A DNA stretch of 64,000 nt from Acinetobacter zhairuonensis (GTDB lineage: Bacteria; Pseudomonadota; Gammaproteobacteria; Pseudomonadales; Moraxellaceae). The stretch lies in assembly GCF_022601715.1 (NCBI RefSeq), contig NZ_JAKVIM010000008.1:62001-126000 (forward strand), in the 5' to 3' direction. Position 1 is the first letter of the stretch, and every line of letters begins with the position of its first letter. Below are positions 1-64,000 of the stretch, one piece after another. The notes beneath the pieces are model-generated. The model searched no databases. It worked only from the letters and a program-made list of their open reading frames with translations, and was not told the DNA's origin. Both the position numbers and the translations under genes were made by a program.

Positions 1-591
1 TTAGAAATTTTTGCAGAAAAGCATGGTCTTAAAATAGGGACCATTGCCGACCTGATCCATTACCGCATGACCAATGAACAAACGGTTGAGCGTCTTGGTC
101 AAGAAAGCATCGATACCGAATATGGCACATTTGAGCTCTATCGTTACCGTGAAATTGGTAATCCAGATATTCATTTGGCTTTGGTCAAAGGTGAGCCAAA
201 AGACGGCATCACCACAGTTCGCGTGCATGGTTTCAATCCTACACGAGACTTGCTGAAACTCAATAAGCAAGATGGTGAACCTGCGTGGAACTTGGATCGT
301 GCTTTAAAAGAAATTGCACAAAGTGATCGCGGCGTACTGGTGTGGATTGGTCAACGTCATTTGCAAGACCTCGGTCCTGCCCTCGACAGTCTGACTGCAC
401 CGAAGAAAACCAAATCCAGTGCAGCATTGTCACAGCAATACCAAACCATTGGTGTAGGCGCACAAATTTTACGTGATTTAGGTGTTGAAAAAATGAAGCT
501 GCTCAGTTCGCCGCTACGTTTCAACGCATTATCAGGTTTTAATCTTGAAGTGGTGGAATATGTCACCGCTCAACAAACATTAACGAAATAA
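1..591 (+). CDS. ribBA: RibB-type DHBP synthase with degenerate GTP cyclohydrolase II domain (3' part)
   Basis: The reading frame is open from the first base, so the 5' end lies outside the window. The first ~25 residues (…[16 protein letters not shown]) match the C-terminal end of 3,4-dihydroxy-2-butanone-4-phosphate synthase, which makes the four-carbon unit of riboflavin. The remaining ~170 residues resemble the GTP cyclohydrolase II (RibA) fold, with [13 protein letters not shown] where RibA has its zinc site. The zinc-binding cysteines of active RibA are absent; there is no Cys at all in this stretch. This fits the RibBX type known from other gammaproteobacteria, in which only the RibB half is active. 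ribH follows after 11 bases, consistent with a riboflavin operon. The RibB active site cannot be checked here. Confidence 0.88.
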
Positions 592-602
592 TCGAGGTTG
601 CT

Positions 603-1073
603 ATGGCGATTCGCCGAATTGAAGGTTTATTACATCTCGCGAGCGAAGGCCGTTACGCGATTTTAGTTGGTCGTTTCAATAGCTTTGTCGTTGAACACTT
701 ACTCGAAGGTGCAATTGATACATTGAAACGTCATGGTGTATCAGAGGATAATATCACTGTTGTTCATGCACCAGGCGCATGGGAACTTCCAGTGGTTGCG
801 AAAAAACTGGCAGCTTCTGATCGCTTTGATGCCATCATCGCGCTGGGCGCAGTGATTCGTGGTAGCACGCCTCACTTCGACTTTGTTGCAGGTGAATGTG
901 CCAAAGGTCTAGGCGTTGTAGGCTTAGACACTGGCTTACCAGTAATTAATGGTGTATTGACTACGGACAGCATTGAACAAGCGATTGAACGCTCTGGAAC
1001 AAAAGCAGGTAATAAAGGTAGCGAAGCTGCTCTTACTGCAATTGAAATGGTTAACTTGTTAAAGGCTATTTAA
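603..1073 (+). CDS. ribH: 6,7-dimethyl-8-ribityllumazine synthase
   Basis: The enzyme condenses 5-amino-6-ribitylaminouracil with 3,4-dihydroxy-2-butanone 4-phosphate, the penultimate riboflavin step. The protein has 156 residues, the usual length. Visible family motifs are [15 protein letters not shown] near residue 23, HAPGAWELP near 55, and [14 protein letters not shown] near 82, which contains the catalytic His (H91). It forms icosahedral or decameric cytosolic assemblies in characterised relatives. An SD-like GAGG lies just upstream of the ATG. It sits between the ribBX gene and nusB, the common ribH-nusB-thiL gammaproteobacterial order. Confidence 0.97.
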
Positions 1074-1076
1074 AGC

Positions 1077-1526
1077 ATGTCGCAAACACTTCAAGCCGCT
1101 TATGCTGCAAAACGTAAAGCACGTCGTTTTGCTGTACAAGGCATTTATGAATGGCAAATGAGCCGCAACCCAGTGCATGAAATTGAAGCGCGTACCCGTG
1201 TTGAAAATGCCATGCATAAAGTGGACCTAAGCTATTATCATGAATTGCTGACTCAAGTGGTTGCCAATCATGACGCTTTGGATGCGCTTCTTATTCCTGT
1301 GCTAGATCGCCAAATCGAAGCCTTAGACGGTGTTGAACTTGCAACACTGCGTTTAGGTGCTTACGAATTGAAAGAACATCTTGAAATCCCATATCGCGTG
1401 GTTTTAGATGAAGCGATTGAGCTTGCAAAACACTTTGGCGGTGCAGACAGTCACAAATACATCAATGGTGTATTGGACCGTTTAGCCAACAGCCTTCGTG
1501 CAGCAGAAAAGCAACAAGCACAATAA
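1077..1526 (+). CDS. nusB: transcription antitermination factor NusB
   Basis: The 149-residue all-helical protein binds boxA RNA together with NusE (S10) and promotes antitermination in rRNA operons. The N-terminal basic stretch [16 protein letters not shown] and the C-terminal signature [19 protein letters not shown] are typical of the family. The ATG follows the ribH stop by three bases, so the two are probably translationally coupled. Nothing unusual is seen. Confidence 0.96.
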
Positions 1527-1543
1527 GACGTATAGTAAGTAGT

Positions 1544-2461
1544 ATGGCTGAGTTTTCTATTATTGAAACCTATTTTAATCGAGCGCATCAGCATTCGGTC
1601 GATTTAGGTGTCGGCGATGACTCAGCCTTGCTTACCCCTCCTCCGCAGCAACAATTGGTGATCTGTACCGATACCTTGATTGCGGGACGACATTTTCCTC
1701 TCGATACTCCTGCCCATGCCATTGGCTGGAAGTCTGTTGCGGTAAATCTTTCCGATATCGCAGCAATGGGTGCCAAACCGCATAGTATTTTATTGGCATT
1801 GAGCCTACCCCAAATTGATCATGACTGGCTAAAAGACTTTAGTCAGGGACTCTATGATTGCTGCGATCAATTTGGGGTGAGTTTAATCGGTGGTGATACC
1901 ACGCAAAGCCCACATCTCACCATTTCTGTGACTGCTCTCGGCTGGATTGACACCAACCAAGCGGTAAAGCGCTCAGGTGCACAGTTGGGCGACTATGTCT
2001 GTGTCAGTGGTCAAGTCGGCGATGCCGCTTTTGGGCTGCAACATCCAGACCACCCTTTAAAACAACGCTTAGACTACCCGACCCCACGCTGCCAGCTCGG
2101 ACAGCAACTGAAAGGTCTTGCCTCCGCCATGATTGATGTCTCGGATGGTCTGGCGCAAGATTTAGGACACATTCTTAAAGCGTCACAGGTCGGTGCCCAC
2201 TTGCAACTTGAGCAACTACCGATTGACCCAAATGTGCAACAATTAACACAAGCACAACAATGGCAATACGCGCTCGCAGGTGGCGATGACTATGAGTTAT
2301 GCTTTACAATAAGCCCGCAAAATTACCAACAGCTTTTGCAACAACAATTAGATGTAAAAATTACGGTAATTGGAACAATTACAAATTCAACTGGGCTTAC
2401 ATTTGAAAAAGATGGCAAAGATCATCCGCTTCAATTTCAAGGGTATCAACACTTTGCATAA
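1544..2461 (+). CDS. thiL: thiamine-phosphate kinase
   Basis: ThiL phosphorylates thiamine monophosphate to the active cofactor thiamine diphosphate using ATP. The 305-residue protein shows the PurM/AIR-synthase-like pattern: VGDDSALL (Mg/ATP binding) near residue 22, SDIAAMGAKPHS near 70, GGDTTQSP near 117, DVSDGLAQDLGHI near 198, and GGDDYELCF near 245. Length is normal for the family. It lies in the nusB-thiL-pgpA run common in gammaproteobacteria; the downstream pgpA reading frame overlaps its 3' end if the longer pgpA start is used. Confidence 0.96.
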   Translation: MAEFSIIETYFNRAHQHSVDLGVGDDSALLTPPPQQQLVICTDTLIAGRHFPLDTPAHAIGWKSVAVNLSDIAAMGAKPHSILLALSLPQIDHDWLKDFSQGLYDCCDQFGVSLIGGDTTQSPHLTISVTALGWIDTNQAVKRSGAQLGDYVCVSGQVGDAAFGLQHPDHPLKQRLDYPTPRCQLGQQLKGLASAMIDVSDGLAQDLGHILKASQVGAHLQLEQLPIDPNVQQLTQAQQWQYALAGGDDYELCFTISPQNYQQLLQQQLDVKITVIGTITNSTGLTFEKDGKDHPLQFQGYQHFA

Positions 2462-2960
2462 ACCTCCAATTCAGTTTAAACACATGTCTTGGTCGAACCG
2501 CTGTATCGTATTTTGCGGCGTCGGTTTTGGCTCAGGTTTATTACCCAAAGCACCAGGTACTTTTGGTTCAGCCTTTGCCCTGCTCTTTATTCCGCTGTGG
2601 TTGAATTTAGGCTTTCTCAACTCCATCTACGCCATCATTCTGATGTCACTCATCGGCATCTACATTTGCGGACAAACCGCCAAAGTGATGGGTGTACATG
2701 ATGATGGGCGCATTGTCTGGGACGAGTTCGCGGGTCAATCAATTACAGTATTACCGTTGATCTACTTCGGACAAATGAGTTTGATCTCTGCATTAATTGG
2801 TTTTTTACTGTTCCGTCTATTTGATGTGTGGAAACCATGGCCAATTCGCGTGATTGACCGTCAAGTGCATGGTGGTTTCGGCATCATGCTGGATGACATT
2901 ATTGCAGGGCTATGGGCAGCGCTCTGTATTTTTATATACCTCAATATTTCTCTGGCTTAA
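2412..2960 (+). CDS. pgpA: phosphatidylglycerophosphatase A
   Basis: PgpA dephosphorylates phosphatidylglycerol phosphate in the inner membrane to give phosphatidylglycerol. Family motifs are visible: GFGSGLLPKAPGTFGS, VHDDGRIVWDEFAGQ, FRLFDVWKPWPIR and HGGFGIMLDDIIAG, with several hydrophobic segments between them. I prefer the ATG at 2412 (182 residues), because E. coli PgpA carries a similar ~20-residue leader before its first motif; this overlaps thiL by 50 bases. An ATG at 2484 would give 158 residues with no overlap. Neither has a strong ribosome-binding site. Confidence 0.92.
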   Translation: MAKIIRFNFKGINTLHKPPIQFKHMSWSNRCIVFCGVGFGSGLLPKAPGTFGSAFALLFIPLWLNLGFLNSIYAIILMSLIGIYICGQTAKVMGVHDDGRIVWDEFAGQSITVLPLIYFGQMSLISALIGFLLFRLFDVWKPWPIRVIDRQVHGGFGIMLDDIIAGLWAALCIFIYLNISLA

Positions 2961-2981
2961 GGTCAGCATGTAAGGTGTGTT

Positions 2982-4346
2982 ATGACAACTTCTGTGATTA
3001 TTCTTGCTGCAGGTAAAGGAACACGTATGCGTTCCCAGCTACCCAAAGTTTTACAACCCTTAGCAGGACGCCCCTTACTTGGTCATGTGATTGACACAGC
3101 AAAACAACTCAATGCTGAACATATCATTACCATTTATGGACATGGCGGTGAACAAGTACAACAATATTTTAACCATGAACAAGTCCAATGGGTTGAACAA
3201 GCCGAGCAACTCGGTACAGGTCATGCGGTACAAATGACCTTGCCTGTGCTGCCACAAGACGGTATTTCCCTGATTTTATCGGGTGATGTCCCATGTATCA
3301 CACCAGCGACCTTACAAAAATTACTGGATGCTTCACGTGGAACAGGCATTGGTTTGGTGACTTTAACCCTCGAAGATGCCACAGGCTATGGACGCATTGT
3401 GCGTGAAAATGGGCAAATTCAGGCAATTGTTGAACACAAAGATGCCAACGAGCAACAACGCCAGATTCAAGAAATCAACACGGGTATTTACTGTGTCAGC
3501 AATGCCAAACTGCATCAATGGTTGCCACAATTGAGCAACAACAATGCCCAAGGTGAATACTACCTGACTGACATCGTGGCGATGGCACTGGCAGATGGTC
3601 TTGAAGTGGCTTCAGTTAAACCTGAGATGGCATTTGAAGTTGAAGGCGTCAATGATCGTATTCAACTTGCAGCGCTTGAACGTCAATTTCAAAACTTCCA
3701 AGCCAAGCAACTCATGCAACAAGGTGTGCATTTGATTGATCCGAGCCGTTTTGATCTGCGTGGCACACTCAAAGTTGGGCAAGATGTACGTATCGACATT
3801 AACGTCATTATTGAAGGTGACTGCGAGTTCGGTGACCGTGTAGAAATTGGTGCAGGCTGTGTGATTAAGAACACCAAAATTGCCACAGGCACCAAAGTTC
3901 AACCCTACAGTTTATTTGATCAAGCCATTGTCGGTGAAGATACCCAAATTGGACCTTTTGCGCGCTTACGCCCAGGGGCAAAACTCGCCAATGAAGTGCA
4001 TATCGGTAACTTTGTCGAAGTCAAAAACTCGAGTGTCGGTCTAGGCTCTAAAGCCAACCACTTTACCTATTTAGGCGATGCCGAAATTGGTGCAGGTTCT
4101 AATATTGGTGCAGGCACCATTACCTGTAACTATGATGGTGCCAACAAATTTAAAACCATCATTGGTGATGCTGCATTTATTGGTTCCAACAGTTCACTGG
4201 TTGCCCCTGTCCGCATTGGCAACGGCGCAACCGTTGGTGCAGGTTCCGTGATTACCCGCGATGTCGAAGATAATTGTTTAGCCATTGAACGCTCTAAACA
4301 ACTGGTCAAAGAAAATTTTCAACGTCCACAAAAATTGAAGAAATAA
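2982..4346 (+). CDS. glmU: bifunctional UDP-GlcNAc pyrophosphorylase / GlcN-1-P acetyltransferase
   Basis: GlmU acetylates glucosamine-1-phosphate and then uridylylates it to UDP-GlcNAc, the precursor of peptidoglycan, lipid A and the amino sugars of the capsule genes downstream. The 454-residue protein has an N-terminal nucleotidyltransferase domain ([20 protein letters not shown] near residue 8) and a C-terminal left-handed beta-helix with hexapeptide repeats from about residue 250. The acetyl-CoA region [18 protein letters not shown] is intact. glmS follows after 12 bases, so the two are probably co-transcribed. Confidence 0.97.
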
Positions 4347-4358
4347 GAGGATCGTCCT

Positions 4359-6197
4359 ATGTGTGGTATTGTCGGTGGCGTTGCAGAACGTAGTATTACC
4401 AATATTCTCATTGAAGGTCTCAAGCGACTTGAATATCGTGGCTATGACTCAGCGGGTTTAGCCTTGGTTAACCATGACCAGATTTTACGTGAACGTCGTG
4501 TCGGTAAAGTCGCCAATCTAGAACAAGCCGTAAGTGAATCACAAATTGTCGGCAACCTAGGGATCGCGCATACCCGTTGGGCTACCCATGGTAAACCGAC
4601 TGAAAATAATGCCCATCCGCATGTTTCAGGCGATGTTGCGGTGGTACATAACGGTATTATCGAAAACTACCAAGAGCTGAAAGATGATCTTGAAGCACTT
4701 GGTTATGTATTCACTTCACAAACCGATACTGAAGTGGTTGCGCACCTTGTACATGATGCATTGAAATCCACCTCGAGTTTGTTAGAAGCGGTACAAAGCG
4801 TAGTGCCGCAACTGAAAGGTGCTTATGCCCTCGGGATTATTCATACCGATTATCCGAATGAGTTAATCACTGTGCGTGAAGGCTCGCCTCTAGTGATTGG
4901 CGTCGGGATTGGTGAGAATTTCATTAGCTCGGATCAATTGGCATTGCTCCCTATTACCAACCGCTTTATCTACCTTGAAGAAGGCGATATCGCGCGCTTG
5001 ACCCGTGACAAAATTGAAGTGTTTGTCAATGGGCAGTTGGTACAGCGTCCAGTCAAAGAGCTTGATGCCACCGTCAGCAATGCCTCTAAAGGTGAATTCA
5101 AGCATTACATGCTAAAGGAAATTTACGAGCAACCTGAAGCATTACAACAAACCATTTCGCAAGCACTGGATGGCAATGCTTTACGTGCTGATTTCCTGCA
5201 ACAGGCCGAAGTAGATTTTGCCAATATCCAGCAAGTGCAAGTTCTGGCTTGTGGGACCAGTTACCATGCAGGCATGATTGCCAAATACTGGTTTGAACAA
5301 CTGATTGATGTGCCTTGCCAGGTCGAAATTGCCAGCGAGTTCCGCTATCGCACCCCTGTGATTGTCAATAACACGCTTTACTTGTGCATTTCACAATCGG
5401 GTGAAACTGCGGATACTTTAGCGGCACTGCGCGATACCCAAAAACGTGCAGCAGCAAAGAATAGCAATATTGTGACCATGGCAATTTGTAATGTCGCAAC
5501 ATCCTCGATGATCCGTGAAACTAGCCATAGCTTACTCACTTTGGCAGGACCAGAAATTGGGGTGGCTTCAACCAAAGCCTTCACGACACAACTCGCTGCA
5601 TTGATGTTGCTGATTCTGAAAATTGGTCAAATCAAACAAACCATTTCCGAGCATCAAATCCAAACGATTGCCGCAGAACTTTGGCACTTACCAAAAGTGA
5701 TTCTGGATACGCTACAAAATAATCCAGCAATTCTGCACCTGTCTGAATTGTTTGTAGAAAAGCAGCACTGCTTGTTCTTGGGTCGTGGCACACACTTCCC
5801 GATTGCTCTAGAAGGTGCTCTCAAACTCAAGGAAATTTCCTACATCCATGCGGAAGGTTATGCTGCAGGTGAACTCAAACATGGTCCATTGGCCTTGGTT
5901 GATAATGATATGCCTGTAGTCATTCTGGCTCCGCAAGATGACATGCTGGATAAACTTAAATCCAATATGGAAGAAGTTCAGGCACGTGGTGGAGAACTGT
6001 TTGTCTTCGCAGATGAACACAGCGGCATTCAAAGCAAAGAACGTCAACATGTGGTGAGTGTACCAAGTATCAGTGCAACCCTAGCACCGATTGTGTATAG
6101 CGTGCCAGTGCAGTTACTCTCCTACCATGTCGCAGTCCTGCGCGGTACAGATGTAGACCAGCCGAGAAACTTGGCCAAAAGTGTTACCGTCGAATGA
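4359..6197 (+). CDS. glmS: glutamine-fructose-6-phosphate aminotransferase (isomerizing)
   Basis: GlmS makes glucosamine-6-phosphate from fructose-6-phosphate and glutamine, the committed step to UDP-GlcNAc. The 612-residue protein begins MCGIVGG, so the N-terminal nucleophile Cys2 of the glutaminase domain is present. Two SIS domains follow: a serine-rich sugar-phosphate loop (CISQSGETADTLAAL) lies near residue 340, and the canonical C-terminus LAKSVTVE is present. A strong hairpin terminator follows immediately. No glmS ribozyme is evident upstream; the spacer to glmU is only 12 bases. Confidence 0.97.
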   Translation: MCGIVGGVAERSITNILIEGLKRLEYRGYDSAGLALVNHDQILRERRVGKVANLEQAVSESQIVGNLGIAHTRWATHGKPTENNAHPHVSGDVAVVHNGIIENYQELKDDLEALGYVFTSQTDTEVVAHLVHDALKSTSSLLEAVQSVVPQLKGAYALGIIHTDYPNELITVREGSPLVIGVGIGENFISSDQLALLPITNRFIYLEEGDIARLTRDKIEVFVNGQLVQRPVKELDATVSNASKGEFKHYMLKEIYEQPEALQQTISQALDGNALRADFLQQAEVDFANIQQVQVLACGTSYHAGMIAKYWFEQLIDVPCQVEIASEFRYRTPVIVNNTLYLCISQSGETADTLAALRDTQKRAAAKNSNIVTMAICNVATSSMIRETSHSLLTLAGPEIGVASTKAFTTQLAALMLLILKIGQIKQTISEHQIQTIAAELWHLPKVILDTLQNNPAILHLSELFVEKQHCLFLGRGTHFPIALEGALKLKEISYIHAEGYAAGELKHGPLALVDNDMPVVILAPQDDMLDKLKSNMEEVQARGGELFVFADEHSGIQSKERQHVVSVPSISATLAPIVYSVPVQLLSYHVAVLRGTDVDQPRNLAKSVTVE

Positions 6198-6203
6198 TAC
6201 CAA

Positions 6204-6227
6204 AGGCTCGAACATCGAGCCTTTTTT
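6204..6227 (+). terminator. Rho-independent terminator after glmS
   Basis: A perfect 7-bp stem, AGGCTCG / CGAGCCT, with a 5-base loop runs into six T residues. It separates the glmUS transcript from pgm, which starts 25 bases later. Confidence 0.9.
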
Positions 6228-6251
6228 ATAAAATGATTATGAGTGAAAGAT

Positions 6252-7622
6252 ATGACCTCTCTGACCTGTTTTAAAGCTTATGACATTCGAGGCAAACTCG
6301 GCACAGAATTAAATGAAGAGATTGCCTACAAGATTGGCCGCGCCTATGGGCAAATCTATCAACCAAAAACCGTGGTGATTGGCTGTGATATCCGTCTCAG
6401 CAGTGAAGGACTCAAGCAAGCCACTATTCAAGGTCTTACCGATGCAGGCGTGAATGTACTGGATTTAGGGATGACGGGTACGGAAGAGGTCTATTTCGGT
6501 GCCTTCCATCTTGATGTACAAGGCGGTATTGAAATTACGGCAAGCCACAATCCAATGGATTATAACGGCATGAAACTTGTGCGTGAAAATGCACGCCCAA
6601 TTAGTGCCGACACGGGTTTAAAAGAGATTCAAGCACTGGCTGAATCTGGCGCATTTCAGACTATTGAGCATAAAGGTACAGTGCAAAGTTATGATATTTT
6701 GCCTGAATTTATCGACCATCTACTGACCTATATTCGTCCTGAAAAAATTCGTCCTTTGAAACTGGTGGTTAATGCAGGTAATGGTGCAGCAGGACATGTG
6801 ATTGATGCACTAGAACAGAAATTCACTCAACTGCAAATTCCAGTCGAATTTATTAAAATTCACCATGAAGCCGATGGGACATTCCCAAATGGCATTCCTA
6901 ATCCAATCTTGATCGAAAACCGTGACAGCACTCGTAATGCAGTACTGGAACATCAGGCGGATATGGGCATTGCTTGGGATGGCGATTTTGACCGCTGCTT
7001 CCTGTTTGATGAAAAAGGGCAATTTATTGAAGGCTATTATATTGTCGGTTTATTGGCACAGGCCTTTTTGTTAAAGCAAGCCAATGAAAAAATTGTACAT
7101 GACCCACGTTTGGTCTGGAATACCTTAGATATTGTCGATCAGTATCGAGGGATTACCGTACAATCTAAATCTGGTCATGCCTTTATTAAAGATGTTATGC
7201 GCGAGCATAATGCGGTCTATGGCGGAGAAATGAGTGCACACCACTATTTCCGTGATTTCGCCTATTGTGATAGCGGTATGATTCCATGGTTGCTTGCGAT
7301 TAGCGTACTTTCTGAAACTGGACAATCTCTATCTAGCTTGGTTGAAGATATGATCACCAAGTTCCCATGTAGTGGTGAAATCAATTTTAAGGTTGCAGAT
7401 ACCCAAGCCACCATTCAAAAACTGTTTGACCATTTCGCAGATCAAAATCCTAAGATTGACCGCACCGATGGGGTGAGCTTAGATTTTGGAACTTGGCGTT
7501 TTAACGTCCGTGCATCCAACACAGAACCTTTACTGCGCTTAAATATTGAAAGCCGTTTGGATCAGAATCCTGAGCCAATGCAAACATACGTAAATGAATT
7601 GACCCAGTTGATTCAGATGTAG
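6252..7622 (+). CDS. pgm: phosphomannomutase / phosphoglucomutase
   Basis: The enzyme interconverts hexose-6- and hexose-1-phosphates and feeds glucose-1-phosphate to GalU for UDP-glucose and the capsule sugars. The 456-residue protein (ATG at 6252, with SD-like GAGTGAAAG upstream) has the alpha-D-phosphohexomutase layout: KAYDIRG at the N-terminus, the phosphoserine loop [13 protein letters not shown] near residue 95, the metal loop DGDFDR near 240, and a C-terminal [12 protein letters not shown] phosphate-binding loop. In Acinetobacter K loci pgm is the last gene of the conserved sugar block after gne1; here it points towards galE and is separated from it by an acyltransferase. An in-frame GTG at 6243 is a weaker start. 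Confidence 0.95.
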
Positions 7623-7630
7623 TTTGATTT

Positions 7631-7656
7631 GAACGGGGACATATTTGTCCTCGTTC
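7631..7656 (+). terminator. hairpin after pgm
   Basis: An 11-bp stem, GAACGGGGACA / TGTCCTCGTTC, with one G-U type pair and a TATT loop lies eight bases after the pgm stop. No T-run follows, so it may act as an attenuating or mRNA-stabilising hairpin rather than a full terminator. Confidence 0.55.
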
Positions 7657-7677
7657 CCACCTGATTAGAAAACTCAC

Positions 7678-8712
7678 ATGAAAAGATATGAAACCCTTGA
7701 TTGGTTAAGAGGGATCACCGCCTGCGCCATCATGATTTACCACCTGATCAGCTGGACGCTTTGGCATCCTCAAGCTGGTAGTCTTTTAGGAAATCTAGGT
7801 ATTTATGGTGTTTCAATATTTTTCGTGCTATCTGGGCTAAGCATGGGAATTGTATATAATCATTTCATATGCAATTTTAAATCTTCTTTTATTTTTTTTA
7901 TTCGGCGCTTATTTAGATTACTCCCCCTTCTCTGGGTTGTTATTGTCATTGTTAGCCTTGATCAATTCTATCTCACCCACTATTTTGATTTATCTAAATT
8001 CATATTAAACATAACACTATTATATGGATTTTTAGCACCGAGTGAATATATAAATGTGGGTGCATGGAGCATAGGCAATGAATGTGTTTACTATGCTTTC
8101 ACACCCATACTGATTATGCTTTACAATAAACGAAAATTATTCGGTAATTTAGCCCTCTTAGGAGCTATCATAATCGGAATATATTTCGCATTTTTCACCC
8201 TTGATCACCATTTAACTCTCGCACAGCAATGGAAAGCCTATATCAACCCATTTAATAATTTATTTTTATATTTTAGTGGCTTAGCTATATATTACAATTT
8301 TCATGAATTGACAATGAAACGTATTGCACCTCTACTGATTTTCATATCAATTTGTATCTTATGGTTTTACCCTGTTAACGGAGATCAAATTCAAATAGTC
8401 ACAAATTTAAATCGAATTATTTTTTCTATTGCCGCAGTAACCTTAACTCTTGGTTTTTATAAGCTAGAAGTAACTACAATTCAATTAATTTTCTCCAAAT
8501 TTTTATCAAACCTTGGTGAAGCAACTTATGGTATCTATCTCATACATCCCGTTATTTTTCTATATATAACTCGTTTTTTTAATTTAGCTGCTTATTTAAA
8601 TATATTGCTCACGATTATTTTAACCATCTTAATTTCAAATCTTCTTTATTATTTCTATGAGAAGCCTTTTATCAAAATCGGTAAAAGGCTTACTACACGA
8701 TCAATAACTTAG
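7678..8712 (+). CDS. acyltransferase 3 family membrane protein (probable polysaccharide O-acyltransferase)
   Basis: The 344-residue protein is strongly hydrophobic, with about ten membrane segments. It has the family N-terminal pattern RYETLDWLRG … MIYH, in which the His at residue 22 is the likely catalytic residue, and a GEATYGIYLIHP motif near the C-terminus. Such proteins transfer acetyl or other acyl groups to sugars of capsule, O-antigen or exopolysaccharide at the inner membrane. It is AT-rich compared with pgm and glmS, which suggests acquisition with the capsule region. It runs on the + strand and converges on galE. The sugar it modifies cannot be read from the sequence; products of either module are candidates. 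Confidence 0.85.
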   Translation: MKRYETLDWLRGITACAIMIYHLISWTLWHPQAGSLLGNLGIYGVSIFFVLSGLSMGIVYNHFICNFKSSFIFFIRRLFRLLPLLWVVIVIVSLDQFYLTHYFDLSKFILNITLLYGFLAPSEYINVGAWSIGNECVYYAFTPILIMLYNKRKLFGNLALLGAIIIGIYFAFFTLDHHLTLAQQWKAYINPFNNLFLYFSGLAIYYNFHELTMKRIAPLLIFISICILWFYPVNGDQIQIVTNLNRIIFSIAAVTLTLGFYKLEVTTIQLIFSKFLSNLGEATYGIYLIHPVIFLYITRFFNLAAYLNILLTIILTILISNLLYYFYEKPFIKIGKRLTTRSIT

Positions 8713-8728
8713 ACTGCAGTTATTGATC
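8699..8728. repeat. perfect inverted repeat spanning two convergent stop codons
   Basis: GATCAATAACT (8699-8709) is repeated in inverse as AGTTATTGATC (8718-8728) around an 8-base loop. It covers the last codons of both the acyltransferase and galE. It could form a hairpin at the 3' end of both messages, although neither side has a T-run. Confidence 0.7.
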
Positions 8729-9739
8729 ATACCCTTGCGGATTCTGCTTCTGCCAGTTCCAACTGTCAGCCAGCATATCTTCCAAACCATATTGCGGTTG
8801 CCAGTTCAATTCTGTCACTGCGCGAGTATTATCTGCAAATGAAGTCGCAACATCCCCCGCACGTCGTGGTGCAAATTCAAAAGCAATCTCAATCCCATTG
8901 ACTTGCTCAAAGGTATTTTTAATTTGCAAAACTGAGGCACCTTGCCCCGTACCAATATTCCATGCACGACAACCCGTAGCGGCTAAACGGTTATTCAGCG
9001 CACATAAATGCGCATTGGCTAGATCAACCACATGAATATAATCACGAACACCCGTACCATCAACGGTATCGTAATCTTGACCAAAAATAGCCAGTTTTTT
9101 ACGACGCCCTACAGCGACTTGTGTCACATAAGGCATTAAGTTATTTGGAATTCCTTGTGGATCTTCACCAATTTGACCACTTTTATGTGCTCCAACAGGG
9201 TTAAAGTAACGCAACAAAGCAATCGACCAACGAGCATCTGCAAGACTGAGTTTTTGCAGCATCTGCTCAACGATCAGTTTGGTATAACCGTAATTATTCG
9301 AAGGCATACCTGTCGGCATATCTTCATTGAGTGGAGAAACATTCGCTTCATCATAGACAGTCGCAGAAGAACTAAACACCAGCTTAAATACACCAGCACG
9401 TTCCATGGCTTTGACTAAATTTAGACTCCCCGAAATGTTATTATCAAAATAAGTCAAAGGAATCTGCTGGCTTTCACCCACCGCTTTCAAACCAGCGAAA
9501 TGAATCACTGCATCAATTGTATGCTGCGAAAAAAGATGATCTAGTGTTTCACCATCTCGAATATCCCCTTCAATAAAATCAAGAGATTTACCTGCCAGCG
9601 CTTGCACTCGAGCCAAAGATTCTACTGAACTATTCGAGAGATTATCTAACACAACAACGTCATGACCAGCCGTTAATAACTCAACACAGGTATGTGAGCC
9701 AATGTAACCTGCGCCACCTGTGACTAAAATTTTAGCCAT
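8720..9739 (-). CDS. galE: UDP-glucose/UDP-GlcNAc 4-epimerase (Gne1/GalE)
   Basis: The enzyme interconverts UDP-glucose with UDP-galactose and, in the Gne1 branch, UDP-GlcNAc with UDP-GalNAc, supplying capsule sugars. The 339-residue extended SDR has the NAD loop GGAGYIG (residues 8-14), an SSSATVY serine segment, a YGYTK catalytic pair around residue 150, and the LRYFNPVGAH signature. In ordinary Acinetobacter K loci gne1 directly follows pgi; here pgi lies 17.6 kb away and only a 24-base relic of gne1 remains beside it (27355-27378). The gene upstream is gdr, after a 97-base spacer. Confidence 0.95.
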   Translation of the reverse strand: MAKILVTGGAGYIGSHTCVELLTAGHDVVVLDNLSNSSVESLARVQALAGKSLDFIEGDIRDGETLDHLFSQHTIDAVIHFAGLKAVGESQQIPLTYFDNNISGSLNLVKAMERAGVFKLVFSSSATVYDEANVSPLNEDMPTGMPSNNYGYTKLIVEQMLQKLSLADARWSIALLRYFNPVGAHKSGQIGEDPQGIPNNLMPYVTQVAVGRRKKLAIFGQDYDTVDGTGVRDYIHVVDLANAHLCALNNRLAATGCRAWNIGTGQGASVLQIKNTFEQVNGIEIAFEFAPRRAGDVATSFADNTRAVTELNWQPQYGLEDMLADSWNWQKQNPQGYDQ

Positions 9740-9836
9740 ATTTTTTTCCTTGCAAAACTTTCAGTAAGCCCTAAATTAAGCTATCAAATGAATCCTGTAA
9801 TATCGATATTATAGTCATCAAGCCAATCTATATAAT

Positions 9837-11711
9837 TTAGTTGATTATAACTTGATTACCCCGTTTATACCCATCGACATAATGCTCAAGTTGAGTCAAT
9901 AACCAATCAATATCTGGTTTTGCTGCATCCATTTGATTTATTTTATCAAAGACTATTTGTATTTCTTGTAAAGGATAATCCTTTTCAAAGGAACGACGAA
10001 TCCGCGTATGCTCTGTATACTCTGTATTCTCTTGGTCAATCAACAGTTCCTCATACAGCTTCTCTCCTGGACGTAAGCCACTGTAGGCGATCTCAATATC
10101 ACCACTCAACGACCCAGTTTCTCGCACAGTACAACCACTGAGTTTAATCATTTGTCGTGCCAAATTCTGAATGCATACAGGTTCCCCCATATCCAATAAG
10201 AAGATTTCTCCACCTTGCCCCAGTGCACCCGCCTGAATCACCAATTGTGAGGCTTCAGGAATTGTCATAAAGTAACGCGTCACCTCTGGATGAGTCACCG
10301 TGATGGGACCACCATTGGCAATTTGCTGTTTGAACAAAGGGACGACTGAACCTGATGACCCTAAAACATTACCAAATCGAACAATACTGATACGTGTATT
10401 TTGCTGTATTGCAGCAACAGATTGACAATATAGCTCTGCCAGTCGTTTAGAAGCCCCCATCACATTGGTAGGTCGAACCGCTTTATCTGTCGAAATTAAT
10501 ACAAATGTTTCCACCCCTTTTTTAACAGCTGCATTGAGACTACATGCCGTACCAATTGCATTATTTTTCAGTCCATCCAGCGGATTACATTCGACTAATG
10601 GTACATGCTTGTATGCAGCTGCATGATAAACCGTTTGAACACCATACCGTTCAATCTCATACTCTAATTTGGCTTGATCCCGCACAGAACCCAAAACAGG
10701 AATGATGGTCACATCACTACTTGAATGTAATTCTTGGTCAATGTTATACAACGAGAATTCGTTCAGTTCATAAATAATTAGCGCTTTCGGCCTATTCTTG
10801 ACAATTTGACGACATAATTCAGAGCCTATAGAGCCACCTGCACCAGTCACCATCACAATTTTATTTTCAATATTCTTGGTCAATAAGTGTTCAATCGGGG
10901 GAACAGGATCACGCCCTAACAAGTCAATAATATCGACTTCCTGAATATCTGAAATTTTAATTTCACCATGAACCAACTGGGTCAAACCCGGTAGTGCAGT
11001 AATTTTTAAACAACAAGGCTCAAGCTCATGGATAATCTCTGCTTTTCTTACACGTCCCACAGAAGGAAGTGCCAATAAAATTTCATCTATTCGGTCTTTC
11101 TTAAGCCGCTGTAATGCTTTGTCCACTGGATAAACGGGTATACTGCCAATAATTCTTCCTTGTAAGGATGGATCATCATCAATAAAGAATATAGGTAGAT
11201 ACTGACCTGAACATTTAAGTGCCGCCTCAATTTGCTGACCAGCTGCACCTGCACCATAAATTGCAACTCTGTGACGACCAATTTCAGCACAATATGAGGC
11301 TCTGACTAAAAAACGTATATATACCCTACTCAACCAAACCCATGTAAACATCAGAAATCCGAATATAAATGGGACAGACATCGGTACAAATGTTGCTGTA
11401 CTTGAACGCAGTACATATAAGGCGATCATCGTCATTGCGACAGCAAGTGCTAACTTCAATATCAGGATTTCTTCAAAAGTATGGACAATAAAACGATAAA
11501 CGCCTGTGATCATCAAACTTAAGACCGCAATAAAACTGATCAAGAGAATGCCATAGGTCGCATCTGAAATAATTGGCGTTTCAGGATCAAACAAACGAAT
11601 GACATAGCACAACCATAAAATTACAGGGAAAGCCAATAAGTCTAAAAAACTTAGGAAAATTTGCTTATATATTCTTGGTTGTGCAGCAAATTGATGGATT
11701 ATATTTTTCAC
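9837..11711 (-). CDS. gdr: UDP-GlcNAc 4,6-dehydratase, membrane-bound WbpM/PglF type (Gdr)
   Basis: Gdr converts UDP-GlcNAc to the 4-keto-6-deoxy intermediate used for QuiNAc4N-type sugars. The 624-residue protein has four to five N-terminal membrane segments (residues ~15-130), a first Rossmann-like region (VAIYGAGAAGQQ near 148), and a C-terminal extended SDR (TGAGGSIGSEL near 290, STDKAVRPTNVMGASK near 410). As in WbpM and PglF, Met replaces the usual catalytic Tyr in the YxxxK motif (MGASK). Together with the upstream DegT aminotransferase and GNAT it forms a pathway to an acylated 4-amino sugar. A degraded second copy of its 5' end lies at 11940-12010. Confidence 0.93.
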   Translation of the reverse strand: MKNIIHQFAAQPRIYKQIFLSFLDLLAFPVILWLCYVIRLFDPETPIISDATYGILLISFIAVLSLMITGVYRFIVHTFEEILILKLALAVAMTMIALYVLRSSTATFVPMSVPFIFGFLMFTWVWLSRVYIRFLVRASYCAEIGRHRVAIYGAGAAGQQIEAALKCSGQYLPIFFIDDDPSLQGRIIGSIPVYPVDKALQRLKKDRIDEILLALPSVGRVRKAEIIHELEPCCLKITALPGLTQLVHGEIKISDIQEVDIIDLLGRDPVPPIEHLLTKNIENKIVMVTGAGGSIGSELCRQIVKNRPKALIIYELNEFSLYNIDQELHSSSDVTIIPVLGSVRDQAKLEYEIERYGVQTVYHAAAYKHVPLVECNPLDGLKNNAIGTACSLNAAVKKGVETFVLISTDKAVRPTNVMGASKRLAELYCQSVAAIQQNTRISIVRFGNVLGSSGSVVPLFKQQIANGGPITVTHPEVTRYFMTIPEASQLVIQAGALGQGGEIFLLDMGEPVCIQNLARQMIKLSGCTVRETGSLSGDIEIAYSGLRPGEKLYEELLIDQENTEYTEHTRIRRSFEKDYPLQEIQIVFDKINQMDAAKPDIDWLLTQLEHYVDGYKRGNQVIIN

Positions 11712-11774
11712 AATGATGATCCCCTTTACAGGATTGCATCTTTATGCCCATTTTTATATCAATAAAAATGCATG

Positions 11775-11935
11775 TTGAAATGGTATAGCCTCAATCGTCT
11801 GCTCAATCTTCTTAATCGTATTCACAGTTTTTACAGGACTCTCTTCACTTAAGGGAGCTATCTGCCAAGAACCTTAAATTTGTTTCACTTAGAAATTGAG
11901 CATTCACTAAATGCACTTTAAGTCTCAACGTAAAC
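11775..11935 (-). pseudogene. relic of a duplicated aminotransferase 3' end
   Basis: Read on the minus strand, this stretch encodes LVNAQFLSETNL and then, in a shifted frame, LSEESPVKTVNTIKKI. These match LVNAQQLGETSL and LTEESLTKTVNAIQQV at the C-terminus of the intact aminotransferase (13120-14304). A frameshift and substitutions make it dead. It is a second, decayed copy of the same 3' end. Confidence 0.85.
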
Positions 11936-11939
11936 CTTC

Positions 11940-12010
11940 TCGATCAAGCAAACGCATGACATAGCACAACTATAAAGCCATCATAAAGGCCGATAAATCC
12001 CCAAAAATTG
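11940..12010 (-). pseudogene. relic of a duplicated gdr 5' end
   Basis: The minus strand reads IFGDLSAFMMAL*LCYVMRLLD, against FLDLLAFPVILWLCYVIRLFD in intact gdr (residues ~20-42). There is one in-frame stop and the rest of the gene is missing. It sits immediately upstream of the aminotransferase relic, so the pair looks like the ends of a deleted gdr-aminotransferase copy. Confidence 0.85.
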
Positions 12011-12120
12011 GTAAAATTGATAAATTTATATTTGTTTTTAATTAAATTGAGATACTCATCAAAATAAATCATTATTTTATTAAATTAATCAGATATTAAT
12101 GATAAAGGATGATAAATAAC

Positions 12121-12500
12121 AACTTTAAAAAATTACAATCAGAACAACCACTCACTGGCTAAAACTTTTATTCTAAAGTCTCGGATTAAACAGCTGGCTG
12201 AAACGGTCTTCAATGCAGAAATTGAAAAATATCTGGAAGTAAATCCTAAACCAATCAATTATAGAAAGGGCTATTCTCGCAAGATCAAAAAGGGTTTCGG
12301 TTCAATTAAACAGGAATCCCAATAAAATCGGATAAGTCATTCTGAGCTTCAACCCATTAAAAAAAGAACAAACCAAATAATCTAATGAAGTCGGCAGTAA
12401 ATTCATTTTCCTATTTATATCCGACAAGCTATCGGAATATTTAGAAGCATATTGCCAGTATATATGGGTAATCCCACTACAATAAAATTGCCCCTAGGCA
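12121..12500 (+). mobile_element. degraded IS256-family transposase fragment
   Basis: The + strand, pieced over several frames, gives KLQSEQPLTG, then RIKQLAETVFNAEIEKYLEV with NYRKGYSRKIKKGFGSI, then SYRNI*KHIASIYG. These correspond to the N-terminal part of IS256-type (mutator) transposases, which read …L.AEL..HLGY…NSRNGYSKKT…FG… and …SYxDIxxHIxxxYG. Stops and frameshifts are numerous, the DDE catalytic region is missing, and no terminal repeats could be defined. Confidence 0.72.
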
Positions 12501-12504
12501 GTAT

Positions 12505-12930
12505 TTTCGACAGCAAATCTTTCTAAATTCTTAAAATATTTTTGTTGAAATGCTGTCAGACTTAATCCGCTATTTACAGCGTATTGTCTGATTCGGTTGT
12601 AGTAAATCTCAATATATTCAAACTAGACATGATTGGTTCGTTTGCTAGTAGAAATACACTGCCATGTACCACATAGACTCTTGTCTTGATATATGAAAGA
12701 AGCTTTCAGTTACTGCTTCCCCAGCAGTTTCTACGCCTAAATATGATTTTAATTCAGTTGTTTGTGTAATAACATTCTAAAATCAAAATACAGTATCGTG
12801 AACCTAAGAAGCTCTGCTACGCAAGGTCATAAACATAATATCTGATAGATTGTCCTAGCAGAGCATTGCATAGAAAAATACATCACATACCAATTGACAG
12901 TTTATGTGAGGGCTAGTTTTCCAACCACGA
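12505..12930 (-). mobile_element. degraded IS3-family transposase (OrfB) 3' fragment
   Basis: The minus strand contains FEYIEIYYNRIRQYAVNSGL followed by LTAFQQKYFKN, the conserved C-terminus of IS3-group OrfB integrases. Upstream, across frameshifts, come AVTESF and pieces of the region that surrounds the catalytic DDE core. It is interrupted by stops and lacks OrfA. It abuts the IS256 remnant in opposite orientation, so this 0.8 kb is a small graveyard of insertion sequences between the aminotransferase and gdr relics. Confidence 0.78.
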
Positions 12931-13119
12931 ATACGAAGACTAAATTAATTTAATAACACAAATTAGTACTATTATCCTTCTTTAATCCAAATATAGGCCA
13001 TGTTTACTGTCTAAATAGTAACGGAAACTGAATAATTGCAAATCAGTAATCTCTAAAATTTACATTATTTTTAAAAGGGCGATGTATCCAATCTTTTGTC
13101 GAGAATCACCTTAATTGGT

Positions 13120-14304
13120 TTAGTTATGTATTGCATTCATCATCTGTATAACCTGCTGAATAGCATTCACAGTTTTTGTCAGACTCTCTTCTGTTAAGGT
13201 CGGATGTACCAAAAACATTAAACTGGTTTCACCTAATTGTTGAGCGTTCACTAAGCGTGTTTTGGGTCTCCAAATAGTACCTTCAAATGCTTTTTCTAAA
13301 TAAACTTCTGAACAAGAGCCAATAAAGCATGGCACACCTTGTGCATTTATTTCATTCAAAATACGGTCACGGGACCAACCTACGGGTAATTGTTCAGTAT
13401 TCACCTGTACATAGCACTTATAATTGGCATGTATATAATCTTGGTTTGGATAATTTACAGAAAAATAAGGGCTATTTCGAAATACAGCCAATATACGCTG
13501 CGCATTTTGTGTACGTTTTTTTGTCCATATTGGCATTTTTTCCAGTTGCATACGCCCGAGCACAGCCTGCATTTCCATCATGCGCCAATTGGTTCCAAAA
13601 GAGTCATGTACCCAATGGAAACCAGGTGGGTGTTGTTTATGGTAAATGCTGTCATAATTTTTACCATGGTCTTTATAAGACCACATTTTTTTCCATAAGC
13701 TCTCGTTATTGGTGGTGACCATCCCGCCTTCACCACCAGTGCTCATAATTTTGTCCTGACAAAACGACCATGCCCCAATATGACCAATCGAACCCGCTGA
13801 TTTTCCTTTATATTGTGCACCATGTGCTTGAGCACAATCTTCAATAACAAATAAACCTTTTTCTTCCGCCAACTGCATGATTGGATCCATATCACACATC
13901 CAACCCGCTAAATGTACGCAAATAATCGCTTTGGTATTCGGGGTTAATACCGCTTCAATAGTCTTTCTAGAGATATTTTGAGAATCCAACTCAACATCTG
14001 CAAAAATAGGATTAGCACCCGCTGTGACAATACAGCTGGCAGATGCAAGAAATGTCCTTGACGTAACAATTACATCATCACCAGTACCAATATTTAAAGC
14101 TTTTAAAGCAACATCAAGTGCTACCGTACCATTCGCTAGTGCTACGGCATATTTGGTTTGGGAAAATTGAGCAAATTCTTTCTCAAATTCACGACATTCT
14201 TGTCCAGTCCAATAATTCACTTTATTTGAAAGAAGCAGTTCTTTAACAGCATCTGCTTCTTCTACTGTGAAGCTTGGCCATGGCTCCAATGTAGTATTTA
14301 GCAT
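13120..14304 (-). CDS. DegT/DnrJ/EryC1 PLP-dependent sugar aminotransferase
   Basis: This 394-residue protein probably puts the 4-amino group on the 4-keto sugar made by Gdr, giving UDP-QuiNAc4N or a stereoisomer. Family features are the N-terminal NYWTGQECREFEKEF, the PLP region VIEDCAQAHGA, and the Schiff-base Lys in SFCQDKIMSTGGEGG. It lies 10 bases after the GNAT gene on the same strand, so the order is initiating transferase, FemAB-like, GNAT, aminotransferase. Its role resembles QhbA/PglE-type enzymes; the exact product is inference. Relics of a second copy lie at 11775-11935. Confidence 0.9.
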   Translation of the reverse strand: MLNTTLEPWPSFTVEEADAVKELLLSNKVNYWTGQECREFEKEFAQFSQTKYAVALANGTVALDVALKALNIGTGDDVIVTSRTFLASASCIVTAGANPIFADVELDSQNISRKTIEAVLTPNTKAIICVHLAGWMCDMDPIMQLAEEKGLFVIEDCAQAHGAQYKGKSAGSIGHIGAWSFCQDKIMSTGGEGGMVTTNNESLWKKMWSYKDHGKNYDSIYHKQHPPGFHWVHDSFGTNWRMMEMQAVLGRMQLEKMPIWTKKRTQNAQRILAVFRNSPYFSVNYPNQDYIHANYKCYVQVNTEQLPVGWSRDRILNEINAQGVPCFIGSCSEVYLEKAFEGTIWRPKTRLVNAQQLGETSLMFLVHPTLTEESLTKTVNAIQQVIQMMNAIHN

Positions 14305-14314
14305 CTTTTTTTCC

Positions 14315-14917
14315 CTAAATATAATCTTGGGAATTGATATTCGGTGTGGTATCTACAGGGCATACTGCATCAATAAACTCAGCTACATGAGGTAGAGCAT
14401 CAAATTCATGCTTGAGAATTGCTATATCGTATACATCATGCCATTCTCCCTTACGGAAAACCGCTTCACGTTGTCGACCTTCAATCCTCCAACCGCATTT
14501 TTTAACATAAGCCCCCATACTTGGCCCATTGAAGTCTAAAACTGGACCATATAAACGTCTGAGTCCGACATTGTAAAATGCCCATGCCATGGTTAACATA
14601 ATAACTTCTGTACCAAAGCCTTTTTTATTTTTTTCTGGTAAGATTTTTATTGGCATATTAGCTGATTGATTATGCCAATCAATATCCCACAACCCGGTGA
14701 TACCAATTGCTTCATTCGTTTCATTATCTACAATAACTAAGCGATAATTTGAACTATTTGTATTTGACTGAATCCAATTATTTTGGGAAAACAGAGATAC
14801 AGGAAAGGACCATCCAGTTACATTTCCAGCCACCACTGAATCATTAATCAATTTTTGCAATAAAATATCATCGTGCAACTCAATTGGTCTAAGAGACACA
14901 TTTTTAGATTTAATCAT
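14315..14917 (-). CDS. GNAT-family N-acetyltransferase (RimJ/RimL-like)
   Basis: The 200-residue protein has the GNAT core: an N-terminal VSLRPIELHDD segment, the acetyl-CoA loop KNKKGFGTEVI, and an LYGPVLDFNGPSMGAYVKKCGW stretch typical of RimJ/RimL-like enzymes. Its neighbours suggest it acylates the 4-amino group of the Gdr/aminotransferase product. I chose the ATG at 14917, which has a strong GGAGG ribosome site and overlaps the upstream stop by 8 bases (ATGATTAA); the open frame itself extends to 14932. The acyl group (acetyl, hydroxybutyryl or other) cannot be told. Confidence 0.85.
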   Translation of the reverse strand: MIKSKNVSLRPIELHDDILLQKLINDSVVAGNVTGWSFPVSLFSQNNWIQSNTNSSNYRLVIVDNETNEAIGITGLWDIDWHNQSANMPIKILPEKNKKGFGTEVIMLTMAWAFYNVGLRRLYGPVLDFNGPSMGAYVKKCGWRIEGRQREAVFRKGEWHDVYDIAILKHEFDALPHVAEFIDAVCPVDTTPNINSQDYI

Positions 14918-15962
14918 GAGATGACCTCCCATTTGGTTTCCGATAAAGCGGAAAGTATTCTGTTAACTGTCCAGCTCTGCCATTTTTATTTAATAATTTG
15001 ATATAAATATCAGAGTTCACGACAATACGATGCGTTTTAAATAAATGCTCATTCGAACTGAATCCTTTTTTATATTCATATAATGAGTCTAGACACGCTC
15101 CTAAACCTCCGCCAAGATGCAAGATGGTGTATTGATTTTCACGGCCCCAAGCTCTTGCAATATGTGTAATCAGCTTAGCAGGTTGTAAATTTCGATAATC
15201 ATCTAGAGTACCACCTAAATAATATTGAATAATTCCACTTTCTTTACAATAGGTATAGATTGAAGCAGCAATTGGTATTTCCTTATGATAAGCTGTAATT
15301 AATAGAATTCTTCCTTTTAGATTTTCTGCCAACTGTATAAAATATGAATCATCAAAAAAATAAAATTCCGATGCATTTAGATGCTGCATGGTTTCAGTAT
15401 AAATTTTATAAAAAATCAAAGCATTACTTTCATTTAAATCTTCTATTTTTGTATATATAGATTGTTTTAATGCCTTTTTAATACCTCGTTGATGTCTAAT
15501 TTGGGTTTCAGTCCAATGTTCTTCTTCTGTTTTACTCAAATCTGAAGATAATGTTGGTCCATGCTCAACAATAATACCCAGTTTACTGTTCCACTCAATA
15601 TTTAATATGGGGTGTAATCGAATAAACCAAGAAACACAATTTTGCTCCTTTAAAAATTTAATTGCATTTTTCAATAACTGATCAATCTCTTGGTTTGTTA
15701 ATATACTATCCCCTAATGGACCACCATAACCATATGTAGAAGTTGCATCCCAAAATATGCCATCTATTTCCCTGATAATTAGCGGAAAAAGCAACTCATT
15801 ATTATCAGACTGAATAATTAACCCTTTCGCCTGACCGCCATCTATGAGTGCTGAAGATTTAAGCCATCCACTTAAATGATATATATCAAAATTAAATTTC
15901 TTTACTGCATTATCCCATTCATCATCAACATCTACTAAAGAACATTTCACATTAGAATTCAT
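14910..15962 (-). CDS. FemAB-like / BioF2-type acyl- or aminoacyl-transferase
   Basis: The ~350-residue protein resembles the FemAB/FmhB fold (two GNAT-like halves) found in peptidoglycan bridge enzymes and in exopolysaccharide clusters. Visible features are the central basic helix RHQRGIKKALKQS and a C-terminal YLGGTLDDYRNLQPAKLI … HLGGG region. FemX-type enzymes transfer amino acids from tRNA; here it lies between the initiating sugar transferase and the amino-sugar GNAT, so an amino sugar or lipid-linked sugar is a plausible acceptor. I chose the ATG at 15962 (SD GGTGA, one base after the upstream stop) over the longer 16019 start, which would lie inside the upstream gene. Function is inference. 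Confidence 0.75.
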   Translation of the reverse strand: MNSNVKCSLVDVDDEWDNAVKKFNFDIYHLSGWLKSSALIDGGQAKGLIIQSDNNELLFPLIIREIDGIFWDATSTYGYGGPLGDSILTNQEIDQLLKNAIKFLKEQNCVSWFIRLHPILNIEWNSKLGIIVEHGPTLSSDLSKTEEEHWTETQIRHQRGIKKALKQSIYTKIEDLNESNALIFYKIYTETMQHLNASEFYFFDDSYFIQLAENLKGRILLITAYHKEIPIAASIYTYCKESGIIQYYLGGTLDDYRNLQPAKLITHIARAWGRENQYTILHLGGGLGACLDSLYEYKKGFSSNEHLFKTHRIVVNSDIYIKLLNKNGRAGQLTEYFPLYRKPNGRSSHD

Positions 15963-15963
15963 T

Positions 15964-16566
15964 TTAATCACCTTGTTTATTGCCTGTAAATTTAGGCATA
16001 GAGTGACCTGATTCATCATTTACATTTTCTTTAATTAAAACAACTTTAATTGTTTTCAGCATAATTTTAAAATCCAACCAAACTGATTGATTTTCAACAT
16101 ACCAAATATCGAGTTTAAATTTTTCCTCCCAACTAATTGCATTACGTCCATTCACTTGTACATGACCTGTCATGCCAGGGCGCACATCATTCCGCTTGGC
16201 TTGTTCTGCATTATAAAGTGGTAAATATTCCATCAGTAAAGGACGCGGACCTACAATACTCATATCACCTTTAATCACATTCCATAATTCAGGCATTTCA
16301 TCCAAACTTGTAGCACGCAGTTTTTTACCAAAAGGAGTTAAACGTTCAATATCTGGTAAAGGATTGCCTTGTGCATCCAAAGCATCCTTCATGGTGCGGA
16401 ACTTAATCATCTCAAATGGCGTGCCATTAAGTCCTGGTCGTACTTGACGGAACAAGACAGGTGATCCCAAGTTTTTTTTCACCTTATATGCAACATAAAT
16501 ATACAAGGGTGAAAGTAGAACTAAGGCACCTGAAGCAATCACAATATCAAGGAGGCGTTTTATCAT
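15964..16566 (-). CDS. itrB: initiating sugar-1-phosphate transferase, PglC/ItrB type
   Basis: This monotopic phosphoglycosyl transferase loads the first sugar phosphate onto undecaprenyl phosphate at the inner membrane. The 200-residue protein has one N-terminal re-entrant hydrophobic helix (residues ~5-25), the MIKFRTM segment, the catalytic Asp-Glu dyad in TSLDEMPELWNV, and the GDMSIVGPRP and RPGMTG signatures. It is distinct from the ItrA-type enzyme of module A (31245-31853). Being next to the gdr pathway genes, it most likely loads the acylated 4-amino-4,6-dideoxy sugar. The symbol is by analogy with Acinetobacter nomenclature. Confidence 0.9.
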   Translation of the reverse strand: MIKRLLDIVIASGALVLLSPLYIYVAYKVKKNLGSPVLFRQVRPGLNGTPFEMIKFRTMKDALDAQGNPLPDIERLTPFGKKLRATSLDEMPELWNVIKGDMSIVGPRPLLMEYLPLYNAEQAKRNDVRPGMTGHVQVNGRNAISWEEKFKLDIWYVENQSVWLDFKIMLKTIKVVLIKENVNDESGHSMPKFTGNKQGD

Positions 16567-16568
16567 TT

Positions 16569-17702
16569 TCAGACTCCTAAAATATTTTGTAGTCGTTGAT
16601 TTACTTTTTCAGCATCAAACTTATCGACTGCGATTTTGTAGCTTTCATCTCCCATACAACGAATCTGTTTAGGATTTTCAATAAAATAAATCATATATTC
16701 AGCCAAAGTTTTGGAATCCCACTTTGGAATAATGAAACCATTGCGATTTTGAATTACAGTTTCTCGGCAACCTGGAACATCTGTAGTAATAATTGCACGA
16801 CCTATTGCCATTGCTTCTTGTGTACTACGAGGTACACCCTCACGATAAGAGGGCAATACAAATACATGACTATTCACGATCCAGTCTTTTACATTATTCA
16901 CCTGACCTTGATACTCAACAACACATGAAGCAATCAAATCATCTAATTCTTCTTGTTGTAGTGCTCCAATATTAAAAGTATCTATTTGTCCAAGAATCGT
17001 AAACTGTGTTTTAGGATATTGTTTTTTCACCAATTTAGCGGCTTGAACAAACTCATGTATTCCTTTTTCTTTAAGCAATCGACCAATAAATAAAAATTTA
17101 ATCGGAAGGGAAATATCTTCAACAGGTTGATATGAATATTCTTGTAAATTTAAGCCTATTCCACCGAGGATCACTACTTTTTTTACTTTTATAGAATATG
17201 TTTCCAATAAATCTTTTGGATCATCTGGATTTAAGAAAACAAGTTTATCCAGCATTGGCAATGCGATTTTGTAGAGAAAAACCTGAATGTATCGGATAAA
17301 TTTAGTTTTATGGCTTAGGCCTTCTGGCTGCTCTGTAAAAGTGTAACCTAGACCCTCAAGCATACCGATTACACGAGGTACTTTTGCGAGTTTCGCAGCT
17401 AGAGTCCCAAAAATGACTGGCTTAGAAAAATATGAAAAGACCACATCAGGACTTATATTCTTTATTTTTTTTAAAAGTTGATAAGTCGCAACAATATCAG
17501 CCAGTGGATTTAAACCACCACGGTTTAAAGTATATGTAACAGGAATGGCACCTAGTTGTTCTATTTTATTTACATCTTCTGTATTGTATTGAGATATAAA
17601 AGCATAGATTTGATGTCCCTGCTTTAAGAGGCTACGGATTAAATCTGCACGAAAATCATAAATGCTAGATGCTATCGTGCCAATAAACACTATCGTACTC
17701 AT
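16569..17702 (-). CDS. family 4 glycosyltransferase (PglA-like)
   Basis: The 377-residue GT-B enzyme probably adds the second sugar to the undecaprenyl-linked acceptor in the cytoplasm. Features are the N-terminal FIGTIASSIYDFRADLI, a central IKFLFIGRLLKEKGIHEF (donor domain start, near residue 205), and the donor-binding E-x7-E type motif in REGVPRSTQEA near 290. It is two bases upstream of the initiating transferase gene and transcribed with it. A PglA-like retaining alpha-HexNAc transferase is a reasonable guess; sugar and linkage are not readable. Confidence 0.87.
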   Translation of the reverse strand: MSTIVFIGTIASSIYDFRADLIRSLLKQGHQIYAFISQYNTEDVNKIEQLGAIPVTYTLNRGGLNPLADIVATYQLLKKIKNISPDVVFSYFSKPVIFGTLAAKLAKVPRVIGMLEGLGYTFTEQPEGLSHKTKFIRYIQVFLYKIALPMLDKLVFLNPDDPKDLLETYSIKVKKVVILGGIGLNLQEYSYQPVEDISLPIKFLFIGRLLKEKGIHEFVQAAKLVKKQYPKTQFTILGQIDTFNIGALQQEELDDLIASCVVEYQGQVNNVKDWIVNSHVFVLPSYREGVPRSTQEAMAIGRAIITTDVPGCRETVIQNRNGFIIPKWDSKTLAEYMIYFIENPKQIRCMGDESYKIAVDKFDAEKVNQRLQNILGV

Positions 17703-18337
17703 AATTTTCAGCTTTTTTAGTTTTTTTAAAAATTATTCTTTCCTTAATTAAGTGACAAAAATAGAACTTTTTCCTAAAAACATGTTCTGATTGTCTCTTT
17801 TGCATCTTTAATTAAAATACTTTTTTTGAGCTGTGTCTTTTAATTAATTATCCATTTTGTTGCAAAAAGTTTAAAAAAAATAAAGTTCAGCCATGTAACA
17901 AAAATTGAAATATGACTTAGCCAAAAAGTCTATCTAAATTCTGTAAATTGATTCAGAATAGTTAATGAACATACACCTCATACGAATTTGAATAAAGCGA
18001 GTAACTCTTTATAAAAAAGAAAATTTCAATATATTCATTGAAAAGTATAGGATTTCCATACCAAAATAAACTGACTTAATCCTTTCCTAGTGGTTGTTTC
18101 GATGTACTGCAAGTTTGGTAGATTTAAACATATAAGATTCTAAAGAATGCTTTGTACTTGATTGTAAACTCGTCAATTACGTGTGCAAAAGTTTTTAGAT
18201 TCAGGCTTATCCATCGAAAGCTATATTGATGAATAGTTCTTTAAGAATGTCTTGGTAAAATCAATCTACTTTTATTAATTTTCATTTAATTATTATTATT
18301 ATAGTAGCAGGTCTACAAAATGAGCTTTCATAAGCTG
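17703..18337. other. gene-free AT-rich spacer with no clear content
   Basis: About 635 bases without a credible gene separate the GT4 and GT2 genes of module B. Reading both strands, I find only short fragments, for example a + strand TRQLRVQKFLDSGLSIESYID followed by a stop near 18170-18240, vaguely like the N-terminus of small transposase accessory proteins. That resemblance is too weak to name. A promoter for the GT4-itrB-aminotransferase operon may lie here, but no convincing box is seen. Confidence 0.4.
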
Positions 18338-19213
18338 TTACTTATTATTCACAACCGAATTCAATAATTCTTGCAATTCTTTTGCATCATGATCAGATAA
18401 TTCCCGATTTCTTCGCTTCGAAAGATTCTGCCCCAACCCTAAAATGCCAATTGCATAAATAAAAACATATTTAAAATTAAAATAAATAAAATTATAAATC
18501 TTATTATTCATTTGATAATAATTTCTTATTTTACGTTCATCTGAACATGTTTTTAAAAGATTATCGATTGAGATGTTTCCAAATTCACGATAAAAAAGAA
18601 GTAAATCTGGAAGAATTGCTATTTTTAAATCGCTTTTAGCATATGTACGGCACCACAACTCAAAATCTTCAGCACGAGGGTAGTCTAAACTATATAAGTT
18701 TCTTAAATACCATTCTTTTCTGGCCATTACAGTTGGATGAGCAATATTAAACTTAAAAGGTTTAGATATTCCGGTAGTAAGTGAATCAACACTTCTAAAT
18801 CCACAGACTCTATTCTGATCATCTATAGAGACCAAACCAGTAGAGACTAGATCAAATGCATTATTTTCTAAAAGATAATTTAACTGTATTTCCAAACGGC
18901 TAGGATGCATAATATCATCTGCATCCATCCTTGCTATAAATTTACCTTTTGATTCTTTTATTAATTGATTTAGACGATTGGGTAGTTTTTTATTTTCACC
19001 ATCACAGAGCACTTTAATACGATGATCTTTACGAGCAAATTCTTGAGCAATCTTAAGAGAATTATCTGTTGATCCATCATCCACAAGAATCAATTCCCAA
19101 TTAGTATATGATTGACAAAGTATAGACTGAATAGAGTAAGCCAAAAACTTTTCAGCATTATAGAACGGAATACCCACACTAATAATAGGTGTAATTTCAG
19201 ATTCATTTATCAT
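18338..19213 (-). CDS. family 2 glycosyltransferase
   Basis: The ~291-residue GT-A enzyme has the classical GT2 start VGIPFYNAEKFLAYSIQSIL, the nucleotide-binding VDDGSTDNS, and the DxD motif ARMDADDIMHPSRLE, followed by a FELWCR acceptor-side motif. It should add one sugar of the module B repeat unit on the cytoplasmic face. The ATG at 19213 overlaps the end of the polymerase gene by 11 bases; an earlier in-frame start at 19228 exists. The C-terminal ~50 residues contain a hydrophobic patch (FIYFNFKYVFIYAIGIL). Confidence 0.88.
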   Translation of the reverse strand: MINESEITPIISVGIPFYNAEKFLAYSIQSILCQSYTNWELILVDDGSTDNSLKIAQEFARKDHRIKVLCDGENKKLPNRLNQLIKESKGKFIARMDADDIMHPSRLEIQLNYLLENNAFDLVSTGLVSIDDQNRVCGFRSVDSLTTGISKPFKFNIAHPTVMARKEWYLRNLYSLDYPRAEDFELWCRTYAKSDLKIAILPDLLLFYREFGNISIDNLLKTCSDERKIRNYYQMNNKIYNFIYFNFKYVFIYAIGILGLGQNLSKRRNRELSDHDAKELQELLNSVVNNK

Positions 19214-20309
19214 AGAAATAAAAACCAATGTAAATTAAAATTAACATTAAAACATAATGAATTTTTATTTTTTCATTAACAAATGGTGAATAAAACAATG
19301 GAGAAATTAGCAATGGAATAACACACCATGAGAACAATCCCCAACGATCTGAAAATGGCAACTGAAATGCCATAAAAAAAACAACACTTGAAATCATATA
19401 ATAAGAAACAAGTAATTTATATTGAGATAACAAATTAATATCATTCAATTTACTTATAATGTATAAAGAAATCAAAAGAAAGAAAGTATTCAATATAACA
19501 AACTGCAGTTTAAATCCAACACTGTATTCAGAATTTCCTTCTGAAAAATAATCCAAATACCTATCATCAGCAAAAAAATCTAAGAATAGTGAGGAAAAGT
19601 TTAGAATACCAAAATTATAGTAAGATAAAATTATTGAAAAAAAATAAATAAATATTAGAAAATTAAAGATTCTAATTTTTCCTAAAAAATAAGAAAACAA
19701 AAACAATAAAATTGGTATAATTGAAGTCAAATGAAAAGCTAATGACAGAAACATACACAGTAAAATTATAATATTACTCTTCTTATTAACCCACAAAGAA
19801 TAAGCAAACAATAAAACGGCTAAAGCCACCCCTTGCCTAATCACATTAATACTCATACTTAAATAAAAGAAAAATGACATACATGCAAAGAAGGTAATAA
19901 GAAGATTTGATTCAAATTTTTCAGTATAGTTTTTTAACGCATTATAAGTAAAAGCATAAAATAAGAAGGATATCAATAATAGAAAATAAGTATAACCCAG
20001 ATTAAAATATTGTAGAATCGAAGCGATTAAACCGAATAAAAACTCACCACGAAAATTCAAAACAAATGTTTCATTCCAAAGTATATCAAAATAACTAGCT
20101 GTATCAGTTCCTACATCATATTCCCTGAGACCGACAAGGAATATTAAAAAAATTAAAGGGAAAAAAACTAAATATTGACTTAATTTATTTTGTAGTAAAA
20201 CATCCTTCTTAATCTCTGAAGATAAAGCAGAAGCTATAACCATACATGCTGTACAAAAATAAATTAAACTGTATAAATTAAAAAAAGCAGTATTATCAAT
20301 TAATATCAT
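19203..20309 (-). CDS. wzy: EpsG-family polysaccharide polymerase (Wzy of module B)
   Basis: The 368-residue protein has about ten membrane segments. It carries the EpsG-family signature FLVGLREYDVGTDTASYFDIL near residue 58. Wzy polymerases join undecaprenyl-linked repeat units in the periplasm. It is unrelated in sequence to the module A polymerase (33938-35131), so the two modules polymerise different units. It is very AT-rich, as Wzy genes usually are. A 1.26-kb stretch of debris separates it from wzx'. Confidence 0.82.
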   Translation of the reverse strand: MILIDNTAFFNLYSLIYFCTACMVIASALSSEIKKDVLLQNKLSQYLVFFPLIFLIFLVGLREYDVGTDTASYFDILWNETFVLNFRGEFLFGLIASILQYFNLGYTYFLLLISFLFYAFTYNALKNYTEKFESNLLITFFACMSFFFYLSMSINVIRQGVALAVLLFAYSLWVNKKSNIIILLCMFLSLAFHLTSIIPILLFLFSYFLGKIRIFNFLIFIYFFSIILSYYNFGILNFSSLFLDFFADDRYLDYFSEGNSEYSVGFKLQFVILNTFFLLISLYIISKLNDINLLSQYKLLVSYYMISSVVFFMAFQLPFSDRWGLFSWCVIPLLISPLFYSPFVNEKIKIHYVLMLILIYIGFYFYDK

Positions 20310-20424
20310 TAGAAATACTATCCATATTATTATACAAGGTTAAAGTTCGACGGATTTTTGTTTTATATCAAAACCACTCTTAGCAAGACTTCGACATTAC
20401 TATCAAACTGATTGCTTACTAGAT

Positions 20425-21262
20425 TTATATATTCAAACGCTTAATCCATTTTTCAATGTTATTGAACTCTTTAAAATAAATTATGATTACACCCAAATCA
20501 ACTTCTTTTGATATCATCGAAGATATTATAGGCTTTAAACCAATTGCTTGACCTTCCAGCAACACCACTGGACTGGAAATCCTTCATGTAATGATGGCAT
20601 TAACATGAGATCAGTACCAGCCATTAAGTTTGACATATCATCTCTAGCACCTAAGAAATATATACTTTTAGTTAAAGTATAATCTTGTCTAATTTGCTTA
20701 ATCGATATCTCTAAAAGTGCTTCACCTACAATCAATAATGTAAAAAAATATCATGTTCCTTAATTTTTTAGCAATTTATAATGTTAGTCTATTATTCTTT
20801 ACTCCACTTAACCGATCGACTTGAATAGTTTTTAACATGTGAATATATTGTTTAATGCTTTTCCAATAATTTTAGTTGTTTCTGTTGTTTGACTACATAA
20901 TTCTAAATCTATAGCATTATGTAATAACAATACACCTTCTGCTGTACTAAAACAAATATTTCACAGCATCTTTTCTGCTAACAGATGAAAAGCATTACTT
21001 AGCGAATATGTACATGCACAATTCAATATTCAAGATATTGCTTTAAATAACGTGTTAGCTTGAACAAGTGTTTAATTGGATTATAAGTAAGAATCGGAAA
21101 AATTCTACAACCTAACTCACGAATTTCATAATCACCTTATTGAGTCGTAAATGTATAAAGTTAAATTTGACTTGGGTCCGATCAATATGATGATATAGAT
21201 TCATAAGTATATTTTCTGTACTAACATGCTTCCTCTGACCTGCTTTATGTAAAAATATAATT
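20425..21262 (-). pseudogene. shattered family 4 glycosyltransferase
   Basis: Minus-strand fragments in changing frames recreate a GT-B enzyme. From the N-terminal side they are STENILMNLYHHIDRTQVKF, a frameshift, an IVHVH piece, then GEALLEISIKQIRQ … SIYFLGARDDMSNLMAGTDL with MPSLHEGFP, another frameshift, and VVLLEGQAIGLKPIISS … NIEKWIKRLNI and stop. The best intact piece is 20535-20735. The order matches EpsF-like GT4 proteins, but at about 840 bases with many indels it cannot work. It probably once added a sugar to the module B unit. Confidence 0.85.
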
Positions 21263-21572
21263 ACTAATGATTCCTATATATGCATTTTTGAAGTTTTCGG
21301 TATTAAACTGATTTGTATTCATTACAGCAATTCCTGATAGGAGTTTTATATATTCAGGATTTAGCTATTGTTATATTGCAGCTGCAAAACCAGTCTCTTT
21401 ATTTTCAAATTCAACAACAGTTCAATATTTATTCGAGCTATTTAATGCTAGTTTTTATTAGAAATCCTTATTACCCAGTATGAAAAATGATGTTCTATAG
21501 AATAATTAACCAGCTAATACATCAACGATTCAAGAAATCTATAGAATGAATCTAAGCTTATCAATTTAAGCA
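21263..21572. other. non-coding debris upstream of wzx'
   Basis: About 310 bases with no usable reading frame. The minus strand near 21270-21380 gives a short open piece (EYIKLLSGIAVMNTNQFNT) that I cannot assign; it may be the end of another lost glycosyltransferase or sugar gene. Confidence 0.4.
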
Positions 21573-23108
21573 TCAATTACTCCTAAAATAGCATTTAATC
21601 TTTGATTTTAAATAGGATTTAACCAATTTTTTATGCGCTTTTTCTATACCTAAACCATATATTAACGAAATCACAACTAAAGTTTCTAACATAAAAATGA
21701 TCAAAAATCCAACAAAATCACTCACAATTACAAATTCAGCTATTGCCTTGAGGATTAAAATAATTGTACTAGTAGTAATAATTATATTAACTAAAACATT
21801 CATAAAAAATTTGGATACATCAAAATCATTAATCATTTTTTTTGCTATCCATAAATTTAAAAATGCAGCTAAGGTAGTATTCAAGGCATAAACAATATAA
21901 GCATAATGATAATCAAAACCAAATTTAAATATAAAATAAACCAATGGAACTGATAAAAAAATAACAGTCCCTGTTAAAAAACAGTATTTTTTCACATTAC
22001 CAGTAGCATGAATTAATATCACAATTGGCTCAAAAACCACCTCAATCAAACTGGAAATTAGTACAAAAACCGTAATTACTTTAGCATAATCAGGTGGGGA
22101 TCCCAGCCAAAACTTCATAATATAATCAATATTTAATATAATTGGAGCACAAAATATCAGCATTAAATAATAAGAATATTTTGCCGAGTAAAATGTTAAT
22201 ACATTCATTCTATCAACATCATAATCAGCATAACTACGCATTAATTGTGGCTTAACTGCAACCAATAGATTACCAGATAAACTATATAAAGCTGCATTGA
22301 TTTGATAACTTATTTTTACACTTGCAACCGCTATCAAACCAAAAAAATTATTCATCAAGAGCATTATACCCTCTACTTTAAAAACCTTAGAAAAACTCAA
22401 ATACAAATCCCAACTAATAAAATTTATTATTTTTTTAAGAAAATCATTATCTATATGAAATTTAACCCTTGCTTCAACAATATTTAATTGACTATAAACT
22501 ACATAAGTTAATCTTATTAAAAAAACTATACAAACAAAACCTGACGCATAATATAACAGCTTATCATGAGGAAGGAATATTAAAGCATAAGCCAATACCA
22601 GCTTCAAAGTTACATCAAGTACAGAAATCAAAGCATATATTCCAAACTTTTCTTTCGCCATCAATATGGATTCAAATGGAATGGTAATAACTAAAAAGAA
22701 TAGAGACAGTATTGATAAATTAAAAACTTGCAAGGCAATATTTATTTTTTCAATCGGTAATTTTACAAAAAAATTGATTACTAAAGCACCAAAAATTTTA
22801 ATTAATATACAAAAAAATAATGCAATAAAAATATGTAGAAAAAATGCTGTAGAAAATATTTTTTGAATATAAGATATTGTACCTTTCTCCATTTCTATAT
22901 TTAAGAAGCGATTCGATGCATTCGACAATGCAGTCTGAAAAAATGAAAATAACGCAATAACTCCCGCCAATGCTCCATATAAACCAAAATCTTCCACACC
23001 AAGATTCTTTAATAATATTCTAGTTGCATATAAGTTCAGTACAACTGTAACCAAAAGCCTAATGTACAAAGCCAATGTATTATTTAAAATTTTTTCATTT
23101 TTAGACAT
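21573..23108 (-). CDS. wzx: Wzx-type polysaccharide flippase (module B)
   Basis: The 511-residue protein has about 12-14 membrane segments and the PST/MOP flippase N-terminus NTLALYIRLLVTVVLNLYATRILLKNLGVEDFGLYG. It is expected to move undecaprenyl-linked repeat units across the inner membrane. It is longer than, and only distantly related to, the module A flippase (35119-36345). It is the first gene left of the divergent intergenic region shared with wza'; the gna gene that occupies this place in module A is absent. Confidence 0.88.
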   Translation of the reverse strand: MSKNEKILNNTLALYIRLLVTVVLNLYATRILLKNLGVEDFGLYGALAGVIALFSFFQTALSNASNRFLNIEMEKGTISYIQKIFSTAFFLHIFIALFFCILIKIFGALVINFFVKLPIEKINIALQVFNLSILSLFFLVITIPFESILMAKEKFGIYALISVLDVTLKLVLAYALIFLPHDKLLYYASGFVCIVFLIRLTYVVYSQLNIVEARVKFHIDNDFLKKIINFISWDLYLSFSKVFKVEGIMLLMNNFFGLIAVASVKISYQINAALYSLSGNLLVAVKPQLMRSYADYDVDRMNVLTFYSAKYSYYLMLIFCAPIILNIDYIMKFWLGSPPDYAKVITVFVLISSLIEVVFEPIVILIHATGNVKKYCFLTGTVIFLSVPLVYFIFKFGFDYHYAYIVYALNTTLAAFLNLWIAKKMINDFDVSKFFMNVLVNIIITTSTIILILKAIAEFVIVSDFVGFLIIFMLETLVVISLIYGLGIEKAHKKLVKSYLKSKIKCYFRSN

Positions 23109-23599
23109 AATTTAAAATCAACTTTTAAATATTTAAACATATAAAAAATTGCTTTATTTGATTTTTGCCAAACTGAATAAACTGGCCTATGATTTCGAAT
23201 TTTTTTTAATATGCTTGCCTATGGATTCCTTATATTACTAGCATTGAATTTACGATTAATTGAATTTGAGTAAATTTTATACCAATTAAATCTAATACAT
23301 TTTTAATTATATTAAAGACTTTATATAATAAAGTGCTATCACTAAGTACAAGACTGTAATTATTGTAGATCAGAAAATTTCAATCTTGTTTCATCATATC
23401 CTGCTTGTATCATATATACAATTACTAAGTCTTGTTGACACTCCATTTTTACTATTGGACTGTAGTTAGGTTTGTACTATCGTAAAAAATTATAATTGCA
23501 CTGTATAATTTGATGTATTAGTATATTTATTAAACAATCTCAATCACCCCCACAGATTGAAATATATTTATAATTTACAATGAATTACAGGGGTACAGA
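23109..23599. promoter_or_regulatory. divergent intergenic region between wzx' and wza'
   Basis: This 491-base AT-rich region should carry promoters for both the leftward module B sugar operon and rightward wza'-wzc'. I see no gene or gene relic in it. Its right end shares a conserved block with the region upstream of the other wza (see 23540-23560). No ops/JUMPstart element was recognised. Confidence 0.5.
23540..23560 (+). promoter_or_regulatory. conserved TCAATC-N9-GATTGA inverted repeat upstream of wza'
   Basis: A perfect 6-bp inverted repeat with a 9-base spacer lies 40 bases before wza' and is followed by AATAT…TATAAT. The same repeat, spacing and TATAAT occur upstream of the second wza (45680-45700), while the 9 spacer bases differ. 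This pattern suits a dimer-binding operator or promoter element; the role is inference. Confidence 0.5.
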
Positions 23600-24706
23600 G
23601 TGAAATTACTACAATATATTGGCCTTTTAGGGTTCACACTCAGCACTGTTGGTTGCGCTCTAGCACCAGGCCTTCAAACTTACAATTTACCTGAACAAGG
23701 TATTTATCAAACTGAACTTGGTAGTACAGTGCATGTCATTCAACTCAACCAAAATACCTTACGTGATTTAAATCAAACTTCAAACAGCAATCTACAAGAT
23801 TATTCTAGCTTATTTCGCCATTCCCAACTCTCATACAAGTTGAGTCCAGGCGATATTCTATCCATTTACTTGTGGGCTTATCCTGAAATTACGCCTGCAG
23901 CGAGTAATATTTCCAGCGAACAATCTATTCAAGCCAATGGATTCCAAATCGACCAAAGTGGTTATATTCAATTCCCCATTATTGGGCGCTATAAAGCTGC
24001 TGGAAAATCACTCTCTCAAGTGAATCAAGAGTTGCGTAGTCAGCTCTCTCGTTATTTAAAAACACCTGATGTGATTGCACGTGTTCTGTCTTATCAGGGC
24101 CAGCGTTATTCAGTTCAAGGTAATGTGATGAGAGGTGGGCAATTCTTTCTAAGTGATCAGCCCGTCAGTGTTTATACCGCTCTTAGTATGGCTGGTGGGA
24201 TTAATACACAATATGGTGATAACACCTCTATTACGTTGGTACGCCAAGGTAGAACTTACAAGTTGAATAGTATTCAACTCGAAAAGTCTGGTTATTCTTT
24301 ACACAATCTACTCATTCAACCTAATGATACTCTCTATGTAAATTCTAAAGAGGACCAGAAGATTTATGTCATGGGTGAATCTGGTAGGAATCAATCTTTG
24401 CCCATGCGTGATCAAGGTATGACCCTAAGTGATGTTCTGGGAGAAAGCCTAGGCATTGATTCAAATACTGCAAGTGCTAAACGAATTTATGTACTACGTA
24501 GTGACCCAAAGCAGCAACAAACTGAACTGTATCATATGAATTTAATGAGTCTGGGTGATTTCGGTTTAGCCAATCAATTTAGAATGCATAGCAATGATAT
24601 TGTTTATGTTGACTCTACAGGCTTAGCCCGTTGGCAACGTATCATTACCCAAATTTTACCGTTCTCTAATGCTTTGTATAATATTGATCGATTGGGAACT
24701 AACTAA
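23600..24706 (+). CDS. wza: Wza outer-membrane polysaccharide export lipoprotein (module B copy)
   Basis: Wza forms the octameric outer-membrane channel for capsule export. The 368-residue protein starts at GTG with an AGGGG ribosome site. It has a lipoprotein-type signal peptide ending in STVGC (Cys19), a Poly_export domain (YKLSPGDILSIYLWAYPEI near residue 80), SLBB domains, and a C-terminal LARWQRIITQILPF amphipathic segment. By eye it is well over 80% identical to the module A Wza, with most differences in residues 40-115 and scattered through the C-terminal half. The open frame is intact, so it may still be functional. Confidence 0.94.
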   Translation: MKLLQYIGLLGFTLSTVGCALAPGLQTYNLPEQGIYQTELGSTVHVIQLNQNTLRDLNQTSNSNLQDYSSLFRHSQLSYKLSPGDILSIYLWAYPEITPAASNISSEQSIQANGFQIDQSGYIQFPIIGRYKAAGKSLSQVNQELRSQLSRYLKTPDVIARVLSYQGQRYSVQGNVMRGGQFFLSDQPVSVYTALSMAGGINTQYGDNTSITLVRQGRTYKLNSIQLEKSGYSLHNLLIQPNDTLYVNSKEDQKIYVMGESGRNQSLPMRDQGMTLSDVLGESLGIDSNTASAKRIYVLRSDPKQQQTELYHMNLMSLGDFGLANQFRMHSNDIVYVDSTGLARWQRIITQILPFSNALYNIDRLGTN

Positions 24707-24959
24707 TACATATTTAAAATATTCTTATGGGCTGTATTGGAAATATTTGTCCTTGTCCAATAGCAAAATACGTTTCCAAGCAGAAATTTCTTCAATTGCA
24801 TATTGGACAAGCATAGCCGTTTCCCAAATGAAAATATTTCGTTTGGGTCACTGATAAGGTAAAACATTTTCAATCCTTACCAGCACGTAACGAGCCGTTT
24901 TTGATGACACCTGTCAACTTACACAAACCTGTATAAGTGACTGGAAACAATAAATTTAA
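24706..24959 (+). pseudogene. wzb: dead wzb' (low-molecular-weight tyrosine phosphatase)
   Basis: This stretch aligns with wzb (46828-47256) but is about 175 bases shorter. The start codon ATG has become ATA, and codon 4 is a stop. The CX5R phosphate loop reads CIGNICP instead of CIGNICR, so the catalytic Arg is lost; later stops follow, and the middle of the gene is deleted. The 3' end up to the wzc' start still aligns well. It cannot make a phosphatase; the intact wzb of module A could serve in trans. Confidence 0.93.
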
Positions 24960-24977
24960 CCCATAGATAATAAAATT

Positions 24978-27161
24978 ATGAGCCAAAATATCAATAAAGT
25001 AGAAACAAGTGATTTAAAAGAACTATTTTTTTCACTCATCGCTCAATGGAAACTGATTGCGTTATGCACCATCTTAAGCTTGGGGTGTGCACTGCTTTAT
25101 TTAAGAGCTACACCTAACACTTATGCAGTGAGCGCTTTAATTCAGGTGGAAAACAGTCAAGGGGCTGGTACCGCTGCCTTACTCGGTGATTTATCTTCCA
25201 TGGTAGATCAAGAGTCACCGGCTCAAGCTGAAATCGAGATTCTAAAATCTCACTTAGTACTCGGAAATGTAATTCAACATCTCAACCTAGACTTACAAGT
25301 CTCTGGTACAGAAAACTCATTTTTCGATCGTTTACTCTCTCCACACATTTATAAGACCCAGTACAGCACTCAATCTGTCCTGTTCAAAGATAACGAAAAA
25401 GCATTCGAAATAACACAATTTAAAGTCCCAGAAAACTACGAAGATCAAAGCCTTGAACTCCGCTTCACAGATCATCAATTCAATTTAACAGATCCAAAAA
25501 CTGAGCAAGTCCTACTTACAGCTAAGGTCAATCAACCTAATAACATTCGTACTGTCGATGGTGTATGGAATATTACAATCCATACTCAAGATCAACTCAA
25601 TGATACCTATCTCATTCAGAAACAATCTTTACCTGCAGCAGTAAATAATATTCTAGAGAATTACTCAGTTACAGAAAAAGGCAGGCTCACAGGTATTTTA
25701 GGACTGAACTATCAAGGTACAGATAAAGAGCATATTATCAAAGTACTAAATGCTATTTTAGCCTCGTATAGTCAACAAAACATTGAACGTCGTTCTGCAG
25801 AAACCGCACAAACACTGAAGTTTTTAGATGAGCAATTACCTGAGCTAAAACAACAACTTGATGTTGCTGAACGTGAATTTAACAAATTCCGTGAGCAATA
25901 CAATACGGTTGATGTTACACGAGAGTCTGAGCTTTATCTTACACAAAGTATTAACCTTGAAACTCAGAAAATCGCCCTACAACAAACACGTGCTGAATTG
26001 GCACAGAAGTACACCGCTGCACACCCTGAAATGAAACAAGTTAATGCTCAACTTGAAGCAATTAACAATAAAATTAATGAACTCAATACAACACTTAAAC
26101 AATTACCCGACTTGCAACGCCGCTATTTACAGTTGTACCGTGAAGTCGAAGTTAAACAACAACTTTATACCAACTTATTAAATTCTTACCAACAACTACG
26201 TATTTCCAAAGCAGGTGAAATTGGCAATGTTCGTATTGTCGATACTGCAATCAAACCAATTAAACCGATTGCACCTAAAAAATTACAGATTTTAATTTTA
26301 GCTATTTTCTTAGGTGCTTTCCTCGGTACAGTTTTAGCCTTTCTACGCAACATGCTACATACAGGCATTAAAGATTCAGCTCAAATTGAAAATGTATTTA
26401 ATCTGCCTGTGTATGCAACTATTCCACATTCACCTGTACAAGAAAGTCATAGTAAACTGCTTGAAAAGAAGAAACATATTCCAATTCTTGCAGTTGAAAA
26501 TAGTGATGATATGGCGATTGAAAGCTTACGTAGCATGCGTACCGCTATTCAATTTGCGCTCAATCATGCACCTAACAATATAATTATGATTTCTAGTCCA
26601 GGACCTGATCTAGGTAAATCCTTTATTGCCACCAACCTTGCTGTAATTTTAGCGCAAACCAATAAGCGTATATTGTTGATTGATGCTAACCTGCGTCGTG
26701 GGCATTTACACAAATATTTCAATCAAGATAATCAAGCAGGTTTAGCAGACTTTTTAAATGGTCAGCAGCCTCTTGAAAAGATTCTCAAACATACAGAAGT
26801 TGAAAATCTATCGTTCATTACATGTGGTAACAACCCAGCAAACCCTTCAGAATTATTGAGCATGGATGGCTTTAAAAGTCTACTCGAACAGCTCTCTGGT
26901 CAATTCGATTATATTCTTATCGATACACCACCAATTTTGGCGGTGACAGACAGTATTATCATTTCACAATATGCAGGTGTAAATCTTGTGATTGCACGTT
27001 ATGCGAAAACCCAAATGAAAGAGTTAGATCTTGTTATTCATCGGTTTGAACAAGCCAATACTAAAATTACGGGAATTATCATCAACGATATTCAACGTAC
27101 TGTAGATTCACATTATGGCTATAACTATGCTTATGATTATAAGAGTTCAAAAAAGGTTTAA
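24978..27161 (+). CDS. wzc: Wzc polysaccharide co-polymerase / tyrosine autokinase (module B copy)
   Basis: Wzc controls capsule chain length and export with Wza. The 727-residue protein has a Wzz domain with a first membrane segment near residue 30, a long periplasmic coiled-coil region (residues ~270-400), a second membrane segment near 435-455, and a cytoplasmic BY-kinase domain. Walker A is intact (SPGPDLGKSF) and so is Walker B (YILIDTPP), with a Tyr-rich tail (HYGYNYAYDY). In Walker A' the second Asp is replaced: IDANLRR with Asn571, where the other copy has IDADLRR. Residues ~90-225 diverge strongly from the other Wzc. It lacks its own Wzb. Confidence 0.93.
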   Translation: MSQNINKVETSDLKELFFSLIAQWKLIALCTILSLGCALLYLRATPNTYAVSALIQVENSQGAGTAALLGDLSSMVDQESPAQAEIEILKSHLVLGNVIQHLNLDLQVSGTENSFFDRLLSPHIYKTQYSTQSVLFKDNEKAFEITQFKVPENYEDQSLELRFTDHQFNLTDPKTEQVLLTAKVNQPNNIRTVDGVWNITIHTQDQLNDTYLIQKQSLPAAVNNILENYSVTEKGRLTGILGLNYQGTDKEHIIKVLNAILASYSQQNIERRSAETAQTLKFLDEQLPELKQQLDVAEREFNKFREQYNTVDVTRESELYLTQSINLETQKIALQQTRAELAQKYTAAHPEMKQVNAQLEAINNKINELNTTLKQLPDLQRRYLQLYREVEVKQQLYTNLLNSYQQLRISKAGEIGNVRIVDTAIKPIKPIAPKKLQILILAIFLGAFLGTVLAFLRNMLHTGIKDSAQIENVFNLPVYATIPHSPVQESHSKLLEKKKHIPILAVENSDDMAIESLRSMRTAIQFALNHAPNNIIMISSPGPDLGKSFIATNLAVILAQTNKRILLIDANLRRGHLHKYFNQDNQAGLADFLNGQQPLEKILKHTEVENLSFITCGNNPANPSELLSMDGFKSLLEQLSGQFDYILIDTPPILAVTDSIIISQYAGVNLVIARYAKTQMKELDLVIHRFEQANTKITGIIINDIQRTVDSHYGYNYAYDYKSSKKV

Positions 27162-27183
27162 TTTATTTTCAAAATCCATTCAT

Positions 27184-27214
27184 AGAAAGAACGAGCACCA
27201 TACTCGTTCTTTCT
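27184..27214. terminator. hairpin between wzc' and pgi
   Basis: A perfect 12-bp stem, AGAAAGAACGAG / CTCGTTCTTTCT, encloses a 7-base loop. It lies 22 bases after wzc' and could terminate wzc' transcription. The T-rich part is inside the stem rather than after it. Confidence 0.75.
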
Positions 27215-27354
27215 TATATGATCAAACCTAGCGCAACACAATCGACGAATAAAATTGGATAGATACTCCATCCTCCTCTAACATCTTCTAATGCTCACTT
27301 ATTGCAGAATATTAAACAATCCTCTTTAGACATGAGAATCAGTTAAACCTTTTT

Positions 27355-27378
27355 ACCTGTGACCAAAATTTTAGTCAT
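27355..27378 (-). pseudogene. galE: 5' relic of gne1/galE overlapping the end of pgi
   Basis: On the minus strand, 24 bases starting with an ATG that overlaps the pgi stop (ATGACTAA) encode MTKILVTG. This matches MAKILVTG, the start of the intact galE at 9739. After this the frame reads KKV and stop. The position, overlapping pgi, is where gne1 begins in ordinary Acinetobacter K loci. It is too short to be anything but a breakpoint scar. Confidence 0.82.
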
Positions 27379-29044
27379 ACGTATTGCCTAATAACACTTT
27401 CAGTAGACCTTGGGTCGAAGCATCAAACTCTGTCATATCAGTTTGCTGACCATTCAGTACTGGTAATAACTGATTGGCAATTTCTTTGCCTTTTTCCACG
27501 CCCCACTGATCAAAGGGATTAATATTCCAAATCACCGACTGCACAAACACTTTATGTTCATAGAGTGCAATCAGCATACCTAGTGTTTTGGGGTTTAACT
27601 CATTGATCAATATTGTTGTACTTGGCTGATTTCCCTCATATTTTTTATATTCTGGTAGATTTTCCACTTCATTCGCACACAATGCTTGATTACCAAACGC
27701 CAGTAATCTTGATTGCGCCAAACAGTTAGACAGAGCTAAATGATGTTGCTCAATGAGTGCTTCGGCATTTTCCACATAAGTAAATTGTTTTGCATTATAA
27801 CGCTGTACGGGTGCGATAAAATCACAACTCACCGCATGCGTCCCCTGATGCAGCAACTGATAGAACGCATGCTGTGCATTTGGCCCCACCTCGCCCCATA
27901 CAATTGGGCAAGTCGCAGATTCAACTTTTTGATGATTCCTCTGTAGAGATTTACCGTTGGATTCCATTTCGAGCTGCTGTAAATACGCAGCAAAATATTT
28001 CAACCGACCATCATAAGGCAGAACAGCATGGGTCTGCATATTCAGATAGTTAGTATTCCATACCCCTAATAAACCCATCAGCACAGGAATATTTTGCTCA
28101 AACGGTGCATTTTGAAAATGTTGATCCACCAAATGTGCACCCGAAAGTAGGGCTTTAAATCCGTCAACTCCAATTTGCAAAGCAATCGGTAATCCAATAC
28201 AAGACCAAAGAGAATAACGCCCTCCTACCCAGTCCCATAATAAGAACTGGTGATCAGGATGAATTCCCCAGGCCGTCATTTTTTCAGGTTTAGTTGATAC
28301 GCCAATAAAATGACTTTTAAGCACACAATCGCGTTGCCCTAAGCTTTTCTCCAGCCATTGGCGCACCGTTTCCGCATTCGACAAGGTATCAATTGTTCCA
28401 AATGATTTGGAAGAAATAATAAACAAGGTGGTTTCAGGTCTTAACTGATGTAAGAGCTCTGAAAGCTGGCTGCCATCCATGGTCGACACAAAATGGACAT
28501 TTAAGGGCTTCGCTGTTTGGACTTTAAAATCCGATAAGGCATGAGAGACCATCAAAGGACCCAAATCTGAGCCACCCACCCCAATATTCACCACATCTTG
28601 AATGACCTCACCCGTCACTCCACGATATTGTCCTGCATGTATTTTTTCCACCAAATCAAACATTCGGCCTAATTGTTCATGCACTTGCTGCGATAATTCA
28701 GGAAAAACATCGGAATCTTGAGGCAAGCGCAAAGCCCAATGCATCGCTGCACGTTGCTCGGTGTAATTAATTGTCTCAACTGAAAATAGACGACCGATCC
28801 AAGCTTTTAATTGTTTTGCTTCTGCTAATGAGAGCAATGCCTTTGTCACAAGCAAATTGACACGGTGCTTACTAAAATCAAAAAGCAAATCTTCACAACG
28901 CAAACTGAAGTTTTCAAAACGTTGTGGTTGCTCTGCAAAGAGCTGGTTCAAATGAACCAACTGCATTTGTTCCGCTAACTGCTGTAATTTTTGTTCAGTA
29001 GAAGGCAATGCGTGCTTAGGAAAATTTTCGATATTTTCTCTCAT
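27371..29044 (-). CDS. pgi: glucose-6-phosphate isomerase
   Basis: The 557-residue enzyme interconverts glucose-6- and fructose-6-phosphate and is a standard member (gpi) of the conserved end of Acinetobacter K loci. Signatures include [17 protein letters not shown] near residue 150 and the PGI signature 1 and 2 regions. In the latter, [15 protein letters not shown] lies near residue 500. Its start overlaps the ugd stop by 4 bases (ATGA). Its 3' end overlaps the gne1 relic. Confidence 0.96.
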
Positions 29045-30306
29045 ACCCGACCAACTCCCTCATATGCAAAACCCTGCGCTTTGACATATAGAGGATCATA
29101 AATGTTACGTCCATCTAGAATAAGCGGATGACGCATAAATTGCTGTAGTTTTTTATAATCAGGGCTAGCGTATTGTTTCCATGCGGTGATCACACATAAG
29201 GCATCTGCATCTTGAGCTGCATCATAAGCATCTGTACACAAAATCAAATCTTCTCGATGACCATACTGTTGATATATTTCTTTCAGCGCTTGTGGATCAT
29301 GTAGTTTAATCTTCGCACCTTGTGCCCAGAGTGCATTCAGCATGGCATGAATTGGGGAGTTATGAATACTTGAGGTATTTTCTTTGAATGATGCGCCCCA
29401 AATTGCAACAACTTTATTTTTTAAATCTGAATGGTAATAACTCCAGAGTTTACGAAATAAAATTTCTTTTTGCTGCTCATTAATATCCAAAACCTGTTGT
29501 AACAGACGGCTTTTCGCACCACTTTTTGAAACTTCACTGGATAACGTCAAAATATCATGCGAAAAATTTTCACCACCGAAACCGACTCCAGGTGATAAAT
29601 AAGTTGAACCGATTCGCGAATCCGCACCCATACCCTGCGTCACATTCACAATATCAATGCCTAATTTTTCAGCTACCAGAGCAAGGTCATTGATATAGCT
29701 AATTCGAGTCGCCAGCATTCCCGAGATACTCAGCTTCGTAAATTCAGCATCTAGAATCGGCATGAATAAATATTGGTTAGTTGTACTAAATATAGGTCGT
29801 AACAACTCTTCAATCATAGTTCTAGCGGGGGCTTCCTCTACCCCAACAATAATCTGCTTTAAATGCAGCACACTATTAATGGCATTCCCCTCCTGAATCA
29901 CATCAGGTAAGTAGACCCAGTAATCTTGAGGCGAAATCTCGCTAAGCTTATTTGTAGCATTTAATCCAAAAGTTGCAGCATTAATCATCAATCTTGGATG
30001 AATAATCGGTTTTAAAGCCAATGTCTTGAGGGTCTGAACCGCGATCTCAATCTCTGTTGGGCTATAACAAAAGAAATAAACATCTACATCCAAAGGGAGT
30101 TCAACTACAGCACAATAAAGAAGCTGTCCCAATTTATGTTGTCGATTAAGACGAGAATTTACATCTTCATCTAAATACTGAACCCGTTTCTGATGGGAGT
30201 GCTCATTAGTTTGTTGACTGCACCAATAGACTTGATTGCCATATTCGGATAACAATACAGCCATGACACCTGCATTCAGTGTCGCACCTAATATTGCAAC
30301 TTTCAT
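29041..30306 (-). CDS. ugd: UDP-glucose 6-dehydrogenase family protein lacking the catalytic Cys
   Basis: The 421-residue protein has the UDP-glucose/GDP-mannose dehydrogenase layout (N-terminal NAD domain, central helical dimer domain, C-terminal UDP domain) and holds the usual K-locus ugd position between galU and pgi. The active-site loop, normally GFGGSCFPKD, reads [10 protein letters not shown]: Asn247 stands where the catalytic Cys should be and the following Pro-Lys is Ser-His. The NAD-binding loop is also unusual ([12 protein letters not shown] instead of GxGYVG). It may therefore not make UDP-glucuronic acid. I recall the same loop in other Acinetobacter K-locus Ugd proteins, but cannot verify that here. 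A second dehydrogenase with an intact Cys lies at 31962. Confidence 0.85.
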
Positions 30307-30328
30307 AATTCACCCACCGCACTTATTT

Positions 30329-31207
30329 TTATTCGACATTCAATTCGGCAATCAACTGCTTGAATTCGTGCCCTAATTGAGGATGTGCAATACCATAATG
30401 CAAAACAGCCTTCAAATAGCCGAGTTTACTGCCACAGTCAAAAGTCTCGCCTTTCATTCGATAAGCCTCAACTAAATCAGTACGCTGCAACATTGCAATT
30501 GCATCGGTCAACTGGATTTCATTTCCTGCACCCTTCGGAGTTTGCTCCAGTAACTGCATAATTTTGGCTGGTAGAATATAACGCCCAACAACAGATAAAT
30601 TTGAAGGTGCTGTCCCTACAGCTGGTTTTTCTACAATGCCTTGCATAGTGATACTTTCACCTTCTAAAGGCGAGCTGGCAACATCCACAATTCCATATTG
30701 ATCCACCAAATGCTCAGGAACTGCTTCAACCATAATTTGTGCTGCTTGTGCAGTCTCATAACGCTGAATCATACTGGCAAGATCATTTTGGTCTGATTTG
30801 GCTTTAACCAATACATCTGGAAGCAGTACAGCAAAATCATCAGTTCCAATAATGCTTTTGGCACACAAAACAGCATGGCCGAGCCCTAAGGGCTGTGGCT
30901 GACGTACACTCACTACACTCACATGTGAAGGTAGGATTTCAGTAATTTCTTTCAAAAGATCAGTTTTATTTTTCTGCGCTAAGGTCGTTTCGAGTTCAAA
31001 ATTTCGATCAAAATAATTTTCAATTGAAGCTTTGGAAGAATGCGTGACTAAAATAATTTGTTCGATTCCTGCTTGAACCGCCTCACGCACAACATATTCA
31101 ATTGCTGGACGATCGACCACGGTCACCATTTCTTTAGGAATAGATTTACTTGCAGGTAAAAAACGCGTACCTAAACCAGCAACAGGTAAGATTGCTTTTT
31201 TAATCAT
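30329..31207 (-). CDS. galU: UTP-glucose-1-phosphate uridylyltransferase
   Basis: GalU makes UDP-glucose from glucose-1-phosphate, feeding GalE and Ugd. The 292-residue protein has the nucleotidyltransferase start PVAGLGTRFLPASKSIPKEM, the PLGLGHAV motif, and a VEKP segment. It sits in the itrA-galU-ugd-pgi block of the K locus, 22 bases upstream of ugd. Confidence 0.97.
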   Translation of the reverse strand: MIKKAILPVAGLGTRFLPASKSIPKEMVTVVDRPAIEYVVREAVQAGIEQIILVTHSSKASIENYFDRNFELETTLAQKNKTDLLKEITEILPSHVSVVSVRQPQPLGLGHAVLCAKSIIGTDDFAVLLPDVLVKAKSDQNDLASMIQRYETAQAAQIMVEAVPEHLVDQYGIVDVASSPLEGESITMQGIVEKPAVGTAPSNLSVVGRYILPAKIMQLLEQTPKGAGNEIQLTDAIAMLQRTDLVEAYRMKGETFDCGSKLGYLKAVLHYGIAHPQLGHEFKQLIAELNVE

Positions 31208-31244
31208 TTGTAGAAATCACAGCATATTAGATAAATGTTTGAGA

Positions 31245-31853
31245 TTATACATCAACTTTTTCTGTAGTTTTAGAAAACCGACTTGCACCAACGACCTGAT
31301 TGGGTGCATTAATACCTTCTTTTTTAAGCATGACTAAAACTGTTTTAAACATAATTTTAAAGTCTAATGCTAGCGTCTGTGTATTTACATATTCAATGTC
31401 TAATTTAAATTTATCTTCCCAATCCAAATTATTGCGACCACTGACTTGAGCAAGCCCAGTCATGCCAGGGCGGACCTCATGACGTCTCATCTGTTCTGGG
31501 GTATAATGTTCAAGAAATTCTTTTAATTGCGGTCTTGGACCAACAATGCTCATATCCCCTTTTAACACGTTAAAAAGTTGAGGCATTTCGTCCAATGTAG
31601 TGGAGCGCAATTTTTGACCAAAAGGAGTAATACGCTTTTCATCAGACAGAGGATTACCCTCTCGATCAAAAGCGTCCGTCATAGAACGAAACTTAATCAT
31701 CTTAAATAGTTTTCCATCTTTACCAGGACGCTCTTGGCAGAAAAAAATAGGCGAACCTAAATTTTTACGTACTTTATAACAAACAATGAGGAAAATCGGA
31801 GACAATAATATTAGTGCTATTAGTGAAATCAGTATATCTAATAATCGTTTCAT
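31245..31853 (-). CDS. itrA: initiating sugar-1-phosphate transferase, ItrA type (module A)
   Basis: This phosphoglycosyl transferase loads the first sugar of the module A unit onto undecaprenyl phosphate. The 202-residue protein has one N-terminal hydrophobic helix, MIKFRSM, the catalytic TTLDEMPQLFNV, GDMSIVGPRP, and RPGMTGLAQVSGRN. It directly precedes galU, the standard itr position. ItrA enzymes of Acinetobacter usually use GalNAc- or GlcNAc-1-phosphate; which one is used here is not readable. Confidence 0.92.
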   Translation of the reverse strand: MKRLLDILISLIALILLSPIFLIVCYKVRKNLGSPIFFCQERPGKDGKLFKMIKFRSMTDAFDREGNPLSDEKRITPFGQKLRSTTLDEMPQLFNVLKGDMSIVGPRPQLKEFLEHYTPEQMRRHEVRPGMTGLAQVSGRNNLDWEDKFKLDIEYVNTQTLALDFKIMFKTVLVMLKKEGINAPNQVVGASRFSKTTEKVDV

Positions 31854-31961
31854 AGTATCAAACTCAAATTTTTAACTAACATTATTTTAAATAACCTTTA
31901 AAATCAATAATATAAAAAACACTCGTTTTCATGAAGAGCTTTTTTTTACTACATACCAATG

Positions 31962-33134
31962 TTAATCTTGATTAAAAATATCTCTAGTATAAACCTTTTC
32001 AATCACATCGAGTAAATCATCATTCAAGCGATTAGACAGAATCACATCACTATCCATTTTAAAATTGTTCAAATCTTTCTCTACAAGACACTGATTAAAT
32101 TCATTTACTTTCAAAGTAGGTTCATAGATGATTACTCTTATATCATGCTGCAATAACTTCTCAATAATTTTTTCAACAGCAGAAGATCTAAAGTTATCAG
32201 ATCCATGTTTCATAATAAGACGGAATACACCAACAACTTTGGGATTCTTGGCTAAAATTGCATTAACAATAAAGTTTTTACGTGTATTATTTGCTTCTAC
32301 CACCGCAGTAATAATTTTATTAGGAACATCCGCATAGTTTGCCAATAGCTGCTTTGTGTCTTTTGGTAAACAATAGCCACCATAACCGAAAGAAGGATTA
32401 TTATAATAATTCCCAATACGCGAATCTAAACATATTCCTTCAATAATTTGCTTAGTTTCCAAATTCTTTATTTCAGCATATGTATCTAATTCATTGAAAA
32501 ATGAAACTCTCATAGCCAAATACGTATTAGCAAAAAGCTTGATTGCTTCTGCTTCAGTTGGATCTGTTAATAGAATTGGGATATCCTTTTTTAGAGCTCC
32601 TTGCAACAACAGATTAGCAAAGTTCTTAGCACGATCTGATTGTTCTCCTACAATAATTCGAGAAGGAAAAAGATTATCGTGCAAAGCCTTCCCCTCACGC
32701 AGGAATTCAGGAGAAAAAATAATATTTGAAGTATTATATTTCTTCCTAACAGACTCAACAAATCCTACAGGAATTGTTGATTTTATTATAATTAGTGCAT
32801 CTTTATTTACAAATATTACTTGTTCAATGACAGATTCAACAGAGAATGTGTTGAAATAATTTTTATCTTCATCGTAATCAGTAGGAGTTGCGACAATAAC
32901 AATATCTGAACGTTCAAAGGCATCTTTATAATTCATTGTTGCTTCTAAATTCAGTTTTTTATTTTTCAAATATTCAATTATTTCACGATCATGAATAGGG
33001 GATCTACGTTGATTTACTAATTGAATACGATTTTCATCTGTATCGACTGCAATTACTTGATTATGTTGAGAAAGTAAAATTGCATTTGATAACCCAACAT
33101 AACCAAGCCCAACAACAGATACTATTAAAGACAT
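31962..33134 (-). CDS. ugd: UDP-glucose 6-dehydrogenase (second copy, catalytic Cys present)
   Basis: The 390-residue protein has the NAD loop VGLGYVGLSN at the N-terminus, VATPTDYDEDKN, SPEFLREGKA, and the active-site loop FGYGGYCLPKD with Cys255. This is the short form of UDP-glucose dehydrogenase, as in E. coli Ugd, and should supply UDP-glucuronate. It is not closely similar to the K-locus ugd at 29041. It lies between a GT2 gene and itrA, so glucuronic acid may be part of the module A unit. Confidence 0.93.
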   Translation of the reverse strand: MSLIVSVVGLGYVGLSNAILLSQHNQVIAVDTDENRIQLVNQRRSPIHDREIIEYLKNKKLNLEATMNYKDAFERSDIVIVATPTDYDEDKNYFNTFSVESVIEQVIFVNKDALIIIKSTIPVGFVESVRKKYNTSNIIFSPEFLREGKALHDNLFPSRIIVGEQSDRAKNFANLLLQGALKKDIPILLTDPTEAEAIKLFANTYLAMRVSFFNELDTYAEIKNLETKQIIEGICLDSRIGNYYNNPSFGYGGYCLPKDTKQLLANYADVPNKIITAVVEANNTRKNFIVNAILAKNPKVVGVFRLIMKHGSDNFRSSAVEKIIEKLLQHDIRVIIYEPTLKVNEFNQCLVEKDLNNFKMDSDVILSNRLNDDLLDVIEKVYTRDIFNQD

Positions 33135-33149
33135 TAAATAATCCTATTT

Positions 33150-33932
33150 TTAAATATTAAATATATTAGCAATAAAAGGTAATTTCGAACGAATTATACC
33201 TTTAAGCATATAATGAGAGAAACAATAAATAGATTGAATAAAGGATAGATTTTCTATATGGCGATATAAATACCAATTGTACTGAGCTGCTTTAAACTTA
33301 TTCGCTGAAATTGAATCAGAGCGCACCGTGTAACTTGCTAAATCTACATTAAGACCATAAGCATAAGGAGTTAATTTCAAAATTTTTAACCATAATGCGA
33401 AGTCTTGGCGTTTTCTAATTAATGGAAATTCAACTTTGCCTATTTTTTTTGTATCGTACATTGCAGTAAGACAACCAATCACACAAGTTTTTAAGAGCTG
33501 ACTATAGGCAACTTTTAGTGGTATATTTACCGTAGATAAAAAATCCCCGACTTCATTGACTTTATGGTATTTTGTATAAGTTAATGCATAACCATTTTCA
33601 ATCATAAAAGTGACTTGTTTATTGAGTTTATCAGGATGCCAAGTATCATCACTATCTAAGAATGCAATAAAGCGTCCTTGGGCCTGTTGAATTCCTGTGT
33701 TACGAGCAACTGCTGCACCAGAATTTTTTTCTAAACAAATAAGCTTAATTCTATTATCCTGATGTATATATTTTTCTATTACAGATAAAGAGTTATCACT
33801 TGAACAATCATCAATAATAATCAACTCCCAATCAGAGTAATTTTGACTCAAAACAGAATTTATAGTTTTCTCGATAAATAATGAAGAGTTAAATGATGGC
33901 ATAATTACCGAAACCAAGTATCTATTTTGCAT
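33150..33932 (-). CDS. family 2 glycosyltransferase (module A)
   Basis: The ~260-residue GT-A enzyme shows VSVIMPSFNSSLFIEKTI, the IDDCSSDNS nucleotide site, and a DSDDTWHPDKL metal motif. It should transfer one sugar of the module A unit in the cytoplasm. Two starts are possible: ATG at 33932, or GTG at 33941, which overlaps the wzy stop by 4 bases (GTGA). Neither has a good ribosome site. Confidence 0.9.
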   Translation of the reverse strand: MQNRYLVSVIMPSFNSSLFIEKTINSVLSQNYSDWELIIIDDCSSDNSLSVIEKYIHQDNRIKLICLEKNSGAAVARNTGIQQAQGRFIAFLDSDDTWHPDKLNKQVTFMIENGYALTYTKYHKVNEVGDFLSTVNIPLKVAYSQLLKTCVIGCLTAMYDTKKIGKVEFPLIRKRQDFALWLKILKLTPYAYGLNVDLASYTVRSDSISANKFKAAQYNWYLYRHIENLSFIQSIYCFSHYMLKGIIRSKLPFIANIFNI

Positions 33933-33937
33933 AACAT

Positions 33938-35131
33938 TCACACTATTTTAGTATTTAAAATAAATTTAAGAAAACAATAAGACATTATCATATACAAAAA
34001 AACTGGAAAACTAAATAATGTTAAAAAAGATGAAGAATTTAACCAGGACAAAATTACCGCGGCAGTAAAAATATAATACATACAAGTTCTTAAAATATCA
34101 CCCTTGTAAATAAATAAATCAATCTTATTTAAGAAAAAAGAAATAATAACCCCAGAAAAAATTGCGTAGATCCAGTAAAAACTCCCTAATATATAAACTG
34201 CCTCACCAAAATTAGTAACAGTAACATTAGTTGTTCCTGAAATAGCCTTCTCCCAATTTGGATAAACCATATATGTTATCTTTCTAGATAAATTAGAATC
34301 CAAAACATCTACAGAATTAAACTTCAGACCAAAAACATGCTCACTAATAGTATTACCAAAAAGATTATATAAAAGTTTAGAAGATTGATCTATATCAACA
34401 CCATTAGCAAAATAATTCCAGACACCTATAGTACCAAACGCAGACATTACAGTCATTCTATGAATAATAAAATAAAATGCGTCATTATAGCTAGAGTAAT
34501 TCATGACTTGTCTTGTTGTAAAAGTTAAAATCACTAATACAATAGGAGTAATATACAAAACAACCTTTATAATATTTTTTTTATAAAACAGTAAAAGAAA
34601 TACAGGAATTAAAGTAAATATAACAACAAACTTATACCCTGTAAAAAATGCGCTTAAAACACCCAAAAAATAGATAACATAACAAATTTTCTTACTAATT
34701 TTTTTATTGGTAATAAAGATTATTGTTGTCAACAATATTATTAAAGGAGTTGCATATATAGTAATCCACTTATATAAAAAACCTAAAGGACCAAATCCAA
34801 CCCTAATATCCCCTCGATTTTGCCCCTTAAAAAGATAATCATAACCAGAAAAAATAAAGACAAAACAGCAAAAAATTATCATTATAACTAGCATACGTCT
34901 CAAACTTCTAGTATCTTTAGTAGATGGTAAAAATGATATTAAATTAATTTCCTTCTTTAAATATAAAAAAAACACTATTGAAAATACTATTAAAGCGTAT
35001 ATCAAATTATTTACAAATAGCTGCCACGTTACATCTCCTGCAACAACCATGTCACCACTAAGCAATAAATATAACTCTCCAATAACAGGCATAAATAAAT
35101 ATGCAGCGATGATAAGTATTAACAGTTGCAT
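33938..35131 (-). CDS. wzy: Wzy-type oligosaccharide repeat-unit polymerase (module A)
   Basis: The 397-residue, very AT-rich protein has about 10-12 membrane segments and a large periplasmic loop (residues ~215-320). Its location next to wzx and its topology point to Wzy, which polymerises repeat units in the periplasm. It lacks the EpsG signature of the module B polymerase. It overlaps the wzx end by 13 bases. Confidence 0.8.
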   Translation of the reverse strand: MQLLILIIAAYLFMPVIGELYLLLSGDMVVAGDVTWQLFVNNLIYALIVFSIVFFLYLKKEINLISFLPSTKDTRSLRRMLVIMIIFCCFVFIFSGYDYLFKGQNRGDIRVGFGPLGFLYKWITIYATPLIILLTTIIFITNKKISKKICYVIYFLGVLSAFFTGYKFVVIFTLIPVFLLLFYKKNIIKVVLYITPIVLVILTFTTRQVMNYSSYNDAFYFIIHRMTVMSAFGTIGVWNYFANGVDIDQSSKLLYNLFGNTISEHVFGLKFNSVDVLDSNLSRKITYMVYPNWEKAISGTTNVTVTNFGEAVYILGSFYWIYAIFSGVIISFFLNKIDLFIYKGDILRTCMYYIFTAAVILSWLNSSSFLTLFSFPVFLYMIMSYCFLKFILNTKIV

Positions 35132-36345
35132 TTAAGAACCCTAACATTAAATAAATTTTTACCTAGAATATAGAGATATAATAAAAAAATCTGCACCAAA
35201 TTACAAATAAGAATTGAATATGGCACTTTATAAATACTAATGTTTGAAAAATAATAAAGTGAAATCAAGTAACAAAGCAATGAAAAAAATGAAATTATAC
35301 TTATTACCAAAACCTTACCATGATAAAATAAATAATTAACAACAATAAGGTATGGAAGAATGAGCATAAAAGCAGCTGAGAAAATAATAGTATATTGTTT
35401 TACACCTTGAAATCCTTCCCCCAAAATAAGAGCATAAATATTATCATTTATTAAAGAAAAAAATATTGGAGGTAAAGGAACTATACAAAAACTAACAAGT
35501 GAAAAAAGTAAAATTTTTCTCTCTCTTATTTTTTTATTTTTCAAAAAATCAAAGTAGTATGGTAACAATGCTTTATTCAAAGCCATTAATCCAACAGATA
35601 CAATGCTTGCTAACTGCACTCCCGCTGAGTAAACCCCCAACTTTTCAGAGTCGAAATAATTATATATATAAATTTTATCAAATTGACCTTTTGCAAACAT
35701 ACTAAATTGATGCAAAAGTAATGGAATACCAAAGGATAAAAAGTATATTAGCATTATTTTAATTTTTCTTACTCTGAAGTTTTCTTTTTTATTTCTACTA
35801 AAATTAATATATGAAATTATAAATCCTAAAAAATAAGAAAATAAAAAAGAGAACATCCACGATTTAAGATTATCCAACACACCATAATTAAAAAAATATA
35901 TTAAACTAAATACTAAAGCAAATGAATTAATACATTGGAGAAAAAAATACTGGATTGCTTTTTTTTGACACTGCCTAAGTGACAACTGAACATTAAACAA
36001 CGACTGGAAAGATGCAATTAATGTGAGAATTATATAATCCATCTTACCAATTACATAAAAAAATAAAATTAGAAAAAATGTAATTAAAAAGTTATATAGA
36101 TAACAGACATTAACAATAGAAATCAAAGATTTCTTGCCGTATTTATAATAATATCTTGTAATCGCACCCTCTTGACTCATACTAACAAAAATTAAAATTA
36201 GCAAAATCACAGTCTGATAATAACTAACAACCCCATAATCTGAAGCACCCATTATTCTGGTTAGATATGGTATAACCAAGAAAGGTGTTATTTTTGATAT
36301 AAACTCTGCTAATAAATATGTAACTCCATCCTTTAAAATCGACAT
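35119..36345 (-). CDS. wzx: Wzx-type flippase (module A)
   Basis: The ~408-residue protein has about 12 membrane segments with the MOP/PST start ITPFLVIPYLTRIMGASDYG near residue 20. It should flip the undecaprenyl-linked repeat unit. I chose the ATG at 36345 with upstream GAAGG; the frame is open to a TTG at 36378 that would overlap the preceding gene. Neighbours are wzy and the polysialyltransferase-like gene. Confidence 0.88.
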   Translation of the reverse strand: MSILKDGVTYLLAEFISKITPFLVIPYLTRIMGASDYGVVSYYQTVILLILIFVSMSQEGAITRYYYKYGKKSLISIVNVCYLYNFLITFFLILFFYVIGKMDYIILTLIASFQSLFNVQLSLRQCQKKAIQYFFLQCINSFALVFSLIYFFNYGVLDNLKSWMFSFLFSYFLGFIISYINFSRNKKENFRVRKIKIMLIYFLSFGIPLLLHQFSMFAKGQFDKIYIYNYFDSEKLGVYSAGVQLASIVSVGLMALNKALLPYYFDFLKNKKIRERKILLFSLVSFCIVPLPPIFFSLINDNIYALILGEGFQGVKQYTIIFSAAFMLILPYLIVVNYLFYHGKVLVISIISFFSLLCYLISLYYFSNISIYKVPYSILICNLVQIFLLYLYILGKNLFNVRVLKCNC

Positions 36346-36367
36346 GTTTTTTAACAAACCTTCACAC

Positions 36368-37258
36368 TTAAAATTCAATTATATTAATAGAAGTTTCTTT
36401 AAAATAGCTATAAATAACATCTATTTCCTCTAAATTATTCACCTTACTATAAAAACTGTAACACTCAACATTTGGAATCATATTTTTTAATGTAATCAAT
36501 GCAGTTGAATAACAAGAATATATCTTACTTGGTAATTCATTACTTGATAATATGAAAAATAATTCAACCGGCATTTCAATTTTTAAAATCTTTATATTTG
36601 AAATACCCTTTATATTTTCAATATCTTCAACTCTATGAGGAATATATATTAATGGGCTTTCTTTTGAGTATTGTTTTGCAACCATATTAACACATTTTAT
36701 ATAATCCTCTTTGCTGAATCCAATCATCTTTTCTACTGGTTGACCAATAAAATACGAACTATGTGTTCTGCTTTTCTCTAAATAATTTTTAATAGCATTA
36801 AATTCATTTTTATATATTTTCTGTTTACCAATTCCACTGATGTTGAAAAATGTAAAAAAATTAAGCTCATTAATTTTTCTTTGTTCAATTTTCTTTTGTA
36901 TACGCAACGTAGCCAATCCATCATCTAAATAGATATACTCCTTCCCCCATAAAAATAAATTTATGAATTTTATAAATGATGAACATGCACTTCCAAAATA
37001 TATTATTTCATATTTTCTAAAAAATACTTTAATCCATAATGACAAATTAAAAATAAAATCTATTTTTACATGATTTGGTCTGAGAGTAAAAAAAACACAT
37101 TTCAATCCTAGAAAATCTATGCAGTTTCTTAGATGCTTATCATTATCCCCTCTACCACTCAAGCGAATTAATAGCAGGTAATGGTCTTTCTTATTTAAGT
37201 TTATCGATTCAAATGCACAAATGAGCTGTAATGGTGACTCAACTATATATAAATTCAT
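36368..37258 (-). CDS. polysialyltransferase-like glycosyltransferase (probable nonulosonic acid transferase)
   Basis: The 296-residue protein starts MNLYIVESPLQLICAFESI, the N-terminal form of the POLYST / GT52-type sialyltransferase-like families. It contains a YLDDGLATL segment resembling the (D/E)-(D/E)-G motif near residue 115, and IPHRVED resembling the HP motif near residue 205; both motifs are conserved among bacterial sialyltransferases. It directly follows the CMP-nonulosonate synthetase gene with one base between. It is therefore the best candidate for transferring the activated legionaminic-type sugar. Arg replaces the Pro of the HP motif. The assignment rests on motifs and context. 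Confidence 0.72.
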   Translation of the reverse strand: MNLYIVESPLQLICAFESINLNKKDHYLLLIRLSGRGDNDKHLRNCIDFLGLKCVFFTLRPNHVKIDFIFNLSLWIKVFFRKYEIIYFGSACSSFIKFINLFLWGKEYIYLDDGLATLRIQKKIEQRKINELNFFTFFNISGIGKQKIYKNEFNAIKNYLEKSRTHSSYFIGQPVEKMIGFSKEDYIKCVNMVAKQYSKESPLIYIPHRVEDIENIKGISNIKILKIEMPVELFFILSSNELPSKIYSCYSTALITLKNMIPNVECYSFYSKVNNLEEIDVIYSYFKETSINIIEF

Positions 37259-37259
37259 A

Positions 37260-37958
37260 TTATTTACTTTTTAAAATCGCTTCGGCCCAAAAAAAGTCTA
37301 TTTCACTATCAATATCAACTGCTGTTGCCTTTTCTGTCTGAAATCCATATACATCTGAATCAAAGAAAATTTTATCATTTTCTAATAGAGATAAAACCTC
37401 ATAAATATAAATTGATCCATTTAGACGATAAAATTTGGGTAGATCCTGACTTCTTTTACCCTCTACCTCGGGCCTAATAAATTCTGCTAGACTACTATTA
37501 TCAGGCATAATATTGGACCACAATGGGCTATGCTCTGTCTCAGATACAGAAACAATACCTTTCGCATTTTTTGCAATAAAAAAATCTAAAGCAGCATCTA
37601 ACTCTGTAACCAAACGTAGTGGAGACGTCGGTTGAAGCAATACAATAAGATGGTTTTCTTTTTTAATATCCAATTTTTCTATTGCATGTTTAATAACATC
37701 AAAACTAGAAGCATGATCATTCGATAAGGCATCTGGTCGTAAAAAAGGAACATCTGCACCATATTGCTCTGCAATCTGCTTAATCTCTAAATCATCTGTA
37801 GAAACTACTACGTGATCTATATATATTGAAGCCAATGCAACTTCAATCGACCAAGAAATTAGGGGTTTTCCACAAAGTAATTTTGTATTTTTACGGGGTA
37901 ATCGCTTACTTCCCCCTCTTGCAGGAATAAGTGCCGTTACATGGTATTGCTCTAACAT
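37260..37958 (-). CDS. neuA: CMP-nonulosonate (acylneuraminate-type) cytidylyltransferase
   Basis: This 232-residue enzyme activates the nine-carbon sugar with CTP. It has the start ALIPARGGSKRLPRKNTKLLCGKPLI, the LLQPTSPLR motif, and a DIDSEIDFFWAE end, typical of NeuA/LegF/PseF proteins. It shares a base with the preceding gene's stop region (start at 37958), indicating tight coupling. The cassette suggests a legionaminic-type rather than sialic acid substrate. Confidence 0.92.
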   Translation of the reverse strand: MLEQYHVTALIPARGGSKRLPRKNTKLLCGKPLISWSIEVALASIYIDHVVVSTDDLEIKQIAEQYGADVPFLRPDALSNDHASSFDVIKHAIEKLDIKKENHLIVLLQPTSPLRLVTELDAALDFFIAKNAKGIVSVSETEHSPLWSNIMPDNSSLAEFIRPEVEGKRSQDLPKFYRLNGSIYIYEVLSLLENDKIFFDSDVYGFQTEKATAVDIDSEIDFFWAEAILKSK

Positions 37959-39016
37959 CAGAATTTACCAAAATCTAAATTTATAATATCGCGTTGCGCC
38001 CGATTATAGTCTTCCATATGCCCAATATCCAACCAATATTCATGCAATGGATAGCTCGTAATTTTTTGCTGTAAAGCAATCTGCTGCTCTAATATTGTAG
38101 GCATTCCTATAAATTCAGCATTAACTTGTGCAAGTAACTCAGGAGAAATCACATAAATACCTGTATTTATATCAAAGAAATAACTCGGTTTTTCTGTCAT
38201 TCCTTGAATTACATTATTTTCTGAATTAACCACACCATACGGAATTTGGTACTGAAACTCACGCACACACATTGTTGCTACTGATTTGTTTTGTTCATGA
38301 AAATCAATAAGTTTTCCAAAATTCATGTTAGTGAGCACATCACCATTAATAACAATAAAAGGTAGCTTGATTTCTTCTTTCGGCAACAAGCTTAATGCTC
38401 CACCTGTACCTAGCGGATCATTTTCATGCACATATTGAATTTGAACATCAAATTTTTCGCCATTTCCAAAATGCTCTTCAATAATTTCAGGCAAATAATG
38501 AGTTGAAATATAAAACTTATAAAACCCTTGTTCTTTTAAACTTAATACGATGGTTTCTAACAGCGGTTTTCCACCAACAGGCAACATAGGTTTCGGGCAT
38601 TTATCAGTCAATGGTCGTAATCTAGTACCAAAACCGCCTGCCATAATAAATACAGGGTTTTCTTTTCTTTTACGGCTAATTAAATCTTCTAAAGTTATAA
38701 TGTTGACTAATTGACCTGCTTTTAGAACCGGCAATGCCAAATAACGCTTTTCTCGCATTATTTCAAAAATCTGCCGATTTGTTAATTCACCATCCTCAAT
38801 TGCATAAGGGGTTACATGCATAATCGTTTCAACAGAAGCATGTAAATCTTGGCCTTTAAGTAAGCCTCGACGGATGTCACCGTCAGTTATACTACCAAGT
38901 AAATGATTATCTTCATCTACCACCAACACAATTCTTAAAGCATATAGGTCTAATAATTCTAATGCCTTTAATATCGTGTCTCTTTTGTTCAAAACTATTT
39001 TTTTTACATCAATCAT
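37958..39016 (-). CDS. ptmE: CBS-domain sugar nucleotidyltransferase (PtmE-like)
   Basis: The 352-residue protein has two N-terminal CBS domains (residues ~1-115) fused to a nucleotidyltransferase domain (IMAGGFGTRLRPLTDKCPKPML near 125). PtmE of Campylobacter has this layout and makes GDP-glucosamine for the GDP-linked legionaminic acid pathway. Such genes also occur in Acinetobacter legionaminic clusters. It overlaps the upstream NeuD-like gene by 8 bases and the downstream cytidylyltransferase by one. Nucleotide and sugar specificity are not readable. Confidence 0.87.
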   Translation of the reverse strand: MIDVKKIVLNKRDTILKALELLDLYALRIVLVVDEDNHLLGSITDGDIRRGLLKGQDLHASVETIMHVTPYAIEDGELTNRQIFEIMREKRYLALPVLKAGQLVNIITLEDLISRKRKENPVFIMAGGFGTRLRPLTDKCPKPMLPVGGKPLLETIVLSLKEQGFYKFYISTHYLPEIIEEHFGNGEKFDVQIQYVHENDPLGTGGALSLLPKEEIKLPFIVINGDVLTNMNFGKLIDFHEQNKSVATMCVREFQYQIPYGVVNSENNVIQGMTEKPSYFFDINTGIYVISPELLAQVNAEFIGMPTILEQQIALQQKITSYPLHEYWLDIGHMEDYNRAQRDIINLDFGKF

Positions 39017-39653
39017 TACGTTTTAATTCCTTCGCTGGTGCACCTACGTATGTTGTATGCACTAAAGTATTTTTTAACACTACAGCACCAGCACCAATCG
39101 TTGAGTATTCACCCAACTTCTTTAATTCTAAAGGTCCCATACCTGGCAGAATTGCAGCATTTGTGCCAATGTATACGCCAGTACCCACATGGATACATCC
39201 AGACAAATTCACACCAGGCATAATCGACACGTAGCTATCGAGTTTACAGTCATGCCCTATTGTGCAGTTGAAGCTCAAAACCACAAAATCACCGAAGCTA
39301 CAAGAATTGGTAACTCTCGCACCTGCAGCAATTATCACGCCTTTAGAATGATCTAATTGTTCGCGAACTCCAAAACCCAATGTAGCCTGGGAATGTATTA
39401 AATTTGGAAAATTCAAATGAGGATAAAATTCATAAATTTTTTGACGAATTTTCGGAGCAGCGATACCTATAGTAAAGTCAATATTCGCAACACCAACTAT
39501 TTCAGATTCCAAAAACACAGGGAAACCTAACAAAGTTTGGTTTTTCCCTGCTTCCTTTTCTAAAAAACATATATCGGTATAACCTTGATCGAGAGCTAAA
39601 TCTAATAACTCCTTTGCAAAGCCGCTAGTTCCAAAAATCGCTAGTTTCTTCAT
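39009..39653 (-). CDS. neuD: NeuD/LegH-type sugar acetyltransferase
   Basis: The 214-residue protein has an N-terminal nucleotide-sugar-binding Rossmann segment (LAIFGTSGFAKELLDLA) and a left-handed beta-helix made of hexapeptides (from residue ~95), the PglD/NeuD layout. In legionaminic or pseudaminic pathways such enzymes N-acetylate the 4-amino sugar intermediate. It lies between neuB and the PtmE-like gene. Confidence 0.88.
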   Translation of the reverse strand: MKKLAIFGTSGFAKELLDLALDQGYTDICFLEKEAGKNQTLLGFPVFLESEIVGVANIDFTIGIAAPKIRQKIYEFYPHLNFPNLIHSQATLGFGVREQLDHSKGVIIAAGARVTNSCSFGDFVVLSFNCTIGHDCKLDSYVSIMPGVNLSGCIHVGTGVYIGTNAAILPGMGPLELKKLGEYSTIGAGAVVLKNTLVHTTYVGAPAKELKRND

Positions 39654-39656
39654 TTA

Positions 39657-40748
39657 TTATTCAATAAAATCATTCTTTTTAAACGCTTTGGTTGCATAAC
39701 TCCCCAAAACATCCCAATATTTATTTGGTTCTAAGACAACCTTACCAGCTCGTTTGGTTGTAATATTTTCCTGTGTAAAGAGTTCACCTTCGGCAATCTC
39801 TTTACTCGCCACAATACTACGTCGCACTAAATAATAATTATCACTTTCTTGCTCTAACATAAATTTTATGCCATCACCAAGAGCCGCATGGGTTTTATGT
39901 AATATCTCAACATAGCGTTTAAATTCATCGGCTTCCATAGATGCCGCATGGTCTGGTCCAGCCATATTTTTATCAAGCGTTATATGCTTTTCAAAAATTC
40001 GAGCACCTAAACTCAAGCTAATAACTGCCGCATATTCATCTAAAGTATGATCAGAATAGCCTGTCGTTAATCCAAAAACATTTTTAATTGTTTCAATTGC
40101 CCGTAAATTGGATTGTTCAAATAATGCTGGATATTGCGTTACACAATGCAAAATTGATACCTGTTCTTTTAACTTTTTACGAACAGCAAATTTTGAATAT
40201 GACTCTCTAAATAATTGTTGTGAAGGGCGAATGTTTGTTCCTTTATCAAGAACAAATGCAAAAACCGACAATGCTTGTTCAATGTCCCCTAGACTTGCTG
40301 TGCCTGTCGATAAAATCACATGTTTACCAGTACATGCCAACTCATATAAAAATGGTAAGTTAGAAATATCTGCCGATGAAACTTTTAAAAATGGCACATC
40401 AAGCTCATCGACCAAAAACCTTAAACTTTCCGAATCAAAAGGTGTTGATATAAAAGTAATATTTTCGGCATAACAAAAGTTCTGAATCTCTTTTGTTTGC
40501 TCATATGTCAACTCAAGGCTTTTCACAAGTTCAAGCTGACTTTGTGCCGAACCCGTATTTTCTTTTTGGTAAGCAGCCATTTCCGTTTGATCTGAGAGTA
40601 AGCTATCTGCTTTGAAAGTCTGAAACTTAACCGCATTAGCCCCACATTCTTTTGCTTTTAAAATGAGTTCTTTTGCTAGTTCTACAGAACCATTGTGATT
40701 CACACCAATTTCAGCAATCACATAAATTTCGTTTTCATCAAAGATCAT
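39657..40748 (-). CDS. neuB: nonulosonic acid synthase (NeuB/LegI family)
   Basis: The enzyme condenses a six-carbon amino sugar with phosphoenolpyruvate to form the nine-carbon acid. The 363-residue protein has the TIM-barrel motifs AEIGVNHNG near residue 12, KFQTFKADSLL, STPFD, LSTGTA, TGYSDHT and EKHITLDKNMAGPDHAAS, then a C-terminal SAF (antifreeze-like) domain. It overlaps neuC by 11 bases. The substrate is probably the 2,4-diacetamido-trideoxy sugar, given the companion genes. Confidence 0.94.
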   Translation of the reverse strand: MIFDENEIYVIAEIGVNHNGSVELAKELILKAKECGANAVKFQTFKADSLLSDQTEMAAYQKENTGSAQSQLELVKSLELTYEQTKEIQNFCYAENITFISTPFDSESLRFLVDELDVPFLKVSSADISNLPFLYELACTGKHVILSTGTASLGDIEQALSVFAFVLDKGTNIRPSQQLFRESYSKFAVRKKLKEQVSILHCVTQYPALFEQSNLRAIETIKNVFGLTTGYSDHTLDEYAAVISLSLGARIFEKHITLDKNMAGPDHAASMEADEFKRYVEILHKTHAALGDGIKFMLEQESDNYYLVRRSIVASKEIAEGELFTQENITTKRAGKVVLEPNKYWDVLGSYATKAFKKNDFIE

Positions 40749-41874
40749 AAAATGGAGCCTTTTTCTTAAAATCTATTGTCTTAATGACTTCTATAATTTT
40801 TTGAGAAGTATTACCGTAACCCAAAGGAGGTTGCACTTGCTCTAATTCAGATTCTGGAAATTCTTGCGCCTGCTTTATCGCATCCTGAATTTCAATTTGA
40901 TTTAGTTTGACATCAATAATCGATTTGCAACGTAGGCGACCCTTCTGACGGTCACCAATATTAACTGTAACCACTTGTAACGCAGGTGCCTCAGATAATC
41001 CACTTGAAGAATTACCAACCATTGCAAGTGAATATTTCAAAACACTCAAATAATTCTGAATACCAAAACTTTTAACTAAAAGCACACGATCTGGCATTTC
41101 CGCATGCAGATCCAACATCTCTTTTACAATTTCAGTATTTCCATTGTCCGCATTAGGATAACTAAAAACAAAATTGAGGTTATCTTGAGCCCTTAATGCC
41201 TTAAACAATGGTGTTACATCCTCATCATGCAAATTAGTCTCTGGATGATAAGTGATCAGAATATAAGGTTTTTTGAAATCAAAATCATAGATTTCACTCA
41301 ACTCATCTAAGGTTCTAAACTCTGTGCGCTGAATATGGTCTAAGCCTAATGCACCGACATTAAAGACCTTTTCAGGTTGCTCACCCAATTGAATTATTCG
41401 TTTTTGATATGGTTCGGCTGCAGCGAAATGTAGTGTTGCCATTTTTGTAATTGCGTGACGGATTGATTCGTCATAAGCGCCTTCTGTGATTTCACCACCA
41501 TGCAAATGTGCAACAGGAATTTGCATAATCAAGGCAGCTTGCGTCACGGCTAATGCCTCAAAACGATCCCCCAAAACCACTAGCAAATCAGGTTGCATAC
41601 GGCGTAATGCATCAGCAAAACCAAGCAACCCTACTCCCATAGATTTCACAATAGCACTTGGAGTATCTGAAGAAAGTAGCATTTCAACCGATTCAGTAAT
41701 TTCAAAACCATCATTAACGATAGTTTTCCATGTCTCCCCATGCTCAGGTGAATAATGCATTGCCGTAGCTAAAATCTGTAGCTCTAAGTCTGGATCACTT
41801 TGTATATCTTTCATTAACCAATACAGCAACCCATATTCTGCCCGGGTTCCTGTAAATACGGCTATTTTTTTCAT
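40738..41874 (-). CDS. neuC: hydrolysing UDP-sugar 2-epimerase (NeuC/LegG family)
   Basis: The ~378-residue protein opens KKIAVFTGTRAEYGLLYWLMKDI and has HLHGGEITEGAYDESIRHAITKMATLHF, the NeuC signature. It removes the nucleotide and epimerises C2 to give the free amino sugar for the synthase. The ATG at 41874 lies one base after the aminotransferase stop; the frame is open up to 41916, which would overlap that gene, so the shorter start is preferred. Confidence 0.93.
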   Translation of the reverse strand: MKKIAVFTGTRAEYGLLYWLMKDIQSDPDLELQILATAMHYSPEHGETWKTIVNDGFEITESVEMLLSSDTPSAIVKSMGVGLLGFADALRRMQPDLLVVLGDRFEALAVTQAALIMQIPVAHLHGGEITEGAYDESIRHAITKMATLHFAAAEPYQKRIIQLGEQPEKVFNVGALGLDHIQRTEFRTLDELSEIYDFDFKKPYILITYHPETNLHDEDVTPLFKALRAQDNLNFVFSYPNADNGNTEIVKEMLDLHAEMPDRVLLVKSFGIQNYLSVLKYSLAMVGNSSSGLSEAPALQVVTVNIGDRQKGRLRCKSIIDVKLNQIEIQDAIKQAQEFPESELEQVQPPLGYGNTSQKIIEVIKTIDFKKKAPFYDL

Positions 41875-41875
41875 C

Positions 41876-43027
41876 TCAAAACTCCAAAGGAACAGAGCTT
41901 GGAATATTGACAACACGCTCTTCTAACCAATTTGAATGCGTTAAATGGTCTTGTAACGCATTTTTGTACATTGGTAATTTGGTCATTAATGTCCAAATTG
42001 GACGAGTCATTACTTTACTTTCGTTAGTGCCTTGCAATACAAGATCTCGATGCGCTTTATTTTCACAAATAATCGCATTTAACCAATAGTTTGAATGACA
42101 GTCTTGAGGTTCTACAAAAAATTGAGTATCTGAGTCTTTAAAAAACTCTAAATAGTGCTGAGCAAGGCTTCTTTTTTTATCAAGAAAATCATTTAAGTTT
42201 TCCATTTGAGCACAGCCTAACGCAGCATTTAAATTTGGCATACGGTAGTTAAATCCATTCTCATCATGATAAAACTCATAAGGATGTGGAATTTTTGCAG
42301 TGGTCGTAATATGTTTTGTTTTGATACCAAGCTGTTCATCTTGACATAAAACCATTCCACCACCACCTGTAGTGATAACTTTATTACCGTTAAAACTTAA
42401 TGCTGAAATTGGACCTAAAGTCCCTGTATGCTGACCTTTATAATATGACCCTAAACTCTCCGCAGCATCTTCCACCAATGTTAAATGCCATTTTTGACAC
42501 ACAACCATTAACTCATCCAACTCTACAGGATGACCAAATGTATGCATTGGTACAACTGCTGAAATTCTCTGATTTGTTGCTTTGTGTCGACACTCTCCTA
42601 AATCATTAATATAGGCATATTCTTCTAAATATTGTGCTAATGCAGTAGGACACAAGCCCATCGTTTTTAAGGAAACATCAACAAACAAAGGATCTGCACC
42701 GATGTAGGAAAGTGCATTGCATGTTGCGACAAAGGTTAACGCTTGTGTTACTACAAGATCGTCTCGCTTAACCCCTGCCATCAGCAATGCTACATGCAGT
42801 GCAGCAGTGCCATTCACTGTAGCTATAGCCCGCTTAGTACCTGTAAAATTTTGAATTTTTTCTTCAAACTCAGTAACAAATGCTCCAACACTAGATACAA
42901 ATGTACTTTCTATCGTGTCTAATACGTACTGTTTTTCATTTCCAATAAAACGGGGCTCATGCAGTGGAATGAATTGATCTGTTTTATAAATATCACGTAC
43001 AAATTGATTAAATTTTGCAATTTCCAC
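41876..43027 (-). CDS. legC: LegC-family aminotransferase
   Basis: This 383-residue PLP enzyme places the amino group at C4 of the 4-keto-6-deoxy HexNAc. It has the LegC-type start LHEPRFIGNEKQYVLDTIESTFVSSVG, TVNGTAALHVAL, LVEDAAESLGS, and the PLP Lys in FNGNKVITTGGGGM. It shares one base with the preceding dehydratase gene. It is clearly different from the DegT enzyme of module B. Confidence 0.92.
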   Translation of the reverse strand: MEIAKFNQFVRDIYKTDQFIPLHEPRFIGNEKQYVLDTIESTFVSSVGAFVTEFEEKIQNFTGTKRAIATVNGTAALHVALLMAGVKRDDLVVTQALTFVATCNALSYIGADPLFVDVSLKTMGLCPTALAQYLEEYAYINDLGECRHKATNQRISAVVPMHTFGHPVELDELMVVCQKWHLTLVEDAAESLGSYYKGQHTGTLGPISALSFNGNKVITTGGGGMVLCQDEQLGIKTKHITTTAKIPHPYEFYHDENGFNYRMPNLNAALGCAQMENLNDFLDKKRSLAQHYLEFFKDSDTQFFVEPQDCHSNYWLNAIICENKAHRDLVLQGTNESKVMTRPIWTLMTKLPMYKNALQDHLTHSNWLEERVVNIPSSVPLEF

Positions 43028-44223
43028 TACATTTTCCCATCTAAATATAGACCAGTTTCTTTATGACCAAAGTTCGGCATCATATAGTTAAATAAATCGA
43101 CTATTTCTTCTTTGTTCCACTGTTTGGCTTCTAGCATTGCACTGATTTTGTTTTCGAAAGTCTGTAATTTATCTTCTTCAATATTGAGTGCATTTTTGAT
43201 TACACCGAGATTAGTGAAACGCTGCATATCCAGAACTTCATGATCTGTAAAAAACTCTTCAAAATCTTTTTCACCAGTCGTCGTGCTACCCGCAAATAGA
43301 CATGGCCACTTACCTTGTTTTGGTAAAGTCTTAACTAATTCTCGAGCTTCATCTTCAGTCTCACAAAGATGTGGTTCATAACCTAAATGCTTTAAATATT
43401 TCACTGCGATATCAGCAAAAGTAATGAGGTGTAAATGTTCGCTTAATTTTGGGAAGAAAATATCTCTATTGTCACCCAATAAACATGACATTAAACAAAG
43501 TTCACCCGATTCTTTAGGAGTCACAAAATAACGTCGAATATCATTTGGAGCAGCAATTGGTTGTTGTTTTTGAATACGTTGATTAAAGCCATGCAGTAAT
43601 GAACCATCCGAAAATGCCACATTCGCAAATCGTGCTGTCGAAATATCGATATATTGACTTTGACGCATTAAAAACATTTCCATAATCCGTTTAGAACCGC
43701 CCATCATATTGACGGGGTTCGCGGCCTTATCGGTAGAAACACAGAAGTATTTTTTTACGCCTTTTTCGATAGACTGTTGAATTGTTTTTTCAGTATTTAA
43801 AATATTGACATGAATCATTCGCATTAAAGTATAAGGATCTTTTTCACTACGAACATGCTTTAACGCAGATAAATTTAATACGTAGTCAAATTTTCCGTCA
43901 TTTTGAATAAATGCGTCATACTCATCAGAGCCAATGTCTAATGCAAAGGTTTGAAAGTCACCCTCAATATAACCAAATGAGCTACGAATATCTCGCACGA
44001 CCTCAGTTAAATTGTTTTCAGAAATATCAACAACATGTAGCTTTAATGGATTTCTTTTAAAAATTTCTTTAACAACAGCCTGACCTATAGATCCTGCACC
44101 GCCAAGGACTAAAAATCTTGAAGATGAAACAATATTTTTTAATTTTTCATCCCATAATTGAATATCATCAATAAAAAGTTCTTGCTTACGACCAATTAAT
44201 TCTAATTGAATATCAACTGACAT
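43027..44223 (-). CDS. legB: nucleotide-HexNAc 4,6-dehydratase (first step of nonulosonic acid pathway)
   Basis: The 398-residue extended SDR has LVLGGAGSIGQAV near residue 38, NLSALKHVRSE, and STDKAANPVNMMGGSKRI. The Tyr of YxxxK is Met (MGGSK), as in PglF-type dehydratases. It should make the 4-keto-6-deoxy sugar used by the adjacent LegC. Acinetobacter legionaminic-type clusters (lga/ela) start with such a gene after gna. The C-terminal ~100 residues go beyond the usual SDR core. Confidence 0.9.
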   Translation of the reverse strand: MSVDIQLELIGRKQELFIDDIQLWDEKLKNIVSSSRFLVLGGAGSIGQAVVKEIFKRNPLKLHVVDISENNLTEVVRDIRSSFGYIEGDFQTFALDIGSDEYDAFIQNDGKFDYVLNLSALKHVRSEKDPYTLMRMIHVNILNTEKTIQQSIEKGVKKYFCVSTDKAANPVNMMGGSKRIMEMFLMRQSQYIDISTARFANVAFSDGSLLHGFNQRIQKQQPIAAPNDIRRYFVTPKESGELCLMSCLLGDNRDIFFPKLSEHLHLITFADIAVKYLKHLGYEPHLCETEDEARELVKTLPKQGKWPCLFAGSTTTGEKDFEEFFTDHEVLDMQRFTNLGVIKNALNIEEDKLQTFENKISAMLEAKQWNKEEIVDLFNYMMPNFGHKETGLYLDGKM

Positions 44224-44241
44224 TATTTAAAACCCTATTTC

Positions 44242-45519
44242 CTAAAGTCTAATATTTGAAAATTCTTTATCTAATATATATTTCAAGTCATATAAGACAT
44301 GATTCTGTTTACCCAAAGCATGCATTTCTTGTGAGGTCATTGCCTTAAATTGATCATGTGCAACTGCAAGAATAATGGCGTCATATTGCCCTACTTCCAA
44401 CTTCTTAACAGGCGCCAAACCATATTCGTGTTTCACCTCTTCAGGATCAACCCATGGATCATAAACATCCAAATCAAGATCATAATCTTTTAGGGCATTG
44501 ACCATATCAATGATTTTACTGTTTCGAATATCTGGGCAATTTTCCTTAAAACTTAAACCCATCACCAAAATTTTTGAGCCCACAACCTGAATACGCTTCT
44601 TCACCATTTCTTTAATAAGTTGCGTTGCTACATATTCACCCATGCGGTCATTTAATCGACGTGCAGCTAAAATAATTTCAGGGTGTAAACCAATAGATTG
44701 AGCTTTATGCGTTAAATAATACGGATCGACTCCGATACAATGCCCACCAACCAAGCCTGGCCGAAACGGTAAAAAATTCCATTTCGTACCCGCAGCTTTG
44801 AGTACATCTTCAGTATCAATACCGAGTTTATTGAAGATCAATGCCAGTTCATTAATTAACGCAATATTCACATCACGTTGTGTATTTTCAATCACCTTTG
44901 CTGCTTCTGCGACCTTAATGCTTGGAGCCTTATGTGTACCTGCCACAACAATTAAGTTATAAACTTGATCGACATAGTCAGCAGTTTCAGGCGTAGAGCC
45001 TGATGTGATTTTTAAAATATTGGTTACACGGTGCTGTTTGTCACCAGGATTAATACGCTCTGGACTATAACCCGCAAAGAAATCCTGATTAAATTGGAGT
45101 CCAGAAACTCTTTCCAATACAGGAATACAAACTTCTTCTGTTGCACCAGGATAAACCGTTGATTCGTAGACAACGATATCGCCTTTTTTTAATACTTTTC
45201 CAATGCTTTCAGATGCTTTAATTAATGGCGTCAAATCAGGTTGCTTAAAATCATCAATTGGGGTTGGAACAGTCACAATAAAAAAATTACAGTCTTGTAA
45301 ATCTTTTAACTCACAAGAATAGCTTAACTGAGTCGCAGCCAATAATTCTTCAGAACTCACCTCAAGGGTGTGATCTTGTGCACCTTTCAACTCTTCAATT
45401 CTTTTTTGATAAATATCAAATCCAACAACTGGTACTTTTTTCCCGAATTCCACTGCCAATGGCAAACCTACATACCCCAGACCAATAATGGCTATTTTTA
45501 ACTCAGAATTATGCAACAT
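44242..45519 (-). CDS. gna: UDP-HexNAc 6-dehydrogenase (Gna)
   Basis: Gna oxidises UDP-GlcNAc or UDP-GalNAc to the uronic acid. The 425-residue protein has [27 protein letters not shown], the [25 protein letters not shown] signature, and the catalytic Cys in [15 protein letters not shown], all as in WbpO/TviB enzymes. It is the first gene left of the wza region, the usual place of gna in Acinetobacter K loci. Module B has no counterpart. Confidence 0.94.
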
Positions 45520-45679
45520 GTGTCTGCCTTGATGCCCGTACTCATTGACTTTAGAATAAATTAAATGCCATTTTATCGGCTATTGGCTAATATAACAGAA
45601 ATACATTTTGTCTTAACGCAAATGCGTATAAATAAATTATACAATTTGTTATAGTTAGCTAAATTTTGAATAGATACAC

Positions 45680-45700
45680 TCAATCTCATCAAAAGATTGA
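45680..45700 (+). promoter_or_regulatory. conserved TCAATC-N9-GATTGA inverted repeat upstream of wza
   Basis: This is the same 6-bp inverted repeat with 9-base spacer as at 23540-23560, again followed by AATAT…TATAAT eight bases later. The wza GTG lies only 10 bases after TATAAT here, against 25 in the other copy, so the TATAAT is not certainly a -10 box. The repeat sits in the 205-base divergent spacer between gna and wza. Confidence 0.5.
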
Positions 45701-45724
45701 AATATTTTTATAATAGGGTTCAGA

Positions 45725-46828
45725 GTGAAATTTCTACAACATATAGGCCTTTTGGGGTTCACACTCAGCACTGTCGGTTGTGCATTAGCGCCTGGCCTAC
45801 AAACATACGATTTACCTGAACAAGGCATTTATCAGACAGAGCTAGGAAGCTCCGTGAATGTGATACAGTTAAATCAAAATACACTACGTCATTTGCAACA
45901 AAACCAAAATACTGATATTCAAGATATTTCTAGTTTATTTCGTCACTCTCAACTGAACTACAAACTCAGTCCAGGTGATATCTTATCTATTTATTTATGG
46001 GCATATCCTGAAATTACACCTCCTGTAAGCAATGCTAACAATGATCAATCCATTCAAGCCAATGGCTTTCAAATTGATCAAACAGGCTATATTCAGTTTC
46101 CAATTATTGGACGCTACAAAGCAGCTGGTAAATCACTCGCTCAAGTCAATCAGGAGTTGCGTAGTCAACTGTCTCGTTATTTAAAAACACCCGATGTGAT
46201 TGCACGCGTATTGTCTTATCAAGGTCAACGTTATTCTGTGCAAGGGAATGTAATGAGAGGCGGGCAATTTTTCCTGAGTGATCAACCTGTTAGTGTATAT
46301 ACTGCACTCGGTTTAGCTGGCGGGGTAAACACCCAGTATGGGGATAATACCTCCATCACATTAGTTCGTCAGGGTCGTACTTATCAGTTAAATAGCATTG
46401 ATTTAGAAAAAGCAGGTTATTCACTCCATAATCTTTTAATTCAACCCAACGATACGCTTTATGTAAATTCTAAAGAAAATCAAAAAATTTACGTGATGGG
46501 TGAGTCGGGTAAAAATCAGTCATTACAGATGCGCGATCAAGGCATGACTTTGAGTGATGTATTGGGAGAAAGTCTTGGTTTAAACCCCAATACCGCCAGT
46601 GCAAGTCGTATTTATGTCTTACGCAGTGATGGACGAACACAGCAAACTGAGCTATATCATATGAACCTACTCAGTCTAGGTGATTTTGGCTTAGCCAATC
46701 AGTTTAAAATGCGTCGTAATGATATTGTCTATGTAGATTCTACTGGGTTAGCTCGTTGGCAACGTATTGTGACCCAAATTCTACCTTTCTCTAACGCACT
46801 TTATAACATTGATCGGTTGGGGAACTAA
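45725..46828 (+). CDS. wza: Wza outer-membrane polysaccharide export lipoprotein (module A)
   Basis: The 367-residue protein has a lipoprotein signal with Cys19, the Poly_export domain, SLBB domains and the C-terminal LARWQRIVTQILPF helix that spans the outer membrane in E. coli Wza. It starts at GTG with AGGG six bases upstream. Its stop overlaps the wzb start (TAATG). It is nearly a duplicate of the copy at 23600. Confidence 0.95.
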   Translation: MKFLQHIGLLGFTLSTVGCALAPGLQTYDLPEQGIYQTELGSSVNVIQLNQNTLRHLQQNQNTDIQDISSLFRHSQLNYKLSPGDILSIYLWAYPEITPPVSNANNDQSIQANGFQIDQTGYIQFPIIGRYKAAGKSLAQVNQELRSQLSRYLKTPDVIARVLSYQGQRYSVQGNVMRGGQFFLSDQPVSVYTALGLAGGVNTQYGDNTSITLVRQGRTYQLNSIDLEKAGYSLHNLLIQPNDTLYVNSKENQKIYVMGESGKNQSLQMRDQGMTLSDVLGESLGLNPNTASASRIYVLRSDGRTQQTELYHMNLLSLGDFGLANQFKMRRNDIVYVDSTGLARWQRIVTQILPFSNALYNIDRLGN

Positions 46829-47256
46829 TGCATATTCAGAATATTCTCGTGGTCTGTATTGGAAATATTTGTCGTAGCCCAATGGCTGAATATTTTTTAA
46901 AACAGGAATTTCCCCAACTGCATGTTGAGTCTGCGGGGATCTCTGGTTTAATTGGACATAGTGCCGACGATAAAGCTATTTTGTGCATGCAAAGGCATGG
47001 TATTGATATGCAGCCACATATTGCAAAAAAGTTAAGTGCCGAGTTAATTAAAAAATCAGACTTAATATTAGTGATGAGTCAAAATCAACAAAAACATATC
47101 GAACAGACATGGCCTTTTTCCAAAGGAAAAACCTTTCGATTAGGGCATTGGCAAGGGAAAAATGTGCCTGACCCTTACCAGCATGAACAAGCCGTTTTTG
47201 ATGATACCTGTCAGCTTATACAAAATTGTATAAATGACTGGAAGAAACATATTTAA
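46828..47256 (+). CDS. wzb: Wzb low-molecular-weight protein-tyrosine phosphatase
   Basis: Wzb dephosphorylates the Tyr-rich tail of Wzc and so permits the phosphorylation cycle needed for capsule export. The 142-residue protein has the active-site loop CIGNICRSP (CX5R) near residue 10 and the catalytic VPDPYQ Asp near residue 113. It is the only intact wzb in the window, so it would have to serve both Wzc proteins. Confidence 0.96.
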   Translation: MHIQNILVVCIGNICRSPMAEYFLKQEFPQLHVESAGISGLIGHSADDKAILCMQRHGIDMQPHIAKKLSAELIKKSDLILVMSQNQQKHIEQTWPFSKGKTFRLGHWQGKNVPDPYQHEQAVFDDTCQLIQNCINDWKKHI

Positions 47257-47274
47257 CCCATTGATAGCAAAATT

Positions 47275-49458
47275 ATGAGCCAAAATACCAATACAGAAGA
47301 CACAATTGATTTAAAAGAGCTGTTCTTTTCGCTAATTGCTCAATGGAAACTAATTGCTTTATGTACCATCTTAAGTCTGGTGTGTGCATTACTCTATTTA
47401 AGAACAACTCAAGATATTTACGCAGTAGATGCATTGATCCAGGTTGAAGATAGTAAGGGAGCAGGTACTGCTGCTTTATTAGGTAATCTATCATCTATGG
47501 TAGAGCAAAAGTCGCCAGCCCAAGCAGAAATTGAGATTTTGAGATCACGTTTGGTTCTCGGGCAAGTCATACAGCAACTACATTTAGATTTTAGTATTTC
47601 TTCTACTGATGATACGATCTTTAATCGCCTGCTTAATCAAGATACCTTTCAAACGGAATATCAACCACAGGCTGTTACTTTTTACAATAATGAAAAGTCA
47701 TTTCAGATCAGAAAGTTTGATGTTCCCGCTGAATATCTAAATCAACCACTTCTTCTACGTTTTGAAGGTAAACTATTTACTTTAATAGATCAAAAAACAG
47801 ATGAAGTAGTTTTTAAGGGCTCCTTAAACCAGTTGAATCAAGACCGCTCTTCTTATGGAACGTGGAATATTGGCATTTTTAGCCGTGACTCATTAAATTC
47901 AAGTTATAATGTTCAGAAGATGTCGCTGCCTGCTGCGGTAAATTCGATTCTTGATCATTATTCTGTGGCAGAAAAAGGTAAACTCACAGGTGTACTTGGA
48001 CTGAATTATCAAGGCCCTGATAAAGAACACATCACTAAAGTTTTAAATTCTATTTTAGTTGCTTATAGCAAACAGAATATCGAACGTCGTTCTGCGGAAA
48101 CTGCCCAAACCCTAAAATTTCTGGATGAGCAACTCCCTGAACTAAAACAACAACTTGATGTTGCTGAACGTGAGTTTAACAAATTCCGTGAACAGTATAA
48201 TACGGTAGATGTTACCAAAGAGTCTGAACTCTATCTAACTCAAAGTATTAATCTTGAAACCCAAAAGATTCAATTAGAGCAAAAACAAGCTGAACTTGCT
48301 GAAAAATATACAGCTGAACATCCTGCAATGCAGCAAATCGATGCTCAACTTGCCTCAATTAATAGTAAAATTAAAGAACTCAATGCAACATTAAAACAAT
48401 TACCAGACCTGCAACGCCGCTATTTACAGTTATATCGTGAAGTTGAAGTTAAACAACAACTCTACACCACTTTATTAAACTCTTATCAGCAGTTACGTAT
48501 TGCCAAAGCCGGTGAAATTGGCAATGTTCGTATTGTTGATACAGCGGTGTTGCCAATTGAACCAATTAAGCCTAAAAAGTTATTGGTACTACTATTATCA
48601 ATTTTTGTCGGTGGCTTTATTGGTGTCCTTGTAGCATTGATGCGAAATATGATGCGTACAGGAATTAAAGATTCTGGTCAAATCGAGACCGAACTTGATC
48701 TTCCTGTTTATGCAACAGTTCCTCGTTCGCCTGTGCAAGAAAACCGTATCAACATTCTCAAGAAGAAGAAACACATCCCTATTCTTGCCGTCAAAAATAG
48801 TGATGATATCGCGATTGAAAGTTTACGTAGCATGCGTACCGCAATCCATTTTGCACTCAATAATGCGCGAAATAATGTCATTATGATTTCCGGACCAGCA
48901 CCAGAGCTCGGTAAGTCTTTTGTTTCGACTAATCTGGCAGTGATTCTGGCGCAAAGCAATAAGCGTGTACTCTTAATTGATGCTGACTTACGACGCGGGT
49001 ATTTACATAAATATTTCCATCAGGATAATCAATCTGGTCTGGCGGAATATCTGAATGATCAACAACCACTAGATAAAATTGTTAAAACGACTGAAGTTGA
49101 AAATTTATCAGTCATTACTCGAGGTAAAAGCCCCGCAAACCCATCTGAGCTGCTCAGTACAACGCGATTTAAAGACTTACTTGAACAGCTTTCTACTCAG
49201 TTTGATCATATTATTGTGGATACTCCACCAATTCTGGCGGTTACTGATGGTATTATCATTTCGCAATATGCAGGCGTTAACCTTGTGATTGCACGCTATG
49301 GTAAGACACAAATTAAAGAACTGGAATTGGTCGTTAACCGCTTTGAACAAGCGAGCGTTAAAGTTACGGGTATTATCTTGAATGATATTCAACGTACGGC
49401 TGGCTCAAGTTATGGTTATAACTACGCGTATGCCTATAAAAATACCCAAGATGATTGA
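47275..49458 (+). CDS. wzc: Wzc polysaccharide co-polymerase / tyrosine autokinase (module A)
   Basis: The 727-residue protein has the same layout as the module B copy: a membrane segment near residue 30, periplasmic coiled coil, a second membrane segment near 440, and a BY-kinase domain. The kinase motifs are complete: Walker A SGPAPELGKSF, Walker A' IDADLRR (Asp569, Asp571), Walker B HIIVDTPP, and a Tyr cluster YGYNYAYAY at the C-terminus. The periplasmic part of residues ~90-225 differs strongly from the other copy. Confidence 0.95.
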   Translation: MSQNTNTEDTIDLKELFFSLIAQWKLIALCTILSLVCALLYLRTTQDIYAVDALIQVEDSKGAGTAALLGNLSSMVEQKSPAQAEIEILRSRLVLGQVIQQLHLDFSISSTDDTIFNRLLNQDTFQTEYQPQAVTFYNNEKSFQIRKFDVPAEYLNQPLLLRFEGKLFTLIDQKTDEVVFKGSLNQLNQDRSSYGTWNIGIFSRDSLNSSYNVQKMSLPAAVNSILDHYSVAEKGKLTGVLGLNYQGPDKEHITKVLNSILVAYSKQNIERRSAETAQTLKFLDEQLPELKQQLDVAEREFNKFREQYNTVDVTKESELYLTQSINLETQKIQLEQKQAELAEKYTAEHPAMQQIDAQLASINSKIKELNATLKQLPDLQRRYLQLYREVEVKQQLYTTLLNSYQQLRIAKAGEIGNVRIVDTAVLPIEPIKPKKLLVLLLSIFVGGFIGVLVALMRNMMRTGIKDSGQIETELDLPVYATVPRSPVQENRINILKKKKHIPILAVKNSDDIAIESLRSMRTAIHFALNNARNNVIMISGPAPELGKSFVSTNLAVILAQSNKRVLLIDADLRRGYLHKYFHQDNQSGLAEYLNDQQPLDKIVKTTEVENLSVITRGKSPANPSELLSTTRFKDLLEQLSTQFDHIIVDTPPILAVTDGIIISQYAGVNLVIARYGKTQIKELELVVNRFEQASVKVTGIILNDIQRTAGSSYGYNYAYAYKNTQDD

Positions 49459-49479
49459 TCGTTCTAGCTCTATTTAATT

Positions 49480-49510
49480 AAAAAGGATCAGCATTATGCT
49501 GGTCCTTTTT
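49480..49510 (+). terminator. Rho-independent terminator after wzc
   Basis: AAAAAGGATCAGCA pairs with TGCTGGTCCTTTTT around a TTA loop, with one T-G pair. It separates the wza-wzb-wzc transcript from fkpA. Confidence 0.88.
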
Positions 49511-49677
49511 ATTTGTATAAAAAATGTTTTAGCTTATCAGTCTGTTATAGCTTCTTTATTGATACAGGCATATAGTAATATCCAATTATAAAGCTGGTTG
49601 AAATAGCATCTACGCTTTTAAAAATTTGCTAAAATGGTGGCAAATTTTGAATACTACAATGAATTTTGGAAAACCCT

Positions 49678-50382
49678 ATGAGTAAAGCCTTACCCATCGC
49701 TGTTGCTGTAATTTTAGGCGGTGCTGCACTTGTTCCAGTTTATTATGCAACCCAACACCCTGAAGCCATCACTTCAAAAGCCTCTAAAAATGCTTCTGCT
49801 GTTGAAAAAATTAGCTATGCTTTAGGCTATGAAGTTGCCCACCAAACACCACCTGAACTCGACATTAACAGCTTTGTGACAGGCGTCCGTGAAGGGCACG
49901 CTCGTACCCAGCCTGCTTATACCGAGCAAGAATTACAACAAGCTTATCAGCAATTCCAACAAGAAATGCAGCAAAAACAAGCAGATCAAGCCAAAAATAC
50001 ACAAAGTGCAAGCGATAGCTTCCTGACCGAAAATGCTAAAAAATCGGGCGTGAAAACCACAGCTTCTGGACTGCAATATATCATTACCCAAGAAGGGACT
50101 GGCAAGCAGCCAGCAGCTGACTCTGTGGTAACCGTACACTACACAGGTAAATTGGTTGACGGTAAAGTTTTTGATAGCTCGATTCAACGTGGTGAACCAA
50201 TTGAGTTCCCATTGAATCAGGTCATCCCAGGCTGGACTGAAGGTTTACAGTTAATGAAAGAAGGCGGCAAAGCGACTCTGTTTATTCCAGCAAAATTGGG
50301 TTACGGTGAACAAGGTGTTCCAGGCACCATTCCTGCCAACAGTACGCTGATTTTTGATGTTGAATTAATTAAAGTGAAATAA
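49678..50382 (+). CDS. fkpA: FKBP-type peptidyl-prolyl isomerase FkpA
   Basis: This 234-residue envelope prolyl isomerase is the standard gene next to wzc in Acinetobacter K loci. It has an N-terminal signal/anchor segment, an FKBP N-terminal dimerisation region rich in Gln, and a C-terminal FKBP domain ([44 protein letters not shown]). I chose the ATG at 49678 ([15 protein letters not shown]); the frame extends to a TTG at 49666. Confidence 0.94.
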
Positions 50383-50389
50383 GAAATAG

Positions 50390-50413
50390 AGGAGAGCTTA
50401 GCTCTCCTTCTTT
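50390..50413 (+). terminator. terminator after fkpA
   Basis: An 8-bp stem (AGGAGAGC / GCTCTCCT) with a TTA loop is followed by a T-rich TCTTTC tract. Confidence 0.75.
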
Positions 50414-50585
50414 CGCTTTAGGCAATCGACTTTTTACAAAATCGAGTGTTCCTCAACTAGAACAGATTTTATATATTAAAAGTTCTAAACTGATTGAACT
50501 TGAATACACTAAAAAATAAAAAGTTCTGTCCTACGTATTCCTGATACTCGAATATAGCGACACGAAAATTCCTTAGGAAGATTGA

Positions 50586-51275
50586 ATGAAAATACAAATA
50601 CTGTTGGCATCTACCCTGTTATTGAGTGCCACTGCTTTTGCCAAGCCAATTACCACCAGCAGCTCCGCTTCAGAACAAGTCGGTTATAGCTTTGGCTATT
50701 TGATGGGTCGTACCAACGCCGAGTCCATGAAAGATTTAAATCTCGAAGCCTTTATTCAAGGGCTGCGTGAAGCGGCTCAAGGGAAAGATGCATCGCTTAC
50801 TGATGAGGAAATGGCGCGTATTTTAACCCAATATAAAAAGCAGGCTGAAGCACGACAACTGATTGAATTAAGAAAGCAAGCTGAAGAAAATAGTAAAATT
50901 GGCACAGCTTTTCTCGCAGAAAATGCCAAAAAGTCAGGCGTACAAACCACTGCTTCAGGTCTGCAATATCAAGTACTAAAAACTGGTACAGGGAAAACCC
51001 CGAAAGTAAGTTCTAAAGTCAAAGTCGACTATGAAGGACGTTTAATTGATGGGACAGTTTTTGATAGTTCAATCGCTCGTCAGCATCCTGCCGAATTCCA
51101 AGTCAATCAAGTCATTCAAGGCTGGACGGAAGGCCTACAGTTGATGAAAGAAGGCGCAAAATATCGCTTCTTTATTCCATCGAATCTTGCCTATGGTCAG
51201 ATTGGTTCTGGCGATATTATCGAGCCAAACAGTACCTTAATTTTTGATGTCGAATTATTACAAGTGTTACCTTAA
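50586..51275 (+). CDS. second FKBP-type peptidyl-prolyl isomerase (FkpA/FklB-like)
   Basis: The 229-residue protein has a clear signal peptide (IQILLASTLLLSATAFA), an FKBP_N helical domain with MGRTNAESMKDL, and a C-terminal FKBP domain (VDYEGRLIDGTVFDSS, IPSNLAYGQIG). It is a paralogue of the preceding gene, so two periplasmic prolyl isomerases lie in tandem. A terminator separates them. Confidence 0.92.
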   Translation: MKIQILLASTLLLSATAFAKPITTSSSASEQVGYSFGYLMGRTNAESMKDLNLEAFIQGLREAAQGKDASLTDEEMARILTQYKKQAEARQLIELRKQAEENSKIGTAFLAENAKKSGVQTTASGLQYQVLKTGTGKTPKVSSKVKVDYEGRLIDGTVFDSSIARQHPAEFQVNQVIQGWTEGLQLMKEGAKYRFFIPSNLAYGQIGSGDIIEPNSTLIFDVELLQVLP

Positions 51276-51282
51276 TAAAAAA

Positions 51283-51308
51283 GGGACTGATTTCAGTCCC
51301 CTTTTTTT
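51283..51308. terminator. terminator between the FKBP gene and murJ
   Basis: GGGACTG / CAGTCCC stem with an ATTT loop, A-run before and T-run after. It can serve both the + strand FKBP gene and the convergent murJ. Confidence 0.88.
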
Positions 51309-51347
51309 AAAACTCTAAACTAGATTTTTCTGTAAATCGTCAATCGC

Positions 51348-52889
51348 TTATGGTCGAATATCTCGTGGGCGGAAGCCCATTAAGATTAATCCGATCAGGT
51401 AAGCCGCAACCCCAAGTACACATAAGCCAATCACTTCAGCAACACGCATCCATTGTGACACTGTGCCATCATACCAAGTTAAACCGTAAGCCAAAGCAGC
51501 AATCATCACGATATTAGCCACTCCATATTGTAAAAACAGTTTTTTCCAATGTGGACCAAAACGGAAGATATGACGTTTATGCAAATAGAAATACAGCATA
51601 CCTGCATTCACCAACGCCGAACCTGAAGATGCCAATGCCAATGCCATGTGTTCGGCATGCCAATCAATCAGTTTAAAGAAACCAATAAACACGACGTTTA
51701 AAATCGCATTTGCTGCAACTGCCATTAAACCGACCCGGACTGGGGTTTTGGTATCTTGCTGGGCATAGAAACCAGGTGCAAAGACTTTAATCAACATAAA
51801 AGAAATTACCCCAGCACTCATACACTGCAAAGCCAGTGCTGTCATTTGCGTATCTTCTAAGGTAAATTCACCACGTTGAAACAAGGCTTGAATAATCGGG
51901 GTCGACAGCATAAACAACGCAATACTGGCAGGTAGCCCAACCATGACTATCACCTTCGCAGCCCAGTCCATCATGCCACGGAATTTATGTTGATCCTGTT
52001 CCGCATGTCGTGCCGACAAAGACGGTAATATGACGGTACCAATCGCCACACCAATCAACCCGAGCGGCAACTCGGTCATACGTTCCGCACTATAGAGCCA
52101 TGACACCGATCCATCCTGCATAAAGGATGCCCAGATGGTATTCAGCAATAAATTGATTTGGGTCACTGAAACACCGAATAAGGCAGGCAACATCAACTTC
52201 ATGATGCGATCGACCCCTTCATGTTTAAAGTCGACCTTTGGTGGAATCAATAAATTCTTGCGCCACAATTCTGGGATCTGGATCGCAAGCTGCAATACCC
52301 CTGCTGCAACCACCGACCAACCCAATGCCATGATCGGCTGAGCCATATACGGTGTGAGCCACCATGCCCCTGCAATCATTGCAACATTGAGTAAAACAGG
52401 AGCAAATGCAGGCGTTGAAAAAGATCCATAACTGTTCAGAATGCTACTGGCAAAAGCCGTCAGTGACATGAACATTAAATAGGGAATAGTGAGGCGGAAC
52501 ATGCTCACCGCCAGATCAAATTTCGCTGGATCTGAGTGGAAACCTGGCGCATAAATATACAAAACTGCAGGCGCAGCGACCATCGCAATAAAGGTCAGCA
52601 AGGTCATCACAGTGAGTAAACCACCAAACACTCGACTGATGAGAATCTGGACTTCTGCGTGTGTCTTACTGGTTTTATATTCCGTTAGTACAGGAATAAA
52701 AGCTTGTGAAAACGCCCCTTCCGCAAATAAGCGCCGAAAAAAATTGGGGATACGGAAAGCGACGACGAACGTATCGAAATCCTTACCTGCACCAAATACA
52801 TTGAGCAAGACAATATCGCGGACTAAACCAAGTACGCGAGACAACATGGTCATTGCACTGACAATAAAGGTCGATCGCCAAAGCGCCAT
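51348..52889 (-). CDS. murJ: lipid II flippase MurJ
   Basis: MurJ moves lipid II across the inner membrane for peptidoglycan synthesis. The ~513-residue MOP-superfamily protein has about 14 membrane segments and the signature SRVLGLVRDIVLLNVFGAG with FRIPNFFRRLFAEGAFSQAFIP. The ATG at 52889 has a GGGTGG ribosome site; a GTG nine bases upstream is less likely. It is part of the usual right flank of the Acinetobacter K locus. Confidence 0.95.
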   Translation of the reverse strand: MALWRSTFIVSAMTMLSRVLGLVRDIVLLNVFGAGKDFDTFVVAFRIPNFFRRLFAEGAFSQAFIPVLTEYKTSKTHAEVQILISRVFGGLLTVMTLLTFIAMVAAPAVLYIYAPGFHSDPAKFDLAVSMFRLTIPYLMFMSLTAFASSILNSYGSFSTPAFAPVLLNVAMIAGAWWLTPYMAQPIMALGWSVVAAGVLQLAIQIPELWRKNLLIPPKVDFKHEGVDRIMKLMLPALFGVSVTQINLLLNTIWASFMQDGSVSWLYSAERMTELPLGLIGVAIGTVILPSLSARHAEQDQHKFRGMMDWAAKVIVMVGLPASIALFMLSTPIIQALFQRGEFTLEDTQMTALALQCMSAGVISFMLIKVFAPGFYAQQDTKTPVRVGLMAVAANAILNVVFIGFFKLIDWHAEHMALALASSGSALVNAGMLYFYLHKRHIFRFGPHWKKLFLQYGVANIVMIAALAYGLTWYDGTVSQWMRVAEVIGLCVLGVAAYLIGLILMGFRPRDIRP

Positions 52890-52982
52890 CGTTACCACCC
52901 AGTAAAAAAATTAGTCGCTATTGTAATGAAACTTGTGAAAGAAAATCGTTGTTAAATGATTAATCTCAACGGAAATGTCTTT

Positions 52983-53558
52983 TTATTTTGCATGCTTGAT
53001 CTGTTGGATCAAGCTACGTAACTTGCCCCAATCAAAGAAAGGACCCGGATCCGTTTTACGCCCTGGCGCAATATCGGAGTGCCCAGCCAAATGCTGTTGA
53101 ATTGCAGGATAAGCTTGCTGCAAGCTCACAATCACTTGTGCCAAAACCTGATATTGCTGTTCTTCAAAAGCAGTATCATCACTGCCCTCTAACTCAATCC
53201 CAATCGAATAATCATTGCATTCCTGTTGCCCCAAATAAGCTGAACGTCCTGCATGCCAAGCACGTTGCGCAAAATTCACAAATTGCAGTACCTCGCCCGT
53301 ACGTAAGATCAACAAATGCGCCGAAACCTTGAGTTCTTTAATAGTTTCAAAATAGGGATGCACACTCGGATCCAGCTGGTTCTGGAAAAATTGCTGGATA
53401 TAGCCTCCGCCAAACTGTGACGGCGGCAAACTGATGTTGTGGATCACCACCAGTTCAATTTGGGCTGTCTCTGGTCGCTGATTAAAATTAGGCGATGGAA
53501 TTTGTGTCGCACCGATGAGTTGACCATCGACAACCTGAAAAGATGGAGCCTGCTGCAT
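52983..53558 (-). CDS. ampD: 1,6-anhydro-N-acetylmuramyl-L-alanine amidase AmpD
   Basis: AmpD cleaves the stem peptide from anhydro-muropeptides during cell-wall recycling, and its loss derepresses ampC in species with AmpR. The 191-residue cytosolic protein has the zinc His in VVIHNISLPP near residue 40, WHAGRSAY, and the C-terminal KTDPGPFFDW. No signal peptide is seen. All three zinc-ligand regions look intact. Confidence 0.94.
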   Translation of the reverse strand: MQQAPSFQVVDGQLIGATQIPSPNFNQRPETAQIELVVIHNISLPPSQFGGGYIQQFFQNQLDPSVHPYFETIKELKVSAHLLILRTGEVLQFVNFAQRAWHAGRSAYLGQQECNDYSIGIELEGSDDTAFEEQQYQVLAQVIVSLQQAYPAIQQHLAGHSDIAPGRKTDPGPFFDWGKLRSLIQQIKHAK

Positions 53559-53727
53559 AATCCATTCCTAATTTTATGGAGGGTTAATCGGTATGTGCAC
53601 CATGCTAAAACTTTCATCACGAAATCTCAAATCTACAGAATAAACTGCACAGAACAAATCTATTTACAGCAGAACAGTGTTAAGATAACGCGCAATTTTC
53701 ATGGGTTAAAAAAGACACGGAAAGACT

Positions 53728-54573
53728 ATGAGCATTTCTCCAGCGTTGCTTGAACAATCAATTCAAATCAATATTCAACAAGCACTCCAAGAAGATATTG
53801 GGGATGGGGATATTACGGCTTTATTGACCCCTGAAGATGAGCAAGCGACGGCAACCATCATTAGCCGCGAAGACATGATCTTAGCGGGTCAACCATGGGT
53901 CAATGCCTTAATTCAGGCCTTTGATGCTTCAGTCCAAGTCACTTGGTTAAAACAAGATGGTGATACGGTTCTTGCCAATGAAGCATTTTTAAAGCTTGCA
54001 GGTTCCGCACGCAGTTTACTAACGGTTGAACGTCCAGCACTGAACTTTATTCAGACTCTTTCGGCAGTGGCGACCAAAACTGCCGATTATGTTAAACAGC
54101 TGGATGGCTTAAATACCAAACTTCTAGACACTCGCAAAACCATCCCTGGTTTACGTATTGCGCAGAAATATGCAGTTGCAGTCGGTGGTGGTCAAAATCA
54201 CCGTTTAGGTCTGTTTGATGCCTTTTTAATTAAAGAAAATCACATTATGGCGGCAGGTGGAATTGCTGAGGCGATTGCCAAAGCCCATCAAATTGCACCA
54301 GGTAAACCTGTAGAAGTGGAAGTTGAAACTTGGGATGAATTGAACCAAGCACTTGAAGCCCAAGCGGATATTGTGATGTTGGATAATTTTAGTCAACAAC
54401 AAATGATTGATGCGGTTCAGCATGTAGCAGGTCGCTGTAAACTGGAAGCTTCGGGTAATATTACCATTGAAAATTTACGCCAAGTGGCCACAACGGGTGT
54501 TGATTATATTTCAATGGGTGTACTGACCAAAGATGTCAAAGCGATTGATTTATCCATGCGTTTTAATGGCTAA
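53728..54573 (+). CDS. nadC: nicotinate-nucleotide pyrophosphorylase (carboxylating)
   Basis: NadC makes nicotinate mononucleotide from quinolinate and PRPP in NAD synthesis. The 281-residue protein has EDIGDGDIT near residue 20, LDTRKTIPGLR near 136, GGGQNHRLGLFDAFLIKENH near 155, and EVEVETWDEL, all standard for the family. It is divergent from ampD, as in other gammaproteobacteria. Confidence 0.96.
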   Translation: MSISPALLEQSIQINIQQALQEDIGDGDITALLTPEDEQATATIISREDMILAGQPWVNALIQAFDASVQVTWLKQDGDTVLANEAFLKLAGSARSLLTVERPALNFIQTLSAVATKTADYVKQLDGLNTKLLDTRKTIPGLRIAQKYAVAVGGGQNHRLGLFDAFLIKENHIMAAGGIAEAIAKAHQIAPGKPVEVEVETWDELNQALEAQADIVMLDNFSQQQMIDAVQHVAGRCKLEASGNITIENLRQVATTGVDYISMGVLTKDVKAIDLSMRFNG

Positions 54574-54589
54574 TTTTCCTCCAAACATC

Positions 54590-54621
54590 GGCGATCAACA
54601 TTTAGCTTGATCGCCTATTTT
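54590..54621 (+). terminator. terminator after nadC
   Basis: A perfect 9-bp stem GGCGATCAA / TTGATCGCC with an 8-base loop, followed by TATTTT. Confidence 0.82.
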
Positions 54622-54731
54622 CCATACACATTAAGTCGATTGAAAATTATCTCGAAAGTTCTATAATTCCGAGCTAACTTTTCTCCCCCATAGCGGCTGT
54701 TATAAATATCTGGAAACAGCAAATTCTATTT

Positions 54732-56534
54732 TTGCTGATTGCACTGGTATCGGTAGCCCTTTTTTGCTTATACCCAGCTCTACCGAAAATTTTAAAAAAT
54801 CCAGAAATATATTTTCACTTAAATGGCGCAAAAATCGTGATTTCAGTGTTAATTAATTACGCACTCATTTCCTTTATTTACTTATTGTTTAGAAAAACAT
54901 TTATTACTCTTTTCTTTAGCCAATTTATTTTCTTATTGCTGATTTTTATCAATGAACAAAAAGAAAAATACTTATCTGCCAGTCTAGTGCCCAGTGATTT
55001 CTTACTGATTAAAGAAACCTTTATTGTCGCGCCTTGGTTACTCAAATTTTCGGTGCTCACAGGCGTTACCTTATGTATTGCACTAATGGTGTTCCTTTAC
55101 CGTAAAGAGCGCCTTGAGAAAAAGCGGCTCTTTTTTTCGAATGCACTATTATCACTATTGGGGCTTGGATTTTTGATTAGCGCCAACTTTAGTAATAACT
55201 TTGGTCATTTTTGTCAGCAATCCCCTCAAAGCTGGCTATGTAAATATCAACAAGCTTTTCCCAATACTAGAGGTGATTGGATTGGTGACCATCTGACCAT
55301 TCAAAAAATTGGTTTTATCCCCTTTTTCTTTTCCAAATCCATAGATAGCTTAAATACCCAACTGTTTACAGAAAATATTCCAGAGCCAACCATCAAAGCC
55401 CTGTATACAACTTTTAGCCAAACAACGACTGCCACTTCACCTACTGAACAACAACCGAATATTGTGATGATCATGAGTGAGGCGCATTGGGATGCCCGTC
55501 AGTTAGGCAAAAGTATTCCACAGAACATTACCCCTACCCTTGATCGCTATCAAACTGCAAGTCTGCTTTCACCGAGTTTTGGTGGCGGTACAGCGAATGT
55601 TGAGTTTGAGGTACTCACTAGTCTCAATATTTACTTGAATCATAATGAGTTAATGTATGTTTCCAAGCTGAAGCGTCCAACTTATTCCCTGGCCACGTAT
55701 TTAAGTAGCTTGGGCTATGACACCACGGCCATGCATAATAATGGCAAGTTTTTTTTCAATCGAAACTCAGTTTATACAAATTTAGGCTTTAATCGCTTTA
55801 CATCTTTAGAGAATATGATCAGTTCACAAGATCGTGCCAAATATATCAATCAAGGTGGTTGGGCAACAGATGAACTACTCTATCAAAATATTCGTAGCCA
55901 GCTCACACATACTAAGCAGCCACAATTTATTTACGCGATTACAGTAGAAAACCACTTTAGCTACAATGATGATCGCTACGGTAAAGATCATTTCAACATT
56001 AAGCAAGAGGGTCTCAGCGACGCCTCAAAACGCCAACTGAATACCTACCTCACGGGCTTGCAGCGTGCCGATCAACATGTCACGAAATTAATCCAAGATT
56101 TAAAACAAGTTGAACGTCCAACTATTGTGATTTTCTTTGGAGATCATTTACCAAGCTTAGGTCAAGTATATGATGACTATCATTTCTTTGCTTCAGAGCA
56201 AGAAAAAGCCGAAAAGAAAGATGTGAAATTTTTCAGTACGCCATTGGCTGTTTGGAGTAACTACCCGATCGATCGTAGCCTGTTCCAGCAAAAGAATATT
56301 GCAGCCCACTTTCTTGCACCCAAAGTGCTAACTGCTGCCCAGCTACCACTTCCGCCTTATTATCAATTTATTCAGGAAGTGAATTCTTGCTACAGTGCCA
56401 TCCATCAAACAGGCGTCGAGCTAAATCCTGAATGTAAATACCCACATCCTCAACTACTGAATCAATATAAAGATTTAAATATGGATGTGTTAAATGGTAA
56501 AAATCATACTTATCAGCTTTTAGCGAAAAAGTAG
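54732..56534 (+). CDS. LtaS/MdoB-type phosphoglycerol transferase (sulfatase fold)
   Basis: The 600-residue inner-membrane protein has about five N-terminal membrane segments (to residue ~155) and a periplasmic alkaline-phosphatase-like domain. It starts PNIVMIMSEAHWDARQLG near residue 248 and includes the nucleophile Thr in FGGGTANVEFEVLTSL and the metal site IFFGDHLPSLG. Such enzymes move phosphoglycerol or phosphoethanolamine onto envelope glycans. Start is uncertain: the frame is open from 54678 to the TTG at 54732 with no ATG or GTG, and the ribosome site is weak. Substrate is unknown; capsule or periplasmic glucans are possible. Confidence 0.85.
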   Translation: MLIALVSVALFCLYPALPKILKNPEIYFHLNGAKIVISVLINYALISFIYLLFRKTFITLFFSQFIFLLLIFINEQKEKYLSASLVPSDFLLIKETFIVAPWLLKFSVLTGVTLCIALMVFLYRKERLEKKRLFFSNALLSLLGLGFLISANFSNNFGHFCQQSPQSWLCKYQQAFPNTRGDWIGDHLTIQKIGFIPFFFSKSIDSLNTQLFTENIPEPTIKALYTTFSQTTTATSPTEQQPNIVMIMSEAHWDARQLGKSIPQNITPTLDRYQTASLLSPSFGGGTANVEFEVLTSLNIYLNHNELMYVSKLKRPTYSLATYLSSLGYDTTAMHNNGKFFFNRNSVYTNLGFNRFTSLENMISSQDRAKYINQGGWATDELLYQNIRSQLTHTKQPQFIYAITVENHFSYNDDRYGKDHFNIKQEGLSDASKRQLNTYLTGLQRADQHVTKLIQDLKQVERPTIVIFFGDHLPSLGQVYDDYHFFASEQEKAEKKDVKFFSTPLAVWSNYPIDRSLFQQKNIAAHFLAPKVLTAAQLPLPPYYQFIQEVNSCYSAIHQTGVELNPECKYPHPQLLNQYKDLNMDVLNGKNHTYQLLAKK

Positions 56535-56543
56535 GATAAAGCT

Positions 56544-56705
56544 TTATAACTTCGATGACTCTTTTTGGGTGGCTTGGTTGATCACTTCATTTTTTTCTGA
56601 TTTATTCCATGCAGAAGCTGTTTGGTTGAATTCAGCAGGACGTGGATCACATGCCATAATGACAAAGGTCACCACTGCGCAAAAGAGGATAAAAAATTGA
56701 GCCAT
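56544..56705 (-). CDS. small hypothetical membrane protein
   Basis: A 53-residue protein with an N-terminal hydrophobic helix (MAQFFILFCAVVTFVIMAC) and a polar tail rich in Asn, Lys and Glu. The ATG at 56705 has a good GGAGCAGG ribosome site. The VIMAC end of the helix resembles a lipobox, so it could be a small lipoprotein. I do not recognise the family. Between the LtaS-like gene and rph, on the rph strand. Confidence 0.6.
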   Translation of the reverse strand: MAQFFILFCAVVTFVIMACDPRPAEFNQTASAWNKSEKNEVINQATQKESSKL

Positions 56706-56812
56706 AGCAGCCTGCTCCAATAAAATTGATGGCATGCAGTCTACAGTATGATCTTGACGATACAATTAAGTGCCTGTTATGGATTGGTCTTGATTTGATT
56801 AGGTTTTGTAAT

Positions 56813-56841
56813 AAAAAAAGCACCCTGTAGGATGCTTTTTT
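56813..56841. terminator. terminator downstream of rph
   Basis: AAAAAAGCACC / GGATGCTTTTTT stem with a CTGTA loop and one bulged A. A-run and T-run on opposite sides let it act on either strand; it ends the rph message. Confidence 0.8.
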
Positions 56842-56862
56842 ATGCTTAAACCATCAAGCGCA

Positions 56863-57579
56863 TTACCAGCCTAATGCTTCTTGCTGCTTTTGAATCAATG
56901 CTTGAATGCCTGCTTCAGCCATTTCTAACATGGCATTAGTTTGGCTACGGGTAAACGGTTTATCTTCCGCAGTACCTTGAATTTCAATGAATTCCCCTGC
57001 TTGTGTCATCACCACATTCAAATCGGTCTGACAGTTTGAATCTTCTTCGTAACACAAATCCAGTAAGACTTCATCCTTGAAAATACCAACAGAAATCGCA
57101 GCAACCAAACCTTTTAATGGATCATGCTTAATTTTCTTCTGTTCCAGCAAAACATTCATTGCATCGACTAAAGCAACCGCTGCACCTGTAATCGCTGCAG
57201 TACGTGTACCGCCATCCGCCTGAATCACATCACAATCGATGGTAATGGTGTTTTCACCCAATTTCTTTAAATCCACCATGGCGCGTAAACTACGACCAAT
57301 CAAACGTTGGATTTCTTGGGTACGACCTGACTGTTTGCCACGTGCCGCTTCACGGTCACTACGGGTATGGGTTGAACGTGGCAACATGCCATACTCCGCG
57401 GTGACCCAACCTTGCCCTTTGCCTTTCAGGAAACGAGGTACAGAATTATCAATACTGGCCGTACACAGCACTTTGGTATGGCCAAATTCAACCAGTACAG
57501 AACCTTCGGCATAACGTGTGTAATTGCGTGTAATTTTTACATCACGTAATTGATCTAGAGTACGTTGGTCGATACGCAT
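56863..57579 (-). CDS. rph: ribonuclease PH
   Basis: RNase PH is the phosphorolytic 3'-to-5' exonuclease that trims tRNA precursors. The 238-residue protein has the start [29 protein letters not shown] near residue 63, GRSLRA, and [21 protein letters not shown] near 112, with the phosphate- and metal-binding residues present. The reading frame is full length, unlike the rph-1 allele of E. coli K-12. Confidence 0.96.
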
Positions 57580-57775
57580 AATTCGCCTTTAAGATTGACT
57601 GAAATTCGTTGCGCCCAAGTATAGCAGATGCTCTCGAAGCAAATGGTATATCTGTAAAACGGACGTTAAAAAACTCCGAGACGGAGAATTCAAACAGCAG
57701 TTTAAGACATCGCAAGATGCTGTTTTTATCAGCAATAAATTTGTTAAACTCAGTCAAACCCTGCTGAGTGCTATT

Positions 57776-58435
57776 ATGTCGATAAGAGATGAGCGCAAAC
57801 AACAAAGCCGCCAAGCGCTCTTGGATGCCACTTTAAGTTTAAGTTCATCTGGACTTTCCTTTAGCAGCATGAGCCTGAGAGAAATCACCCGTACAGTCGG
57901 ATTGGTTCCTGCGGCTTTTTATCGACATTTCCAAGACAAAGATCAATTGGGTTTAGAACTGGTTGATCGGGTTGCCTTGCAACTAAAACGCGTGTTACAT
58001 CAACTCAAACTCGCCACGCTGTTTCAGCCTGATGCGAATATAGACGAGCATCTCAGTCATTTTTTATCTTCAGTACAGCAACACCCTGAATGGTGGATCT
58101 TTTTCAGTGCTGAACGTTGGGGAGGTTCACCCGTGTTACGACAAGCGATCGCGCGTGAAATTGATTCTCTGATTGATGACCTTAGCCATGATTTAAGTCA
58201 AGTCAAACTGCCACAACACCTCTATTCCTCGCAGGATTTGCATAGTTTAGCCAGTATTTTGATTAACCAATCTTTGAATTGGGCGATGTCATGGATCAAC
58301 CTTAGTCTTCAGGGCAAGACCGAAATCGATTCAGCACAACAATTACAGTTTAAACAACAAACCCAACGCCAAATTCAGCTTTTATTTGGGGGTATTGCCC
58401 ATGTTCAACCAGCATATGTTGTAAAAAATACTTGA
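57776..58435 (+). CDS. TetR-family regulator, FabR-like
   Basis: The 219-residue protein has an N-terminal helix-turn-helix (SLREITRTVGLVPAAFYRHFQDKDQLGLELVD) close to FabR, the repressor of unsaturated fatty acid synthesis genes. The C-terminal ligand domain is all helical. It is divergent from rph across 196 bases. Its target genes are not in this window. Confidence 0.83.
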   Translation: MSIRDERKQQSRQALLDATLSLSSSGLSFSSMSLREITRTVGLVPAAFYRHFQDKDQLGLELVDRVALQLKRVLHQLKLATLFQPDANIDEHLSHFLSSVQQHPEWWIFFSAERWGGSPVLRQAIAREIDSLIDDLSHDLSQVKLPQHLYSSQDLHSLASILINQSLNWAMSWINLSLQGKTEIDSAQQLQFKQQTQRQIQLLFGGIAHVQPAYVVKNT

Positions 58436-58446
58436 TCATGATGCAT

Positions 58447-58477
58447 AAAAAAACCTGCAACAATGCAGGTTTTTTTT
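58447..58477. terminator. bidirectional terminator between fabR-like gene and dsbA
   Basis: AAAAAAACCTGCA / TGCAGGTTTTTTT, perfect 13-bp stem with a four-base loop. It ends both convergent genes. Confidence 0.93.
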
Positions 58478-58488
58478 CGTGTTAGATC

Positions 58489-59106
58489 TTATTTGGCTTT
58501 ACGCTCTTTCTCGACCAAGTAGCTCACCACTTGCGTGACTTTCGCATCTTCACCTTGCACGACATACTTACCATTCACGACGACTGCAGGCACACCCGTT
58601 AACTGGTATTGTCTCGCCAATTGCTGTGATTGTGCGACTTTTGAAGTGATTGGGAAGGAGTTAAACATACTGTTAAATTTAGCTTCAGGTACACCGTATT
58701 TGCTAAAGAATTTTGCTTGAGATTGCTGATCAAAAATCTGTTGACCATTCACATGAATCGCATGGAACAATGGTAAATGCGTTTTTTTGCGCACGCCCAA
58801 TGCTTCAGATACATAGTAACCACGTGCACCCTGCTCCCAGATTGGGTTCATGGCTGCTGGCGTACGTACAAAACGCACATCTTTTGGAATGTTCTTCAAC
58901 CAGGTTTGCATATGCGGTTCTAATTTAAAGCAGTGCGGGCAACCATACCAAAAGAATTCACGCACTTCGATTTTTCCTGGCACTTCAACTTTGCCTGGGT
59001 TTGCAACTACAGTGTAGTCTTTCCCTGCCACAAAATCCGCAGCCATAACACTACCAGAAAATGCAAATACGGCCGTTGCAAGGCTACCCAAAAGGAATTT
59101 TTTCAT
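58489..59106 (-). CDS. dsbA: thiol:disulfide interchange protein DsbA
   Basis: This periplasmic oxidase introduces disulfide bonds. The 205-residue protein has a signal peptide (LLGSLATAVFAFSGSVMA), the redox motif CPHC in FFWYGCPHCFKLEPH near residue 55, and the cis-Pro loop TGVPAVVVNGKY near residue 167. The length fits the DsbA family. Confidence 0.94.
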   Translation of the reverse strand: MKKFLLGSLATAVFAFSGSVMAADFVAGKDYTVVANPGKVEVPGKIEVREFFWYGCPHCFKLEPHMQTWLKNIPKDVRFVRTPAAMNPIWEQGARGYYVSEALGVRKKTHLPLFHAIHVNGQQIFDQQSQAKFFSKYGVPEAKFNSMFNSFPITSKVAQSQQLARQYQLTGVPAVVVNGKYVVQGEDAKVTQVVSYLVEKERKAK

Positions 59107-59283
59107 TGCGTTTGTTGTCCTCTAAATCATTATGATGAGCTTATGCGAAAACTATAAAACAATTTAGTCGATTTCGTTTTCCTTCTGTGAACTTTTTTAC
59201 TGCTTTTATCGCTTTTTTTAGAATTAACGCTACACTAGCCGTATTGATCTTTATATGAAAACAACTTGATTGAGGTGGCGCTA

Positions 59284-60000
59284 ATGTCGCAATTAAATGT
59301 TGATCCGCAAGAAATTGCCAAATTTGAAGCGTTCGCTGCTATATGGTGGGATCAGCATTCTGAATTCCGACCTTTACATCAAATCAACCCGCTGCGCCTC
59401 AACTGGATTGATGAACGGGTCAATGGTCTAGCAGGAAAAAAAGTCCTCGATGTGGGCTGCGGTGGCGGTATTTTGGCTGAAAGTATGGCGCGTCGTGGTG
59501 CCGAGGTGCTAGGCATTGATATGGGCGTGGCTCCTCTCAATGTGGCACGCATCCATGCGGAACAAGAAGGTGTGCAAAATATTGAATACCGCCAAGTGCC
59601 TGTTGAAGAATTAGCCAAAGAACAAGCGGGGCAATACGATGTGGTGACTTGTATGGAAATGCTGGAGCATGTGCCCGATCCAGCCTCCATTATTCAAGCT
59701 TGCCAAACCTTGGTCAAACCAGGTGGACACGTGTTTTTCTCGACCATTAACCGTAATCCGAAAGCCTATTTGTTTGCGATTATTGGTGCGGAATACATTT
59801 TAAGAATGTTGGCCAAAGGCACGCATGATTATCATAAATTTATTAAGCCATCTGAGTTGGCGCACGATATTCGTCAAGCAGGCTTAAATCTGAAAGATAT
59901 GACAGGTCTGCACTACAATCCATTGACCAAACGCTACTGGCTAGCACCGAATGTCGATGTCAACTACATGGTTTATACCGTGAAAGCAGGTACAGAATGA
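59284..60000 (+). CDS. ubiG: ubiquinone biosynthesis O-methyltransferase UbiG
   Basis: UbiG performs both O-methylations in ubiquinone synthesis. The ~238-residue SAM enzyme has [19 protein letters not shown] near residue 48, [11 protein letters not shown], and the membrane-associated FSTINRN segment typical of UbiG. The ATG at 59284 (MSQLNVDP) has a GAGGTGG site; an upstream start at 59266 is open but less likely. It overlaps gph by 4 bases. Confidence 0.96.
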
Positions 60001-60686
60001 AAGCCGTTCTGTTTGATTTAGATGGCACTTTAATTGATACCGCAGCGGACTTTATTCGCATTATTCAAGGCATGTGCCGCGATGAGGGACGTGAGGTTGT
60101 CGAGGCCGAGTTGATTCGCACCCAAGTCTCTGAAGGCGCACGTGCCATGGTCAAACTGGTCTATCCCGAACTTGCGGTGGATGATCCTGTTTTTCTGGCA
60201 CATCGCCAACGCTTTCTGGATTTGTACGGCGCAGATATTGCGGTGGATACCGACCTGTTCGCAGGGATGTATCCCTTATTGGAACAATTGGAACTGCAGA
60301 ACATTCCTTGGGGGATTGTCACCAATAAACCCCGCGGACTGAGTGAATCTTTACTAGCTGCACTGAATCTGACTGAACGCTGTGCGGTATTGGTCTGTCC
60401 TGAAGATGTCAGCAAGACCAAACCTGATCCTGAGCCGATGTATCTGGCAGCAAAGCAATTGCAACTGCCTGCGGAACAATGTATTTATGTGGGTGATCAC
60501 CCACGTGATATTGATGCCGGTCGTAATGCCCAAATGTACACGATTTTGGCAGCATATGGCTATTTACCACTGGCGCACAAAGATGACCTCGCCGCATGGC
60601 AGGCGAATTGTATTGTGAACAACGTGACCGAATTACAACACGTGATTCAACAAAAACTTACGCTCAACAATGCTATAAATACATAA
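59997..60686 (+). CDS. gph: phosphoglycolate phosphatase (HAD family)
   Basis: The 229-residue HAD hydrolase has motif [10 protein letters not shown], motif II VTNKPRG, and motif [13 protein letters not shown]. In the ubiG-gph order it removes phosphoglycolate from DNA repair, though MupP-like recycling of MurNAc-6-P is an alternative in this gene neighbourhood in other genera. The ATGA overlap with ubiG suggests coupling. Confidence 0.92.
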
Positions 60687-60720
60687 ACTTGATCAAGTAA
60701 AAAATAAGAAGGAGGTGACC

Positions 60721-61467
60721 ATGAAATATTCTGAATATCAACCTCGCCCAGATCTGCTTAAAGATCGCATCATTTTAATTACTGGGGCTAGCGATGGCAT
60801 TGGTCGTGCTGCCGCACTCAGCTATGCACTACATGGTGCGACCGTGGTGTTACATGGTCGTACCCTGAATAAACTGGAAGTCCTTTACGATGAGATTGAA
60901 AGTTTAGGTGCACCACAACCTGCAATTTTACCGCTGCAATTGTCCAGTGCTTCACCGCGCGATTATGAACTGCTGTATGACACCTTAGAAAAGCAATTTG
61001 GTCGTCTGGATGGCATTTTGCATAATGCGGGCATCTTGGGTGAACGTACAGAACTGGAGAATTACCCAATTGATGTTTGGGATGATGTCATGGCCGTGAA
61101 CCTGCGTGCGCCCTTCATTTTGACGCAGGAACTACTCCCCCTACTGCAAAAGTCTGAACATGCTTCAGTCGTTTTTGCCAGTTCTGGCGTTGGTCGTCAG
61201 GTGCGAGAAAGATGGGGTGCATATTCGGTTTCTAAAATTGCGATTGAAGCCGTAAGCTTACTATTTGCCAAAGAAAATCAGCATCCGAATGTCCGTTTCA
61301 ATTGCGTTAACCCTGGTGCAACCCGCACGGCAATGCGTGCCAAAGCTTATCCAGATGAAGATCCAAAAACCTTGGCAACGCCAGAATCAATCATGCCTGC
61401 TTATTTATATTTAATGGGCGACGACAGCCTGCATATGAGTGGACAAAGTATTGATGCACAAGATTGA
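60721..61467 (+). CDS. yciK: YciK-family short-chain dehydrogenase
   Basis: The ~248-residue SDR has ITGASDGIGRAAALSYA near residue 20, the NNAG-like HNAG, catalytic Ser in FASSGVGR and YSVSK (Tyr/Lys). The start ATG at 60721 is set by the GGAGG at 60711-60715, five bases away; a GTG at 60715 would overlap that site. It follows gph in the ubiG-gph-yciK order. Substrate is not known for the family. Confidence 0.92.
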   Translation: MKYSEYQPRPDLLKDRIILITGASDGIGRAAALSYALHGATVVLHGRTLNKLEVLYDEIESLGAPQPAILPLQLSSASPRDYELLYDTLEKQFGRLDGILHNAGILGERTELENYPIDVWDDVMAVNLRAPFILTQELLPLLQKSEHASVVFASSGVGRQVRERWGAYSVSKIAIEAVSLLFAKENQHPNVRFNCVNPGATRTAMRAKAYPDEDPKTLATPESIMPAYLYLMGDDSLHMSGQSIDAQD

Positions 61468-61495
61468 TCAACTAAAGACTTGAGCTGAACAGATT

Positions 61496-61527
61496 AAAAA
61501 ATCCTCTTCGAGTAGAGGATTTTTTTC
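61496..61527 (+). terminator. terminator after yciK
   Basis: AAAAATCCTCT / AGAGGATTTTTTT stem with a six-base loop. Confidence 0.9.
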
Positions 61528-61643
61528 ATCCCAACAATCACTTCATTTTATTAATTTAATAATTATATTCGGTTTTATAAATCAAAAGGGCTTACCTAAA
61601 CTGCGCAGACCTTCTCAGCAGTACATCTTAAGGGGACATTTTC

Positions 61644-61777
61644 ATGACTGATTTACAGTACAAAGTTAAACTGATGCGTTCCATTCAATCCCTGAAACGC
61701 TGATACACGCCTTGGATAATGCACAGCAAGCACATGCTATCATTGATAGTTATAGATGGCTTGCAGCATCTGGTTGA
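61644..61777 (+). pseudogene. frameshifted coding scrap
   Basis: An ATG preceded by AGGGGAC opens a 19-codon frame (MTDLQYKVKLMRSIQ…) that stops at 61703. A second frame overlapping its end continues as PETLIHALDNAQQAHAIIDS and stops at about 61777. Together they look like the start of a gene broken by one frameshift and then truncated. I do not recognise the family. It partly overlaps the minus-strand fragment next to it. Confidence 0.4.
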
Positions 61778-61938
61778 ACAGTAGAATTAAGTGTTTTTTG
61801 ACCTTGTAAATCTTTATTAAATCTAGGTCCTAAGCTTAATCTCTGTACACTTTGCCCGAGTTGAATGTACTCACCAGCAGAACTTGCCGCTTTAGAAAGA
61901 TTTCCAAACTGAATGATTTCATGGATAATATTCTTAAT
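61750..61938 (-). pseudogene. unrecognised open fragment without a start
   Basis: A 62-codon minus-strand frame runs NIIHEIIQFGNLSKAASSAG … YIQLGQSVQRLSLGPRFNKDL … to a stop. It has plausible protein composition but no usable start codon; a stop precedes it. It may be the C-terminal end of a deleted gene. The 500-base gap 61528-62043 holds otherwise nothing I can name, except a possible promoter for the RcnB-like gene. Confidence 0.4.
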
Positions 61939-62043
61939 TTATCTATTTTTTTAAAGAATTAATCCAATTCCTTCACAGTTTCTCTGCATTTTTTTCGTAC
62001 ATTAAGAACTGTGAAATGAACACATCGATAACGAGGGGTCAAC

Positions 62044-62439
62044 ATGAAGAAGATGATGGCAATATTGACCATTTCTTTCAGTGCATTGATGGCAAGCAGC
62101 CTGAGTTCTGCTGCACCCCACTTTGATAATCGTGGGGGTGACCATCCGCGCAATAATCAAGGTAAGGGGCGCGACTTCCGTGATTTTGATCAAAATGATG
62201 AACGTATTCAAGACAAACGCCGCATGCGTGAAGAACGCGGGGTGAAACGTCTACAGCAGCATCAATGGCAAACAGGTTATGTCATGCCGCAGCATTATCG
62301 TGGCAATGGTTACAAAGTCGGATATAAAGAACATAACTTGCCTAAACCTGCACGCAATCAACAATGGTACAAAATCAACAATGACTACATTTTAATTGAT
62401 TCAGGCAATAACGATATTCTGCGTATTGTGAACGATTAA
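62044..62439 (+). CDS. RcnB-family periplasmic protein (first copy)
   Basis: The 131-residue protein has a signal peptide (MMAILTISFSALMASSLSSA) and a basic, Arg/Asp/His-rich middle. Its C-terminal RcnB-like domain (ARNQQWYKINNDYILID…NDILRIV) follows. RcnB in E. coli is a periplasmic protein involved in nickel and cobalt homeostasis; the family is wider and a metal role here is not shown. It is a paralogue of the gene at 62705. Confidence 0.82.
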   Translation: MKKMMAILTISFSALMASSLSSAAPHFDNRGGDHPRNNQGKGRDFRDFDQNDERIQDKRRMREERGVKRLQQHQWQTGYVMPQHYRGNGYKVGYKEHNLPKPARNQQWYKINNDYILIDSGNNDILRIVND

Positions 62440-62467
62440 GCAGGTAGCAATTTTCTTTAATTTTTCC

Positions 62468-62500
62468 GCCAGTCTGGCTCATCCCTAGGCTGGCTTTTTT
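62468..62500 (+). terminator. terminator after first RcnB-like gene
   Basis: GCCAGTCT / AGGCTGGC stem with one T-G pair and an 11-base loop, followed by six T. Confidence 0.78.
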
Positions 62501-62704
62501 ATGTCTACAGCTTGACGATTCATCGCGCAACTTTGTCGCGTTTGATCGCCTGATTTGCGTGTATCCCTTGTGCGACGCGCATTTACAATCTTCTTTTTTT
62601 CTTCATCAAATTCACATTTGTATAATAGTGCTCTCATTTTTTCTCTGCTGTTGTTCGCTATCTTGATCTCATCGAAAAGATATAAAGAAACATTGAGGTA
62701 GATC

Positions 62705-63067
62705 ATGAATAAATTAGTTTCAGCACTTGTTTTTACTTTAGGTACAGCCGTGACCGCATCTGCAATTGCAGCGCCAGCTTATGAGCATCGTTATGATGAC
62801 CGCTACCATGCCGAACATCACGACCATGATTGGAAAAAAGAAGATGGTCGCTGGAATGACAACCGATATAAACGTATCAACCCAAGCCGTGATTGGCGTG
62901 TCGGTCAGACCCTACCACGTGGTTATGACTCTTCCCGTTATGCCGTAAATTATCGTGATGCGAAACGCTTGCACAAACCTGCACGCAATCAACAATGGTA
63001 CAAAATTAATGGTGATTACGTGCTAGTGAATGAGCGTAACAATCGCATTCTGCACATTATCAGCTAA
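62705..63067 (+). CDS. RcnB-family periplasmic protein (second copy)
   Basis: The 120-residue protein has a signal peptide (VSALVFTLGTAVTASAIAAPA), a His/Asp-rich segment (YDDRYHAEHHDHDWKKEDG) and the same C-terminal ARNQQWYKINGDYVLV…NRILHII domain as the gene before it. The His-rich stretch is absent from the first copy and could bind metal. Ribosome site GAGGTAG lies just before the ATG. Confidence 0.82.
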   Translation: MNKLVSALVFTLGTAVTASAIAAPAYEHRYDDRYHAEHHDHDWKKEDGRWNDNRYKRINPSRDWRVGQTLPRGYDSSRYAVNYRDAKRLHKPARNQQWYKINGDYVLVNERNNRILHIIS

Positions 63068-63100
63068 TCATTTAGGCTCGCTTGAATTCCCTTCCCTCGG

Positions 63101-63129
63101 CACCTTAACGCAAGTTAAGGTGTTTTTTT
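63101..63129 (+). terminator. terminator after second RcnB-like gene
   Basis: CACCTTAAC / GTTAAGGTG, a perfect 9-bp stem with a GCAA tetraloop, followed by seven T. Confidence 0.95.
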
Positions 63130-63197
63130 ATCTAAGATTGTTCACCTGGCATTTTTTTGATTAAAATCGACTATTGATTCAAATTTTTGAGATAGGC

Positions 63198-64000
63198 ATG
63201 CAAGCGAATTCGAACGATGCTTCACAAAGCACAACCTTACAGTATGTGCACTGGTTTCGACATTCTGCACCCTACATCAATGCACACCGCAACAAAACCT
63301 TCGTGATCATGTTTGATGGTGAAGCGGTACAACATGAAAACTTTCAACATATTATCCATGATATTGCCTTACTCAATTCCCTCGGCATTCGGCTGATTCT
63401 GGTGCATGGTGCGCGTCAACAAATCAATCAGAACCTCAAAAGTAGCGGACTGAGTACGCCCTTTCATCAGCACCGTCGCATTACCACCCGCGAGTCTTTG
63501 GGTTGTGTCATGAATGCTGTCGGCTCGATTCGCCTGCAAATCGAAGCTTTACTGTCCATGGGTTTAGCCAATTCCCCGATGTACGGTGCGCGCATCGATG
63601 TGGTTTCGGGCAATTTTATTACCGCCAAACCCTATGGCATTCGAGATGGCATTGACTTCCAGCTCACGGGTGAAGTGCGCAGTGTCGATACTGATGCCAT
63701 TCAAAAACACCTACAACAACACAATATCGTCATGCTCGGTCCTGTCGGTTACTCCACCACAGGAGAAGTCTTCAATTTGCCTGCTGAAGAAGTGGCGACC
63801 AAAACCGCCATTAGCTTAAAAGCAGATAAGTTGATTTTTCTGGGCAAGCAACATGGTTTGCAAAATGCCCAAGGTCAATTATTACGAGAGGTTACGCCAC
63901 AGCGATTGGATCAGCACATTGCCCAGCATCAAGACACAAATCCTGAACTGGCGCAACAGTTACGCAGCGCACAAACTGCCTCACTGAAAGGCGTGCATCG
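63198..64000 (+). CDS. argA: N-acetylglutamate synthase (5' part)
   Basis: ArgA catalyses the first step of arginine synthesis. The frame runs from an ATG at 63198 (MQANSNDASQSTT…) off the end of the window, so at least 267 residues are visible. These cover the amino-acid-kinase-like domain: FVIMFDGEAVQ, LILVHGARQQIN near residue 71, RITTRESL, and ISLKADKLIFLG. The C-terminal GNAT domain lies outside. A shorter + frame at 63586-63819 is a shadow of this gene. Confidence 0.93.
   Translation, partial: MQANSNDASQSTTLQYVHWFRHSAPYINAHRNKTFVIMFDGEAVQHENFQHIIHDIALLNSLGIRLILVHGARQQINQNLKSSGLSTPFHQHRRITTRESLGCVMNAVGSIRLQIEALLSMGLANSPMYGARIDVVSGNFITAKPYGIRDGIDFQLTGEVRSVDTDAIQKHLQQHNIVMLGPVGYSTTGEVFNLPAEEVATKTAISLKADKLIFLGKQHGLQNAQGQLLREVTPQRLDQHIAQHQDTNPELAQQLRSAQTASLKGVH

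Follow-up and report, generated by a model that had tools for sequence, protein, structure and literature searches.

The window, that is, the whole 64,000-nucleotide stretch of Acinetobacter zhairuonensis DNA that was analysed, holds genes of two capsule (K) loci in one chromosomal place. Locus A adjoins fkpA, and a second set of genes, here called module B, lies between gpi and gne1. Pfam and NCBIfam searches supported most gene labels. Features are listed below by position in the window.

6243 to 8712, plus strand: pgm and an acyltransferase gene, beyond gne1
8720 to 9739, minus strand: gne1/galE, intact, 339 aa (TIGR01179 galE; 92.4% DNA identity to A. kanungonis)
9742 to 9788, minus strand: gpi 3' relic, the reciprocal scar (aligns to 57 to 10 bases before the end of A. 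tandoii gpi)
9837 to 11711, minus strand: gdr, UDP-GlcNAc 4,6-dehydratase-like, module B (Polysacc_synt_2)
13120 to 14304, minus strand: DegT-type aminotransferase, module B (PF01041)
14315 to 14932, minus strand: GNAT acetyltransferase, module B (PF13302)
14910 to 16019, minus strand: GNAT/FemAB-like protein, module B (PF13480; FemAB_like below its cut-off)
15964 to 16566, minus strand: itrB-like initiating sugar transferase, module B (PF02397, Bac_transf)
16569 to 17702, minus strand: glycosyltransferase, module B (PF00534)
18338 to 19228, minus strand: glycosyltransferase, module B (PF00535)
19203 to 20309, minus strand: wzy-like polymerase, module B (EpsG family)
20310 to 21264, minus strand: glycosyltransferase pseudogene in several frames, module B (open, 365-371 aa, in genomes G123, G165 and G126)
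21573 to 23108, minus strand: wzx-like flippase, module B (MatE 20.9 bits, under the Pfam cut-off of 24.9; homologues in the three other carriers)
23600 to 24706, plus strand: wzaB, intact
24707 to 24959, plus strand: wzbB, decayed, with a large internal deletion (alignment to wzbA)
24978 to 27161, plus strand: wzcB, intact tyrosine autokinase
27162 to 27354, no strand: spacer between the wzcB end and the gne1 relic (80-88% identical in three other genomes)
27355 to 27378, minus strand: gne1 5' relic, 24 bases, its ATG overlapping the gpi stop (22/24 identity to the intact gne1 start)
27371 to 29044, minus strand: gpi (pgi), intact, 557 aa (NCBIfam PRK00179)
29041 to 31207, minus strand: ugd and galU of locus A, arranged as in single K loci
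31245 to 45519, minus strand: centre of locus A with itrA, wzx, wzy, nonulosonate-type genes and gna (labels partly by homology and position only)
45725 to 49458, plus strand: wzaA, wzbA and wzcA, adjoining fkpA

Viewed as a K locus, module B has intact wza and wzc, a wzb pseudogene, a wzx (recognized by the sub-cut-off MatE match and by homology among carriers), a wzy, an initiating transferase and glycosyltransferases. Of a galU-ugd-gpi set belonging to module B, only the 3' relic of gpi was seen. Aligned to wzbA, wzbB scored 174, whereas none of 200 shuffles exceeded 45. In all four genomes that carry the double locus (see below), a deletion has turned wzbB into a pseudogene, so that a single Wzb is left at the locus beside two Wzc kinases. 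Within a 1.4 kb gap, short DNA stretches at 11805-11976 resemble the ends of the aminotransferase gene (13150-13254) and of gdr (11585-11619). They are perhaps an old duplication; this stretch was not recovered when the aminotransferase served as a protein query.

The gne1 relic (27378 to 27355 on the minus strand) reads ATGACTAAAATTTTGGTCACAGGT and translates to MTKILVTG, with KKV and then a stop codon after it. It shares its first 8 bases with the 3' end of gpi, whose TAA stop occupies 27371-27373; both the letters and the overlap of the ATG with the gpi stop were as described in an earlier, sequence-only reading of this DNA. The intact gne1/galE, correctly placed by that reading 17.6 kb away (9739 to 27355), opens with ATGGCTAAAATTTTAGTCACAGGT, which is identical to the relic at 22 of 24 bases, with two mismatches. 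When the window was scanned with the opening 24-mer of gne1 at up to three mismatches, two sites were found, the gene itself (9716-9739) and the relic, while two matches occurred in 0/100 dinucleotide shuffles (mean 0). The first 8 relic bases are held by gpi, so that the independent evidence lies in the following 16, of which 15 agree with intact gne1. The 24 bases, proposed earlier to be a relic of gne1, are thus, by their match to its intact start, the dead start of a second gne1.

Similarity to gne1 possibly continues, with a one-base gap, to about base 49; over bases 25-51, equal scores were obtained by 154, 221, 385 and 423 of 2000 shuffles in the respective species. A gne1 profile search reported the relic in two of the four carriers (G165 and G123), the window not being among them. 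The profile and the shuffles hint at a longer relic without reaching significance, and it was not adopted. The remainder of the spacer at 27162-27354 is possibly gne1 in a more advanced state of decay. It contains an inverted repeat (27184-27214) that looks like a terminator. A BLAST search of the spacer, about 190 bases long, against the fetched loci returned only the four carriers and short matches with E values of 1.5 or weaker. A match in G047, from the spacer search of 175 genomes described below, sits at the start of an unrelated gene, and the gap between pgm and wzc in G146, considered as a source, gave no match. With regard to a transposon or IS insertion, the open reading frame list of the window shows no frame of at least 100 aa in either junction spacer.

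Comparison with other gpi loci was based on the best 80 listed, of which 58 have Acinetobacter in the record title. Within these 58, gne1 adjoins gpi in 49: in 35 it overlaps gpi by 8 bases, the same length and place as in the relic, and in 14 it lies within 100 bases at another spacing. These counts bear out the earlier statement that gne1 starts at this point in single K loci. In the nine remaining loci, which lack gne1 after gpi, the relic bases matched at 22/24 in ANC 4910 (L006), itself a double locus, at 15/24 in A. seifertii and at 6-10/24 in the other seven. The sequence-only reading had named the same 24 bases next to a gpi that never adjoined gne1 as evidence against it; the only relic-bearer among the nine is the double locus. 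The A. seifertii locus (L024) has its 15 matching bases after gpi though gne1 is absent, perhaps an independent, shorter gne1 remnant. A chance match, or a stretch conserved through its overlap with gpi, in place of a gne1 remnant, is barely conceivable: gpi accounts for 8 of the 24 bases, but the agreement outside the overlap, the empty shuffles and the presence of gne1 at that very spot in most Acinetobacter loci all speak against it.

The uninterrupted arrangement that had been anticipated in relatives, galU-ugd-gpi-gne1-pgm, was found in A. kanungonis (L002) and A. tandoii (L003, G159), which are the nearest non-carriers in gpi among the best 80 listed. A. kanungonis is also the nearest relative of the window in the flanking genes compared; it was seen as a 13.7 kb locus only, and a second locus elsewhere in its genome is possible. 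In A. tandoii G159 (contig C8, about 112545-120500), five genes encoding 275, 724, 560, 518 and 532 aa lie between glmS and pgm; by size and place only, they resemble TnsABCDE of a Tn7-type element, and a related block has been reported for A. variabilis (PMC12904642).

A second scar lies at the other end of module B. The spacer between gdr and gne1 (9740-9836) contains, at about 9742-9788, a decayed 3' end of gpi that is present in all four carriers. Its alignment with the A. tandoii gpi end was equalled by 0/2000 shuffles in each of them. For the window, G123, G165 and G126, respectively, the corresponding numbers were 1, 0, 0 and 28 of 2000 with the carriers' own gpi ends and 11, 17, 91 and 72 of 2000 with A. 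kanungonis gpi. A profile of gpi 3' ends reported this relic in three of the four. With a gpi end and gne1 at one side, and gpi and a gne1 start at the other, the gpi/gne1 junction is present twice and flanks module B. The proposal that the gne1 relic marks the junction of two modules is supported, with the amendment that the gpi relic before the intact gne1 had been missed.

The gne1 relic was found in 4 of 175 Acinetobacter genomes, all of which have the same double locus. A search of these genomes with the spacer between the relic and wzc matched six, four of them over nearly the full length: the genome of the window, G123 (ANC 4910), G165 and G126. The other two matches span 24 and 38 bases only. 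The relic pattern with the following AAA, at up to two mismatches, matched five genomes, with zero mismatches in the four carriers; at two mismatches it also matched where intact gne1 begins in G123, G126 and G165, as well as a similar sequence in G125. Some glycosyltransferases excepted, all four carriers have one layout, which reads pgm, acyltransferase, gne1, gdr, aminotransferase, GNAT, GNAT/FemAB-like, itrB, glycosyltransferases, wzy, wzx, wza, decayed wzb and wzc on the B side, followed on the A side by gpi, ugd, galU, itrA, variable genes, gna, wza, wzb, wzc and fkpA. The fkpA end of G123 is on a separate contig and its link is inferred. The centre of locus A varies among carriers and module B is largely constant. 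Both scars recur in three other genomes, so that this strain is probably not where the fusion arose, which modifies the earlier account of how module B entered.

The ancestry of the genes in and around module B is mosaic. In the left-flank genes (glmU, glmS, pgm) the window groups with A. kanungonis, and A. tandoii with the three other carriers, both at 100/100. Window gne1 is closer to A. kanungonis (92.4%, versus 86.7-87.2% to ANC 4910 and G165), while the spacer and gdr are 93-96% identical to ANC 4910 and G165. Relative to G165, identity is 93.1% in gdr, 94.8% in the spacer, 24/24 for the first gne1 bases and 86.9% in the rest of gne1. Informative sites placed a break at 9740-9713; upstream of 9740, these sites set the carrier spacer against a functional A. 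kanungonis gpi and so favour the carriers trivially, for which reason the change point was determined with the window and the carriers alone. The best change point was at 9671, about 70 bases into gne1 (0/500 permutations), and was the same for G123. This shift in divergence supports the part of the earlier proposal in which module B recombined through the gne1 start. On the gpi side, gpi is a patchwork of A. kanungonis-like and carrier-like sites; the best break falls in ugd at about 29.59 kb, without a single clean crossover. The galU gene and a little over half of ugd are A. kanungonis-like (160 of 213 informative sites), beyond 29595 there are 77 A. kanungonis-like versus 88 carrier-like sites, and 18 of 28 sites from 27620 onward favour the carriers.

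Synonymous divergence (dS) between the window and G165 was 0.16-0.44 in 10 of 11 module B genes (itrB 0.70) and 0.60-1.21 for 17 other genes, with gpi at 0.48 and ugd at 0.43. Relative to G126, wzx, wzy and itrB gave 0.56-0.74 and the other eight module B genes 0.15-0.36. Similarity across module B is uneven, which counts against the reading favoured below, as does the lack of one clean crossover on the gpi side: when the window is compared with G165 or G126, identity is 76-89% for wzx, wzy, itrB and the FemAB-like gene. On the whole, these patterns fit an exchange between species in which recombination ran through gpi and gne1 and most of module B was transferred along with its junctions.

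As a further counterpoint, the single-locus species nested among the carriers could represent losses. The double locus would then be ancestral to the clade and vertically inherited, A. kanungonis and A. tandoii having lost module B, perhaps by recombination between the junction copies. Both scars are common to the four genomes, single-locus species are interleaved with carriers, and wza and wzc trees separate the B copies from the A copies and A. tandoii, hence an old split. Against such a history, the spacer, gdr, wza and wzc are far closer between the window and the other carriers than the flanking genes are, and the divergence shifts close to where gne1 begins. On dS and spacer identity, a vertically inherited module B is disfavoured, and an ancestral double locus is judged unlikely.

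We favour, with a probability of roughly 0.75, an origin in which two K loci came to lie in tandem, redundant copies were then shed, and recombination in gpi and gne1 later carried the block from one species to another. A complete K locus B (wzc-wzb-wza ... itrB ... gdr-galU-ugd-gpi-gne1) would have come to adjoin K locus A at the gpi/gne1 junction, possibly with one end joined through homology and the other illegitimately. Complementary losses would have removed gne1 from A, plus pgm if it was duplicated, and galU-ugd-gpi, gna and wzb from B; the flanking gpi and gne1 would then have provided the homology for recombination as the block spread between species. Tandem loci with complementary loss account for both scars. 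In the itrB/gdr-type loci of G056, G116, G134, A. terrae and A. pecorum, gdr is directly followed by galU-ugd-gpi-gne1, and a gpi scar behind gdr is thus at the expected site of a galU-ugd-gpi loss. Module B looks like an itrB/gdr-type locus minus galU-ugd-gpi, gna and wzb, and locus A like one minus gne1.

Quick trees of the best-matching sequences (77 Wza and 53 Wzc rows; support as SH-aLRT only) placed the B copies as sister to the A copies and A. tandoii, the whole group having support of 100 (10 Wza rows) and 99 (9 Wzc rows). On this placement, the export genes of module B have an old origin, either in this clade or in a close relative of it. When sequences are ranked by plain identity instead, G116 has the Wzc closest to wzcB outside the carriers (75%, with wzcA at 73%); this slight lead disagrees with the tree joining B to A and is a counterpoint to the fusion. 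Two further counterpoints are that the original left junction inside gne1 is not explained base by base and that most of the spacer of about 190 bases could be matched to no source. Among the Acinetobacter genomes examined, none with both loci complete was found; G146 (wzc-pgm-gne1-gpi) is an analogue only. A Campbell-type integration, in which circular or duplicated DNA with module B and a short gpi/gne1 piece entered by a single crossover, without later gene loss, has as its expected product a full gpi with a gne1 start, module B, and a gpi end with a full gne1. It is nevertheless considered improbable, because module B has wzc and gdr at its ends, as a full K locus stripped of galU-ugd-gpi would, and still contains a decayed wzb.

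If tandem fusion with complementary loss is correct, the relic is the well-placed scar of a fused double capsule locus and no new system. From its gene content, the cell would have two Wzx/Wzy/Wza/Wzc routes, one galU-ugd-gpi-gne1-pgm set and one Wzb. Low dN relative to dS (dN/dS figures of 0.027/0.16 for wzcB and 0.027/0.25 for gdr) suggests that module B was under selection in the past. In this strain it may give an altered product or none, because the glycosyltransferase at 20310-21264 is broken in the window and open in three relatives. A sugar formed by gdr, the aminotransferase and the GNAT protein would be predicted from their likeness to qhbA/qhbB/gdr of KL1 (PMC3628348). A more speculative and rather doubtful interpretation is that module B serves as a portable second capsule locus that travels whole from one Acinetobacter species to another through the gpi/gne1 homology at its ends; it would confer a second Wzx/Wzy pathway on a single-locus cell in one recombination step, the two Wzc proteins sharing one Wzb.

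The usual view of a capsule locus is of a single exchangeable cassette at each site. In the window, two Wzx/Wzy loci occupy one chromosomal place with one precursor gene set and a single Wzb. The order of events can be read from the scars, which makes this a testable case for how cells acquire two capsule loci. It also allows a test of whether two kinases can rely on a single phosphatase, and it warns that a second K locus can escape typing built on the expectation of one per genome.

Wzc matches with E <= 1e-100 were found in 161 of 175 genomes, and two or more in 16. Fifteen of these 16 were examined, all but G004 (contamination 7%): four have the layout of the window, ten a second layout and G146 a third. 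The second layout reads pgm-gne1-gpi-ugd-galU-gdr ... wza-wzb-wzc, followed by an itrA-type locus with wza and wzc before fkpA; gna was called in seven of the ten, in part in G136. It is contiguous in G054, G056, G063, G134 and G160, and was inferred across contigs in G051, G075, G136, G139 and G161, least surely in G075. In the Wzc tree, the fkpA-side copies of nine of the ten (not G160) form a separate clade with both G146 copies. In G146 (contig C26, 15001-57762), wza-wzb-wzc lie beyond pgm and the contig ends inside the second locus; the 757-base gap between pgm and wzc reads by eye like a decayed transposase. A second gne1 in G146 was sought and rejected, as one copy and a 36% paralogue only were present.

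Locus A has the order of the Acinetobacter K locus (fkpA-wzc-wzb-wza ... galU-ugd-gpi-gne1-pgm) beside fkpA. In A. baumannii, 217 of 237 KL carry genes between gpi and pgm, and gne1 is missing from some (PMC9676051). The gpi-pgm combinations in Table 5 of that paper comprise at most four genes, whereas the window has a whole second Wzx/Wzy locus between gpi and gne1. In the consulted portions of published Acinetobacter K-locus descriptions, a second K locus between gpi and gne1 was not found. The published case of A. variabilis, with a second wza/wzc and extra genes on the fkpA side of wzc (PMC12904642), is alike in that a duplicate set of export genes and additional CPS genes sit together. 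It differs in that its extra genes are on the fkpA side, whereas the second locus of the window is at the gpi/gne1 end and has two scars; the second layout of the ten genomes agrees with the A. variabilis description. Homology-facilitated illegitimate recombination leaves one junction of each kind, homologous and illegitimate, and is known to result from DNA uptake (PMC3240628); the first fusion is likened to it as a proposed route only. Several capsule systems of the same group per genome are common (PMC5542703). In that survey of >2500 genomes, same-group systems are reported not to be in tandem, and only 8 of 1004 consecutive capsule system pairs lay <10 kb apart; in the window, by contrast, a second capsule locus lies within the first.
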